A stretch of 64,000 nt of DNA, from the NCBI GenBank assembly GCA_033065855.1, contig JAVXUO010003212.1, positions 1 through 64,000 of the forward strand, written 5' to 3'. This DNA comes from Escallonia rubra. Lineage: Eukaryota > Streptophyta > Magnoliopsida > Escalloniales > Escalloniaceae. A program made the position numbers and the translations under genes. This document shows, piece after piece, positions 1 to 64,000 of this stretch (positions are counted from its first letter, which is position 1; each line of letters starts with the position of its first letter). The notes below the pieces were generated by a model that ran no database searches, was not told where the DNA came from, and worked only from the letters and a program-made list of their open reading frames with translations.

Positions 1-713
1 AATCCAACACCACTAAGCACAACCACCCCGACACCAATCCAACACCACCAACCACAACCAACCACGACACCACTCCAACACCACCACCCACAACCATGGC
101 ACCACCACCACAAATTTGCACACACATGCACATGCACACAATACATGCAGTGCTTAATCACACGCACACAAGCGTAGACATACACTGTGATTGACTACAT
201 ACACACGTTATGCTCACACATGTGCACGCTTATGATTGAATACACCCACAATGACACACATGCGCACACACACTGACCTATTGAATTCAGCCACAATTAC
301 ACACGCACACGTACATGCACACAGGTGCACGCGCGCGCGCGCATGCACATACACACACACTCTCTCTCTCTCTCTCTCTCTCTGTGATGATTGAAACCAC
401 CCATAATCATAGCATGCACGAGCACTAGTCTATCGAGTTCACCCACAATTACACAGCCACTATCGCTAATAATTGATTGAATTCACCGACAACCACACAC
501 ATGCATGCACATGCACAGAAACTGAATTCAGAGCCACGCACTCACACATAAACATTCTTGTGCGCCTGCGTGCGCACACACGAAAACTGTGAATCAAACC
601 CATGCACACGCCCACACTCAACACATTAATTGAATTTACACTACGTGCACGCACACGTACACATACACACCCACACACACATAGATCAAATATGTGTAGT
701 GTATGTGTGTGGA
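1..713. repeat. CA-rich low-complexity DNA, left part of a tandem duplication
   Basis: Positions 1-110 are short imperfect repeats of a CCAACACCACC type. From about 110 the sequence is (CA)n-rich with ACACATGCAC motifs, and a (TC)n run lies near 360-383. From about 250 onwards it matches 5650-6085 in the same order, including the shared phrases TGATGATTGAAACCACCCA and GCTAATAATTGATTGA. No gene is visible here; the short open frames are compositional. Confidence 0.8.
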
Positions 714-1131
714 TGTTAAAAAATATATACTAGATTCCGAACCAAGCAATAAAGAAGAGAATACAAAATAATAACAGAAAATAAAGGCACACAAGACACA
801 AGATTTACGTGGTTCGGTGAAAGCCTACTTCATGGTGGTAATAGCAATTTCACTATGCCTGGCAATAGTGATTGCATATCTTTGTCTCTCTCAACAAACC
901 TTCTCAAAGAACGACTCATCTCTCTTGACCCTAAAACACAATACAAGACGACTTATATATACTTAGAGATAAGACGTAACTTTCTCTTAATAACCAATGT
1001 AGGATAAAATGACATATATACTTGGGGCCAAGTCGCGACCTGCTCCGAATAATTGATGTGGAACTACACATTAACCAACTTTCGGGTCACTTGGGTCGTA
1101 AACAGGCTTTTAGCCAAGACAAATTATCACA
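714..1131 (-). repeat. 3' LTR of the copia element
   Basis: 418 bp, TG...CA, homologous along its length to 4747-5166. It is 3' in element orientation because the polypurine tract lies just inside it. It carries the shared phrase CACAAGACACAAGATTTACG and a TATATATACTTAGAG motif. Confidence 0.92.
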
Positions 1132-1229
1132 AATCTCCACCTTTGATTGGATAAAACAAGTCAAAAACAACCTAAAAACTACCATCTGTTGCTACCACAT
1201 CTGCCCTCTAGGGTTGCACCTCAAATACT

Positions 1230-4200
1230 GCTGATACCGATCAAATTTAAGCAATGCTTAAACTTCATCTCTGGAATATGCTTAGTCATCATGTCCGCTG
1301 AATTTTCAACTGTGAAAATCTTCTCTGCCATAACAGTATCCTAAGAAACCACATCCCAAATAAAATGAAACCTAACATCAATGTGCTTGGTACGCTCATG
1401 GAACATCTGATTTTTGGTCAAATGTATGGCACTTTGGTTATCGCAGTAAACAATGCTAGACTTCTATTTCAACACCAAATCACCAGCCAAGCCCTTCAAC
1501 CAAATAGCTTCTTTCACTGCTTCGGTCGCTGATATGTATTCAGCTGTAGTAGACAAGGTAACAATAGTCTATAGATTAGTCTTCCAACTGATCACACAGC
1601 TCTAAAAGTGAATACATAACCTGTCAAAGATCTCGTCCTATCAAAATCTTCATCGGAGTTTGAATCTACATATCGAATAACTTTACCATTCGCATCACTG
1701 CCCCGACAGTAGACTAAACCAGTATCCCCAGTACCTCTCAGGTATCGAAGTATCCGCTTCACTCCCTGCCAATGAGTTTTCCTAGGATTATCCATGTACC
1801 TGCTAACTACACTGGCTGCATGAGAAATATCTTGTCTCGTACAAACCATAACATACATAAGAATGCCCACGACACTAGCATATGGAACACACGCCATGTG
1901 TTCCACCTTCTTCTAGTTTTGTGGGGAATCAACTATTGAAATCTTGAGTGTGTCACCAAAGGAGTAGTCACATGTTTGGAGTTTTCATACCAAAGTGTTG
2001 CAATACTCGCTCAATTTACTTTTTCTGGGATACAAAATTCATGTAGGTCTACTCCTCTGAATCTCCCTCCCTAATATCCTCTTTGTTGCATCTAAGTCTT
2101 TCATCTCAAATTCCTTTTCAACTGCTATTTCAAACCGTTGATGTCTAACACCGTTTTTACAACAATCAACATATCATCAACAAGTATATATGAAAACAAT
2201 CCTCGAGCCTCTGGTGATACACATAACTGTCATAGGCACTTCTGGTATAACCTCTCTTTGCCATAAAAGTGTCGAATCGTTTATACCACTACCTTGGAGA
2301 TTGTTTTAATCCATACAAGAATTTATTCAACAAGCAAACATGATCTTTCTTATCCTGGATCACGAACCCCTTTAGCTGACGCATGAATATCTGATCTTTT
2401 AACTCACCATGTAGAAAAGTTGTTTTGACATCCAGATGTTCTAACTTCAAGTCATACAGAGCAACCATAGCAAGCAACACTCTGATTGAAGTATGTTTTA
2501 CTATAGGAGAAAATATGTCATTGTACTGAATACATTCTCTATGAGTAAAACCCTTAGTTACCAAGTGTGTTTTATATCTTGATGGGTTACCCTTAGTTAC
2601 CAAAATTCTCTTATTGAAGGCTCATTAACGGTCAGATCTCTACTAATTAGGAACCTGGATGACTTAGAATCAAGACACCACAACCGGTACCCTTTTACCC
2701 CACTTGCATAGACTAAGGAAATGCACGTCTTTGCACTTGGCTCAAGTTTACCATCATTGACATGAACATAAGTAGGACAACCAAATAGCCTCAAATTTTC
2801 ATAATTAGCATGCTTATCGGTCTAAACTTCTTCAAAAGTCTTGTAATCAATTCCAGCGGATGAAGACCTATTCACCAAATATGCAGTTGTGTTAACAACT
2901 TCTGCCCAAAATTCCTTCGATAACCCGGTATTTGAAAGCATACATTGAGCCCTCTCAAGGAGAGCCTTATTCATCCATTCTGCAACCCCATAATGCTGTG
3001 GCATTTTTCTAATAGTGCGATGCCTCACTATGCCTTCATTCTTGCAGAACTCAATAAACTCATCCATACAGAAATTCCTCCCATTGTCAGTCCTCAAGCA
3101 TTTAATTTCTTTGTTGGTATGTTTTTCAATCATCATCTTAAACTGCTTCCACTGAACAAGACATCACTCTTCTTTTTTAGAATGTACACCTAGACCTTTC
3201 TTGAGAAGTCATAAATAAAGGTTCCACCACCCTTAGAAGGAATCTTGGAATGACCCCAAAGATCCGAATGGATATAATCCACCGTACCTTTGGCCGTATG
3301 AACAGCCGGACCAAATTTTACCATGCACTGCTTTCGAAGACACAATGCTCACAAAAATCCAACTTTCCTATTTTCTTGCTTCCCAACAAGGTGCTTAGCA
3401 CATCCATACCCCTCACTCATATATTCCCGAGATGCATATGCCATAGCTTGGAAGTGTCAGAATCTATATCAGAAGATGAAGCTGTTGTTACTGCTCTTAT
3501 AACTGTGCTACCCTGCAACAATAGAGACTATTTTGCTTCAACCCTTTCATCACAACAAGAGCACCCTTCATTATCCTCATAACTCCACCTGTAGCCCGAT
3601 AGCTACAACTATTAGAGTCAAACGTACCCGAAGAATAAGATTTTTCCTCAGCTCTAGAACGTGCTTGACATCAGTCAAAGTTTTCACAATACCATCATGC
3701 ATCTTAATCTGAATTATCCCTATCCCAACCACTTTACAGGCAACATTGTTTTTCATAAGAACTTTACCACCATCAAATAAGCGATAAGTGGCAAACCAGT
3801 CCCTATTGAGGCACATATGATAGGAGCAAACCGTATCAAGAATCCACCTTATATCCAAGGAACTAATAGTAATTGAGAGAACATCAGCACCATCAGAATT
3901 ATCTTCTACTACTCCAGCAACATCAGCCATCTTGGAATTATCTTTTTTCTTCACTTTACGCTCACGACAATCCTTTCTATAATGTCATTCCTTGTGAAAA
4001 TGGTAACATTTCAATTTTCTGGCCTTTGACTGAGATCTTGATCTTCCTTTACTTCTAAAGCCAGCATAATCAGTGCTTTGGCCTCGAGCCATCGACCATC
4101 ACCTTGTTTTTCTCCTCTATTTTCTGTAACCTTCTTCCTTAATTCTTGAGAATTTATCACAGCCTCAACCTCCTCCTTAAAGACACTGTCATTCCCATAT

Positions 4201-4698
4201 AATAAGGTAGTACAAGATATTCATATGACAGAGATAAAGAACACATCAACAATAAAGCCTTATCCTCATCTTCTATCTTGATATCAATATTTTGCAGGTC
4301 TAATATTACCTTATTATATTCATCAAGAGGATCACTAATCAATGTACCTTCTTTCATTCAAGAGTAAACAACCGTTGTTTCAAATATAGGGGATTTGTCA
4401 GAGACTTTGTTATGTACAAGTTCTCCAATTTCAGTCACAATCCAGTCGCAGTCATTTCTATAGAAACCTTTCCCAACACGTTGTCGGCTAAACACAGCAA
4501 CAAGGCACTATGGGCTCTCTCTAACATGTATTCTTTTTCATCAGCAGACATCTTCTCAAGAAGCCCTTGATTCCCCTTTAACGCTTTTAACAAACCTTGT
4601 TGAATCATAACAACACGCATCTTCATCCTCCATAAACTGAAATCGTTCGATCCGTCAAACTTATCCAAATCATACTTTGTTGAAGTATTTGGCGCCAT
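1230..4698 (-). pseudogene. Copia gag-pol remnant
   Basis: Read on the minus strand: gag begins at 4698 (MAPNTSTKYDLDKFDGSNDF, a UBN2-like gag start). A zinc knuckle near 4000 is damaged, with one Cys replaced. The protease region at 3577-3954 has WILDTVCSYHMC where WILDSGCSYHMC is usual, so the glycine after the catalytic Asp is lost. The integrase core at 2822-3136 shows LRTDNG and a GVAEWMNKALLERA stretch. The reverse transcriptase at 2289-2603 is followed by an LVDDM active-site remnant near 2165-2185. RNase H lies at about 1592-1906 and continues in other frames to about 1230. Pieces fall in different frames with stops between them. Confidence 0.9.
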
Positions 4699-4746
4699 CG
4701 CAATGTGCTTTTCAATCTAGTGTAAACCTGAACTCTTGATACCACT

Positions 4747-5166
4747 TGTTAAACAATATATACTATATCCCGCACCAAACAATAAAGAAGAGAACCGAAA
4801 ACAATAATAGAAAATAAAAGCACACAAGACACAAGATTTACGTGGTTTAGCGAAAGCCTACTCTACGGTGGTAGCAGCAATTTCACTATGTCTGGCACTA
4901 GAGATCACAAATCTTTGTCTCTCTCAACAACCTTCTCAAAAAATGGCTCCTCTCTTTTGACCCTAAAACACAATGCAAGACGACTTATATATGCTTAGAG
5001 ATAAGTCGTAACTTTCTCTCAATAACTAATGTGTGATAAGACGACTTACATATTTAGGGCTAAGTCGCAACCTGCTCTGAATAACCAATGTGGGACACCC
5101 ACACATTAACCAATTTTTGGGTCGCTCGAGTAGTAAACGAGTTTTTATCCAAGACAAACTATCACA
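4747..5166 (-). repeat. 5' LTR of the copia element
   Basis: 420 bp, TG...CA, followed on the minus strand by the primer-binding site. It is diverged from its partner by many substitutions and small indels, showing an old insertion. Confidence 0.92.
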
Positions 5167-6492
5167 GTGGATTTGTGTGTGAGTTTGTCTAAATATACTG
5201 TATGTGCTAGATCCATGTGTGTGTGTGTGAGTGTGTGCGTTCGTGTCTGGAAGAAAGTGAAGAGCAGACGGGATTTGGATAAAATGCATATATGAAATTT
5301 ATACATTTTTAAAGAGTACAATGAAATAAGCACAAAGTCCATCTGTAATACGAAAGGGTGTTATAATAGAATGAAATATTTGTTAGGAATATAATAGAAG
5401 CACAAAGTCTCGTGTTGTCATTTTGAGAATATAGTACAATGAAATAAGCACAAAGTCCATCTGTAATACGAAAGGGTGTTATAATAGAATGAAATATTTG
5501 TTAGGAATATATTTTGAAAGTCAATAGAGTTGACTGTAACTTTACCCCGACCTCTAAATATCAATGTTATTTTCCTTGTTAATTATGCTTCAATTTAACC
5601 TCACAAAATCATGTAATTAAAAACAATCTCAGTTTGAAGTGACTCTTCCACAATCACACACGTGCGTGCGCACATTGATCTATTAAATTCACCCACAGTG
5701 CGCACACACAAACAACTAATAATTTATTGAATACCCCCAACCCACACACCCACTCTCACTCTCTGATGATTGAAACCACCCACAATCATAGCATGCAGAA
5801 ACACTCATCTGTCGAATTTGCCCACAATTACACAGTCACCGTTGCTAATAATTGATTGACTTCACACACACACACATGCACACAAACTAAAGTCAAACCC
5901 ACGCGCGCACGCACCTACATTCCCGCGCGAGTGCACCAATGCACACATAGATAAACATAATTCAAACCTATGCACACGCACACTTACACACTCAAACATG
6001 AATTGAATTTACACGACGCGGGCGCACAGGCGCGTGCACACACACACCCACACAAGAGATTGAATGTGTGTAGTGTATGTGTGTGGATTTCAGAAATATA
6101 AGTGTCTGAATGTAGTGTATGTGCTAGATCCATGTGTATGTGAGTGCGTGCGTTAGTGCGTGGAAGAAAGTGAAAAGTAGACTGAATGTGATAATAATAC
6201 ATATGTGAAATTTATACGTTTTTTAAGAGTTAGGATAAAAAAAGTATTGCATTGTTATTTTGAGAATAAGTACGTTGAAATAAGCACAAAGTCCACCTGC
6301 AATACGAATGGTGTTATAATAGAAGGAAGTTTGTACTATGAACGTACTTAGAAAGTTAATAGAGTTGACCGTAATTATACATGGCCTCTAAGTCTCAATG
6401 ATATTTTTCCTGGTTAATAATGCTTCAATTTTACGTCATAAAATCATGTAATTAAAAACAATCTCATTTTGAAGTGACTCTTCAATTTCATG
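5167..6492. repeat. Rest of tandem unit 1 and all of tandem unit 2
   Basis: Unit 1 is about 250-713 joined to 5167-5655, split by the copia element. Unit 2 is about 5656-6492. Shared landmarks include GTGTATGTGTGTGGATTT, TGCTAGATCCATGTGT, AAATAAGCACAAAGTCCA and AAAACAATCTCA at the end of both. Unit 1 also has an internal duplication of 78 bp at 5316-5393 and 5434-5511. No gene is seen. Confidence 0.85.
5316..5511. repeat. 78-bp direct duplication
   Basis: The 78 bp at 5316-5393 reappear at 5434-5511 with no difference that I can see. Spacing is 118 bp. Tandem unit 2 has this motif once, so the duplication followed the larger tandem event. Confidence 0.9.
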
Positions 6493-6499
6493 GTTATCT

Positions 6500-6631
6500 C
6501 ATTCCCTTCCCGAACGCAGAGGTCTTGAAAGCACATCCCAACATCTAACTTCTCTCAGAAATCTACCATCTCAAACTACATCACGAACAAAGGCAGAAAG
6601 CGGATAAAAGAAGAGCTACAGCAGTTCGAAG
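6500..6631 (+). other. Probable 5'UTR exon of the NCA1-like gene
   Basis: A CT/CA-rich, ATG-free stretch ends in AAG|GTAAAC at 6631/6632 and is followed by a (TTC)n tract, as in many plant leader introns. A polypyrimidine-AG acceptor at 9313, 13 bp before the NCA1 start codon, would close the intron (about 2.7 kb). This is inferred from splice signals only; the true leader could be another exon. Confidence 0.35.
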
Positions 6632-9313
6632 GTAAACCCTCTATTCTTCTTCTTCTTCTTTATGGAAGAAAGCCCTAAATTTGGTTTTAAGATTGATTTA
6701 AGGCCCGAAACTCGCGAATTGAATTCTGGGTACGTGAAAGCTTCTTCATTTTACCCTTTATATCTTGGATCAGTTTCCAAGCTGGTAATCATAGATTCTT
6801 TGAGCCACTCTTTTGGTTTTATGAAGGAAAGTTTACCCGCGTGTTCTTTAGCCTACGTTGTTGTCCTATTAACACGAAAATTGCAATGCCATAGTAATGT
6901 TAATGGTGATGGGTATTCTTGAAAATTCAGCTTTAGCTTCGAATAATTCTTGAAACCGTGCGTATATAGGCCGATCTTACATTTATACACACGATATTCT
7001 TTTATTGATTGTTAACCAAGGTATATGCAGCAATGAAGAGTTTTCTTTTTGGTATCTCAGAGAATTGATTGAACACCAACCGTGTTTTTTAATGTGGGGG
7101 TCTCCTTTTAGCTTTAGTGCACGAAAATGGAATAAGCTGGCCACATATGTAATGCCATAGGATTGGGCAAGGAACCTGGAATGTTGTACTGATCACCAGC
7201 TTGAAACTAACACCAAGGCTTTGGTATGTTCTCGGTTACTTGTGTGGATAAATCCTACGTTATAGAGTATGCAATGGATACATCCTACCTATAGTATGCA
7301 ACTTTAATCACAGGGATCAATTTCTAGTCGCATAGCTTGACAATGAATCTGTAAAGCTTCCGCTTAATTTCCTTCCTTAAAAAACGCCAAGCAACCTGCG
7401 AGACTTCTTTCTAGTGACTATTTGTCATATAGTTGGGCTGTTGTACCCCAACTGCGACACTGCCTTTTGATTGGGACTAGGAGATAGTTGGTGGCCATGT
7501 TGAACCGATAGTTGGAACACTTTTGTGATCCTCATTTGTTTCTTTTCTTGACCAAAACGTACAGGATCAACAAGCTTGTGTGATCTGTGGATGAGAGCAG
7601 TGAATAATAGAAAACTAACCCCTTGAAGCTAGCTTAATCCCGCAAATCAAAAGGAAATTAAACTGCCGAAGGCTCAAGGTAGTAACTGGCTACTCTCTTT
7701 ACATCAATAGTAGTGTTATTCTAATCTTAGGAACCTTAAACGCATTCTGTAATTACTGTGGTTCTAAGCGGAAGTTGATGAGACGATGTGCATTACCTCC
7801 TGTGATTGCTGTTATGAAGTACGTAAGCACGTGCAGGAACCTCTGCAAAGGAATACATGCTCTGCCATTGTGCCATTAATGGAGAGAATAACGTCTTAGT
7901 ATTGACTATGTCAACGCAACCACAAACTACATCCTTTTGAAGACTTTTGATTAGAGTACAGGTGACAAGTAGACAGGGGCAGAGTAGCACCTTAAACGAT
8001 GGTGTTAGGCTTTTATCATATGGAAACATGCTGGGTTAGGCTTCAGTTTCTAAGGTTTTTGATTGAGAAGTTAGGGTTAGGGTTTAGAGAAAGACGAGAG
8101 ATATTATAGCTGGCTTAGGGTGCTCTAAACAGTACCAAACAGCCCTTTGAGTTCTTGTGTGTAGAAAATGTTTGTGCCCAGTAGATTATGATCAGCTTTG
8201 AGGATGCTTTCTTTTCTAACAGAGCTTGACCAAAGTTCTTGCAATTTCAATTTAGTCCCCCCATTTTTTTGGGCAAGCACCTGCTATTCTAAGCCAACCA
8301 GTGAGTTTTTTTTCGTTTTTTTTATGATTATCCATCTGCCACACTCATACTTTCTGAAGAAGATGTAAGCCAGAAAGGCCAGATCTCAGCGGTAGAGAAA
8401 CGTCATGGTAAGGCGTAAGTCATCTGTTCAACTCCGGTAAGGGGCTTCGGCGTTTTTCAGACAACTCCAGTTGTGGTTTCCATCTTTGAGGGGGAAATAG
8501 AGATGTTTTAAATAGTAATAAAAAAAGTAACCAACTATGCAGTATAGCAAGGGCAGAACTTCGACCTTTGGAGAGGGGACTCCATCTCTTACACTTCCAA
8601 CTCTACGGAAATGAAGCAGCTATTGTTTAGCTCAATTTTTAGGCTAAGAACCAAAGTGTTTTTGTACAGTTTCTTTTCTGGACAAATTTGAGCACAAAAA
8701 ATAAAGGCTATATCGAAGGTCAGCTTAAGATTGGCAATCAACAAATGTGAGAAAGAAGGGCCTCCACAGCTCTTAGTCTGAGATGCCCTATCTGACCTGA
8801 GATCCCTAGCAAGTCTTGAAGCATTAGAAAAGGCAGTAGTAAGCACAATAAGCTAATAGTTGGTAAACCTAATTAGACCCCAAAGAGTTGTCTTTATAAA
8901 CACACCTTTTAAATGTCCTTGTTGTTAGCTCTAATCAGGACATATTTCTTCTTGTACCTTCTGCTCTGCATTGTTAATGGCTTATTCTTATAGCATAGAG
9001 ATAAACAAATGACGAAAATGCCAGTTTCAGGTTTGACATTACAATATTTTCCTTTTACAACAATGAGCTTAAGTTTCAGCTTATAATACTGAAAATCTGA
9101 TTTCATTAGCGAAGGAAAAGACTCAGTGCTGTCTATGGTTACCTTTTGTATCATGGTTCAGTATCTCGTGTAAATTGCAACTCTTCCCCCATTTCTTTGG
9201 GGTGGAAGGGGCAACTGACGATTCTAAATCTTGATTTTGATCACTTGTTATTTTGTAGGCATTCTCCAGGATGGAAGTGATGTAATCACATTTTGTTCAT
9301 ATTTCTTTTACAG
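6632..9313 (+). other. Putative leader intron / upstream region of NCA1-like gene
   Basis: No coding exon is recognisable. It holds a telomere-like motif (GTTAGGGTTAGGGTTTAG near 8071-8089) and a plastid-derived trnT segment near 8310-8545. The small open frames have no protein-like features. Confidence 0.4.
8310..8545 (+). other. Nuclear plastid DNA fragment (NUPT) with trnT-GGU
   Basis: Positions 8378-8446 closely match plastid tRNA-Thr(GGU): CTCAGCGGTAGAG in the D arm, CATGGTAAGGCGTAAGTCAT around the GGT anticodon (8407-8409), GTTCAACTCCGGT in the T arm and AAGGGGCT at the 3' acceptor. Flanking sequence on both sides also looks like the plastid trnT-psbD spacer, so the insert is longer than the tRNA. 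The acceptor 5' half is short by about 3 bases and unpaired, so it should not be a working nuclear tRNA. Outer limits are approximate. Confidence 0.75.
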
Positions 9314-9326
9314 GGTGCTGACAAAG

Positions 9327-12300
9327 ATGACTCCTGTTTGCCCTTTTGTCAAAGCTGCTCGACCTGATGATGCATCTTCAAGAAAACCCAGTGAAAACCA
9401 AAATAAACAGCAAACAGGACACGAGAGCAAGGTTAAACAAGAGTCTGGGGATTCGGCCAGCATTTCTCCTAAATGCCCCTTTGGATATGATTCTCAAACT
9501 TTTAAGCTTGGCCCTTTCAGCTGCATGATATGCCAAGCCCTACTTTTTCAATGTAGCAAATGTTTACCTTGTTCCCATGTATATTGCAAGTAAGTATAAA
9601 TTGGCAGATCTGTCTCTTGTTTTTTTCCTTAATTAACATTTAAAATTTTAAATGTACAAAAAAGGCGGGCTCACAACACTTTTGGATATTCTTTTCTTGT
9701 ATGAATATTCAGTTAGGAAACTGATTTGAGGCAGAATAGCAGATTTGTATCTAGACGCATCATTTCCTGCTTTCACTTCTGCTGATAATGTGGTACTTCC
9801 TAAATTATCAGAGCCTGCATCTCGCGCTTTAAGGATTGTCCATTGTGTGGCGCTGACATTGAGAAGACTGAAGCAGACACAAATCTACAGGATGTAGTTG
9901 ATCGCTTTATCGACGGTCATGCAAGGATAAAGAGGTCTCAAGTTGATACAGATCAAAAGGAAGTAGCAGGTGAGAAGAAAACAGTTATATACGAGGATGT
10001 TTCCCTTGAGAGAGGTGCCTTTTTGGTGCAACAAGCAATGAGGGTAGGTTTTGTTGAATATTCCCATTCTTTCTTCATACCATTTGTACGTATTAGCTTT
10101 CTTTTTGTGCTGATGATCTTGTTATTTGTTGGTTTTTTTGTCTTGTCCACTTAGTTGTTGAAAGCTGTATTCATCTTATAGGCGTACTTAGTTCCTGTCT
10201 TCTTCATGTGCAGGCATTCCGTGCTAATAACATAGAAAGTGCCAAGTCAAGACTTAGTCTATGCGCAGAAGACATTCGTGAACAGATAGAAAGAATGGGG
10301 AACACATCGGAACTGTGCTCACAGCTTGGAGCAGTTCTGGGTATGCTCGGCGATTGCTGGTCTGTGCTCTCTCTCATTTTTCTTTATGCGTTTGATAGAT
10401 AAATTTCCTTTTTTGGTTTATAATTTTGAGGGGGTTACATAATGGTCAAGGTGATAGAAGGAACATATCAATATATCATTAACTTTTTGGTTCATTTATT
10501 GTTGCCTACAAAGGGTTGGGGATGATGACTATGATTAGCTTTTACACTTTAGGGGTTGTGTAGCTCCTGAACTTATGGTAGCAAATGAGTATTCTTTATC
10601 ATCTATCTTATTTTTGGTCTACCCCATCTCTCGTGCCCCATCACCCTGGCATTAAGGCGCAAGGTAACGGTTACTCAAAGCATAATGTAATGTATATTGC
10701 AGTCGAGCACTGGGAGATGCTGGTTCTGCTGTCAATTATTTTGAAGAGAGCGTCAATTTCCTTGAGAAAGTCTCAACAGATGATTTGGAGGTACATTCTT
10801 TCTCATGACATAAACAAAGGCCCATGACCTGTATGCCTATATGGCATTATGGTAGGCACTTCTTGGTGTATTAAACCATGCCTGTGGAACACTTGCAGAT
10901 CAAGCATACTCTCTCCGTTTCGCTTAATAAAATCGGTGATCTTAAATACTATGATGGGGACCTGCAAGCTGCAAGATCATACTATTCCCAGGGTTTAAAT
11001 GTTCGTCGCAATGCTATCAAGCATCATTCCACTGTTCCTTCTCAGGTCAGTATCCATTTTTTTTTTTTTTTTTTTAAATTGCGTTCCTTCACATATGAGA
11101 TAGTGCGTAATCACCATAGCTATGCTAGGAAAGAATACCATATCTCAACACTTCAATAACCATCCCGAAGCTTTCTTCTTGGTCCTATACGCTAGTTTTT
11201 GTTTGAGGTGAAAAATGAAAGAATACCTTCAAACATTAATTACTACGCACTTGAAGAAGCATGGATGCCGCTAGATGGACAACGTTTTGTGGCCGACATA
11301 GACTACAATACAAACGCCTTGGACTCTGCCAGACACGTGTTTCAATGCGGACAACGTGGACACAACATATGACAAGAATAGGCCTCCCCAGACAGGGCAG
11401 ATCTGGGTCGTTAGTCGGGAACATGTCGTTTGATGTTTGATCGGCCTGAAAGTCCCCAGATCTGGATCGGTTTGATCACAATCTCAGTCTATGAAGTTTG
11501 AATGGCTGACTTCTCAGCTTGTTGGGTGTCGATTTTACAATAAGGTAGAGTAGGGTATTGTAATCGTTCACTTCAGGTCCACTAAAAATATAAGTTTTTC
11601 GCAATTCCTTCCATAAACTTTGTCATGTCTTCACAGTGACCTTAGAAGTTTGACATATTTTTAAATTAGATTCCAAATCTTTACTAGTTCAGTGAACTAA
11701 ACCCTTCAGTGATAGCTTTTATCATTGTTTTTGTTTGTAAAGTCTAGTACATGTTACTAATTGTACTGTAGTCAATATTTTGAGTGCCAAATTGATTCGG
11801 ATAATGATGATAAATACATTTTTTTTTTCATACATAAGAATATATAGGCATAAAAAGACATTAACAAATATGTGGTGTCCTGCAGTGTGCAAAATCTTGA
11901 TTTTTTATATATGCGGTCTTAGGTGTTGGCGTCGGCGTCGGCATCAGACACAGTCTCGGTGTCTGTGCTACTTAGACGCCCATCTACATCCAAGGGTTCT
12001 GTGCCCAAAAAGTTTTGTCTTTTATTTGCTAAATAAAAGAAAACCTCTCCATCTAAGTCATGTAAATCATTTGCTATGATTATTATTGTGTAGCCCAGCA
12101 GATAAGAAATGCGAGCAAGAGCTTTTTTCCTGATCCATAGCCCATGATCTTTTTGACAAAATCGATCTAATGCCGCATATGCAGCAAACACAATCCTGTA
12201 CTTGTGCAATATCAATCCATACTCGACAAACATTTCACAATTGCTTTCTATCCATGATGTTGATATGACCTGAAAATTTCCAATTATTTTTATGGTGTTT

Positions 12301-13013
12301 GCACTTCAGAGGTTGCATGCAAGTTTTTGATACTAAGAAATTCTGTTACTTGGGTTGCTTCTGATTACACATCTATAAGCTATACTGCTAAAACTCCCTT
12401 TCTTTGTGATGTGTGTAAAAATTGCTCAACTTATTCGAATTCCCTGTTTAGATTATTTTTCTTTGTAGTTGATCCTTGGAATTCACTTTCAGACAATCAT
12501 GGCCAAAACTAGGGCTACAGAGAGTGATGACGGAGAGAAAATGGGCTTAAATATTAAAAAGAACCTAGATACCAAACTGACAGACATAGTTGTCAGCATA
12601 TGTCATGAATTTATTGCTTTCAGCCTCCAATATAAAGCTCGACTATGACTGTTTGACTGTTTGCTTTTTAGTTCTTAATTAAAGTGCTAATTCTTTCAGT
12701 TGCTTATCTAACTGTTACCTGTGATTCCAGATACTAGATGTGGCTATTTCTCTTGCAAAAGTTGCTGATGTGGATAAAAACCTTGGAAATGAGGATGTTG
12801 CAGTAGATGGATTTGAAGAAGGCATAAAATTATTGGAAGGTTTGAAGTTAAATTCTGAAGAAGTTGGTCTTGAACAACGGGTAAGATTTCTTCTGCTGGA
12901 CTGATTTTTACGTGTCTCGTGTCGATGCAAGTGTTAACACTTGGTTTCTCTATCAGCGTCTTTCAGTGCTGGAGTTCTTCAACAGTCAGCTCCCCAAGAA
13001 ACAACATGATTGA
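9327..13013 (+). CDS. NCA1: NCA1-like RING/TPR protein (catalase chaperone)
   Basis: Seven coding exons: 9327-9589, 9812-10043, 10214-10359, 10703-10790, 10899-11045, 12731-12880, 12957-13013. All introns are GT-AG, and the joined frame is 1083 nt (360 residues). The N-terminus is MTPVCPFVKAARPDD. Residues 66-100 form a C3HC4 RING: C66-C69, C82-H84, C87-C90, C97-C100; the exon 1/2 junction falls inside it. Residues from about 165 are TPR-like helices (LGDAGSAVNYFEESV, ARSYYSQGLNVRR). The architecture and start match Arabidopsis NO CATALASE ACTIVITY 1, which binds and stabilises folding of catalase and is needed for stress tolerance; that role is inferred here by homology. The product is somewhat shorter than the Arabidopsis protein (about 400 residues). 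Intron 5 (1.7 kb) is large and repeat-like. Confidence 0.9.
11919..12233 (-). other. Unidentified open frame inside NCA1 intron 5
   Basis: A 104-residue minus-strand frame in the 1.7-kb intron, reading MFVEYGLILHKYRIVF at its start, with a hydrophobic centre and an acidic repeat (DADADA) at the end. It has no match I recognise. It may be a fragment of an inserted gene or chance; no splice sites or poly(A) signal support it. Confidence 0.2.
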
Positions 13014-13200
13014 TCTTCGAGAGGTCACGTTTCTTCCGAGATGAGGAAATGTTTAAATAAAATCATATCACCGCTCTTTCTGTATCTTTTTACTTTTTGC
13101 ATGTCAGTCAGGAGTTTAGCATAGTGAAGCCAATAACTTTCTCTCCGTGTACATGGCTTACAGTAAGTGAGATGTAGTAGCTTCTACAATTTTCTAACAA
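13014..13200 (+). other. Probable 3'UTR of NCA1-like gene
   Basis: The stop codon TGA (13011-13013) is followed by AT-rich sequence with an AATAAA signal at about 13055-13060. The true cleavage site cannot be fixed. Confidence 0.4.
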
Positions 13201-15089
13201 ATTTTACTTCTGGCCATGTCATAACTGCTAAATCATGCATGCCGGTGTAAATACAGTGACCAAGCACTGATTTGCTGTTATACAGACTCTCGTGTCAGCA
13301 ATAATACAGAGAACTGCTATTGATACTCCTTTATATATTGAAGATACTAGCTATACAGCTGTGCATACATGTACATTAGCTATGACATGATCAATTGAAG
13401 AGAACTGCTTTTGAGATATTCAATCTCTGTGTACGAAGAAGCAGTTGTCTATCCTCTCTTCCTTATAAGGCTTTGTATGATAGGAAAATCACCTTAGCTT
13501 TATCGTTAACTCAAGGTCTAGCCATTAAACTATATAGATAGATTTAGCAGTAACTTGAGTAGACCTCTTGCTTTATGGTGATCCTAGCTAAGCAGAGTGT
13601 CAGGACAATTCCATTGAAGCCTTTTCTAAGTTCTTAGGCAGCCCTTTCGTGTGGTTGCTGACATGAGATTGTATACTAGCTTTGTCGGTGAGGTTACTAG
13701 TGCAAGGGTGGGTCTGACCAGGGAGACTATTAAAGCCCTTTATCAGCGCCAAGGCTATGCCTATTGGGAGTGTAAACGAGGTATTAAGATGGAGTGCAAC
13801 TGCTTTACCCTTGGCCAGCATATGAAAGTACCCCACAGCACTGTCAAATGTTTTTTTTTACAGCAAACTATGCCATTACAGAAAAATGTTACTCGCGGTA
13901 AAACTTTGCAATTTTTTGGTCTTTGGGTCAAAGTGGGACCAAATTCGTCGGTCTGAGACGAGTGTTAAACTTCCTTTTCAATTCGCATGTTTTCTGGAAG
14001 AATGAAGTGAATAGTAAGGCACTGACAAGCTAAGGGAAGTAGATAGTACAGTTAGTCGACTTATCTTGGTGAGAACTCGTGTAGCTTTCACCTCTCTTAC
14101 TAATCAAATTCTTGTGTAATTTAGCTTACCCATTGGACATCGGTGCAATGCTTTGGAACACTACGTAGACATTTATGAGGATTGCATTCTGTGTATACTA
14201 GCTCTGGTGAACTACGACCACAAAGGTTGCACTTGCAATGATTTCTGGTTCCGTGCATATCTTTTGAAGCTTGTGTCTTGGTTGGCCGTGTATGTTAGCT
14301 GCAACTATGCAGGTGCCCCGAAGTTTACATTTGAACACCATGCATTTGGGAGAATTCAACGGCGTGAAAGGGCTGGTTGCAATCACGACAATGGTAGAGC
14401 CAAAGCCTGGGATTCATCTTCATCAGACACATCTCACTGTAAAACTCATGAGGATGGTTTGGGGAAGGGAGACGCAACAAGGAAAGTGGGTGTGCACCTT
14501 ATTTGTGCCTAGCCGTACATGGAAACATAGCACAGAAGGTTTGCACATACAAATCATAATTGTCACATCCATACATGATCCATGGCTGGTAATCGGCTCC
14601 ACCTTTACATAGAACGAGGGATGCTGGTAGATTTAGCGGAGGTCATATTTGGAAGGAGGGAGAGCGGGTTGTCACGTACTTCGGACATTCTGATGCAGAC
14701 ACGCTCTGTCAAACCTAATTGAGTCCGGTATGCCATTTTCCCAGTAAATCTCCTAGCTGTCTGGGCGATGTTAAAGTCTGTGCAAAGCTCAGTGCATTAG
14801 ACTGGCATTACAGGCCAAGTCAGTTGTATGGTCCACCAACACTTAAATTTTTCATGTGCACTCCCGCGCTAGGCATCCACACAGTAGGTCCGTGACATGG
14901 CGATTAGGGTGGCTTGGGTGCACATTGTATGGAGAAGAAATCATAGCAATTTTGGCTACATCGGTAATACAAATCTGTCATTGGTTGGGTGCCTCCGTTA
15001 CACACCAGTATGGCACTCATGGATTAATTTTTTTTGCTTGTACATCACAAAGGATTAATGGATGAGTTTGACTTGCTCGAGCAAGCTCT
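13201..15089. other. Intergenic, no recognisable gene
   Basis: Several frames of 60-119 residues overlap on both strands around 13600-14610, but none shows a domain, signal peptide or splice structure. I see no LTR, terminal repeat or tandem repeat. Confidence 0.5.
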
Positions 15090-15097
15090 ACTGTTCT

Positions 15098-17640
15098 CTT
15101 TTTTTTTTTGGTAAATCAGAAAGAAAATACAATAAGAGTATCAGCCCCTAATATGGGCAACTTGTGCTACATCATTAGCTAACAGCAGAAGAACCACATC
15201 CGGTGGTTGCATGAGATACACAAAAGACTCTCTATGTTGTTCTCCACTTCTAGAAAGTTGATCTGCGCAATGGTTGCCTTCCCTAAATATATGCACAATA
15301 GTGGAATTCGTGACTCTGAGAAGGACTTTAGCATCTTTAATAAGGTTGCTCAAAGGGTGCAGAATGTTGTCCTGGCAGTTAATTAGCTCCATGACAGCTT
15401 TTGAGTATGTCTCAATGAGGGTATTTGTTAGCCCTTTGTTCTTGATAAGCTGGAGGCCCTTGACAATTCCATAAAGTTTGGCCTCCAAGGCATCTGTTGT
15501 ACTCAGGAATCCATAGTAGCCAGCCATCCACTCTCCATGACAGTTCCTTAACAGCCCTCCAAAACCTCCTTGCAGGTTGCTTTTGGCACTTCCATCAGTA
15601 TTTAGTTTGAAAGTACCTGCAATAGGAAACTCCCAAGTTATAACCTCTCCCAAGTTATAACTTGATCATTTTCTTTAGGTACCTTTGGTTTTCTTTGATA
15701 AGCTTTTTCAAGTTCTTCGGCAAAAAACATGCTAAGTTCCCAAGAAACTTCCCCCGGGATTTTGTGACCTTCAATGCTCTCTTTATTTCTGTCCTTCCAA
15801 ATCTGCCACATGACAGCTAAAAAGGTGTGTTTCAACACAAGGTTGGTAAAATTATGTTTTTCTTTGGCTTTAATGTTGTTGTACATCCATTCCTTCAAGC
15901 TCATGTTATCTTCATCAAGGAGCTGCTGTTGGGAAAACAGTTTCTCCCAAATTTCCTTAGCTTTAGGACATTTTCTAATGATATGTTCAGAAGTTTCGCT
16001 TGGGTTCCCACATCTCAAACATTTGGAATCATTGGACATGTTTCTAGTGGCTCTGAGACTGTTAGAGCAGAGTCTATCTTGGAGGGCTAGCCATAAGAAA
16101 AGAATAATCTTATGAGGGGTTTTGATTTTCCAAAACCAATGCCATTTAGCTTCAACTACATGGTCATGTTGCATTTCCAGCATGTTGTAAGCACTAGAAA
16201 CCGAAAATTTGCCATTTGGGTTGAGTCCCCAACAGCAAGTGTCTTCGGTGATATCTTCCATGGGAAGATAAATTCTCACAATTTGGTCATGAACATCTTG
16301 GCTCACCAGGTTATGAATTTTATTACTATTCCAAGCACCTCCAGAAATGACATGCTTAACCGTGATTTGTTGCCCCTTCTTATCATTTTCTAAGACCAGG
16401 GTCCAGTGCCACACCACCGGTCATGCCAGAAGTCCACCTTGTCCCCTTTATTAATTTTCCATTTCAGACCTTGTCCAAGGACATGGAGAGTTCTCTGTAT
16501 ACTCCTCCATATATGGGACTTCCTACTATTAGAGTTCCAATTTCTAGGGTTATCATTCATGGCATATTTATGTTTCAGCACTTTCACCCATAGGGGATCC
16601 TCATTGGTCACCATTTTCCAACGCTATATTATTGTGTTTAGCCTTTCTAAGCCCAAGACCCCCCTTCTTTTTTGGCATACACACTTTATCCTAGATTACC
16701 AAATGAATTTTCTTTTTCTCTTCAGAGTCACCCCACATAAAGGTCCTATTAAGCCTATCTAATCTAGCAGTAGTTTTAGCAGGAAGGGCTTGTATCTGCA
16801 TTAAGTGAGTAGGGATGGCTGAAGTCACATATTGCACCAAGGTAGATCTACCAGCAAGAGAGAGAAGCTTGGATTTCCATCCAGCCAACCTCCTTTGGAC
16901 CTTTTGCAAAATGTGGTCAAACAGGTTTTGGGATAATCTCTTATGAACCAAAGGGATACCAAGATAAACCCCTAAGTTTTCAGTCAAAGGGATACCACAA
17001 ATATTGCTCAAATGTTTGGCTTTACTCAAAGGGGTGTTAGGAGAAACATAAAGCTTAGACTTATGCAGATTAATTTTCTGACCAGAATTGTCACAAAACT
17101 TGTTAAGAACATCCATAATTTTAGTGCACTCTTTCTCCCCAACTTTGCTAAAAATAATGATATCATCAGCGTAAAATAAATGCGATATAAAAGGACCTCC
17201 CTTGGAGGCTTTTAGCCCAATTACATTTTTCTTCAGATTGCAATCAGATAACATGTTAGATAACTTTTCCATGCAAATCACAAAAATATAGGGGGAAAGG
17301 GGATCCCCTTGTCTGATTCCTCTCCTAGGTTTGATTGTTTCAAAAGGGGAGCCATTCCACATAATATCCATAGAGCTGCCAGTGATGCAACTCATGATAA
17401 TTTTAACCCAAGCATCTGGAAAGTTAAGATCAATCAAAGTTTTTTGGATGAAAGACCATTTGACTCTATCATACGTCTTTTCTAAGTCAATCTTACAAAT
17501 GACACCCCCTTTTTTCCCTTTCATATTCAATAGACAAAATTTGAAATGCCTATTAAGTTGTGAATTACTCCTCTTACATGAAAGATGTTTTCTATAATAT
17601 TTACATTGAGCTTTGTTCACGCCATCAAGTTATACCTTTA
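15098..17640 (-). mobile_element. 5'-truncated L1-type LINE
   Basis: On the minus strand: reverse transcriptase at 17620-16691 (KIDLEKTYDRVKW; FYADDIIIF at about 17162-17176; GIRQGDPLSPYIF), then the zf-RVT domain near 16190-15950, then an RNase H domain at 15640-15270. A poly(A) tail is seen as the T-run at 15099-15109. The endonuclease and ORF1 are missing, the normal result of incomplete reverse transcription. Frames are shifted at least twice (around 16690-16610 and 16415-16390). No convincing target duplication was found. Confidence 0.92.
15141..17620 (-). pseudogene. LINE ORF2 remnant: RT, zf-RVT, RNase H
   Basis: Three blocks survive in order. The RT keeps its ADD catalytic pair. The zf-RVT block has KCLRCGNPSETSEHIIRKCP. 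The RNase H block has NTDGSAKS, LEAKLYG, ETYSKAV and HCADQL; the third acidic position, normally ETDS, is ETYS, so the nuclease site is lost as well as the frame. The RNase H domain marks the plant L1 subgroup. Confidence 0.88.
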
Positions 17641-18502
17641 TAAAATGCTTTCAATGCTAGACCAGCGGATGTGATTTTGGTGGTCGTGGAACTGACATTG
17701 TGATGGCGCACATATGGCAAAAACTGTTTTGTTGTCACCATCTTATTCTTATGGTTAACTAAAAAAATTTGATGGCAAAACAAAAAAACTCTAATTTGAC
17801 TTTGATTTTTCTTTTAGGCCATCAAATCTACCAGACTCTAAATTCAAATTCGGAAATAATTTACATGTTGAGAATGGTATTTGGCACCTCATCTTATCCG
17901 AAAACGTTCTCTACTTGTTTTAGTGATATTTAATAATTTTTAACCAAAGCACGAGTAAACAAACCTAATTTTGGTTTGAACTTAATATCCGGGGTGAAGT
18001 GACTTACGTACTCGATGGGATAGATAGAGATCAAAATCACGTAGTTTTGACCCAAGGGAGGTGACCTAAATTTTGGTCTGTGCTTGTTTAAAATAAATTC
18101 TATAAACCATTTTCATTGAATTAAATGCTGGAAAATTGATTTTTGATTCTTTCATCGACCAAAAGTAGATCGCGGGAAGAGGATCTAATCTAATATAATT
18201 AGAAGGAAAGAAGAAGGCTTACATTTGATCTTGATTGCCTGATTGCATGATTTCATGATGTAAAAATCAATCTAGTCCTAAAAACCAAAAAAACAGAGAT
18301 TCTGGCCCACTAGGGAATGTCATTTTGGCCCTGAAGATGATCTTCGATGGATTTCGTTCTTTGCAAAGTTGTAGCTATTGGAAAAAAAGAATACACAATC
18401 TAAGCTTTTAAATTGCCTAAATTGGATATTGTATGAGCAATTTAGAGTTGAGTAAAGTTCAGATTTGTGCTAGATGCAGAATTTGGAATTTAGGGCTTTT
18501 GG

Positions 18503-18546
18503 AGGCTAATTTGGAGTGGGAGGCTAATTTGGAGTGGGAGGCTAAC
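18503..18546. repeat. 18-bp minisatellite, about 2.4 units
   Basis: The unit AGGCTAATTTGGAGTGGG is repeated at 18503, 18521 and (partial) 18539, inside the LTR-like repeat. The homologous copy near 50430 has one unit. Confidence 0.9.
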
Positions 18547-18855
18547 AAGGTTAAAAGTTTATGACTTCCTCCCCCTAGAATGAATGTTAAGATCTCCATT
18601 TATAGCTTTGAAATCCTCGGAGACTAAGGAAACCACTCTGGGTTCAAAAGGGACCCAAACTCCTACAAATAGTTAATCCCGAGGGTCCTAAGACGGACCT
18701 GAGGCAAAGTGTATCGGCCAGTTTAACAGTAGCTGCTGTGTTGGGAGCGGGCGTTCCGGCCGGTACACTTGATGCAAGACTGTTTGACAGGACTGCATAC
18801 ACATGCTAATGCCGAGAGCTTGGTTCCCCCTCTGAAGTCCGATTTAAGCCTACCT

Positions 18856-19037
18856 CTTTTTTTTTTGTCGAAAAAAGGGTGATAAGGTTTGTCACACCTT
18901 TCGAGCCGGGTAGGACCACATAGCGGCAAAGCTCTCCCTACCAAGTTTTAACGCAGCTGCATTCTCAAGGCTCGAAACCGAGACCTCTGGTTAAGTTAGG
19001 ACAGCCCCATACCAGCTGACCTACACGCTTGGTGGTA
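18856..19037 (-). mobile_element. tRNA-derived SINE with perfect 15-bp target duplication
   Basis: Flanked by GATTTAAGCCTACCT at 18841-18855 and 19038-19052. On the minus strand it carries a pol III A box TAGGTCAGCTGG (19012-19023) and a B-box-like GGTTTCGAGCC (18969-18979), 33 bp apart, and ends in an A-run (T-run 18857-18867 on the plus strand). Length 182 bp. The target duplication and pol III boxes make the call firm; the family resembles plant SINEs but I cannot name it. Confidence 0.93.
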
Positions 19038-19330
19038 GATTTAAGCCTACCTTATACCAACCCAAACCTATGGAAGTAGATATTCACATGGAATTACAAT
19101 CAGTCAAAAATATGAAGTTTAGCTCGATATATTATGGAAATACTAAAGATATATCAAATTCGGAACAAGTTTGGCAATCCATAATTATCCCGATCACTAC
19201 TTGACAAAATTAGCCTCATAATATATCAATGGAAAAATAACTTACAGGTCTTTCTAAGAATGTAAAGCTCATAATTCAATTCTTCATGATGAGTAAATTA
19301 TTATTCAACAAGTAGACTTTTGTGCACGTA

Positions 19331-19640
19331 CACTCAAATTCGACTCTTACTAAGCGTAGGAAATCCAAGCCAAGTATTATCACAATCTAACATTCATGTA
19401 AACATACAATGACATGCTATAACCATAAAAAAAAATGAAATACTGATGAGCAAGTAGTTAAACATTCCAAGTAACCCCAAGATGAATGCGACGATGCAAA
19501 AATGAGGTGTATACAGGCAGACCAGACTACTAGATTTGACCTGATCAGCTACTGTCCAACATAACTAAACTGACTGGACTGAACTCAATATAAGATACAT
19601 CTACAGAAATGGGGTGTTTACAAGTAGGACTCATGCTACC
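19331..19640. repeat. Short dispersed repeat, related to 49140-49356
   Basis: AAAAATGAGGTGTATACAGGCAGACCAGACTACTA at 19498-19532 matches the reverse complement of 49315-49356. A similar inverted motif, AATGGGGTGTTTACAAGTAGGACT, occurs at 19607-19630, which suggests a small MITE. Ends are not resolved. Confidence 0.35.
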
Positions 19641-19927
19641 TTTTTACTGGAAAGATGGAGAAGCTAAGAAGCTGAAACTTAAAGGAAATGTAGTTGGTTC
19701 ATGCATGGATCAAAGAACAAGGAGTGATGCTAAAGTCTCTTTCTTTGATGAGCAAAGCAAAGAAGATCTTGTTGGTGTATCTGTGTTGATGTCATCTTTA
19801 TTGTCAAACATAAGCCTCTATGGCCATATAATTAAGGTGGCGCTAGCTCCTCTCTCTCTCTCTCTCTCTCCACTAAACCATCAGCACTTGATGCAGATGG
19901 CAGGAGTCGCTATTAACTGAGATCATG

Positions 19928-20791
19928 TTAGGTAGAAGTTGGCTGCCCAACAACTGGAGGTGTAGAGCCACATGCTAGATAGCATTCACAAAAGTGATCG
20001 CGAGTCCTCTGGTAAACTAGTGCATTTGCAGTCTTTTGGGAATGTGATTGCAGGATATGAAACTTCGCATGGCGTTATAAGGTCTTCGCAAGCACCATCT
20101 TCAAACAAATAATCCCTTGTTCGATGAGGACAGTAGCATGGTTTCTCCCCTAATACACAGGCATAAGAATGTCACTCACACAAGCACATGCATCTTGAAA
20201 AATGTAAGGGCATGATGATAATCACACTATTAATTTGGACTGCCCACTCCTATTTATGTTTACTGGCATCAACAGTTGACACTGTTTAACCTGTAGCGAC
20301 CAAGTAGAGTGCGCTAGTTCAAATAAAGAGTGGAGTTATCGGTTATTAACATATACTGGCACCGCATTACGTTAGAGGCTACCATTATAAGGTTTTTGAG
20401 GGGCTAAAGTTCAAAAATAAAAATGAATTCCTTTAAAGGTTTCAAAAGTAAGAAAACAAGTTAGCTCAGTGCATTTCTGGTGGTTCAAAATTGTACCATG
20501 CGTTCTTGTTCCTATACCAAATGACCGCAGATAAAAAGACCACTAACGCGTCACACCATGGGTCTAATAAAAACCGTTCACTGTTTTGCAAAACATTGCT
20601 TGCTTTGCGAAATCACTCAGTTTGCTCATTCAGTAGTAACTTTTAGGCCATTTAGCCGTACGTTTTCATCATTGATACGCGAAAGTCGCTAATATTGTAT
20701 GGCGCATTTTAAACCATAAAGTTGGTGTACCTATAGAAGCCTCAAGTAAGCAAAGTAAAAGAATTGCACATAAAATGAATTGCTTCTTCAT
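19928..20791 (-). pseudogene. Cysteine-rich secreted peptide gene D, frameshifted
   Basis: Exon 1, 20791-20731, encodes a signal peptide (MKKQFILCAILLLCLLEASI) and ends at a phase-1 GT donor. Exon 2 starts at 20149 after TTAG and encodes the family core with a Cys-Lys-Cys pair. Compared with gene C, about 4 extra bases near 19993-19997 shift the frame, giving a stop at 19986-19988 before the last three cysteines; homology continues in another frame to 19928. It is either a pseudogene or makes a short peptide without those cysteines. The promoter and splice sites look intact, so loss may be recent. Confidence 0.75.
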
Positions 20792-20866
20792 TTCAATCTC
20801 TCGAAATGATACTGTGTAAGAGGAAATACTTTCTAACAGCCTATGTTGTAAGAGACTCTCTAGAGA

Positions 20867-20879
20867 GCTTATATAGCAC
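20867..20879 (-). promoter_or_regulatory. TATA box of gene D
   Basis: GTGCTATATAAGC on the minus strand, about 80 bp upstream of the ATG at 20791. The adjacent CTCTAGAGAGTCTC is shared with the gene C promoter. Confidence 0.6.
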
Positions 20880-21615
20880 GTTAAAGTTACAATATATATT
20901 ATGGCAATCGGTGGCAAACTGAATGTAGAGTAATCTGTCGTAGATTATGGTAATCAGTTCCAATATCTATTAGTTTCAGTAGTTAAGGAATCTCCAGAAC
21001 TTGTCTTTTTGTCAATATAACTGTTCTTTCTTATTACTGAAATACAATCAGAGACACTTTTATGTTGTAACACCTTTGTAGTGAAGTAAAGCAGAGGATA
21101 CGATGAGCAAAGCAAAGGAAGTGACAGAACGGGAAATGGCATCCTTTCAAAGTTGTATATCAAGGGTTGTGAAATTGTCGAACCATGCTAGTGAGAAGTT
21201 GAGCGTTCTGCTTTTTAAAAGGAAAAAGGGACCAATAATTACACACCACTCTACATTGTTGGCTCGACTCCACTTTTGTCACTGAAGATTTATCCGCGAC
21301 ACTTTATCATGCTTTATGGTTACATATTCTAGACCTTCAGCGGATGAAAGTGGAGTTTAAGCGATAAATAATGGTTTGTGGATACTTCCCTTGATTTTGA
21401 GGATTAGTGCCTCAGCTGCAGTATACTGCTGAAAGACTCGAGCTACCTTTTACCAGAAAGATTAAGAAGACATGTAAAAGGCCCCAACACAAAGGAAATT
21501 GAGTCTGTCCAAGGACAAGGAGTGATGCTAAACTCTTTTTCTTAGATGACCAAAGCAAAAGAAGTCATTATCAACACCTGATGCAGATGGCAGGAGTCAT
21601 TATCAACTGACCATG

Positions 21616-22661
21616 TTAAATAGGAGTTGGAGGCTCAACACCAGCTGGAGGTGTAAAGCCGCATACAACATAGCATTCGCATAGGCGAGACTCCTGAGGT
21701 AAATTAGTGCATTTGCAGTCTCTTGGCATTGAGCTTGCAGGATATGCAACAACGCAGGCCATTACAAGGTCTTCGCATGAACCTTGGAACACATCCTTGG
21801 TACGATTAGGACAATAATATGGTTCTTGCCCTGTTACACAAGCACATATATACATCATTTAAAATGTAAGGAAATAACTTTGGCCTACGTCACTCTAACT
21901 TATTCTTAATGACGATTATAATTTACTGTTGAATGTTTTTTTGCTGCTATCCGGGTTGTAGGAATCTTCCTCCAAGCCCTCATATAGCGACAGTCAATAG
22001 TCTCTAAATGTTTATAGTGACTTTTTTCTTATCATTTTCAGCGACAATTTTTAATAGTATTTGTTAGTGTCACTAAATAAAAGTCACTAGAAACATGTTG
22101 CGACCATTAATTGTCACTGTATAGGGGTTGGAGAAATTCCTTCAGCTTCAGCCTAAGTAGCAGCCAAAATTTTTGTGGTGACCAACTGGAGTATGCTAGT
22201 TCAAATAAAGAGCGAGATTATTCGTTACCAAAGCATATACGTCTACAACTAAGCATATATTAAGACCGCGTAGCATATGAGGCTTCCCTTAATGTACTTC
22301 AACACCTCTTTAAAGGTTTCAAAACTAGAAAAAAATGATATCTCGACATATTTCCTGATGGTTTGAAATGTATCATCCATTCTTGTTTTTATGCCGTTCA
22401 TTGCATTGCAGTACATTGTTGGTTTTTGTAAAATCACCATGTAAGATCATTGATAACAATTTCTCTGCCACTTAGCAGTAAATTTCGAACATTTTGTACT
22501 CGAAAACGGCAAAAATTTATGGTACATTTTAACCCAACCCACCCACTCACCGATAGTGAACAATGGTAAGAAGCTGAAGTTGGTGTACCTGTAGAGGACT
22601 CGAGTAAGCTCAGTAAAAGAATACCGTACACAAGGACTGGGAATGCAAGTCGCTTCTTCAT
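21616..22661 (-). CDS. Secreted eight-cysteine peptide, gene C (defensin-like)
   Basis: Exon 1, 22661-22589, encodes a signal peptide starting MKKRLAFPVLVYGILLL; the donor is ACAG|GTACACC, phase 1. Exon 2, 21830-21616, follows a TGTAACAG acceptor. The joined product is 95 residues. The mature part has eight cysteines spaced C-x11-C-x6-C-x12-C-x-C-x9-C-x-C-x3-C and ends in a short Pro-rich tail (PPAGVEPPTPI). The signal peptide plus compact Cys framework means secretion and disulphide folding; function is unknown. The pattern is not the standard plant defensin one; the C-x-C...C-x-C part recalls Bowman-Birk loops only loosely. Genes A, B and D share exon structure and spacing. All lie on the minus strand. 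Confidence 0.85.
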
Positions 22662-22726
22662 TTTAACCTGTGAGAATTACAAGCAAATATTATCTGGCTG
22701 CTTGTTGGAAAAGACTCTCTAGAGAC

Positions 22727-22740
22727 TTTATATATATATA
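22727..22740 (-). promoter_or_regulatory. TATA box of gene C
   Basis: TATATATATATAAA on the minus strand, about 70 bp upstream of the ATG at 22661, next to the TCTCTAGAGAGTC motif shared with gene D. Confidence 0.6.
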
Positions 22741-22779
22741 GCACTTAAAAGTTGTACTACAGATTATGGTAATCAATTG

Positions 22780-23052
22780 CAATCTCTATATCTATGTTAC
22801 CGTTATCTGTCATCATAATTGCAATCGGTTTTGGATGTTTATTACTATTAGTACTTTATTCCATAGATTCTCCTTTAATTTTATCGAGTGTGATCCCAAG
22901 GTACTGGCGTGGCCTAAAAAGAAAGAGAGTCCATAATTAAAAAGAAAAACTTAATTGCAAAATGACAAAGATAATACGGTGTAACCAACGGGTGATTTGT
23001 AATGGTGAGCCAACTCAGCAGAGACTTTACGAGGCATGGTGGGCTTTTCAAA

Positions 23053-23088
<36 letters not shown>

Positions 23089-23574
23089 CTTAATGGTGGG
23101 CCATCTCAAACCACATCGCCACCACAACAATTCGTAAAAAAAAACAGCCCGCATTTCAAACCGAAGCCACCAAAGCGCAGATCGGCGGCGTGAGGGGGGA
23201 AGGGAGGGAGAGCATTGGTCGACGATGGCCGCTACAGGGGATAGGCAGAGGGAAATCGTTCATTCATTCTGGCGATTCTGGCAGTGGCCTGGAGGAGAGG
23301 GATTGAAGGGGACGGCACGTGGCGAGAAGGAGGGGGCGGCGACAGGAGTGGGCAGAAAGAGGGAAAGGGGCTTGGTTCAATTAGGACTTTAGAGGTTTTT
23401 TTTTTTCATTCATTTTGAAATTAGGCATTATAGTAATGTTAGGGATATTTTTGGTATTTCATGTCAAAATTTAGCCAGATTTAATTATTGATAGATGAAG
23501 GAGACCAATTGTTAAAGTTAATACCCGAGGGGATCAACCCGCAAATCTGAAATACTCATTTGTCATTTCATCTT
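22780..23574. repeat. Gene-free stretch with (TA)n and possible small transposon
   Basis: A (TA)n microsatellite runs at about 23058-23087. A G-rich segment (23160-23390) follows. The outer parts AAAATGACAAAGATAATACGG (22959 on) and, reversed, GAAATGACAAATGAGTATTTC (near 23570) look like weak terminal inverted repeats, which would make 22955-23575 a MITE-like element. No target duplication was confirmed. Confidence 0.3.
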
Positions 23575-24654
23575 AAAAATAAGTTATGAAGTGTTAATTT
23601 TAAAATTTATTTTTGGTAAAATTAATTCGATAACAACAAATACATTGAAAATGAATGCTAAAAGTGTTGCAGAGTAATGGTAATTAAACCATTAAAAACC
23701 TATCATTAAAATGGGGAGCCCAACAGCTATTTTATTTTAGGATAAATAAAAATGGTGCAATAGTTCATATCAAGCTCGGGAAAGTGTAAGTTGAATCTCT
23801 TGCACTTGTCATTTCCCCCTTAAGCTTGCGAATGTAATTAACACTCAAACACAAGTAGTTAAGATGCCAAAGAGATCTCGTATATATTTTCTTAAAGTTT
23901 CTTTTAACGACTCAATGTGGCATAGGACAAGTGTGGCCCGAAAAATATAAGCATGTACAAAATAAATCTTTTCAATGCGGTACTCAAGGATATAAAGGGC
24001 TTTTAAAACTTTTTCAAAACTTTTTTTGCTACTAAAAAGGAGTTTCATTTTTTTTTTAAATTCTCTAACAGTGAGAACAACACAAAACTTTGCTGTTTTT
24101 TGAGGATTAAACGGTTCGAATGTTTCTCAAAAGCAAAACTTGAAATCCCAAAAAGTGCTAAAGGGAGATCTATGTTTACTATATATCTAGTATCTATTAT
24201 TAGTAATGTTGTTGCAGTCATTTTCATGAAATAATAAACGAGTTCTTCGCCCGTCATTATGTAAATCTAATTTTGGCAACCTCTCCAAGGAACAATTGTC
24301 CCATGCAATGTTTTTAAATTCCTTTTCAATAGAATTTTATTACTAACATTTGCCAAAAGGGTACCTTGCCGAATCTAAAAGAGAGAAGGTCCATTTTAGC
24401 CTTTCAATTTCTTTTTTGTTTTCATTTGTATACAAGTAAAAGAGATTTGATTGACAAGACCTAAAGTAACACTATTGCATAAAAGGGTAATTGTTCAAAG
24501 TATATTCATTTAATTTTTTTCTTTTCCCATAACAAAAGAGTAGAAGGAACAGAACAAAAGTAAGACGGTCATCATGGATTGAGAATGAGTAAATGAAAAA
24601 ACAGTGCCTGTTTATTCCAATAGAAGAGGGTTACAATAGGAACCGGCTACTGTG

Positions 24655-24759
24655 CTGGAGGCAATGAGCCACAAACTACGCTACATGCACAGAGGCGATG
24701 GTCTAGTGGGCTGGAGGCAATGAGCCACAAACCACACTACATGCACAGAGGCGATGGTC
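24655..24759. repeat. 49-bp repeat at the 3' end of gene A
   Basis: 24655-24703 and 24711-24759 are near-identical (49 bp, 7-bp spacer). The inner copy is the coding end of gene A; the outer lies beyond its stop codon. Copy B of the gene has the unit once. Confidence 0.9.
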
Positions 24760-25090
24760 GGGAGGCTGAGGAGTGCATACACAATCTTTTGCCATCGCGC
24801 TTGCAGGCAACGAGGCACCACATGTAATGAAATCGCTACAAGAAGCTCTTTGCACTTCCTTGTGAGGGCAATAGTTTGATCCTTGACCTGTTTCATGAAG
24901 AGACGAAAAAGTTAAAAGAGAAACGAAATAGTTATAAACCTTGGTGAATGCTTCTCAAATGTTCGAATATCAAAGTGAAATACTAAGGACACTAGAAAGT
25001 AAGAGTAGTAATACCTTCTACGGGGTTAAGCATGAACAACAACATAGACACCGCGCACAGGGTGATTACGAAGAAGACTTGTTTCTCCAT
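24703..25090 (-). CDS. Secreted eight-cysteine peptide, gene A (defensin-like)
   Basis: Exon 1, 25090-25015, encodes MEKQVFFVITLCAVSMLLFM plus a few residues ending PVEG, with donor GAAG|GTATTAC in phase 1. Exon 2, 24887-24703, follows a GAAACAG acceptor. The product is 86 residues, the mature part being about 60. Cysteine spacing is C-x9-C-x5-C-x12-C-x-C-x9-C-x-C-x3-C, with DCVCTPQPPDHRLCACSVVC at the core. It is a paralogue of gene B at 36010-35597 by segmental duplication. The last residues (PPAH) and stop differ from B because a 49-bp duplication altered the 3' end. Function unknown; secretion is inferred from the signal peptide. Confidence 0.85.
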
Positions 25091-25161
25091 CTCTCTCTTC
25101 TCACCAAAAGTATCCGACTTTCTGTGTGTTTCTCTTGGTTGTCCCATATGGTACGTAGCGA

Positions 25162-25173
25162 GTATTTATAAGG
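25162..25173 (-). promoter_or_regulatory. TATA box of gene A
   Basis: CCTTATAAATAC on the minus strand, about 75 bp upstream of the ATG at 25090. The surrounding ACTCGCTACGTACC is conserved in gene B. Confidence 0.6.
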
Positions 25174-25797
25174 CAAAAAATAATATGCACACTTCACTTT
25201 TCACACGAACCGGTCCACAATTTCTTCTACTCGGTCATAATCCATAATTGAAGATATGTACGTTAAAGTTAAAAATAGATAAAAATAAATTTGTTGCCTT
25301 CTTGGGTATCAAAAACACTATCTATCTAGAATTGAAAGATTGAGTGAATCGTATGATCTTAATTGAACAGCTCATCAATAAAGGAATTAGTCTAGATTTA
25401 ACTTGAATTTATATGGACTCCTGATCGAATTCCGTCCCTGTGGACTGGAAAAGGAATTAAAGTACTTCTCTACTAACCATTTATTTTATTTCCTTCTATT
25501 ATGTTTTTACTAATGAAGAAGCTAGCTGTTCAATCCTTTTTCATTATCCTTTCAGTAGTTTCTATACAGACTATTTAATCCATGGATGCTTAATTACTTG
25601 TTTCTGCTCGTGCATTCAAGATATCTATAGGTTATTAAGGGATATAGCACCCTTAGGACGAAGCCATTTTAACTTTTCAATATTGCCCATGACGGCAATG
25701 GTGTTTTATAAGTTAGTTATTTTTTTCTTATTTTCTCAGCACCTCTTCACAAAATAATGGCAAGTTATTAGTTGGTTAGTACTCTTTTTCAATGTAA

Positions 25798-26445
25798 AAG
25801 GTTTCTAAAAATCATGGGTGTTATGAGTTTTAAAAAAAGGTTAGGCCAAATTAGAAACCTTTTTTGGCTAAATTTAAATATGTTGTGGCCAAAGAACTTA
25901 AAAGATCACTAATGCATTTTCAGTGACAAAAAACATGAGTTTAAGTCTTTAACCAAGTGGGTGTGGATCTAGCCCCCCCAGTGTATAAAAAGATCTCAAT
26001 GGATTAAATGACAAAATATTTTTCCTTAAAAATATGCTTTTTGACTTATAAGGTTTACAAATATTAAGGTTGTTTTTTTTTTACTTTACAAAGGGTGAGG
26101 CTAAATTACAAATTTTTTATTAAATTTAAGCGTTTTGTCGCTGAATAGGTTAAAAGTACACTAATGCATCTTTTAGTAACAAAAGAGTATGAACTTAATC
26201 AAAATGACTGTGGATCTAGCCTCACCATATAAAAAATGGTCCCCGTCAGTAAAATGGCTAAATTGTTTTTTTTAAAATACATTTTTAAAATTTACAAGGT
26301 TTACAGACGTGAAAGGTGTTTTTGACTTTTATAAGGGTGAGGCAAAATTAGAGTGCCTTTTGCTAAATTTTAATATTTTGTTAATGTTGACAAAATAGTA
26401 TCAACTCAACCAAAACGGGACGGAATTAACCCCACCGTGTAACTT
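25798..26445. repeat. About 250-bp tandem repeat, 2.6 copies
   Basis: Units start near 25798, 26050 and 26296 at AAGGTTT; each then has a GGTGAGGC(T)AAATTA phrase (25839, 26094, 26336) and, in the two full units, TCACTAATGCAT or ACACTAATGCAT. The units are well diverged, so the array is old. Confidence 0.8.
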
Positions 26446-27147
26446 TGATCTTATTCTATGGCTATCCATCTTTAAACAAAACACATCACAACCTAACATT
26501 AAATCTTACCTATATCAAAGTCGGTAAAAAGAACATCTTAATTACCTTTACTTGTAGGAAACATGTCTTAAGTTCAGGTATTAGCATGTTCCTTTTTTAT
26601 ATCATTTTTAGGTGGACCAGCTAATGCACTATACTAACTTTTGCACATGGCTGCAAACCTAAACATATTGACTAGGCCTTCTTTTTTCAACTTTCACGAT
26701 GAATTTATGTGTTGTTTGTTCTTTGATAAAATAATTGGTTGTTATCATTTTCTTAACTCGCAAGATTACAATCTTATCATTCGGTGAATGACCTGTGGTA
26801 GAATATATTTTTGATGAACTTTTGTAGAGTTTGTATTTATATAATAAATGTAGCGAGTATGTATATAGGATGAAAAAGTTTAAGTGTGTGAACGATATTA
26901 GGATTACTTTGTTTATTATCATTTTCTCACGTTTAATCATGCCATCCATTTCGTAGTATACGTTTCAAGATGACGCCCATATACAGACACATATTGGCTT
27001 TTTAGATAAGTAGGTGTAATATTATCTTAATTTCGTACTAAAAATAAAAATCTTGTGGCAAGTATATGCTAAATTACATGCAAAACTATTCCTATCATTT
27101 AGTACTAAGATCAACAAGGTCATGTTAAGTAAAAACAAAATACGTAT
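26446..27147. other. AT-rich intergenic DNA, nothing recognised
   Basis: The one longer frame (26659-26949, minus, 96 residues) is Lys/Ile/Tyr-rich and looks like AT-rich noise. Confidence 0.5.
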
Positions 27148-27150
27148 TTA

Positions 27151-27819
27151 GGGGCCGTTTGACAGGGTTTTTTTTTGCTCTTTTTTTTTCAGTTTTGAAA
27201 ATTGGAAAAAATAGGAGTGTTTGGTACCACTTTTTTTTTTCAATTTAAAAAGTTGTTTTTTAAATTGTAGAGTAAAAAAAAAAGAGGAAAAAACTCTTTT
27301 CGTTTTCACTTTAAATTTTTTTTTGAGACCTCCACCACAACTCACCCACCGGGCCCATCGTCGCCCGGCAGCCACCTCCGGCCGCCGGTAGCCACCACCG
27401 GGCGGCGGTGGGCGGTGGCCACCACCGCTGGCCGGAGGCCACCTCTGGCCGCCGACAACCACCACCGGGTGGCAGGTGGCCTCCGGCCGCCGGCAACCAC
27501 CGCCGGGCGACAGCCACCACCGTCGGCAGTCACCTCCGACAGCCACCGCCGCCCGACAGCCACAGTCGCTCGCCGACAGCCACTGTCGGCGACAATCACC
27601 GCCGGCCACCACCACCGTCGACCACCACTACGCCCCACCATCGCCACCACAAACCACCACAAAAAAAGTCAAAATAAAAAGGGTTACCAAACACCAAAAA
27701 AAAAAAAAACTAAAAAAATACACAGGGTTATCAAACACCCACTTGTTTTTTTAAAAAAAAAAAATTTGAGCTGCTCTTTAAAACCTGAAGACCAAAAAAC
27801 AAATTTGTCAAAAAGAGCC
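27151..27819. mobile_element. Tourist-like MITE with GC-rich triplet core
   Basis: TTA target duplication at 27148-27150 and 27820-27822. Ends are GGGGCCGTTTGAC and, reversed, GGCTCTTTTTGAC, as in PIF/Harbinger-type MITEs; inner arms share GTGTTTGGTA / GTGTTTGATAACC. The core, about 27325-27665, is a degenerate CCACC/GCCGG repeat of high GC content, open in several frames only because of composition. Confidence 0.7.
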
Positions 27820-28255
27820 TTAGAGTACACTGTCAAAAGAGCTTAAAGTACACTATTAACTCTTTGTAGGAATAAAAGATAATAACACTAAGATCAAGCA
27901 TAGTTATAGACAAATTGTATATGAAATTTAAAACTTAAGATAGAAAAAAAAATTAAACAGACAGGCTCTATACTTCAATTTTCAAACATGATATACATAA
28001 AAACCGTAATAGGATTAGATCATTACCAAAAGAAAAGAAATTTGGGGGGTGGGGGAAGGAGGGCTATTTGACGTACCCCAACGATCTATCGCTACAAGAG
28101 ACGGCATCACTCTACAGAAAAAAAGATGATGGATAACTAGTGATACCAAAAGTTCTAAATGATAATATTTTCAACTTTAGTAGAGATGCTTATAGGAAAA
28201 TTGACGAAAACTTTAGAAAGATCGAAAATTTGGGAAGATCTTTGAAACTTGTAAT

Positions 28256-29337
28256 TAGGGCTGTATACGAACCGAGTTCGAGCCGAACTTGGCCGTGTTT
28301 GTGTTCGTATAGCTCAGGTCACGTTCGAACTCGGCTCGAGTTCCGAGTTCTTATAAGTGACTGAAATGTTCGTTTGAACTCGGTTCGTGAAACCACCCAA
28401 AAGTTCGGGCTCGGCTCAGTTCGTTCATTTAACCTATACAAACCGAACTCGAGCATCGTAAACTTGTTCTTTTTCTAGTTCAACAAAACCAAAAAAAACC
28501 CAGATCTGAAACTTCAAATATTCAAACCAGTCAAAGTTGGAAAAAAAACAAAAGAATTAACATGAAAAATGACAGAAAGGTTGGTCTCGCAGATTGTTGT
28601 TGACCAAATCGCGAGAAATGCAGCGATTCAATAGTTTTTGAAGAGCCTCTGGATCTTTACGAAGAACCGAACCACGTTGGGAAGTGCCTGCCACGTTGTG
28701 ATGGTTTGTGCGTGAGTAGACTCTGGGCACGTTCGTTGTCGAGGGAGGCGATGCCTTGCTGGTTGCGCCGCTGAGCTAGGGAGGCGCCGTGACTGTTGTG
28801 TGTTGGTGTGTGTGCGTGACAAAGAAAGAGAGAGGGAGTGTTTGACGCGAGAGAGAGAAGAGACATTCTGAAAATGAAAAGGAGAAGACGGCTGCGGCCA
28901 AAACTAAGGTGCGGTCAGAACTAAATGAGGTAGGTTTGGGAGAATAAGTGCATTAGGGTTTGGGGTTTTTTTTTTGGACTTGGGCTTGGGCTCAGTATAG
29001 TTTGGGCTTGGCTTATATTTTGGTTTATAAGTGGGCTTAGATCTTTTAGCTAATTTTATTAATTTTAGGTTATCAAGTTTTCTAAGTTTATTTTACATAG
29101 ATATATTTATAATTATGTATGTCTTACTTATAATAGTATTAATTTATTATACGAACACTATATGTTCACGAACACAATTCTGAACATTTTTAAATGTTCA
29201 TGTTCTGTTCGTTTAATAAACGAGTTCTAAAAAATTATTCATGTTTTGTTCGTATAATATACAAACGAACATGAACGAGCTTTTTAGGGAACGAACTACG
29301 AGCTGTTCGTGAACAACTCTGTTCATTTACAGCCCTA
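28256..29337. mobile_element. Non-autonomous hAT element, 1.08 kb
   Basis: Terminal inverted repeats begin TAGGGCTGTA at both ends and continue imperfectly with GAACCGAG/GAACAGAG-type motifs. An 8-bp target duplication, CTTGTAAT (28248-28255) and CTTGTAAC (29338-29345), has one mismatch. No transposase is seen; the interior has repeated GTTCG/CGAAC motifs. Confidence 0.85.
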
Positions 29338-29345
29338 CTTGTAAC

Positions 29346-31667
29346 TACTAGATTTGTTGCTCAAGGCAGTGAGTTCTTATATGTGTCATGTTAGATCTCT
29401 TGAGTTCATACAATTCTTGGTTTCAACCATGCAACATTCAAAATCCTAACTGCTTCTATTTTATAAAATTTGTTATATATTTATTAATTGCAACTCCTTC
29501 CTGTCAGACATTTTATTTTCTACGATACTTTTTAGGCTACAAATTTTGAACTTTTTAATATCACTTAATTATAATTCAAGTTTCTTCTCGGTTTCAATTC
29601 TTATACTTATATACGTGTCACATAAATGTATTACAAAAAATTGGACAACTCCAATACATACGCTTCACATTATATTTTATGTGCGTCAAATTGTCTTTAA
29701 AACACTTTCCTTACTTTTGTTACTGCAATGTCATTCTTGTAATATTTGGTGAGAATTAAATATTTATAGAAGATGTTTGAAATTACAATGTCATTGTACC
29801 ATCAGTAACAAGGTATTACATGGAACAGTCAAGATTAGTAACACATATAGGTGGTAATGGACATTAGCAATTCGCATTTGAAAGTAAGACACATGTTTTC
29901 TTCAATGATATTTTCATTCTTCGAGTCTTTGATTAGAATTGTCAATTAACTTACTTATTATTATTTAATTAAAATAATTAGCCTAATTATTTATGATTAT
30001 GTTTTTTTATTAGTGTCTATAACCTTTTTATTTCGAATCACTATTTTTGCGAACAAAGCTCGTAATTCTTACTAGTATAAGAAAATAGGTTTGAGCACGG
30101 GCCATGTGTGAACTAGTCACACTCTTGAGACAATTCCCGCCCCTTTGAATAAAAACTTACTTGTTAGCCCTATGGTTAGATAACATAATCTTACATCTAG
30201 TTTTGATGATAACAACACATTGATTATATTCTAATATGTTCTTTGAATGGACCCTTAGTGACTATACACATACACACTCATGAAGACACATTTGAGAAGT
30301 TAAATATGTGCTTGGATTAAAGTTAAAGGAGTTTAAAGGTATAGTGAGCATGTTATTGAAGTTTTATCAAGTCCAATGTCAAAGAGTAACAAAGAATGTA
30401 TACGCTAAGTTACCTTCAATTATGATAGATCTTTGCTATTATATAACTAGTCTTGGTTTGATGCTTGGATTGAAAAATATGGCTTAAAATGACCTTAGGA
30501 CACATTGTGCATTGCATGTGAGTTCATGACTTTCACACAAGTGTGTTTCTTGAAAATGAATGAACTTTGGATCTTACTCATACTTTTATAAAAAATGTTT
30601 TTGGAGCTAATATTTTCATACTTTGATAAACATTTTCATTAGATTTTCAACATAAAAAAGGGCACTTCAATCCGCTTTCTCTAGAGAACGTTACGTCAAA
30701 AATAATAAAGGGGTTTCGTGAGACAGCAGATTGGTTGTAGGGTAATACAGTCACCCGCATTGTTGGACTTTCAGTTCCAACGGCTATTTTGGAGAAAAAT
30801 ACCTCATTAGCTATTTTGGAGGAATACAGTTAACTGCATTGCAAAAACTGTCAACTGCATTAGCCGTTTTGTCACATTTAATGCCTAGAACGGTTATATT
30901 TCACATCCTCCCAATATAAATGGTTTGGGGCTTTGTCATACACCATGAAAACCACATTCTAACCCTCGAAATATTAGAGAAATATCAAGGATCATGATTG
31001 AACTTTTCTCTCTTCATCTTCATGATTTTACATCATCAAACGAAGCATCTTTGTAAGTTATTTTTTGATTAAGAGTGAGCATTGTTCAAGTCATCAATTC
31101 TCTATTGTACTAGAGTTTCATTTGTGACTTATTTCCTTTCAAGAGGATTTCTGTGTACACAATTGATCGTTGTAAAAGAATTATAATCTCAAGGCTTGGA
31201 TTTATCAAGTCTCGAGTGAGTTTCGTGGATTCAAGACTTGTGCTTGGTATGGAGATATCACCAACGATGGTAAGGGTTTTGATCTTGACGCGGAAGAAGA
31301 TTGTTGCTAGTGAATTCTAGTGCCTTTACAAGGGACTTCCTTGAAGGTGTAGATGTAGGCTTGAAAGTAGTTCAAGTCAAACCATTTAAATATCGTTGTC
31401 AAGTATTTCTTATTCAATATCTTTACTACCCATTAATTTTCCCCCTTCCCCTTTTAGGGTTGTTTTTATTGGTACGAAGTAATGTTTTGACGTTGACGTG
31501 CTGCCTCAATATTCCCATAATTTAGGTTTAGACAATCATGAAAAAGTATATGATATAAAGCTTAACTCTACATTAAGGGGAAAAAAACCTTAGAATGGTA
31601 AAAAAAATGCTACTTTTATATGTGAATAAGATCGAAGGCTATAGTTAAACGCAAATATGGCCATTGA
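29346..31667. other. Intergenic with a possible copia-type LTR fragment
   Basis: No gene. From TGTTAGCCCTATGG (30162) to about 31460 the layout (TTTGATGATAACAACA near the start, CAATATAAATGG TATA-like motif at about 30912, long leader-like stretch) resembles LTRs of large copia elements. No matching second LTR, no clear target duplication and no 3' end could be fixed. Confidence 0.3.
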
Positions 31668-31847
31668 AAATCAGTTAAAAAGTGTTAATTATTAAATTTA
31701 CTTCTGGTAAATAAATTGGTAATAAAAATTTGACCATCAAAATTGAAGGCTAAAACTACTGGTGGATAATGGTAATTAAACCGTGAAACCCACCATAAAA
31801 TAGGTAGCCTAACCGCTAACTTTTTAAGTATAAAGGAGGTGTAACAG

Positions 31848-34540
31848 TGTAACGACCCGAAAATCCGAAACTTTAACACCCCAAACTCCTGGAGCGTTAA
31901 AATAATCACTACTTAATGACATAAAAATCTCGGTTCAAATAACCAACATACAATACTTATCTCAATACTTCTAACCAATACAATCCCTCAATTTCATTAA
32001 CATGTATGATGATAAATAAAAGGGACTTAAGCTCTCTACCGAGCGAGTTAAATAGTGTTTACCCACACAGGGATTCTCATGAGCAATGCTATAACTTAAA
32101 TCAACTTCTCTCGCTCTGCTCTAATCTATGCTTAGGTACCTATTACTAATTACTACATTAAGAAAGTAAGTCAAAGTAGAGTGAGCTTTTGAGAGCTCAG
32201 CAAGGTCGCTCAAAGTTCAATAAAGGGATACAAACAATTTACAATTTATTTCAATGATAAATTTTTGAGGAATTTCCAAATGAATACAGATAGTTCGATG
32301 ACAATATGGGGAAGAATTTCAACTCAACCTCTTCAATCAGATATCAAATAATCATTTTAAATCAGATTCAATAGATTCAGATGATATTGACATGATCACA
32401 GGGTAACTAACCGATGAGCAAAGTCATACAGGCGATGTCGGGTAGCACTTAGTAAGGCCACACAGGCAATGCTCACTATCACAAACTATATATGCATATG
32501 TACACTGGTTATTCCATCAAGGTACTAGCCCACAACAATACATACTAATTCCTCTAATGCACACCAACACCCGCCAAAACACACAAATGCAGAATCTCAT
32601 GTCAATATTCAGAAGAGTAATATGCGCTAATTCAACATATAATTCAATGCTCGAATAAACAAAGCGAATGAGCATTAATATGAGTTTCACTGAACCTTTA
32701 AGGCTCAACCCAAGGTTTCAAAGGCAATAATTCTCAATTCAAAACATAACAGAGTCCAAAGAAATTTGATAACTAATGAGAAAAATAAGTTAATTTGATG
32801 AATTGAGTTTCGGATAGGAATCCATTACCTCGATCCAAGTTATACGCGCTGCCAAGCAACCTCGTTCAAATCCTTTGATTTAACCTCATAAAGTATGAAC
32901 CTGATGCTAATTTCTTTAACGTTGCTTACTTTAACACTCTCAACACAACCTAGATCGAAACGGGTCCACTTACAGTCAACTTAACCGATAATCTTATACT
33001 CTCTTTAAGGCATTATGATACCCCAAAATTCATAATAATTCCTTATAAAATACTTTTATAGCTTACAACATTATAAAAAGTTAAATTATGAATTTTTTGA
33101 ATATTTTCGAATTAAAATCTTCTTCAAATACAAGATAAGCCCAAAATATCCATTAATATTTCTAGCTCAAATCAAAGTCCCACAATTTTATTAATAGAGT
33201 CACAATATATAAGGAAAATATTGAAACTGAAATTGGGATTTAAAAAGTACCAAAACCATTTTAAAATCATTTGTTTCGCTAACTCAAGTGCGATATGGAT
33301 AATAGTACCAAATTAACTCAAAAATTTATGAAACTAAAACCTCTTTAAAATCATCACAACAACCCAGCATTTCCCTCACAAAGAACTCCAAACCCCCCCC
33401 CCCCACCCCCCCACCGCTCGCCGCCACCCCACCCCCACCCCCCACCCCCCACCCCCCCCCCCCCCCCCCCCTCTCCCTTCCTCCCTTTACACTCACTCTA
33501 ATACAATCAAAACACTCCCACTTCTCACACAAAAACACCCACACTCAAACCATTTCATACACCCACTGACCCGCAGTGGGTCTTCTTCTTAATTCAACAC
33601 ACTCTCACACACCAACATTGCACGCACACACAACCTGCGCACACATTAAACACATCCCCCCTCTCTTGCACACAATTTAAGACCCACATACGACCACCTG
33701 CACACAGCCGTGCACAACCGCACATGGCTGCTCCATTTCAGCCCTTTCTTCACGTAAATACGGCAGCCACTATGGCTGCCCTTACCATGTCCCCCACAGT
33801 TGCTGCTATTCCCTGCCACAAGGCTACACCTCGCACGATCACGTAAACAAACACGGAGGCCACATGGCTGCCCTCTTCCCAAACACTCGCTCACGGTCAC
33901 AATTTACACACATATATTCTCTATGTAATAGATTTATTCGAGAAAGAGAAGGGTGAGAGCCCTTATCGGAGATGGGTTCTCTTCGCCGGATTCCGTCAAC
34001 GAGCAGCTTCTCTTCTTCTCTTTCTCTCCCTTTTTCTCTCTTTTCGCGATGTGTGTGTGTGACCGAATGAGAAAAGGTTTTGTGAGTGTGTGACCGAATG
34101 AGAAAAGGTTTTCCTTCCAAATTGGTTAGCCCAAATTTCTCCCTAATTACCCTCCTTTGTTCCCTCTTTTTCAAAGTTATAAAGTTGACATTATTTTTAA
34201 AATAAAATCAGATTTTGTTGTGATCTTTTATTTATCCATTAGTCCCATTTTAAATTTTAATTTTTTTAACGTAATCCCTCAACTTATTAATTTCTTATTG
34301 TACCCCGCTTCAAAAAATTATTGCTAAAAGTTGCCGATAAAATTCGGTCACGCTAATTATCCCTAAAGACTCCAATTGATATCACTTATAACAACTGTCG
34401 TTAATTTACAACTTTTGGTTCTAAAAAATTATCGCTAAAGATCATAAACTATAATGCTCACTAAATCGTTACTAAAGATCCGATGAATAGTCAGCTAAGA
34501 TTTTTATCATAAAATCAGCCTCAGGTTTTGGAGTACTACA
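31848..34540. mobile_element. LTR-like insertion of 2.7 kb, candidate solo LTR
   Basis: It begins TGTAACGACCCG and ends GTACTACA (TG...CA). It is flanked by AACAG (31843-31847) and AATAG (34541-34545); the empty site in copy A reads AATAG at 23759-23763, supporting a 5-bp target duplication. No coding domain is visible. It includes a C-rich tract (33391-33472) and CA/TC-rich blocks. A large solo LTR is the best fit; a non-autonomous element is possible. Confidence 0.6.
33391..33472. repeat. Poly-C tract
   Basis: Long runs of C broken by single A or CG bases; the minus strand is G-run DNA able to form quadruplexes. The glycine-rich frame over it is compositional. Confidence 0.9.
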
Positions 34541-35596
34541 AATAGTTCATATCAGGCTCGGGAAGTATAATGTGTATCTCTCGCACTTGTCAATTCCCCT
34601 TTAAGCGTGCAAGTATATAATACTCAAGTACAAGCAATTATTGTGACACCAAAGAGGTCTCGCATATACGCTCCTCAAGATTTCCTTAAAGGTTTTAATG
34701 TAGTATGGGACATGTGTTTCCATAAAAATATAAGTATGTGATAAAGCGAAGTCTTTTCAATGTGTGATTAAAGGATATTATGGGGTTTTGCAAAACCCTC
34801 AAAACGACTATTCCAACTAAAAAGGAGAATGTCCTGTTAAAATCCTCAAACAATAACAACACAAAATTGTTGCTATTTTCGAAAAATTAAACGGTTCGAA
34901 TTGTTTCTCTTAAGCAAAAACTTGAAATTGCTAGAAGTGTTAGAGGGTTCATTCTCAAGATCTGTGTTCACTATATTTTGCAATGTTGCAATCGTTTTCA
35001 CGAAACAGATGGATATGTTAATTTTTTCTAGAGATAATCATGTTCTTCACACAATATATGTAAAACTATTTTTGGCACCCTCTCCAAAGAAAATTTGTCT
35101 GGTGTAATGTTCTAAGTTTCCCTTTCAAAAGAATTTTACTTCTAACACTTGCCAAAAGGTCCATTTTACATGGAAAGACATAACTCAATTCTTCATGCAA
35201 AATGTAATTCATTGGTGTACTTTCTAAGAAGTATGCCTCATCGACAGTTTTGATAAGATCTAAATGTAGCCTTTCAATTTCTTTTAATTTCAATTCTATA
35301 CAAGTAAAAGAGATTTAATTGATAAGATCTAAAGTAAAACAACTACATAAAAGGGTAATTGTTGAAAGTATATATGAGGTCACATCACCACATCTCAGAG
35401 TCAGATGATGTTCATATCTTTTTTCTTTTTCTTTTTTTTTGGCACAGCTAAAGAGTTAAAGATCGGAATTAAAGCAACACAGTCATCATGGAATTGAGAA
35501 TAATTAAGCAAATAAAAAGATGTGGTTGTTTATTCCAACAAAACACGATTACAATCGGAAACGTTTTTGCAATAGAGGTATCATAAGTTTTTGCAA

Positions 35597-36010
35597 TCAA
35601 GAAAATATCTTTAGGTCTGGTCTATCGACGACTGGAGGCAATGAGCCACAAACCACACTACATGCACAGAGGCGATGATTGCGAGGCTGGGGAGTGCATA
35701 CACAATCTTTTGGTGCGGAGCGTGCAGGCAGTGAGGCACCACATGTGATAATATCGCTACAAGAACCATCTTGCACTTCCTTGTGAGGGCAATAGTTTGG
35801 TGCTTGACCTGTTTCGTGAAGAGAAGAAAAAGAAAAAGAAAAAGAAAATATAGTTATATCAACCTTGGCGAATGCTTCTCAAATGTTTCAAGATCTAAGT
35901 ATTATACTAGTAAACTAGAAAGTAAGAGTAGTAATACCTTCTACGGGGTTAAGCAAGAACAAAATAGACATCGCGCACATGGTGATTACGAAGAAGACTT
36001 GTTTCTCCAT
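35597..36010 (-). CDS. Secreted eight-cysteine peptide, gene B (defensin-like)
   Basis: Exon 1, 36010-35938, encodes MEKQVFFVITMCAMSILFLL and NPVEG, with donor GAAG|GTATTAC in phase 1. Exon 2, 35808-35597, follows a CGAAACAG acceptor. The product is 94 residues. Cysteine spacing is the same as gene A (C-x9-C-x5-C-x12-C-x-C-x9-C-x-C-x3-C), with most substitutions in the loops (ASAMAKD becomes RSAPKD). The C-terminus runs on as PPVVDRPDLKIFS, longer than in A. Reading frame, splice sites and TATA box are all intact despite the 2.7-kb insertion upstream of the duplicated block, so both copies are probably expressed genes. Confidence 0.85.
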
Positions 36011-36074
36011 ATCTCTCTTCTCACCAAAAGTGTTTTTTGTGTTTCTCTTGGTTGTCCCATATGGTACGTAGCGA

Positions 36075-36086
36075 GTATTTATATGG
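36075..36086 (-). promoter_or_regulatory. TATA box of gene B
   Basis: CCATATAAATAC on the minus strand, about 70 bp upstream of the ATG at 36010; the flanking ACTCGCTACGTACC is as in gene A. Confidence 0.6.
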
Positions 36087-36693
36087 CAAAAATAATGCGC
36101 TCACTTTACTTTTCACACGAAACTCTCGACAACTTCTTCTAGTCAATCATAATCCATAATTCAAAGTGCCTTTAAGTTAATAATAGAAACAATAAATTTG
36201 TTGCCTTCTTAGGTATCAAAAACACTATCTATGGAGAATTGAAAGATTTAGTGAATAGTGTCATCTTAATTAAACAGCTCATCAATAATGGAAATAATTT
36301 AGAACTACTTTGAATTATAATTTCATTCAATTCGCGTTTGTGGACTCCTGAATTCAATCCATGTGGACAGAAAAAGGAATTAAAGTACTTATCTTCTAAC
36401 CATTTACTTTACTTCCTTAATTATCTATTTAATAATGAAGAAACAAGTGACTATTCAAAACTTTTTCATTATTCTTTCTAATTTTCTTTTTCTAGACTAT
36501 TTAATCCTGATTGGATGCTTAGTTGTGTCTGTTTGTGCATTCAAGATATCTGTTAAGGGCGAGCACCCTTAGGGTGAAGCCTTTTTGAGTTTTCAATATT
36601 GCCCATGACAGCAATGATGTTCTACATGTTAGTAATTCTTTTATTATTGTCTCAGCACCTCTTCACAAATAATGGCAAGTTATTAGTTGGTTT

Positions 36694-38754
36694 CAAACTT
36701 CAATATGATACTCCCCTTGATACCCAAGCCCTATATTATTGTTTTCGTTTTTTTATTACCGAAACTAGTTTTAACCCCGTGCCTGACAAACGGGAGCAAC
36801 AACCAACAAGAGGTTAATTGTACCTGTAAGCCTAATAATAATAACAAAAGTAATAGTAACAATGCTAGTGAGACTAATAATAGAACTGTTATTTTCACCT
36901 TTTCATATGATCTATTTTTTCAGTGAAATGGAACTTTAGTAACAATTGTTAGCTTTTTAGCAACAAATAAAGATATCAATTAGCCCAAAATTGTATCTTC
37001 CAATTTCCACATAATAATAATAGTAACAATAGTAATAACCCGTGCTTTGAGATTTATTAAGGGCACCAATAAGAGAATAAAAAGATAAAAATCATTAAAA
37101 AAAAGATGAGGAATAATTTGTGTGTGTGTGTGGTGGCCAATCCACATCTACCGATAGAGAAATAGTTATCTGGCAGTCCACTAGATGTTGTGGACGGCTA
37201 AAATTGATTATTTTGTACACTAACCGCTATATTTAGTAGCAGTTAGGGACCTACTCAGGCCGAATGTATCTTAAATAGTGAAGGAATCCAAGGAAATTGG
37301 GGGGAGTAAGTTTTTTTTAGACGGGGAGTTGTAGATCTCTGCACCGATAGATGTGTCAGCTATATATGTGTGTGTGTGTGGGTGGGTGGGTGGGTGGGTG
37401 GGTGGGTGGGGGGGATCCCTATCAAAAGCTTGTTTTTTTCAACTGTCATCCGATCATCCACGTATGATCACGAACAGCCCTGATGGTTAGTATTGGGGGG
37501 GGGGGGGGGGGGGGGGGATCAAAAGCCGGAGAAAATCTTGTTTCTCAAACTGTCATCGACCATTTACGTGTGATCGCGGACGGCCCTGATAGTTCGTGTT
37601 TTTTCCAAAAGTACCCCGATATTCACAGCTTCTCTCTCTCCCCTCCCCCCCCCCCCCCCCCCCCCTTCTTCAATGGTTCCTCTCCTCCCAAACCACCATC
37701 TCACCTACCGCCGCCGAGGTACACTCCGGATCTGAGCCAAAATTGCCATCATCTATGTGGTTTTGCCTCAGATCTACTGTCGATCTTGGTGATTTTGGCT
37801 TGGATCTATACGATGCTATAATTAATTTGAAATGGATATGGGGTTGTCGGCGGTGGTGGGTGGTTGTTGTCCTGACGGCCGTGGGTGTGGGCGGTTGTTC
37901 TTTCTTCTCTATCATCTCTCTCTTTGAATTTTTGGAAGTAGTAGTAGGGTTGGTAGGTGGATGCGGTGGGGGTGGTTTTTTTTTTTGCCTCGACGGTGGT
38001 GGGTGTGGGCGATGGTTCTATCTTCTCTCTCCTCTCTCTCTGAATTTTTGAAAGTAGCGGTAGGGTTGGTGGTCGGATGCGGTGGGGGTACTTTGTTTGT
38101 GATGGGTACGATGTCCCTTGGTGGATAACCTGTGATTGGATTGACAGGCAAGGTGACTGAGCTGTGGTGGCTCGAGTGGTCGGAGGTGGTGCTATAATGA
38201 GATCCAACACCGTGGTGGCTGAGTTGTGACGGCTGGTGGTGCTTGAGCTCTGACGGTCCGTGATTGATGATGTGCCGACCAACACCATGCCGCTCTATAA
38301 TCCGTCATCGATTCACGTATTCACTGTTAGTGGCCACCATGACAGCAGACGGTGATGGTGATGCCACTGTTAATACCAAATTACCAATTTAAGATTGTAA
38401 ATATCAATTTCACTCCTTTTTTATTTTTCTTGAAAATGTTTTAATTCACAAACTCATTACATTGACCTATATCAGGTTAACAGTTGCAATCCTTTTCCCA
38501 ATGCATGGAGTCTGGGCTTTGATGTTGGAAATGGTGGATTTGATGTGGGCTTGGTGGCGGTGATGGTTGTTGGTGGTGGCTTCAATTTTTATGTGGTAGA
38601 TGGGTGATGGAAGGAGGCAACTAGACACAGTCAATTGAACAAACAAAAAGAAGAAAAGAATGGAGATGATGGGCAAAATTATCCCAGTAACTAACCGCTC
38701 CTCTTTGGGGCAGTTAGCCGAGAACAGCTTAAAAAAGTTCTCAGCCATTCATGC
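36694..38754. repeat. Simple-sequence-rich intergenic DNA
   Basis: (GT)n then (GGGT)n at about 37368-37410, a G-run at about 37495-37517 and a C-run at about 37640-37665, then GGT/GTG-rich DNA to 38600. CACTAACCGCT (about 37218) and TAACCGCTCC (about 38693), with self-complementary partners, hint at a foldback element like that at 46573-47740, but ends are unresolved. No gene. Confidence 0.5.
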
Positions 38755-38762
38755 GGTGACAT

Positions 38763-39377
38763 TAGGGATGACAAAAAAATCCGAACCCGTAAATTTTTGC
38801 CCCGGCCCGGGTATACTTACCCTAATAGATTACTTAATCTTAGCCGTCCATCTATACCATATATATATGTCTATTTTCCAACAAGCCCTAATTTGAGATT
38901 TCTGCATTCCTCTCCAATCTCGACAGCCACTCAGTATCGACGGCGCACGGCTCGGCCACGGCGCTCTCGCCGCTCTCCGCCGCACGGTGCACAACTCGGC
39001 CACTCTCCATCCACCTCACGAATTGGAGCCCACCGCACCTCGCACGGCTCTCCATCGCAGTACCGCACGGCGACGACGAACCACCACTGCGACGAGCTTG
39101 GATCTATTGCGACGAACCACCACCGCAAGGCGCACGGATCTCCATTGCAGTACCGCACGGCGACGACGAGCTTGGATCTACTGCAACGAACCACCACCAC
39201 AAGGCGCACGGCTCTCCACAGCGGGGCAAGACGGGTTCGGAGTTCCTAACTCCACATAGGATCAGTTATAGTATTTTATATACATAACCCGGTCCGGGGC
39301 GGGGCAAAATTCATCGACTAGCAGGGCGGGTTCGGATTTTAGAAAATTCGCATCCAACCCGCCCATTGCCATCCCTA
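38763..39377. mobile_element. Non-autonomous hAT element, 615 bp
   Basis: Perfect 8-bp target duplication GGTGACAT (38755-38762 and 39378-39385). Both ends start TAGGGATG(A/G)CAA and share inner ATCCGAACCCG motifs. The middle has GC-rich partial repeats (GTACCGCACGGCGACGACGA twice, near 39060 and 39150). No transposase. Confidence 0.93.
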
Positions 39378-39385
39378 GGTGACAT

Positions 39386-41503
39386 GGACGGCCGGACGAC
39401 GGGGATGACGGTTGGAGAAATAAGGTTTTCTTCACTTGTAAATGTAGATCGGCTTCCTGTATGTATGTGTGTGTACTTGTCAAAAAAATAGAAAAGTTTA
39501 AAATTAGAGGGGAACACATAAATTGCAAATTAAGAAGGAATAAGTGTCGAAATAAATTAATTTGATTGGTTAAATTTCAAGTGGCAAAATGAAAGACATG
39601 CCAAGTAAGAAATCTTGACTTTAGCTTTACAATATATATAATTTGGTTACTTCAGTCTTCCGTCTGTAATTTGTATGGTGGATAGAAGGAGGAGAGAGTA
39701 TATTCAATTCAATATGATATTATCCTTTTTCAGTCTTTAATAAGATGCATGTACCAAACCACTAGTATTGTTTAAAGGCTACGTGTTTCGCAAATATGAG
39801 CAACAATAGCTAACCTTTTGCAGTCTATGACAGCAACTAAGGCCCCTCTTTATTTTTTGCGATTTTTTTTTTAAAGTACTTTCATAATTTCTCGTGCTTA
39901 ACATGTTTATTGAAAATTTGTTTACTGAAAATATTTATCAATGACATAAAAAGAAGGCAAATCTCTCAGAAGATGATTTCCCGAAATAAATACGGTATAT
40001 TATTTTCTAAAACAAAAACCCGTCACTTTTCTCTCATCTGCCTCATCTATTAGAGACTGACAATTATACCACTGCCTTCTCCACCGCTGCCCCAGCCACC
40101 TCTGCCTCCCCACTCTGTCCTCTCTCTTGCTCCCATCATCGGTGATCACGACCGCCACCGTTGCCATTGCACTACCATTTCCTTCAACCCCAATGTATGG
40201 ATCATGGACACCACCACGTCACCACCACACTAATCACGCTAGTTCTCCACCCCGTAGCCCATAGTCGATCATCCGCTTCCTCCCTCATGATTCTTATTTC
40301 GAATTAACCCATTGAGCATAGTGCAAGGAAACCCATTTCTCATCCTCACCAAATCCCTCACGGTGGATGTTGGGTTGTTGAGCAAGGCGACATTTTTTGT
40401 GGTTGCGACAGATTATGACAATTTCTGTGCGGTTCAACGAATCAATGAATTGCACTTAAAATAAAAAACTTAAAAAGAAGGTTAGAGGGTCAATTTTCAA
40501 GATCTTTATTAACTATGATTTACAATGCTGCAATTACTTCAATGAAATGATATAGCACTAACTATCTCCAAATGAGGAAAAGGAGAAACAAGTCCGTTAG
40601 ACCCCAATTATGTAAGTTCTTTTTCTCCAAAGAACCATTGTCACATGCATTGCTCCATTATTCATTTCCAAAAGAGTTTTTGTAACAACACTTGCCAAAA
40701 CTGGACCTCGCCTTAGTAGGAAAATCCCATGTTCTTGAATAAACCCTAGTATGGTAGGACGAAATCCAACTCAAAGTCAAATTTTCATAAGTAGTAGAGA
40801 GGTCCACAAGGCTTGTATATTGAGATGTAAGGTTTCCTCCCAATGTAACATTCTCAACACACTACCTCATGTAGTCATGTGTGGTCAGACTTCTTTTGAA
40901 TATGGTACATGAGTAAATGAATGAGATTGGGTGAGCGAGAAAATTTAACCTAGATATGATAGACTGTTGAGCCTGTATTTGGCCCCCGGCTCCACTTGGC
41001 TCAATCAAGAAAGACTTTAAAAGTTGCTCTTGCACAATGTTAAGACATCCAATTCAAGACTTATAAGAAGAAGCCCACAAATCTTGTATCAGAACTGTAT
41101 AGATATCGTGTACATTGTCAAGAAAGATTTACCCTTTAAGAGTTTAGTCTGAATATTTTCTTCCTTCTCTTTTCGTTACATATAGACGATGGTTGATGAC
41201 ATTCTGTTAACTAAATGTATGTATGTCTTATAAGATTTTTGACCCCCCATCTTATCAATTGTACATCGAATTTCAGAAGTTGGATCCTAGAACGATGTCG
41301 CATTGGCACTTTTTAGAGTACGGTTATTGGATCCTTTTCATTTCTATTATGCACGGAAGAGAGCTAATGGATAATAATTGAAGTTACACGATTATCACGA
41401 AACCATGAGCTTGTATACGAAAAATTTCCGTTCATCATTCCAACAAGTATCATCCTCAGCTATTGGTTACATCTGTTTGAATAGCAAATATGTCGCGTTG
41501 TTA
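39386..41503. other. Intergenic, nothing firmly recognised
   Basis: AT-rich with a CCACC-type patch at 40070-40250. No gene, LTR pair or terminal repeat found. Confidence 0.5.
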
Positions 41504-41725
41504 CAGTGGCGGAACCAAGATTTCATCCCGGGGGGCTAAAAAAATATATCGAAGGAGATAAGTAAAATAGCACACAAAAACAAAGTGCACTTTTCGATAA
41601 TACACAAAACATACTAAAAAGCATCTAAAATACCTTATTAACTTTCATGAGAGTCACTAAGGACTCTTTACAACACAAAAGAAGATAATACAAAATACAC
41701 ATTTCAATGTTTACAAACGAAAACA

Positions 41726-41870
41726 CTAAATAACTACTCGATGAGGCGCCGAAAATTGGTAGCGTTTGATAATAGCCTCATTTGTAATAGTTTTGAAGAC
41801 ATTTTTCTCGATATAACAAACAAAGCTATCATTCATCCATTCGTCTCCTATGCGATTCCGAAAATAATCA
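41726..41870 (-). pseudogene. hAT (TTF-type) transposase C-terminal fragment
   Basis: Reads FRNRIGDEWMNDSFVCYIEK then NVFKTITNEAIIKRYQ to a stop at 41726-41728. This matches the end of the hAT dimerisation domain in plant zinc-finger MYM-type 1-like transposases (GDEWLND...YIEK...I..F). A stop codon interrupts the frame just upstream. Only this fragment survives. Confidence 0.65.
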
Positions 41871-42404
41871 GCATGAAAATAATCTCAATTTTTAAATGCA
41901 CAATTAACACAACCTAAAATTATCAATCAAATCCAATTGAGTCTCATCCTCCATCAACAATCTCAAATCTCAAGTGCTCAATGCATGATTAATATCCATA
42001 AAGTATCAATTAATAATCTAAATTATCAAATACAAAACTAACAACCTAAAATTATTAATCAAATAATCAATTCTCAATAGCAAAAGAAATTGTTCAAAAT
42101 GCACACTGACCTCAGTCCTCAGAAATCAGAACGGCGTCGTTGTCGCAATGTCGTCGGTGACTGAAACTCAAAGTCAAATCTGCAATTTCACTATTTCAAG
42201 CGCCGTGACCGCAGAACGGCAGTGGCGGAACTTCCTTGGTTCATCCGCCGGATCGTAGACAGTAGATCTAAGCTAGATCTACTAAATCTGATCTGACCGG
42301 AGTCTCCAAAGTTAGGTGGGGACTGACCGGAGTTGGGGTGGGGACCGCCGGACTGGGGAGGGCCTTCGCTGGCTTCACGCTTCGGAATCGGGGGACGGGG
42401 ATCG

Positions 42405-42660
42405 GCGTTACCTTACCGATGAGCCCAGCCGACGACCGGTGGCAGTGGGTGGTGCCGACGTGCGGCGTGCCGCGGTGACTGAGTGAGCTGAGAGAGGAGG
42501 AGAGATGCCGGCGTGAGAGCTTGACTTGACGGCACGGCGACCGGAGTTAGTGCGTTACCTTATCGATGAGCCCAGCCGACGACCGGTGGCCGTGGGTCGG
42601 AGGGTGGTGCCAGCGTGCGGCGTGCCGCGGTGACTGAGAGAGCCGAGAGAGGAGGAAAGA
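42405..42660. repeat. GC-rich tandem duplication, 147-bp period
   Basis: GCGTTACCTTA(C/T)CGATGAGCCCAGCCGACGACCGGTGG begins at 42405 and again at 42552, each followed by GTGCGGCGTGCCGCGGTGACTGAG. Confidence 0.88.
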
Positions 42661-42760
42661 GAGAGAGAGATAGAAAAAGAGAGAAAGGGAAAGTTGAAAC
42701 AGTAACAACTAATTCGAACTAAATTGATTATACCTATGGAAAATTGGAAATGCAGTGAGA

Positions 42761-44457
42761 AACAAATAGCTCCTTAGCTTACTGAGCCCCACCAGAAGAT
42801 CTCTTCTAGAAATTAAATCAAACTGCTTCCTCCTCGTCAAGCTCTCAAACCGTACTAGAAGGTGGGTTTTCCCTGCTATACACCACCAACATCCTGGTGT
42901 AAGTTGGATTGAGTTTTTATGGGTTTAACTAATTTAATCCAAAAAAATGTTGACTTTTACCCAGTCGAGTCCACTTAATTATAGCGGATTATGTTGGGTT
43001 TGGCATCATAACCTATTCATAGTGGTCATTACCTGCCACCATCATCAGCCAACCACCATGCACCACCGCTGGCTGTTTCAACCAGCCTCTAGCCCTATGT
43101 TATAGGCAGTCAGTCGTCGGTTGCCATTTTTGACAGTCACAACTACGGATCATCGATTGCAACCACCGCCACTGGTTGTCCCAGCCCCCAACCTCCCACC
43201 GCCACAACCCTACCATCAACTAGCTACAGACTGCCAGCGACGGAAGGCTAGCTACAGTCAACTGCTAACGGTGGCATGCTGGTAGTAGAGGCAACGGCAC
43301 AATGGAGGTAGGGATGAGATGATACTGTGTTGGTTGTGTTCGCAGAGAAGAAGGTGTTGATGGTGCATAGCAAGGACAACGTCACCTTATAGAGAGCTCC
43401 ATGGTCATGATGGCAACTTATTTTGATGGGGGTGTAAATTGACTTTTTCATCAACGTATGAATAGTTGAAGTGATCAAAAGGATTAAACTGACTATTGAT
43501 GCAATGTTAAAGGACCAAAAGTATAATAATTAGTTCAGGGATTAATTGAACAACACATTAATAGCTCAGGGACGATAAGAGATCTTCTAGTTCTTGAGGA
43601 TTGAGAAATGACAGTAGTGCCCCTACTGTGGGGGGCTACAAAAGAGAATATTTTGATAGAAACAGAGAAAATGACTTATATGGCAAAAGGTTTGAAGTTA
43701 AAGGACGAAAAAAAATTAGTTGACGGAGTAAGATGGCAAATGGTATATAATTCAAGGACAACGGGACATTTGTCTCTTAGCAATACTAATAATTCGAACT
43801 TTAGAAATATTTGTATGACTTAAAGGTTTGGCATACATACAGGACCGAAGACAGATTGACTTGAGCTTCTCTCTCAATTGGGTACTGATTTTTTGGTCCA
43901 GTCTTCCTTGTTCCCAAACAGTTACTAAACAGTTAATGACATATTGTAATTGGTAGTTTTTATATAGCAAAAGGCATTAGATAAAAAGGAAAAAGGAAAA
44001 CGAATCTGCAGCTCACCAAATACTTGATCTTTGTTGGGCCGAATCTGAAATTAACATCTCCCTCCCTCCCTCCATCCATGCAGTAGTCAAGAGAATTTTG
44101 GTTGATAATGTGCTTTTTTTTTTTTTCTTTTTTTCCTTTTTTTTCCCCTTTTTTGGGCCAAAGAATAGGGCGTGTGAGAACAAAGCTTGGTGCACCAGAT
44201 GTAAAATACAGCTCAACCATAGATGATACAAAACAAGAAAAACTAACATCAAGCTACTAGTAGTGGAAAACCTTGCAGATTTTCTTCAAAATTGGAATAT
44301 AGTAGTACAATATGAGAAAAGAATTTCTATGAAGTCGTTTCTATGGACTGTATCCCCTCTAGTAGCACACTTCGTTGCAGATGACAATGTACTAATGACT
44401 CCATGTATCAAGTATTTGATCATGAAATAGTTACCACTGACCACCAAGAGATGAGGC
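42761..44457. other. Intergenic / MTP5 3' flank
   Basis: No gene is recognised. Positions below 44458 should include the MTP5 3'UTR (minus strand). An inexact CCACC-rich patch lies at 43030-43210 and T-runs lie at 44112-44155. Confidence 0.4.
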
Positions 44458-47400
44458 CTACGATGTGTCAGTTTGTACCGTCAAGCCCTGCACCCCCAAA
44501 TCATGGTACAAATGATGCGCATATTCAAGTATATGGCGATCGTCCACTCCCTCCTTCACCTGTTGAAATTGTCCATCAAGATGAACCTCGAAATTATAAG
44601 TAGGCAAATGTAGACATCAACCACCTTGCCAACTATAGAGTAGTCCAGAAAAGGAAAATAGAAAATACTGCCCGGGTACAAGAATAAACGGCACTTTGGT
44701 GGTTGACACGGATTGCAATGAAGTAAATGAAGTAACAGTACCTGGAGTGATAGTGATCCAACAACATGACCTGGCACCAATTCCCATAGACGTGCTTGTG
44801 ATACTTCGACAACATCTTCACGAGAAGAAACCTAAATATGATTTTAGAGTATTCGCGCAGCATATTAACTGACCAGTAAAAATGCCAAAATCTCAAAAAG
44901 TCTACGAACAAAACTTTTGAACCAAAAAATGGACAAATTTAAAAATAAACAAAAAGACCACACTTTCTCTCTCTAAAAATATATATCTCTTCTCTCTAAA
45001 CAACCTTCCACACCAAGCCACCGCGGCCGCCCCACCGTGCGATGGCGCGCGCGTGGGGCGGCGGTTCTCTTTTATCCGTCTTGGTAGGTTAGGTCGTGTT
45101 TTAGTTAGGGTTTTCAATTGGGATCTGGGTGGCTATGGTGAGTTGGACGGCCGTCGGGGTTGCAATGAATCGCCATCGATTCGTCCGGTTTGTGATCGGT
45201 TTGTGTGAAGTTCGGTTTTGCCGTCCGGGGCATCGATGGCTTCACGTTTTGGGTTGTGGTGGCTACGGGTGAGAGCGGTTTCTGCCGGTGGGCTGTCCTG
45301 GTTTCAGAGTCAATGTGTTGGGTTTGGTTGAGGGTTTTGTCAGCTCTTCCTCCGTCGAGATCGTAGGGTTCAAGCTTCCTTTTCCCCCTTCCCCCCTAGT
45401 TGATCCCCCTTCACCCTTGCCCAAGAATGGTCTGTGCTTGTAGTTGGTTGATTTAGGTGGCTTGGCCGATGTTGCAACAGCGGAGGTTGAGGTAGGTGGT
45501 CGGGGCTCGGCAGATGATTAGGCAACCGTATTGATGGAGATTCCAGTGAGGCAGGTTAGTTCGGCAGTTTTGGGGTTTATCGGGGCTCGGCAACGGAATG
45601 GTGGCCTGAAAAGGTGGGGAATCTGGCGCCAGCGAGGGTGCACGGGGTTCGAGGCGAGCTGCACCCATAGGATGGCTGTCAGGTCTACCCGTGGGCGGCT
45701 AGCAGTGCATAGCGTGTTTTGTTTACTTTTGTTTGGTTATTTTTTTTGGTCTTATCTAGTTTGTTTGTGTTGTATTTTTTAGGTTTTTTGCTGTAATTGG
45801 TGTTTATTTGTAACCGTATGTCTCGGCAAGTTACGAAAAGTTAGGCTGAAGTGTAGAATATGCTCTGTTTCAGTCTAATTGTAATTTGTATCGGGTATAT
45901 AGGTTAGTTGTTATTGTGTAGTGTTTTTTATAGCGTTTAATGCTGTCTTTTATGTCTGTAAAATAGATGTTTTGGCCGGGACGGCTTGTATAACCTTTCA
46001 CATATAATATATTTCTCCTCTTAACCAAAAAAAAATAAATAAATAAACAAAAAGGAAATATAGTTACCTGTCTCCTACATTTGTTCAAAGCTGAGGCTGG
46101 AATGCTGGGGGGTGCAGTTTGGAGCAGGATGCCGCCAGCTGTTCTAAAAAGTGGCATGACAAGCATAAATACCATGACTGAAACCAGTCCCAAACACAAG
46201 ACTTCAGCATTTTTAACCCTGGAAAACGAAACATAAAATTAGATTAATGAAAGAGAAGTGTCCTTTTTTCTTTAGGTTTTTGTTTTCCTTGAATTTGAGC
46301 ACCAACATAGAACAGAAAGGATCCTTAATAGAACACAAAGGAAGGGTTACCCAAGGGTCAACAACCAGGATGCCATGATCAAACCTGCACTGTGAAACAA
46401 CGCAATGCAAACCAGCTTAAGACAGATCCAAGCATGCCAAAAAAATGGAAAATAAAAAGAGGTATCACCTATGATTCATTGGCCCAGGCAAAGGAGGGAA
46501 GGGAGATGGAACATAGATAGATAGATTGATAGATAGATGGGTGTGCGCGCGCACGCACAAGTGTTTGTGTAGGGGGCTTATCCAGAAATAGTGCTAGAAA
46601 AAATGTGTTTTATCTAGCTGATCCATGGCAGTCCACGCCACAATCGGATGGTCCATATCAAAAAAAATTTTAAAAAAATTTGCAAACCGCCCCTCTTTTG
46701 GGCGGCTGGTAAAAGATTACCTAACTATCCTTGTTTAACAAAGTTTTGCTCCGTCGTAAACCTCCAATCTTTTAGGCGGCCAGTTATACGTGTGAAATTG
46801 GCTACAGCACTGAGTTACGAACTATGATTTGTAACTTTTTCATTGGCACCAACATAAACATCAATCTTGGTAGCCGGTCCTTCAACCAAACTGGCCGCAC
46901 CCATGCTTCGTTGCTGGCCTCTATACATGACCCATTTTTAAAATCAAGCTTGGTGGTGGGTTGATCGGCAGCAATGGTGGATTTTGATGTCGTTTGGAGA
47001 TGTGGTGGTTTTGGGGTTGGTGATGATTGATGAGTTCCCCGCAGGTGGCCAATGGTCGTGGTTTTGAGTTCAGGGGCAGGGTCAATAATGGTGGTTGTAC
47101 ATTTGATGGTGGGGTGGTTGCAGGTTTGTTGATGAAGATGGTTGCAGCTGATGTGGTGATGGGTTCGATGGGGTGGTGGGTGGTCTGTGCGTAGAAGGGT
47201 CAATAGAGGTAGAGGGGCGGGTGGAGATCCGTGGTGGGTCGTCTGTGTGGTGGTGGGAGGCTTGTGCAGTGTGGATGGCTGGTGCGGTGGTTGGTACGGT
47301 GGTTGGTGGGTGGGTCATTCGTAAACTGTTATTGTTTTGCCCATGCACTAGGGAAGGGTGATGTGTGATCTATGCGGTAGTGGGTGGGTGGTACGGTAGC

Positions 47401-50400
47401 GGGCGGTGGTGAGTGAGTCGGCAGTGGTGGGTGATTGCTGATGCTGCTGTGTCTTCGTGGTCCTCCCTACTTTGACATTTCTGTTAGAGCTTTTAATCAA
47501 GAGACCAAAAATTTGATAATCTTATCATTTTGTGTCACCGGAGTTGGTATTCAACTTTTTTATTTCCATTTCTAGAAAAGGTTATTTGCGCAATTGTTTA
47601 CAAGCTGCCCAAAAGAGGGGCGATTGGGCGACTTTTTCTCAGAAAAAAATTAATCTATGCCATCCACATCTTGGCATGGATGGTTGTAGATCAGCTAGAT
47701 AAAAGGGGGCTTCTCTAGCGCAAAATATGGATCAGCCCCCATATAAATATACAAAGAGAGTGAGGGAGGGAGAAGGGGAAGAGGGGGGGAAGGAGAGAGA
47801 GGTACTCCATACCTCCGAATGGAATCAGCAAGAACATGCAGGCAAACCGAGTGGTAATTCATATCTTCAGCTTTCCTATAAACTGCAAGGCGACATGCAA
47901 TCTAAGAAGAATACAAGAGGAAATGAAGGTATATGATACTTTAGAATGTGAAGGAAAGCAATAGTCTTTCAACGACAACAGTCCATAGTACATGCAAGCA
48001 AAAGGAGTTAGTTTCCCTACAGTAAAAGGGCTCCTATTGTGCCAAACCCCAAACATCCATGTTGGTTCAACTTAGCATGGGCCCAAAACTATAAATACTT
48101 TGCCCTTTCGGCAATGATAGGTTGACAAATATACCCTTACCTGTTTGTCAATTTATCATTGCTGACAGAGTGGCTATTAAAGTGATGAGTGACTGAACCT
48201 TAGTTGCAGGAACCTCCCTTTGTGGAAGCGTGTCTCTCCAAGAGTTGCTATAAAGCCCACCCGCCCTCCCTCCCTCCCTCTCATTCTCTCTCATTTTGGC
48301 CCTATGAACGCTATTGGGCTAGAGATCTGCGCGTAGAACTCTCTCAATAAATGAACGGCGACTGCCAAACTACCTTTTTACGTTTGTTATTTCTAAGGCA
48401 AGTAGCTGGTAGCAACTTGATGTGGTAAGTACAAAAGTAACAAGTAACCGCCACTAAAGATAATCTCAAGAAAAAAACAGAACACGTAGACAAAGATAGA
48501 GTTGAAGATATCTATATAATTAATAAGGTTTATGCATTCATTTATTCTAGCTGCTCCCGACCCTAGATTATTCTAGGTGCCTACAATCCACCCTGCTCCC
48601 ACCAGTACCCTGCTTTGTGTAACGAACAAAGACAAGCCATGGAATGAAAATATCAAAAATCAATTATGATATACGCGTAGGAGAACAACCGAAGCTATCT
48701 AATAGTAGGGGAAGTTGTGTAGAGGCAAAGTGACAAGTAAGAAAGATCTTTATCCTCTTTTACATTTGTAGGAAGAAGATAAATACTGTCCAGCCCCTGC
48801 CTGTTTTCCAGAGACAATTATTGAAGGTCCTAAGTGTTTCCTCAAACAGCTGATACTTAGATTAACTTATAAGTCAATCTGTCGAGCACTGACGTACTTG
48901 AGTGACTTGCTTAATTGCGACTTTGGGGATAAGATCAACCTTAAGGACATAAATTTTGGCCAAAATTCTTTTTACCGTAGTTTTGCGGCATGGCGTGCTC
49001 GATTTCACGTCTCTTCAATTTTCTGACTGGTAGTGTAAGAAGTGCAAATGCTGTCCTACAATTAACATAGGCATGGATTTCCACCGCCGAGTAGCAAATA
49101 TGGTATTAGACCGCCCTGGTAGAGGAAGCAAGGGGACCATAAAAACCCCATTTTTGCAGGTTTTATTTAGTACATTTTACTTGTCCATTCCAGCTCAATC
49201 CAATCCAGTCCAGTTCAAATCCAATGCATTTAGGCTATTTATAGGCTTTACTTCCTTTTTATTTTATTGTACTCCAATCCACTCCGTCAGTTTATATGTG
49301 TTGGGCCTAACCCAGTAGTAGTCTAGTCTGCTTGTAAACACCTCATTTTTGCCTTGCCGCATCCATCTAGGGGTTATTTTGCATGTACAATTACTTAATC
49401 ATCATTCTAACATTTTGCTGTGATTATAGCATCTCGTAGTATGTTTGCATGAATGTTAGATCCTGATTTGTGCTTGGCTTGGAACTTTTATGCTTGGTAA
49501 GAGTCAATTTTGGGTACACATGCACTATAGCTAGGTAGCACGGATAGGATGCCGCGTCCGACATTGACAAGCATGTAGGATCTTTTAATATATTTCCAAA
49601 AAAACAGATTTGGGACACCGCTGAATCTTTTAATATATTTTTGTTTTATGTATATAAAACATATATATTAAAAATAAATATCAATTGGAGTAGCTGAATT
49701 TTGTTCAAAATGGATGAGAACAGTAACATGAAATAGTTTGAACAGTGAGGTCAGTAACGAAAGCATGATGAAGAGGTCCTATACAACCAGATGGGTCTGT
49801 AAATGAGATCGGAGAAGTTGACCTAGCTTCCTCTGGACTAGTAAGCTTGGATGCTTTCAGTAACAAAAGAGAAGTGGATGAGAGGAAAGAAGAAGGGTAC
49901 CTTTTCCTGGGTCAATCTGATTAGGGTTTGGCTTAAAAGTTCATTTGTAAAAAAGCCCCAGATCTGTCAATTATTACACATTGACCTTGAAATAGGTTTG
50001 AAATATTGACTATAGTAATCATCTAGGGGTTGTAAGTTAGTTTTCAATTGATATATCATGAGTCTAATTCCGTTAAGTATTGATTGAGAAATTTAGTAAT
50101 TACCAAACACGTTTCGAATCTGACATGCCATTAGTTTTCCTGAACACTCTTGAGTTATACTTAATATTTTCAAGTGATTTAAATTCCATGTGAAAGTAAA
50201 CTTCCAGAGCTTTCCATTGGTATGTGGTAGGCCCAAATTCAACTTAGGATGAGAGAGGACCAACCCCCAAAGTTGACCTACAGCTAACCCTAAGGTTTGG
50301 CAGTTTTACAGGTATTTAAGTCTTTTTAGATATAAATAGGTTTTCTTAGCCTCAAAGCACTTTAAAGCTATAAATTGAGGTCATATTTTCATTCTTAGGG

Positions 50401-53400
50401 AGGAAAGCATAAGCATTCAAACTTGTTAGCCTCCCACTCCAAAATTGCCTCCAAAAAACCTTAATTCCGACTTCTCGTATCCAGCATAGCCCTGAACTTT
50501 AAACAACTCCAAATCACTCCTGCGATATCCGATTTAGGCGAATCAAAAGCGTAAGTTGTGTATCTTTAGAAGAGCTACAACTCTACAGAAGAAGCCGATT
50601 ACATCAGAGACCATCTTCAAGGCCAAAACGAAGTTTTTGCAATCGGTCAGAACCTCTTTTTCAGTTTCCAACACAAGATCGATATTTATGTAATGCAACT
50701 AAGCAATCCAGATCAAAGGTAAGTCTTTTCTACTTTTCTCTAAGTTAGAGTAGATTATATTTCCTCCCCACGATCAAATTTTGGTCCTTGGATAATAAAA
50801 CCAGCTCTCCAGTACTCAGTTCGAAGGGAGTAGTTGATAAAACTATTTTCTCATGACCACAAACCAGGGTTTAGGTTGCCACAAGGTTTTCATCCATATT
50901 AGTCCGATCAGGTACATAGGCCACTCAGCCCCAGTTTTCAAGTTCAAACCAAATATTAGGTTTAATCTATGGTATGTTCTTATTCTTTTGTGCTTGTAAA
51001 AAAATCATATAAGAACAAGTAAAGACCTATTAAGGGTATGATGAGGTGCCCACCTTCTCTTCATATTACTTAGTCCCTAAATCTAAAAGGAAGATTCCGC
51101 AGATTAGACAGCTTATTTAATAATCTAGAGTCAGTTTTAGGGAAACAAGTGCACGTAAAACGAGAAAGAAACTTGCTATCGATCAACAAAAACTAGGTAC
51201 TGACACACAACCTCAAAAACAAAAGGAAGAAGCAAGAAACGTACCAATATTAATACGAGCATAGTTCCTGAAGAACCAAACACCAACAAGATTCACCAAC
51301 AGATTTGTGACCGCAGAGATGATCAAGTAATGCCTAAGAGTACATAATGATGAGTAACTCCTCATTCACATATTTAAACCAGTGAAAAACGATATAGTTC
51401 TGCACAGCATGTATCTCTTAAATCCACTATATGAATATGATAAATATATCTGTTGCTTTCTAGTTGTAGTTTAATTGGTTTATCATATCTCAAAGCAGTG
51501 GAATGGTTTCAAAGTTGTTACCAACAATGTACAGAAGCAGAGAAGATACCTACGGGTTACTAAGATTCAACATCGGATGTAAGTACTTAGAAAAGGCTTT
51601 AGGATTTCATAATTCTAGTTTTATTCCCAATTACATAAACAGGAAAAGCAAAAGAAATTCTCATTTGCTAGCAACTTCTTCTCTCTTATTCATTTTAAGC
51701 ACTAGACCAACAGGAACATAGTGACATATTTAGTGATATGAGGTGTAGAAGGGAACAGAGGATAAATCAAACTAATGGACGCATTAAATTTAGAACTTTC
51801 ATGCTTATTCCCAAACCTTAGCAATCAAGATGAACATGTCATGATAAAGAGCATATGTTTTAAAGTGCACATGCAAGGGTCCCACATCGAGTAAAAGTGA
51901 AAAATAAGATGGCAATGTATACACAGAAGTAAAACCTATTGGGTTAAGCTTTTAAGTCAAGTTAGGCTTCATCTTGTATGTGTAGGCCTTCTTGGTGCCA
52001 CTGAGCTATCAGAGCCCATGGGTAACAACCTGGGCTCACCCCCTCAGCGGTTGATTGGTGGTGAATCTAGAAGGTCTTGGAACAACGGTAATGCGGGCGG
52101 TGTACTCTGGAACTTAGGAAGCATCAACACCTCATACGGGTCGAGGTATGGTGTCTGACACCTACCGACACCTCTCAGAGGTGTCCGAATTTTTTATTAT
52201 TTTTTTTACGGTCCGTTTGGAACCAATTCTTTTAGGATTTGGATTTCATATTTGGAATTGGATTTGGAATTCAATTCACTTTTTTTTGTTTGGAACGAAA
52301 GAATTTTCAAATCACGGGATTCCAATTTTGTGTATGGAGAGCAGAGGAAATGGAAAGGTAATAATTTTTAGACAATTATATCATTGACTTACGATGAAAA
52401 ATTACGGTAAGTGGTTTCAAGTGTGCTAGTGCCACCACATGGTGGTGGTGGTGGTGGTGGCGGCACTGCACGGGGTAGCAACATCGACGGTGGAAGTGGT
52501 GGGGTGGTCAAGTGATGGTAATGATGGTATTGAGGTGTAACAAGGTGTAACTGGTAGTCGTCAACTGACGCAAATAGTGATGTCAGTGGCAGTAGTGGTG
52601 GCGGTGGTGGCAATAGTGGTGGTGGCGACGGTGGCAGTGGTGATGTCGGCGGCGGTGATGGTGGCGGCAATAGTGATAGTGGTGGTGGCGACGGCTGTAA
52701 TGGCGGCAATAGTGGTGGTGGCGATAGTGGTTGCAATAGTGGTGGTGGTGGTGGGGGCAGTAGTGGTGGCGACGGTGGTGGTGGTGGCATATTGATGGAT
52801 GTGGTGACGACAGTAGTGGTGGTGGTGGCAATGGTGGTGGCGGTGATGGTGGCAGTAGTGATGGCGACGGCGGTAGTTGTGGCAGTACTAGCGGTGGTGG
52901 CGGTGGCGGTAGTGGTGGGGGATGCAATAGTGGTGAAGGTGGCAGTGGTAGTGGCAGTAGTGGCAGCGACAGTGGTAGTTATGGCACTACTGGCGGTGTT
53001 GGCGGTGACGGTAGTGGTGGCGGGGGTGGTGGTTGTAGTGGTGGCTGTGGTGGTGGCGAAGGCGGTAGTATTTGCGGTGGTTGTGGCGACAGCGACTGTG
53101 GTAGTGGTGGCGACGGTGCTGGTGACAGTGGTGGTGGCAATGACGGTGGTGATGGCGACAGTAGTGGTGGTGGTGGTGACAGTAGTAGTGCCGGTGGTGG
53201 TAGTAAAAGAGGTGTGGCGGTAGCGGTAATGAAGATGGTGGTGGTTGGTTCATTCTTGGAGAGATCCATAAAAAATGATAAGATAGGTAAATAATTACTT
53301 TTAATTCAAGTAAATCGAAATCTCAGGAAATCCGACTATTTTTCATCGGATTTCACACTATAGAAACAAATCCAGTCAAATCCCATGAAATCCAATTCCA

Positions 53401-56400
53401 ATTCCTTTTTTTAATGTTCCAAACAATAAAATTTGAGGATTTGAAATGAAATTCCCCATTAATTCCATGGTTCCAAACACACTCTTAGTTACCGGAAACC
53501 GTGTCGTATGCCTCTTGAAGAAGTGTCGGACATCTCTTGAAGGAGTGTCGGACACCTCTTGGAGAAGTGTCCATACGTATGGGGCCAAAATATGTAACAC
53601 CTTGAAAGGAGCATGCATGTGGCTCTTAGTTGGAGGATAAGCAGAGACTCTTGTAGGGCAGACGGCGAAAAAAGGCATGGTTCTTGGGAGAATAGGACTC
53701 TAGTAGGTGTGAGCTCTGGCACGCCATAGAGGAGTTGGTGACACGGCTTGTAGAAGTTAAACTCGAGGAGGAGATTTTGTGGACTCTCGCATGGGGGGAT
53801 ACTATTATGGTGCACGTGTGAGGTGTTAGTCCCGCATCATGTAAGAACGAAAAAAGAGATGGAAATACATATATGGATGAACCCAAGACCTATTGGCTTA
53901 AGCTTCTAGGTCAAGTTGGGCTTCATCCAGTATATGTGGGTCTTCGGTAGCATTGGGCTCTTGTTGTCACCCTGTAACGATATAGTGGAAATTTTAAAGG
54001 TAATGACTGACAAGATGATATATTGACATCGAAAAAGCACGAAACGACCTAAGCAGGAGACAAAACAAACTTACTTGTGCTCAGATTCATCTTGTATGAA
54101 CGCATGAAGTGCTTCAATGGCTATGGAGAACGACATAAACAAAAGAAATAGCTGTCTACACATGCAGGACAATCAAAATATTGCTGCGTTAGCCCCTAAG
54201 ACCCAATTGGCAGAAAAAAAAATGGCAAGATAGTGTGAATGCAATAACAGTGCAGAATTTCGTTAATGTCTAAAGTATGTAGGGAATTAGCTACAGAAGA
54301 GAAAAGCTAACAAAAACATAATAGGCCACCCGAGCCACCCCGTCAAGAAAGGACAAAAAGGAACCCCAGAAAGATAGTTTTCTAAGAGGAAAAAAAAACC
54401 CCATCTATATGCTCTTCTTCTTTTTTTTCCCCCCTTTAGGCCAGCCCGGTGTGGTTAGAATTACAATTTATGATAATGTCCCAGCTTCCTCTTCAAAATA
54501 AGGAGCTCTATTCATCGTGAAAAAGAAACATGGTACGGAGGTTATGTTAACAAACACAAATGATACTTCTTGTGAGAGACGTATATGATTGCTTCCACTA
54601 TCCTCCACTCCATGTCTCCTGACGCAGTCCTCAAGAAGCTCAGAAAGAAATAAATACTCAAATTTAGCTTAAAACCAAATCGACCCACTTGGGAAATTGC
54701 ATAACCAGTTCCTAGTCAGCCTAATTTAAGGTTATGGAGCCCACTTGGGAGCTTCCATAACCAGTTTTGGGCCAGCCTTATTTTAACTTAATTAGAATTT
54801 TTATTAGTAAGGGATGCAGTTGGAGCATCCGCCTAGGGACTAGGCAGACGGCTCATTAGAAAAGCTCATAACTACTATATTGTCATAAGTCTACCCAGGA
54901 CTTCAGCGATGTAAACAATCACGATCATCTGGAAGTCTAGAAGACATGCTGCCTCTATTTCTCTTCCCCCAGTCTCTACCGTCTCTATTCATTGACCAAG
55001 AATTGAAAGCATTGACAAGAGTTATTTGGAGGAAAAAAACCTATTTCAGTCTTCAGTTCTTTACAGCTTATACCCTTTTCAATGGGCAAACTTCTCGTCT
55101 TCTAGGTTAAGGTAAAACTATTGACCAGCCCAAGCAAAGAAGTTGATCGAAAGGAATAACAGCATGATCGAAGATGCTATAGTTGATGCACTGCGGGATA
55201 TGTTGAACCAAGACATACCTAATCCTCAAATCAAGAAATCAACAAGGAAAACCTCTAAACTGCATTGACAATTTCACATCTGATGACTTTCAGATTTCCT
55301 AAGGAATGGATATAAATTTGGTGTCTCATGGCTGCAACAATTAACTTGATTTTGCCACCGTAATCTTAGTTTAGAGCCAATCACTATACAGAAACGAGGA
55401 TTTGCTGGACATGGTTCATAAAGAAGACCCACGGACCTTAAGTTACTAGTATGCGACTTATTGGGTTCTGTAAGAATTGGTTTGGTAGCCATTTATATCT
55501 AAGTCAAACAAGATTCTTGTCAAAATAACAAAGGAATGTAATGGCTACATCTAGACTGAAGCCTAAAGTTTCAACTTCTCTTTGTCTATCCCTCGCTTTC
55601 AAGCAACTAGGTCCAAGTTCCCATCTATTTATCAAATAAATTTCCATCAACTTTTAATGATACATTATCTAGTTCAGTTTAATTTACTGGTAACATAGAA
55701 GTTTCCTGATTCACGTAAGCGCAATCATAATAGAATTTGTGCAGAAAGGCCTCAAATTTCCAGATACTTACAGCATTGGTAAAGGCAGACAACACCTCTA
55801 GCCTTTTGTACCTGATATCAGAAGATAACTTTTATTAGTTACCTTTTTTGTGGTGAATGCCCATTGTTTGCATAAAGGGACTATTACACACCATTTCATC
55901 AGAACATTCTTCAAATTCAAATACAAGTTTTGCAGTTAAAAAAAGAAAGTGGGGATTCATCGACAGATGGATTCCAGTGCAGCATTCATTCTATATGCAC
56001 CCAACAGGGATCCCCCTTCCCCCACTTATTAATGAATCAGTTCTAACAGGAGACGTAGCTACCTAGAAGCTGAGAACCTTCTAGAACGTTCTAGAACCTT
56101 CTTACAAGTATCAAATCTACTTTTCTTAACGACCTCAAGCCCTGAGCTCACCCGTAAGTATAGACTCGATCAGGCTTCTTCCGAGAGGCAGCCATCGCGA
56201 ACAAAGAAAAAGTTAGGAGGCCACAGCCAAACGTCAAATGAAATGCATCAGACACCAGACCTGAAATTAAATTCAAGAGTCATATTATAATCAAGGAATA
56301 AACAATAATACACAAAATACAGATACCATGAAACACAAAAGAGCAAAACATCACGTAAGATTTGCCTGCCTAAATCAGCAAAAGCACACTTTTCAGTTGA

Positions 56401-57181
56401 ATTACTGTAAGTCGACCATTATAAAGTACTGGAGCCCTTTCATAATTTCTCTCCTTTGACTTTTGGCAACTTCTCAGGATAGAATTCGAACAGCTAACGC
56501 TGAACTCAACTCGTATTGCAAGTACAAACTAAATAAGTTTCTTTGTAACCGAGTCAAAATTACGATAACGACGATGCATGAAGTCAATGCCACGAATTAA
56601 AATCGTATCCTAAGTATTCGCAAAATGTCAAAAGTGACCAAAATTAGAATACAGAGGGAGTTACAAAGGTTTCATCTCGTACCTATTTGGCCGGAGACAA
56701 GGCCAATGCACAATTCGGCTGTGGAATACGCCACGTTGAGCGAAATCAGCACGAACAACTGCTTCATCGGCCTATTGCCCGATCTCACAACCCTAAACAC
56801 CGACAACATATGCAACAAAACCGAAAATCTACTAACCAAACCATCTCCACTACCAGAAAACGACGACGTCCGGTCCCGCTCCGACCAAATGCTTTCAAGT
56901 CCGTCCTGTTGCGGATAAATAGCCGGCGAGATGTCGATCGTCGAGGTAGTACGGGAAAGGAAAGGCTTCTTTAGCGAATCGTTGGAGACTATGGAGATTG
57001 GCGTGTGAGGTGGAGGTGGCTGTTCGGATTGGTGGAACGAGGGCTGGCGGTGGAACGCGAACCGACGATCGCTGTTGCCGGAGAGTTCGAAACCGGCGTT
57101 CCACGGCAGAGGCGAATCGAGCTCGCGTTTCCGGTGAGGGGATCGCGGATCGAACCGACCGGGAGCACTCGGATTGTCCAT
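44458..57181 (-). CDS. MTP5: MTP5-like cation diffusion facilitator (zinc transporter)
   Basis: Ten exons on the minus strand: 57181-56683, 56260-56152, 55811-55772, 54151-54075, 51333-51245, 47882-47813, 46389-46351, 46218-46068, 44831-44742, 44559-44458. All introns are GT-AG; the joined frame is 1266 nt, 421 residues. Residues 1-130 are a polar Ser/Pro-rich N-terminus; membrane segments follow from about 143 (LFVLISLNVAYSTAELCIGL), with SDAFHLTFG at 170-178, FTNALFLLFMSFSIAIEALH, and HVLAD at 287-291. The C-terminal cytosolic domain has WELVPGHVVGSLSLQ. This matches Arabidopsis MTP5, which works with MTP12 at the Golgi in zinc loading of the secretory pathway. The H-x3-D metal site is intact at 287/291 but reads H-x3-G at 174/178, as expected if this subunit is the non-transporting partner. 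Introns hold several transposons. Confidence 0.93.
44957..46040 (+). mobile_element. Non-LTR retroelement in MTP5 intron 8
   Basis: Perfect 14-bp target duplication AAATAAACAAAAAG at 44943-44956 and 46041-46054. It ends in an A-rich tail (CCAAAAAAAAATAAAT), starts CT-rich, and has a GC-rich middle (CACCGCGGCCGCCCCACC near 45018). Length 1084 bp. No RT is seen, so it is a non-autonomous LINE-like element or an internally deleted LINE. The right target duplication ends 13 nt inside the exon 8 donor. Confidence 0.85.
46573..47740. mobile_element. Foldback (MITE-like) element in MTP5 intron 6
   Basis: Long imperfect terminal inverted repeats: GGGGGCTTATCCAGAAATAG at 46573 and, reversed from 47740, GGGGGCTGATCCATATTTTG; both contain TTTTATCTAGCTGATC and CGCCCCTCTTTTGGGC further in. 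The core is GGT/GTG-rich. No target duplication could be defined, so the superfamily is open. Confidence 0.75.
47883..49929 (-). other. MTP5 intron 5, 3' part
   Basis: Holds no exon. A short dispersed repeat at about 49140-49356 (CAGTTTATATGTGTTGGGCC, GTCTGCTTGTAAACACCTCA) matches 19498-19640 inverted. Confidence 0.5.
49930..51060 (+). repeat. Decayed LTR-like repeat, copy 2, in MTP5 intron 5
   Basis: Same family as 17880-19330 but on the plus strand. It has a TATA-like GCTATAAATTGAGG at about 50367 followed by a leader with GTTAGCCTCCCACTCCAAA. No SINE is present at the matching site. Ends are approximate; no partner LTR. Confidence 0.6.
52209..53484. mobile_element. Tourist-like MITE with GGT-repeat core
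   Basis: TTA target duplication at 52206-52208 and 53485-53487. Ends CGGTCCGTTTGGAACC and, reversed, GAGTGTGTTTGGAACC; the arms continue with GGATTTGGATTTC / GGAATTTCATTTC motifs. The core is a triplet repeat (next entry). It lies inside the TRIM-like element. Confidence 0.82.
52437..53215. repeat. Degenerate (GGT/GGC/AGT)n triplet array
   Basis: About 780 bp of GGTGGTGGC and AGTGGTGGC-type triplets. Open frames in all phases (Val/Ala-, Pro- or His-rich) come from the repeat and are not genes. Confidence 0.95.
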
Positions 57182-59014
57182 TTTTCTGGTTAGATGAGCT
57201 CGAAAGTGTCACATAAACGGTGCGATTGGTCGATTGTTGTTGGTGTAATACTGAGTCTGCCTGTAGGAGTCTTCTGATGCGCGTGCCGGAGACTTCCAGG
57301 TCAAAGGAATCGACTGCATGAGTTTCCCCCGCGTCCGATTCCAATTTTCTGGTAGATATTTTTTTTCCTTTTAAGGTAAATATTTGAAAACAGTGGATTC
57401 CGCTGTTATTTCTGTAGTAATAATATTATATTACATAGTAGTAAGTATTAATGAATGAACCAAAATTTGTCACTTCATTTGGGATTTGGGAGTAAAAATT
57501 TGAGTTATCATCGTCACATTTCTATACATGTGTTGTGTACGCTTCAGTCAAGGTCAAGTTTATCGGTGATTTTGTTTACTTAGAAATGTTCGGCAACGAC
57601 GTTGTTTTTACGTTAGACTCCAAAGCATAAATCTGCATTTTGGCAATAGCAAGTGGAGAGCTGCTTTTGACGTAATAATTGTTGTTGTAATCTATTCTGC
57701 AAAAGATTATAGCATAAGCAATTCATAATTGATCCTTGAAGTTGATAGAGATTCTGATGCAGAGACGAATGACGTTGGAAGTTGAAGTGATAGCTCGCGA
57801 TTTGTTGGAGCAAATTGAGTGCCAAAGCCCAAGGTATAATCCATTTATCGACGTGCATTGATTTGGCCACGACTCCTTCTTAAGGAGTTTCGAGCGTTGC
57901 AAGTTGTCAAAACAACCATCTCGAGGAGATCTATGCTTCCCTAAGAGCTATGCCAAATTGAAAGCAACATGGATCGCAAAAAAAAAGCCGTTTAAACTAC
58001 TTTCAGAACAATTCTGTGATTTATGTGAGAAGACTTTCTTAGTTGGCAATTTTGTGATTGAGGGTGAATTTCATAACTTCAATGGTTTCACGAATCTAGA
58101 CTATTTAGTAGTTGCTTATTTCGTTGCCAATTTAATTTTAGTTTGAATAATAATTTCTTTGTAATTCCTTAGCGTCCAAGGATTAGGGTTCTTTTCGTGT
58201 TTAAAGGGGTGTTGCTATCTAAGCAAAATTATCCTTGATAAGCAAAACTCATTTCTCTGCAGGGATCTGTTTATAGTGTCTGTGTGCTTTCGCCATGGAC
58301 CTCGATGATTCAAGATCGTTATCACCGTCCAGCTAAAAAGATATCTAGAAGTACGCTTCAACTTGTGCGATATCAAATTTACACTCTTCCATTCTGCAGC
58401 GTCAGATTCTTTGAACTTGAAACAAGAAAGTTGGAAACTTGATGATGAAGTTGCCATGCCCCGTTTGCTTGACTTCTCTGCATCATAATCCAACTTCACC
58501 TCTTACACAGATAGAGAGACAATTTAGAAGACCCGCAAATGAGTTTTCAACAAATAACAAACTACCATCGACCAAATATTCATGTGAAATCAAAATAACA
58601 GTTCAGCTACAATGAACATCAATGAAGGAGTCTCTTTCAGGCTCCAATTTTTGAAAACTAAAGAAAGTTCTGTACCCAAAATAGAATAAAAACAATAAGG
58701 CTCTAGGATATTTATCAACTACTGGGACACTGGTAAATCAATTCAACTTAGAAATCGAATTTTCTCATCAGAATATCAACAGAGCTATCCAATCGGTCAA
58801 GGCTAAGAAGAATATACAAGAGTCCGGGTCTGGTGGAACCGCTGACCCTAACACTTGGATGAGATAAGAGTTGAAATAGTAACAAACAACATTGATTTTA
58901 CAGGAGGGTCATGGGGTGGGGGCGTATACACATTTGGTTTTTCGGGTATCTCTATCATCGTAATCTTCCTTTATCTTCCTTTTCACTAATACTTCGTGAA
59001 GATGCTCCATCTCA
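57182..59014 (-). other. Interval between NUDX23 and MTP5; MTP5 promoter
   Basis: The minus-strand MTP5 start is at 57181, so its promoter and 5'UTR lie here. I see no clear TATA box. A minus-strand frame at 58215-58499 and a plus-strand patch SDSLNLKQESWKLDDEV (about 58400-58450) look protein-like but were not identified. Confidence 0.45.
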
Positions 59015-61463
59015 TCAAGACTGTAAATGATAATCAAGAGTGTAAGCATGAATCTCGGATGGGCTTGTGCCAGGCCTGTCAAAAGTCAAGAGAGTGAATG
59101 GTTACGGTCTTAATTTAAACAGTTTGTTTATTGTTCTTAGACTTCTGCCTCCATTTCCAAGATTTCAGCAATAATTAAGGGAAAAAAGATACCTTTACTT
59201 TAAATATATGGATGGGGAAATAATGTTGCAATGTAACTAAAGGTTATCTCAAACATGACAGCGTCTTTGTTTGAGGTTAGGAACTCTTTGAGATTGCTTT
59301 ACCAATCTCCGATGGCAGACAAGTAGAACAATAACATAGAAAGGCAAACGCCGCTGAATCCACATTTGGTTCTAATATGTCCCCATACAAAAATAAATAA
59401 ATAAATAAGCGATGACGGGGAGGAAAAAAGAAAGATAGGATAAGATATTCTTCTCTTGTTTTTTTTCTTCAGATGGATCTACTTCCTCGGTGAATGAACA
59501 AAAAGAAAGGCGAAGAAACTAAGAGAGCCAGGGGCGGAACTATAGTAGGGCCGAAGGGACCATGGTCTGCCCTCATATTTGCCACTCAAAAGTTGCTTAT
59601 TTCATTTACGTGCATTTGGTTAAAGCCTTAGAGGTCAAAAAGTTGGAAAATCTTAACATATACTTTGGGAAAGCTATAAATTTACTCTTGAATTTAGATT
59701 CTCACACTCCACTTTTCTCATTAAAAGTTGAAGCTGTGTTATGCACAAGTGCTACTAAAAGTCATTTGGAGTTCATAAGAGGTTAAATTTACGAAGAGTT
59801 ATAAATTCCAACTCGACCTCATATAAGACTTACGTATATGTATACAAGATAATTACGAGAGAATAACAATTAATGATATTGTTTCTAATAAATTGTGCAT
59901 GCCCAAAAATAAGAAGTAAACGACGCTAGAATCTACAAAAGTACGAAAATTTATTAACTTCCGTATTAAATGTGATACTAATACTAATGCACGTAGACCT
60001 ACAATTCTTTTAGGGCATCCTATAAAGTTAAGACTAGAAATGCTTCAAGTTTATTAAATATTGCTCACTACACATTCCATCAATTTTTTTACACTAGTGA
60101 CTATACTTTTTACAACTTTTGGCTCCCCTCTGCACGACATTATGGGTCCACCCCTGAAGAGAGCCTCCAAGATTCGAAGCCAACGAGAATAGTAGTAAAA
60201 GAAGAAGAATATTGATTTCCTTATTATCTTAATCACCAAGACAGGGAAGACATGGATAGATCATCTTTCGTTCTCTTACTATCTAGCCAACGAGAATAGT
60301 AGTAAAAGAAGAAGAATATTGATTTCCTTATTATCTTAATCACCAAGACAGGGAAGACATGGATAGATCATCTTTCGTTCTCTTACTATCTAGCAACCAA
60401 ACTACCTGATAACCAAAAACTTATCCTCGAGGAATTCCTTGAAAGAGTAGTACATAAATTATCATAAACTGATAATACCTTTTATTGATGGCACCATAGT
60501 GAAACTTGGGGTTTCCGGCCTTTAAATCTTCAATGTACTGCAATCACACAAGATAAAACTGTCAACTAGAGTAGAAGAGCCGAAGACTCGAAGTTGATAC
60601 AAAATAAACTTTGGAAACGTCTATTTCCAACACTCAAATGCTTAACCAAGCCCCATTTTGTCGCTAAAAATGTGTTAGTGACAAAATTTCAACTTTTGAG
60701 AGACAAATCATGGTGTGGCAAGCATTTGAGGTATGGAAATAGACTTTCCATAACTTTTTATGTTTGGAAAAACAAAAGAACAAAAAGATCGATGCTTGTA
60801 ATTTCATAATCCGGCTCTCACCAAATTCAAGGTGACCAACATTGACGAAAAAGCCAAAGAATCAAATGGAATTTCATCAAATGCAAAAAGCCGGCACTCA
60901 GAAGATTCTGGACCAGGTGAAAAGTGGGGCCTCTTCAATTTTGCCAAGAAAATTATATAAGTCTGCTCAAGAGAAGGAACAAACGATAACATAAACATCT
61001 TCACCAAGTGCAGAAAACAAAAAACAAAAAAAAAGGTCCGATTCCTCTCACTTGGCCTATAAGAGGGATGTCCAACTGAGCAAAAGGTGAAAGAACTTGC
61101 ACTTCTGCACCCGCTTCTTCCCAAGTTTCTCGCATTGCCCCTTCTGCAGCAGACTCCCCAATCTCCAAGTAACCAGCAGGAAGTGTCCTATCAAGAAAAT
61201 GCAATTCAGGAATAACACTGAAGACAGAGGAAACGTTGTGACAGAAAGGTGACTACTTAGAGCTGCGCGGGAACAATGGGAGGAGGAGAAGGTGGAGGAG
61301 GTGGAAAAGGGAAAGAGGAAGAGGAAGAGGGAAGGGCGAGGGGATGTTCACTTTCGAGATTTATGTCTACCCACGCAAATGCATACCAAAGACCATAAGA
61401 TGGTTGGATCTTCCGCTTGCAGAGTAAAATCTTGTTATCATGTTCAATGAGGCAACCAACAAC
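59015..61463 (-). CDS. NUDX23: NUDX23-like Nudix hydrolase, 3' six exons
   Basis: Exons on the minus strand: 61463-61387, 61187-61052, 60962-60822, 60537-60479, 59075-59015, with phases that join without a break to a TGA stop at 59015-59017 (157 residues visible). It reads [20 protein letters not shown], then the Nudix box [22 protein letters not shown] (G-x5-E-x7-R-E-x2-E-E-x-G), then the family tail (YHLQS end). This matches Arabidopsis NUDX23, a plastid FAD pyrophosphatase in flavin turnover. The catalytic Glu residues are present. The N-terminal exons (transit peptide, CxxC zinc ribbon) were not found up to 64000; they may lie beyond, or be diverged. The first visible exon has a normal TTCAG acceptor, so more exons are expected upstream. 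Five exons are listed; at least one more is missing. Confidence 0.88.
59529..60156. mobile_element. Non-autonomous hAT element in NUDX23 last intron
   Basis: Perfect 8-bp target duplication AAGAGAGC (59521-59528 and 60157-60164). Ends CAGGGGCGGA and, reversed, CAGGGGTGGA. 628 bp, no transposase. Confidence 0.93.
60180..60393. repeat. Perfect 107-bp tandem duplication
   Basis: 60180-60286 is followed directly by the same 107 bp at 60287-60393, with no difference I can see. It lies in the NUDX23 last intron next to the hAT element. Confidence 0.93.
60609..60755. mobile_element. Small palindromic MITE in NUDX23 intron
   Basis: Arms TTGGAAACGTCTATTTCC and, reversed, TTATGGAAAGTCTATTTCC, followed on both sides by CTCAAATGCTT; nearly the whole 147 bp can fold on itself. 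No target duplication was confirmed. It lies between exons 60822 and 60537. Confidence 0.75.
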
Positions 61464-64000
61464 CTGAATGCACCAGCGAAAAAAAATATCAACCACGACA
61501 ATATGTAATTACAGAAGAAGTTCCTGCTCCCAAAGAACATATATTAGAAAAACAGCTAACAAATCACGTGTACAGTGTAACTCCAAAGCTAATCTAAAAC
61601 AGAAGGATATCATACATATGGAGGAACTTGTAAAGCGATTGTATATCAACTATTAAGTACGACTGCAGGATTGACTGTCATTGTTGTTCACGGTCTCTTC
61701 CTCCTTGTGCGATAGTTACCATGCTACCAAATTGCAAACAAGTATCTCATCCTAAATACTTCATCCTCAATCTTATAAAACTTACACCTACAGGTGTTTT
61801 CTTTTAGTTCTACTTTCCCCAAAAGCCCCTAAATCTGAAGGGCATCCCCAAAAGCTCCAGATTTGCATCAAGAACTATTTCCGTCTAATGAATGAACACT
61901 ATATCATCGTCCTTAACTAAAGCGACCGATAAGGAATCAAACCCCTATTCTACTCTTGTCAAAATGAACACTATATCATCCACATATAACATACACCGTG
62001 GGAACTCATCGCGTTATCAGGGAAGATCATTAATATTTAGTTGAAATATTAATATTTCAACTAAAGTAGTAAGTTTAAGTTTAATGGGCTGTTTCGTAAA
62101 TTTTGAAGTTTTCAACCCTAGTGAGAATTTTTTAGTTTAATGGGCTGTTTTGTAAATATTAATATTGCATAGCTGAACAGAACAAAGTTTGTATGTGGTA
62201 CTACTCTTATTTTTTTGAAGTACTGGGGTTGGTTTAAGTAATAACTTAATTATTGGGTACTTAAATAAAATGTCAAAAGTCGACCAATTAAATAGGTGAT
62301 CAATCTCCACCCAACATCGATAACATCGATCCCTTGTCTGTTCTTCTTCTTCTCCAGAACCAATCGTAGCCACTTCGCCGCTCGCCGCCTTCGGTCTCCG
62401 GTGAGTACTTCTTCCTTCTCTATCTTCTTCTTCTTCTCATTCTCCTCCTTTTCCTTCTCCTGCTGCTGCTTCTTCTTCTCTCCAGTCTCCTCCATCAACC
62501 AGCTTTTGCAACCACCGGCAAGGAATATGTCACATTACAAAGACCATAGGACAAACCACAGTGGATCACCTTGGCACCAATATTCCATAGTAGATCACCT
62601 AGCATAAATCTAAACAGAAATTCGGATGCTTTAATCTCTTTTCATATTCTATCCTATACATCCTCTTCCAACACTTCATGGGATGGCTCATAAGCTCAAT
62701 CTCCTGTACTTGGTGCAGCTTCTAATATCTCATTGAGCTCTTCACTCATCGTGTATAATTGTGCTATTCCTTCACTCATTGTGGGTTCTGCGCCGCCGGA
62801 GGCCTAGAAGGAAAGGCGCACTCTCTGGTTGAGGCTGCATTGATTTATTCAATTTGACACCTGGATGTGTAGCGTAGGGGCTTCTTGATGTACGAGAGGC
62901 GCAGAGTCTCAGCAACTCCCTTCCCAACTAGTCCTCATCTCTTGCGAAAGGGACCCTTCTATTCTTACTACGTAAAATACTGTTAGACAATTCATTCAAC
63001 AAATTTAAGCCACAATCCTCAACCATCTCCACACCTCGACAGGCATAATGTATGGCCTAATAGCCTTTCTTATTTTCAGCTGTTCAAAGTTTCATTTACG
63101 TTCCAACTCTACAAACAAACCGTAATTATTATCATCAAAAGAAAGGACAGGTCCCCTAAGTTCTTTTCAACGTTTTCCATTAATCAATTTACTGAATTAA
63201 CTTCTCCATCTCTTTTTAACTTAATCTCCTGTAACTCCATTGCATTTTACCTACATGCGCATACATGCATATAGACTGTGTGTGTGTTTGTGGGTGCGTA
63301 TAATATATGCACATGCTGCATGAGTATTAGTATATAAGGAGATAAAAACAGACACCTGTAAACAGACGAACAAAGAAAGGTAATTCTAGGCATTTAGTTG
63401 GTAATTACACTAATTCTGCACAAAGGACCAGTTCCTTTGTCACACTTCTCAAAGAAAAGGGTGGTTTAGTAAGATTGCAAACAGACAAATTAGACAGGTA
63501 AAGAGAAACTCACCCAACTCTTGCAGAGTTCATCTTGGAAGTTATGCTTTGTCCAAAAGTGACAGAGGGAGATGTCCAATAGAGAAACTGGAGAAGTTAG
63601 GAGATTTTGCGTGTTATATGCCCCCCTGCCTAATCTGAACAGTTAACCTTAGAAATCGGTGTAGTCCACCAAAAATTCAATCAAAGAGAAGGAGAACAAT
63701 AGAGGACGGAGCGCAACTCCACCTACAAAGCCTACTATCTGCCTTCAAGACACCCCCAACCCTACTCAGCAGTTCTGAGTCTCTGACACACCGTGCCCCT
63801 GACCGCAGCTACCCCATCATCAGTCACCAAAGCAGCCTGTTCCAACACCAAAGGAGATTCAACCCCCACTCATCTCAACTAATCATCATCATGCAGCCAT
63901 GGCCATCCCAGAGCATTAAGTTGTAAGTGTCGATGCTAATTGACACTGCTCCGGCGAGCCAAAGAAAGCTCAAACTCAAGGCAAAAAGACACCATGATAG
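61464..64000. other. Region upstream of visible NUDX23 exons, no gene recognised
   Basis: Contains a 30-bp perfect palindrome at 62036-62065, (TTC)n-rich DNA at 62340-62490 that resembles a plant 5'UTR with a GGTGAGTAC donor-like site near 62400, and AT-rich DNA. A minus-strand CCAAGATGAACTCTGCAAGAG near 63515-63535 could start an upstream exon but cannot be linked with confidence. Confidence 0.4.
62036..62065. repeat. 30-bp perfect palindrome
   Basis: TTTAGTTGAAATATT followed at once by its exact reverse complement. No loop. Function unknown; may be a fragment of a MITE. Confidence 0.9.

What the first reader, a model, noticed from the sequence alone, without database searches (positions are those of the whole stretch)
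19928..36010. Cluster of two-exon secreted eight-cysteine peptide genes
Four related minus-strand genes (three intact, one broken) have a signal-peptide exon, a phase-1 intron and a single mature exon with spacing C-x9/11-C-x5/6-C-x12-C-x-C-x9-C-x-C-x3-C. This does not match the usual plant defensin pattern. The genes are too small and too split to show as long open frames, so they are easily missed by annotation. Clustered, duplicated, fast-changing cysteine-rich peptides are typical of defence or reproductive signalling, but the role here is unknown.
Basis: partly seen in the sequence, partly recalled or inferred. Interest (0 to 1): 0.85.

Follow-up and report, generated by a model that had tools for sequence, protein, structure and literature searches.

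The report
SCR-like secreted cysteine-rich peptide cluster
A plant that is probably not a cabbage relative carries one small cluster of split genes for secreted eight-cysteine peptides of the SCR-like family, best known for pollen-coat signals in the cabbage family; their own role is untested.

Summary
Four minus-strand two-exon genes lie at 36010-19928: D, C and B are intact; A has a frameshift in exon 2. Each has a signal-like exon, a phase-1 GT-AG intron and one mature exon. The intact copies share C-x9/11-C-x5/6-C-x12-C-x-C-x9-C-x-C-x3-C.

The family is Pfam SCRL (PF06876), the group of the Brassica pollen ligand SCR/SP11. B scores 30.8 bits and D 28.3 (cut-off 23); C falls short at 21.2; truncated A has no hit. 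None of 10 cysteine-fixed shuffles matched SCRL.

Searches of the 566-Mb genome with D and B found only these four genes and one duplicated tail, all on this contig (lower bounds). Plastid relics argue against a Brassicaceae host.

Best reading: a small SCR-like family, probably outside Brassicaceae, encoding secreted disulfide-rich ligands, most likely anther or pollen-coat signals. That role is inferred: no expression data, an unusable structure model (pLDDT 39), and no S-domain receptor place listed on the contig. Calling it a self-incompatibility locus is not justified. New member of a known kind.

The parts
35597..36010 (-). Gene D, intact: signal-like exon 36010-35938, 129-bp intron, mature exon 35808-35597; 94 aa, eight cysteines in the mature part
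   Evidence: SCRL 28.3 bits, over the cut-off of 23
24703..25090 (-). Gene C, intact: signal-like exon 25090-25015, 127-bp intron, mature exon 24887-24703; 86 aa, shortened tail
   Evidence: SCRL 21.2 bits, below the cut-off
24650..24718 (-). Partial tandem duplicate of the 3' end of the gene C domain; overlaps the stop region
   Evidence: 26.4 bits to residues 39-61 of D mature part; repeat visible
21616..22661 (-). Gene B, intact: signal-like exon 22661-22589, 758-bp intron, mature exon 21830-21616; 95 aa
   Evidence: SCRL 30.8 bits, over the cut-off
19928..20791 (-). Gene A, broken: signal-like exon 20791-20731, 581-bp intron, exon 2 from 20149, frameshift between C5 and C6, first stop at 19986; one extra cysteine just before C1
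   Evidence: 51% and 58% identity to D and B mature parts; no Pfam hit for the truncated product
31664..36692 (-). Duplicated block that holds D, interrupted by about 2.7 kb of other DNA (31835-34540)
   Evidence: self-comparison: 35267-36692 with 24397-25777 (77%), 34541-35159 with 23759-24360 (71%), 31664-31834 with 23573-23746 (73%)
23573..25777 (-). Matching duplicated block that holds C

Best explanation
The cluster encodes a small SCR-like (SCRL, PF06876) family of secreted peptides in a plant that is probably outside Brassicaceae. Shown by sequence: signal-like exon, phase-1 intron, one mature exon, eight cysteines in the SCR order C-C-C-CxC-CxC-C, an SCRL profile match over the cut-off in two of four genes, local duplication, one broken copy. 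Inferred: the precursor enters the secretory path, is cut near the Gln that opens the mature part, and folds with disulfides 1-8, 2-5, 3-6, 4-7 as SP11 does. The loops, which vary while the cysteines stay, would then form the surface that binds a cell-surface receptor. By analogy with Brassicaceae SCRLs, the likeliest place is anther tapetum and pollen coat and the likeliest task a pollen-stigma signal. I put about 0.9 on SCRL-family genes, 0.45 on an anther or pollen signal, and under 0.1 on self-recognition; the confidence given is for the anther/pollen-signal reading as a whole.
For: SCRL is the only Pfam family listed at E up to 10 for each of the 3 intact peptides. 0 of 10 cysteine-fixed shuffles match it. 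Cysteine order as in printed SCR/SCRL (PMC9856046 table passage). Glycine between C1 and C2 and aromatic residue between C3 and C4, kept in most SCR/SP11 (PMC6355930 passage; PMC3493532 passage), are both present in B and A. B and D differ at 35 of 67 aligned mature residues but at no cysteine. In Arabidopsis 15 SCRL genes are specific to mature anthers, and 34 SCRLs were found in pollen coats of three Brassicaceae species (PMC9856046 passages).
Against: C is below the SCRL cut-off and truncated A has no hit; without signal peptide D is at 22.9, just below the cut-off of 23, and C at 16.6. Loops C2-C3, C3-C4 and C5-C6 are shorter than in printed SCRLs, and C1-C2 in B is longer. D lacks the aromatic residue; C lacks both it and the glycine (sequences). 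The structure model is unusable, no solved structure matches convincingly, and there is no expression or receptor evidence. Pollen expression in this host is pure analogy.
Confidence: 0.45

Rival explanations
1. They are defence peptides: secreted cysteine-rich proteins with a defensin-like scaffold that act on microbes or pests directly, with no plant receptor.
For: Small secreted-looking peptides in a tandem cluster with drifting loops. SCRL group CRP0830 genes are down-regulated during pistil infection as well as pollination, which led authors to suggest a protective role (PMC9856046 and PMC5731061 passages).
Against: The family is SCRL rather than defensin; SCRLs in print are mainly anther and pollen-coat proteins. 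Down-regulation on infection is not the usual sign of a defence gene.
Confidence: 0.25
2. They are signal peptides of another kind, for example pistil-, ovule- or seed-expressed ligands, or root signals, on the same scaffold.
For: Cysteine-rich ligands in plants serve many reproductive and developmental tasks (PMC13033167 passages). Nothing in the sequence fixes the tissue.
Against: SCRLs with known expression are mostly from anthers (PMC9856046 passages).
Confidence: 0.2
3. The cluster is a decaying relic: genes that lost their role and drift, with a broken copy and a truncated one on the way out.
For: One of four copies is frameshifted and C has a duplicated, shortened tail; the C-D mature exon diverges about as much as intron and upstream DNA.
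Against: Three copies keep open frames, splice signals and eight cysteines; B and D differ at 35 of 67 aligned residues with no cysteine lost (chance about 0.0016); the C-D signal exon is 94.5% identical. For C-D alone, cysteine retention is not telling (chance 0.12).
Confidence: 0.1

Closest known systems
SCRL family (S-locus cysteine-rich-like; Pfam PF06876; CRP0830/CRP0860) of Arabidopsis and Brassica
   Same: Profile match over the cut-off for B and D; eight cysteines in the same order, two exons, tandem copies; printed precursors 73-108 aa, here 86-95
   Different: Three loops shorter than the printed ranges, C1-C2 of 11 in B; host probably not Brassicaceae; four genes against 28 known SCRLs in A. 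thaliana
SCR/SP11, pollen determinant of Brassica self-incompatibility
   Same: Cysteine order; glycine before C2 and aromatic between C3 and C4 in B and A
   Different: No S-domain receptor place listed on the contig; allelic diversity unknown; D and C lack one or both hallmark residues
SCRL of the Leavenworthia S locus (with Lal2)
   Same: Two-exon, eight-cysteine SCR-like gene (PMC3653793 passages)
   Different: There it lies 2-10 kb from a receptor gene; here none was found on the contig
AB2 of Ipomoea trifida (Convolvulaceae), candidate male determinant
   Same: Small secreted peptide with eight cysteines outside Brassicaceae (PMC13033167 passage)
   Different: Sequence and spacing were not available, so not compared
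Plant defensins and PCP-A/LCR peptides
   Same: Secreted, eight cysteines; two exons are common among plant defensin genes (PMC3653793 passage)
   Different: PCP-A/DEFL/LCR have CXXXC between C3 and C4 (PMC9856046 passage); here 12 residues lie there

Membership tests
SCRL (Pfam PF06876) | Profile score at or above the curated cut-off of 23 bits | tested here: met
   B 30.8 and D 28.3 over it; C 21.2 below; truncated A no hit. So met by 2 of 4 genes; the others are placed through homology
SCRL / SCR | Eight cysteines in the order C-C-C-CxC-CxC-C | tested here: met
   3 of 3 intact genes against the printed pattern (PMC9856046 passage); broken A reaches only C5 in frame
SCRL subgroup CRP0830 | Printed loop lengths CX(9-10)CX(7-10)CX(13-23)CXCX(10-27)CXCX(3-7)C, ranges pooled over three species | tested here: not met
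   Here 9/11, 5/6, 12, 9, 3; not filed under this subgroup
SCR/SP11 | Glycine between C1 and C2 and aromatic residue between C3 and C4 (kept in most SCR/SP11) | tested here: inconclusive
   B and A both, D glycine only, C neither (sequences; criterion)
SCRL / SCR | Two exons, the first for the signal peptide | tested here: met
   4 of 4 genes; printed for Leavenworthia SCRL
SCR/SP11 | Disulfides 1-8, 2-5, 3-6, 4-7 and defensin-like fold | tested here: inconclusive
   Model of D has mean pLDDT 39.2; B was never modelled
SCR/SP11 | Tight linkage to an S-domain receptor kinase gene | tested here: inconclusive
   0 of 149 listed PF00954 places on C1880; 150 of 171 candidates scored; the contig ends about 20 kb beyond gene A
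SCRL / SCR | Expression in anther tapetum, presence in pollen coat | not testable with these tools
   No transcript or protein data for this plant
Plant defensin / PCP-A / LCR | CXXXC between C3 and C4 | tested here: not met
   12 residues between C3 and C4 (pattern); no defensin family listed at E up to 10
PCP-B and nsLTP | Adjacent CC pair in the pattern | tested here: not met
   No CC in any of the 3 intact mature peptides; patterns from PMC9856046 passage

The most novel reading that the evidence does not exclude
The cluster is, or descends from, the pollen-side ligand set of a pollen-stigma recognition system outside Brassicaceae, built from the same SCR-like peptide stock that Brassicaceae recruited for self-incompatibility. 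SCR would then be a re-used older eudicot pollen signal rather than a family-specific invention.
Probability: 0.08. Interest if true: 0.85.

Novelty: new member of a known kind. Interest (0 to 1): 0.42.

Why it matters
An earlier comparison placed many LCR and SCRL genes among genes with no detectable similarity outside Brassicaceae, naming poplar, Medicago, papaya and grapevine (PMC2829037 passages). [quoted passage not shown] A compact cluster in which two genes pass the curated SCRL cut-off, in a genome that is probably not Brassicaceae, gives a concrete starting point for asking where SCR came from and what SCR-like peptides did before self-incompatibility recruited one.

Tried and rejected
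Bowman-Birk-type inhibitor (suggested to me by the CxCT...CxC stretch; pattern recalled): spacing differs, and Pfam lists no such hit at E up to 10.

S-locus beside a receptor kinase: no S-domain-like frame seen by eye among the open frames listed for the window (110 aa or more) and the rest of C1880 (130 aa or more), and 0 of 149 listed PF00954 places on C1880. One place lies on C1876. Whether contig numbers follow chromosome order is a guess; even then it could be hundreds of kilobases away (contig lengths). Not used.

The weak SCRL place on C822 (21.9 bits, below cut-off, one internal stop) has three cysteines in the matched stretch as translated and is taken as chance.

Solved structures: the profile of the mature peptides found only two antibody chains, E 0.12 and 1.2; rejected. 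NCBIfam: 0 of 3 peptides with a hit. AlphaFold2 on D gave pLDDT 39.2, so no fold search was run. A second model (B first) was never accepted. Genome counts for PF07333 and PF00304 did not complete. In the shuffle control, 3 of 10 shuffles gave weak, below-cut-off hits to other families.

My first genome pattern search used a poorly chosen pattern; its 60 places, many of them copies of one repeated sequence, have no bearing, and loci L001-L008 were not used. The script stopped with an error after the C-D part; the A-B part was rerun.
Full report
Observation. The window is bases 1-64000 of contig C1880 (218,873 bp) of a 566-Mb assembly. Reading the minus strand and splicing in a script gives four genes: D 36010-35597, C 25090-24703, B 22661-21616, A 20791 to about 19928. 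In 4 of 4, exon 1 codes for a hydrophobic, signal-like peptide (judged by eye), ends in phase 1 at a GT donor, and is followed by an AG acceptor and one exon with the mature peptide. D, C and B are open to the stop (94, 86, 95 aa). A is broken by a frameshift between C5 and C6 and stops early; the lost part is still readable in another frame. Introns are 129, 127, 758 and 581 bp. A relaxed version of it hits 3 places in the window, 0 in 100 simulated windows and 0 in the other 154,873 bases of the contig.

How the cluster grew. C and D sit in duplicated blocks: 24397-25777 matches 35267-36692 at 77% over 1470 columns, with two further matching stretches; the D block is interrupted by about 2.7 kb of other DNA. 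Between C and D, exon 1 is 94.5% identical, 160 bp of promoter 88%, intron 83%, mature exon 85%, far upstream 83%, downstream 73%. So the mature exon has drifted about as fast as non-coding DNA while the signal exon is kept. A Nei-Gojobori-type dN/dS for the C-D mature part is 0.63 (17.2 nonsynonymous, 7.8 synonymous differences) and 0.81 for the whole; in the signal part all 5 differences are nonsynonymous. Counts are small and positive selection is not shown. A and B are an older pair: exons 74% and 76%, intron 59%, flanks 60-65%. B and D differ at 35 of 67 aligned mature residues but at none of the eight cysteines (chance about 0.0016); for C-D the same test is not telling (0.12). The 3' end of gene C has a partial tandem duplicate.

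How many copies. Genome searches with the mature exon of D (5 places) and of B (4 places) returned only these four genes and the partial tail, all on C1880; the tool states that counts are lower bounds. A search with the SCRL profile returned D (24.7 bits), B (21.4) and a weak place on C822 (21.9), which I take as chance.

Family. Pfam lists one family for each intact peptide at E up to 10: PF06876, SCRL, 'Plant self-incompatibility response'. B scores 30.8 bits (E 3.3e-7), D 28.3 (E 2.1e-6), C 21.2 (E 3.3e-4); the curated cut-off is 23; truncated A has no hit. Mature parts alone give B 26.7, D 22.9, C 16.6. In 10 shuffles with cysteines fixed (5 of B, 5 of D) SCRL was never listed; 3 gave weak hits to other families. 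The cysteine order is the printed SCR/SCRL one; pooled over three species in a table passage of PMC9856046 it reads CX(9-10)CX(7-10)CX(13-23)CXCX(10-27)CXCX(3-7)C. Three loops here are shorter, and C1-C2 is 11 in B. Two further residues kept in most SCR/SP11, a glycine between C1 and C2 and an aromatic residue between C3 and C4 (PMC6355930 passage; PMC3493532 passage), are both present in B and A; D has the glycine only; C has neither. I file B and D as SCRL by the family's own cut-off, C and A through homology to them, and none under subgroup CRP0830, whose printed loop lengths are not met. Defensin/PCP-A/LCR, PCP-B and lipid transfer patterns are not met.

Host. A plastid-derived stretch of the same genome (L033) carries an rpoC2 piece that scores 320.5 bits against chain 8w9z, 283.1 against 8qma and 272.0 against 8xzv. 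From memory these are tobacco, white mustard and spinach; the tool names no species, and a paper search for the codes found nothing relevant. Over 165 columns identity is 144 to 8w9z and 131 to 8qma, which between them share 126. A Brassicaceae plastid should be nearly identical to white mustard. An rbcL piece from the same stretch scores best with chains I recall as tobacco (612 bits), then pea (610), with the one I recall as Arabidopsis, 5iu0, at 600; these margins are small. The host is thus probably outside Brassicaceae and may be an asterid. Both pieces are nuclear copies, so the evidence is indirect, and the species is unknown.

What it probably does. In Brassicaceae, 15 A. thaliana SCRL genes were specific to mature anthers and 34 SCRLs were found in the pollen coats of three species (PMC9856046 passages). 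SCR/SP11 is the pollen ligand of the receptor kinase SRK, with disulfides 1-8, 2-5, 3-6, 4-7 in most variants (PMC10624595 passages; PMC7530648 passages). By analogy I propose secreted, disulfide-braced ligands shown on the pollen coat and read by a receptor on the stigma. The signal-like exon, cysteine frame and family are shown by sequence; expression, fold, receptor and role are inferred. Defence is the main rival: CRP0830 genes are down-regulated in infected pistils, which authors took as a hint of a protective role.

Not a self-incompatibility locus on present evidence. The genome has at least 149 S-domain places (150 of 171 candidates scored), none of the listed ones on C1880, and none was seen by eye among the open frames listed. 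The contig ends about 20 kb beyond gene A, so that side is unseen. Polymorphism and expression are unknown. PMC3653793 (passages) describes a Leavenworthia S locus with an SCRL gene about 2-10 kb from its receptor gene, which shows what would have to be found.

What failed. The model of D from a three-sequence alignment has mean pLDDT 39.2 and says nothing; PMC10624595 (passage) reports difficulty with SP11 in the unmodified AlphaFold2 framework and used curated alignments. No solved structure matched convincingly by sequence.

Novelty. SCR-like genes outside Brassicaceae have been mentioned (cotton, cacao, Solanum pennellii; PMC8774079 passages), while an earlier comparison counted LCR/SCRL genes among Brassicaceae-specific genes (PMC2829037 passages). 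My paper searches on SCRL and SCR-like genes covered an open-licence library only, and their listings showed no description of this cluster; they cannot show that none exists, and no public annotation of this genome was at hand. I rate it a new member of a known kind, of moderate interest because of host and family rather than any demonstrated function.

Noticed in passing
window 56672-57208; contig C1880 about 110-112 kb, 165 kb and 198 kb: Frames that look, by eye and from memory, like a metal tolerance protein, actin, FAD2 desaturase and a CCCH/KH zinc finger protein, an order that I recall from Arabidopsis At3g12100-At3g12130. Frames; Pfam gave no hit for the 56.7-kb piece, the others were not searched.
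   Followed up: no
window 18157-19532 and 49316-50786: Three stretches of one block (70-77% identity) recur in inverted order on either side of the peptide cluster; nature unknown.
   Followed up: no
window 15641-17629 and 2292-2621: Remains of a non-LTR element (RVT_1, zf-RVT) and a copia-type element (RVT_2) on the minus strand.
   Followed up: partly
L033 (G000:C1981, around 93.5 kb): A mosaic nuclear copy of plastid DNA with rpoC2 and rbcL pieces next to each other, some frames still long and open.
   Followed up: partly
G000 contigs C1968-C1971, C2300, C1658, C922, C1698: Dense clusters of S-domain receptor-like genes (PF00954), several on consecutively numbered contigs.
   Followed up: no
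window 9228-10154: Two plus-strand exon-like frames that recall NCA1 (RING/TPR catalase chaperone, from memory); Pfam gave no hit for either piece.
   Followed up: partly
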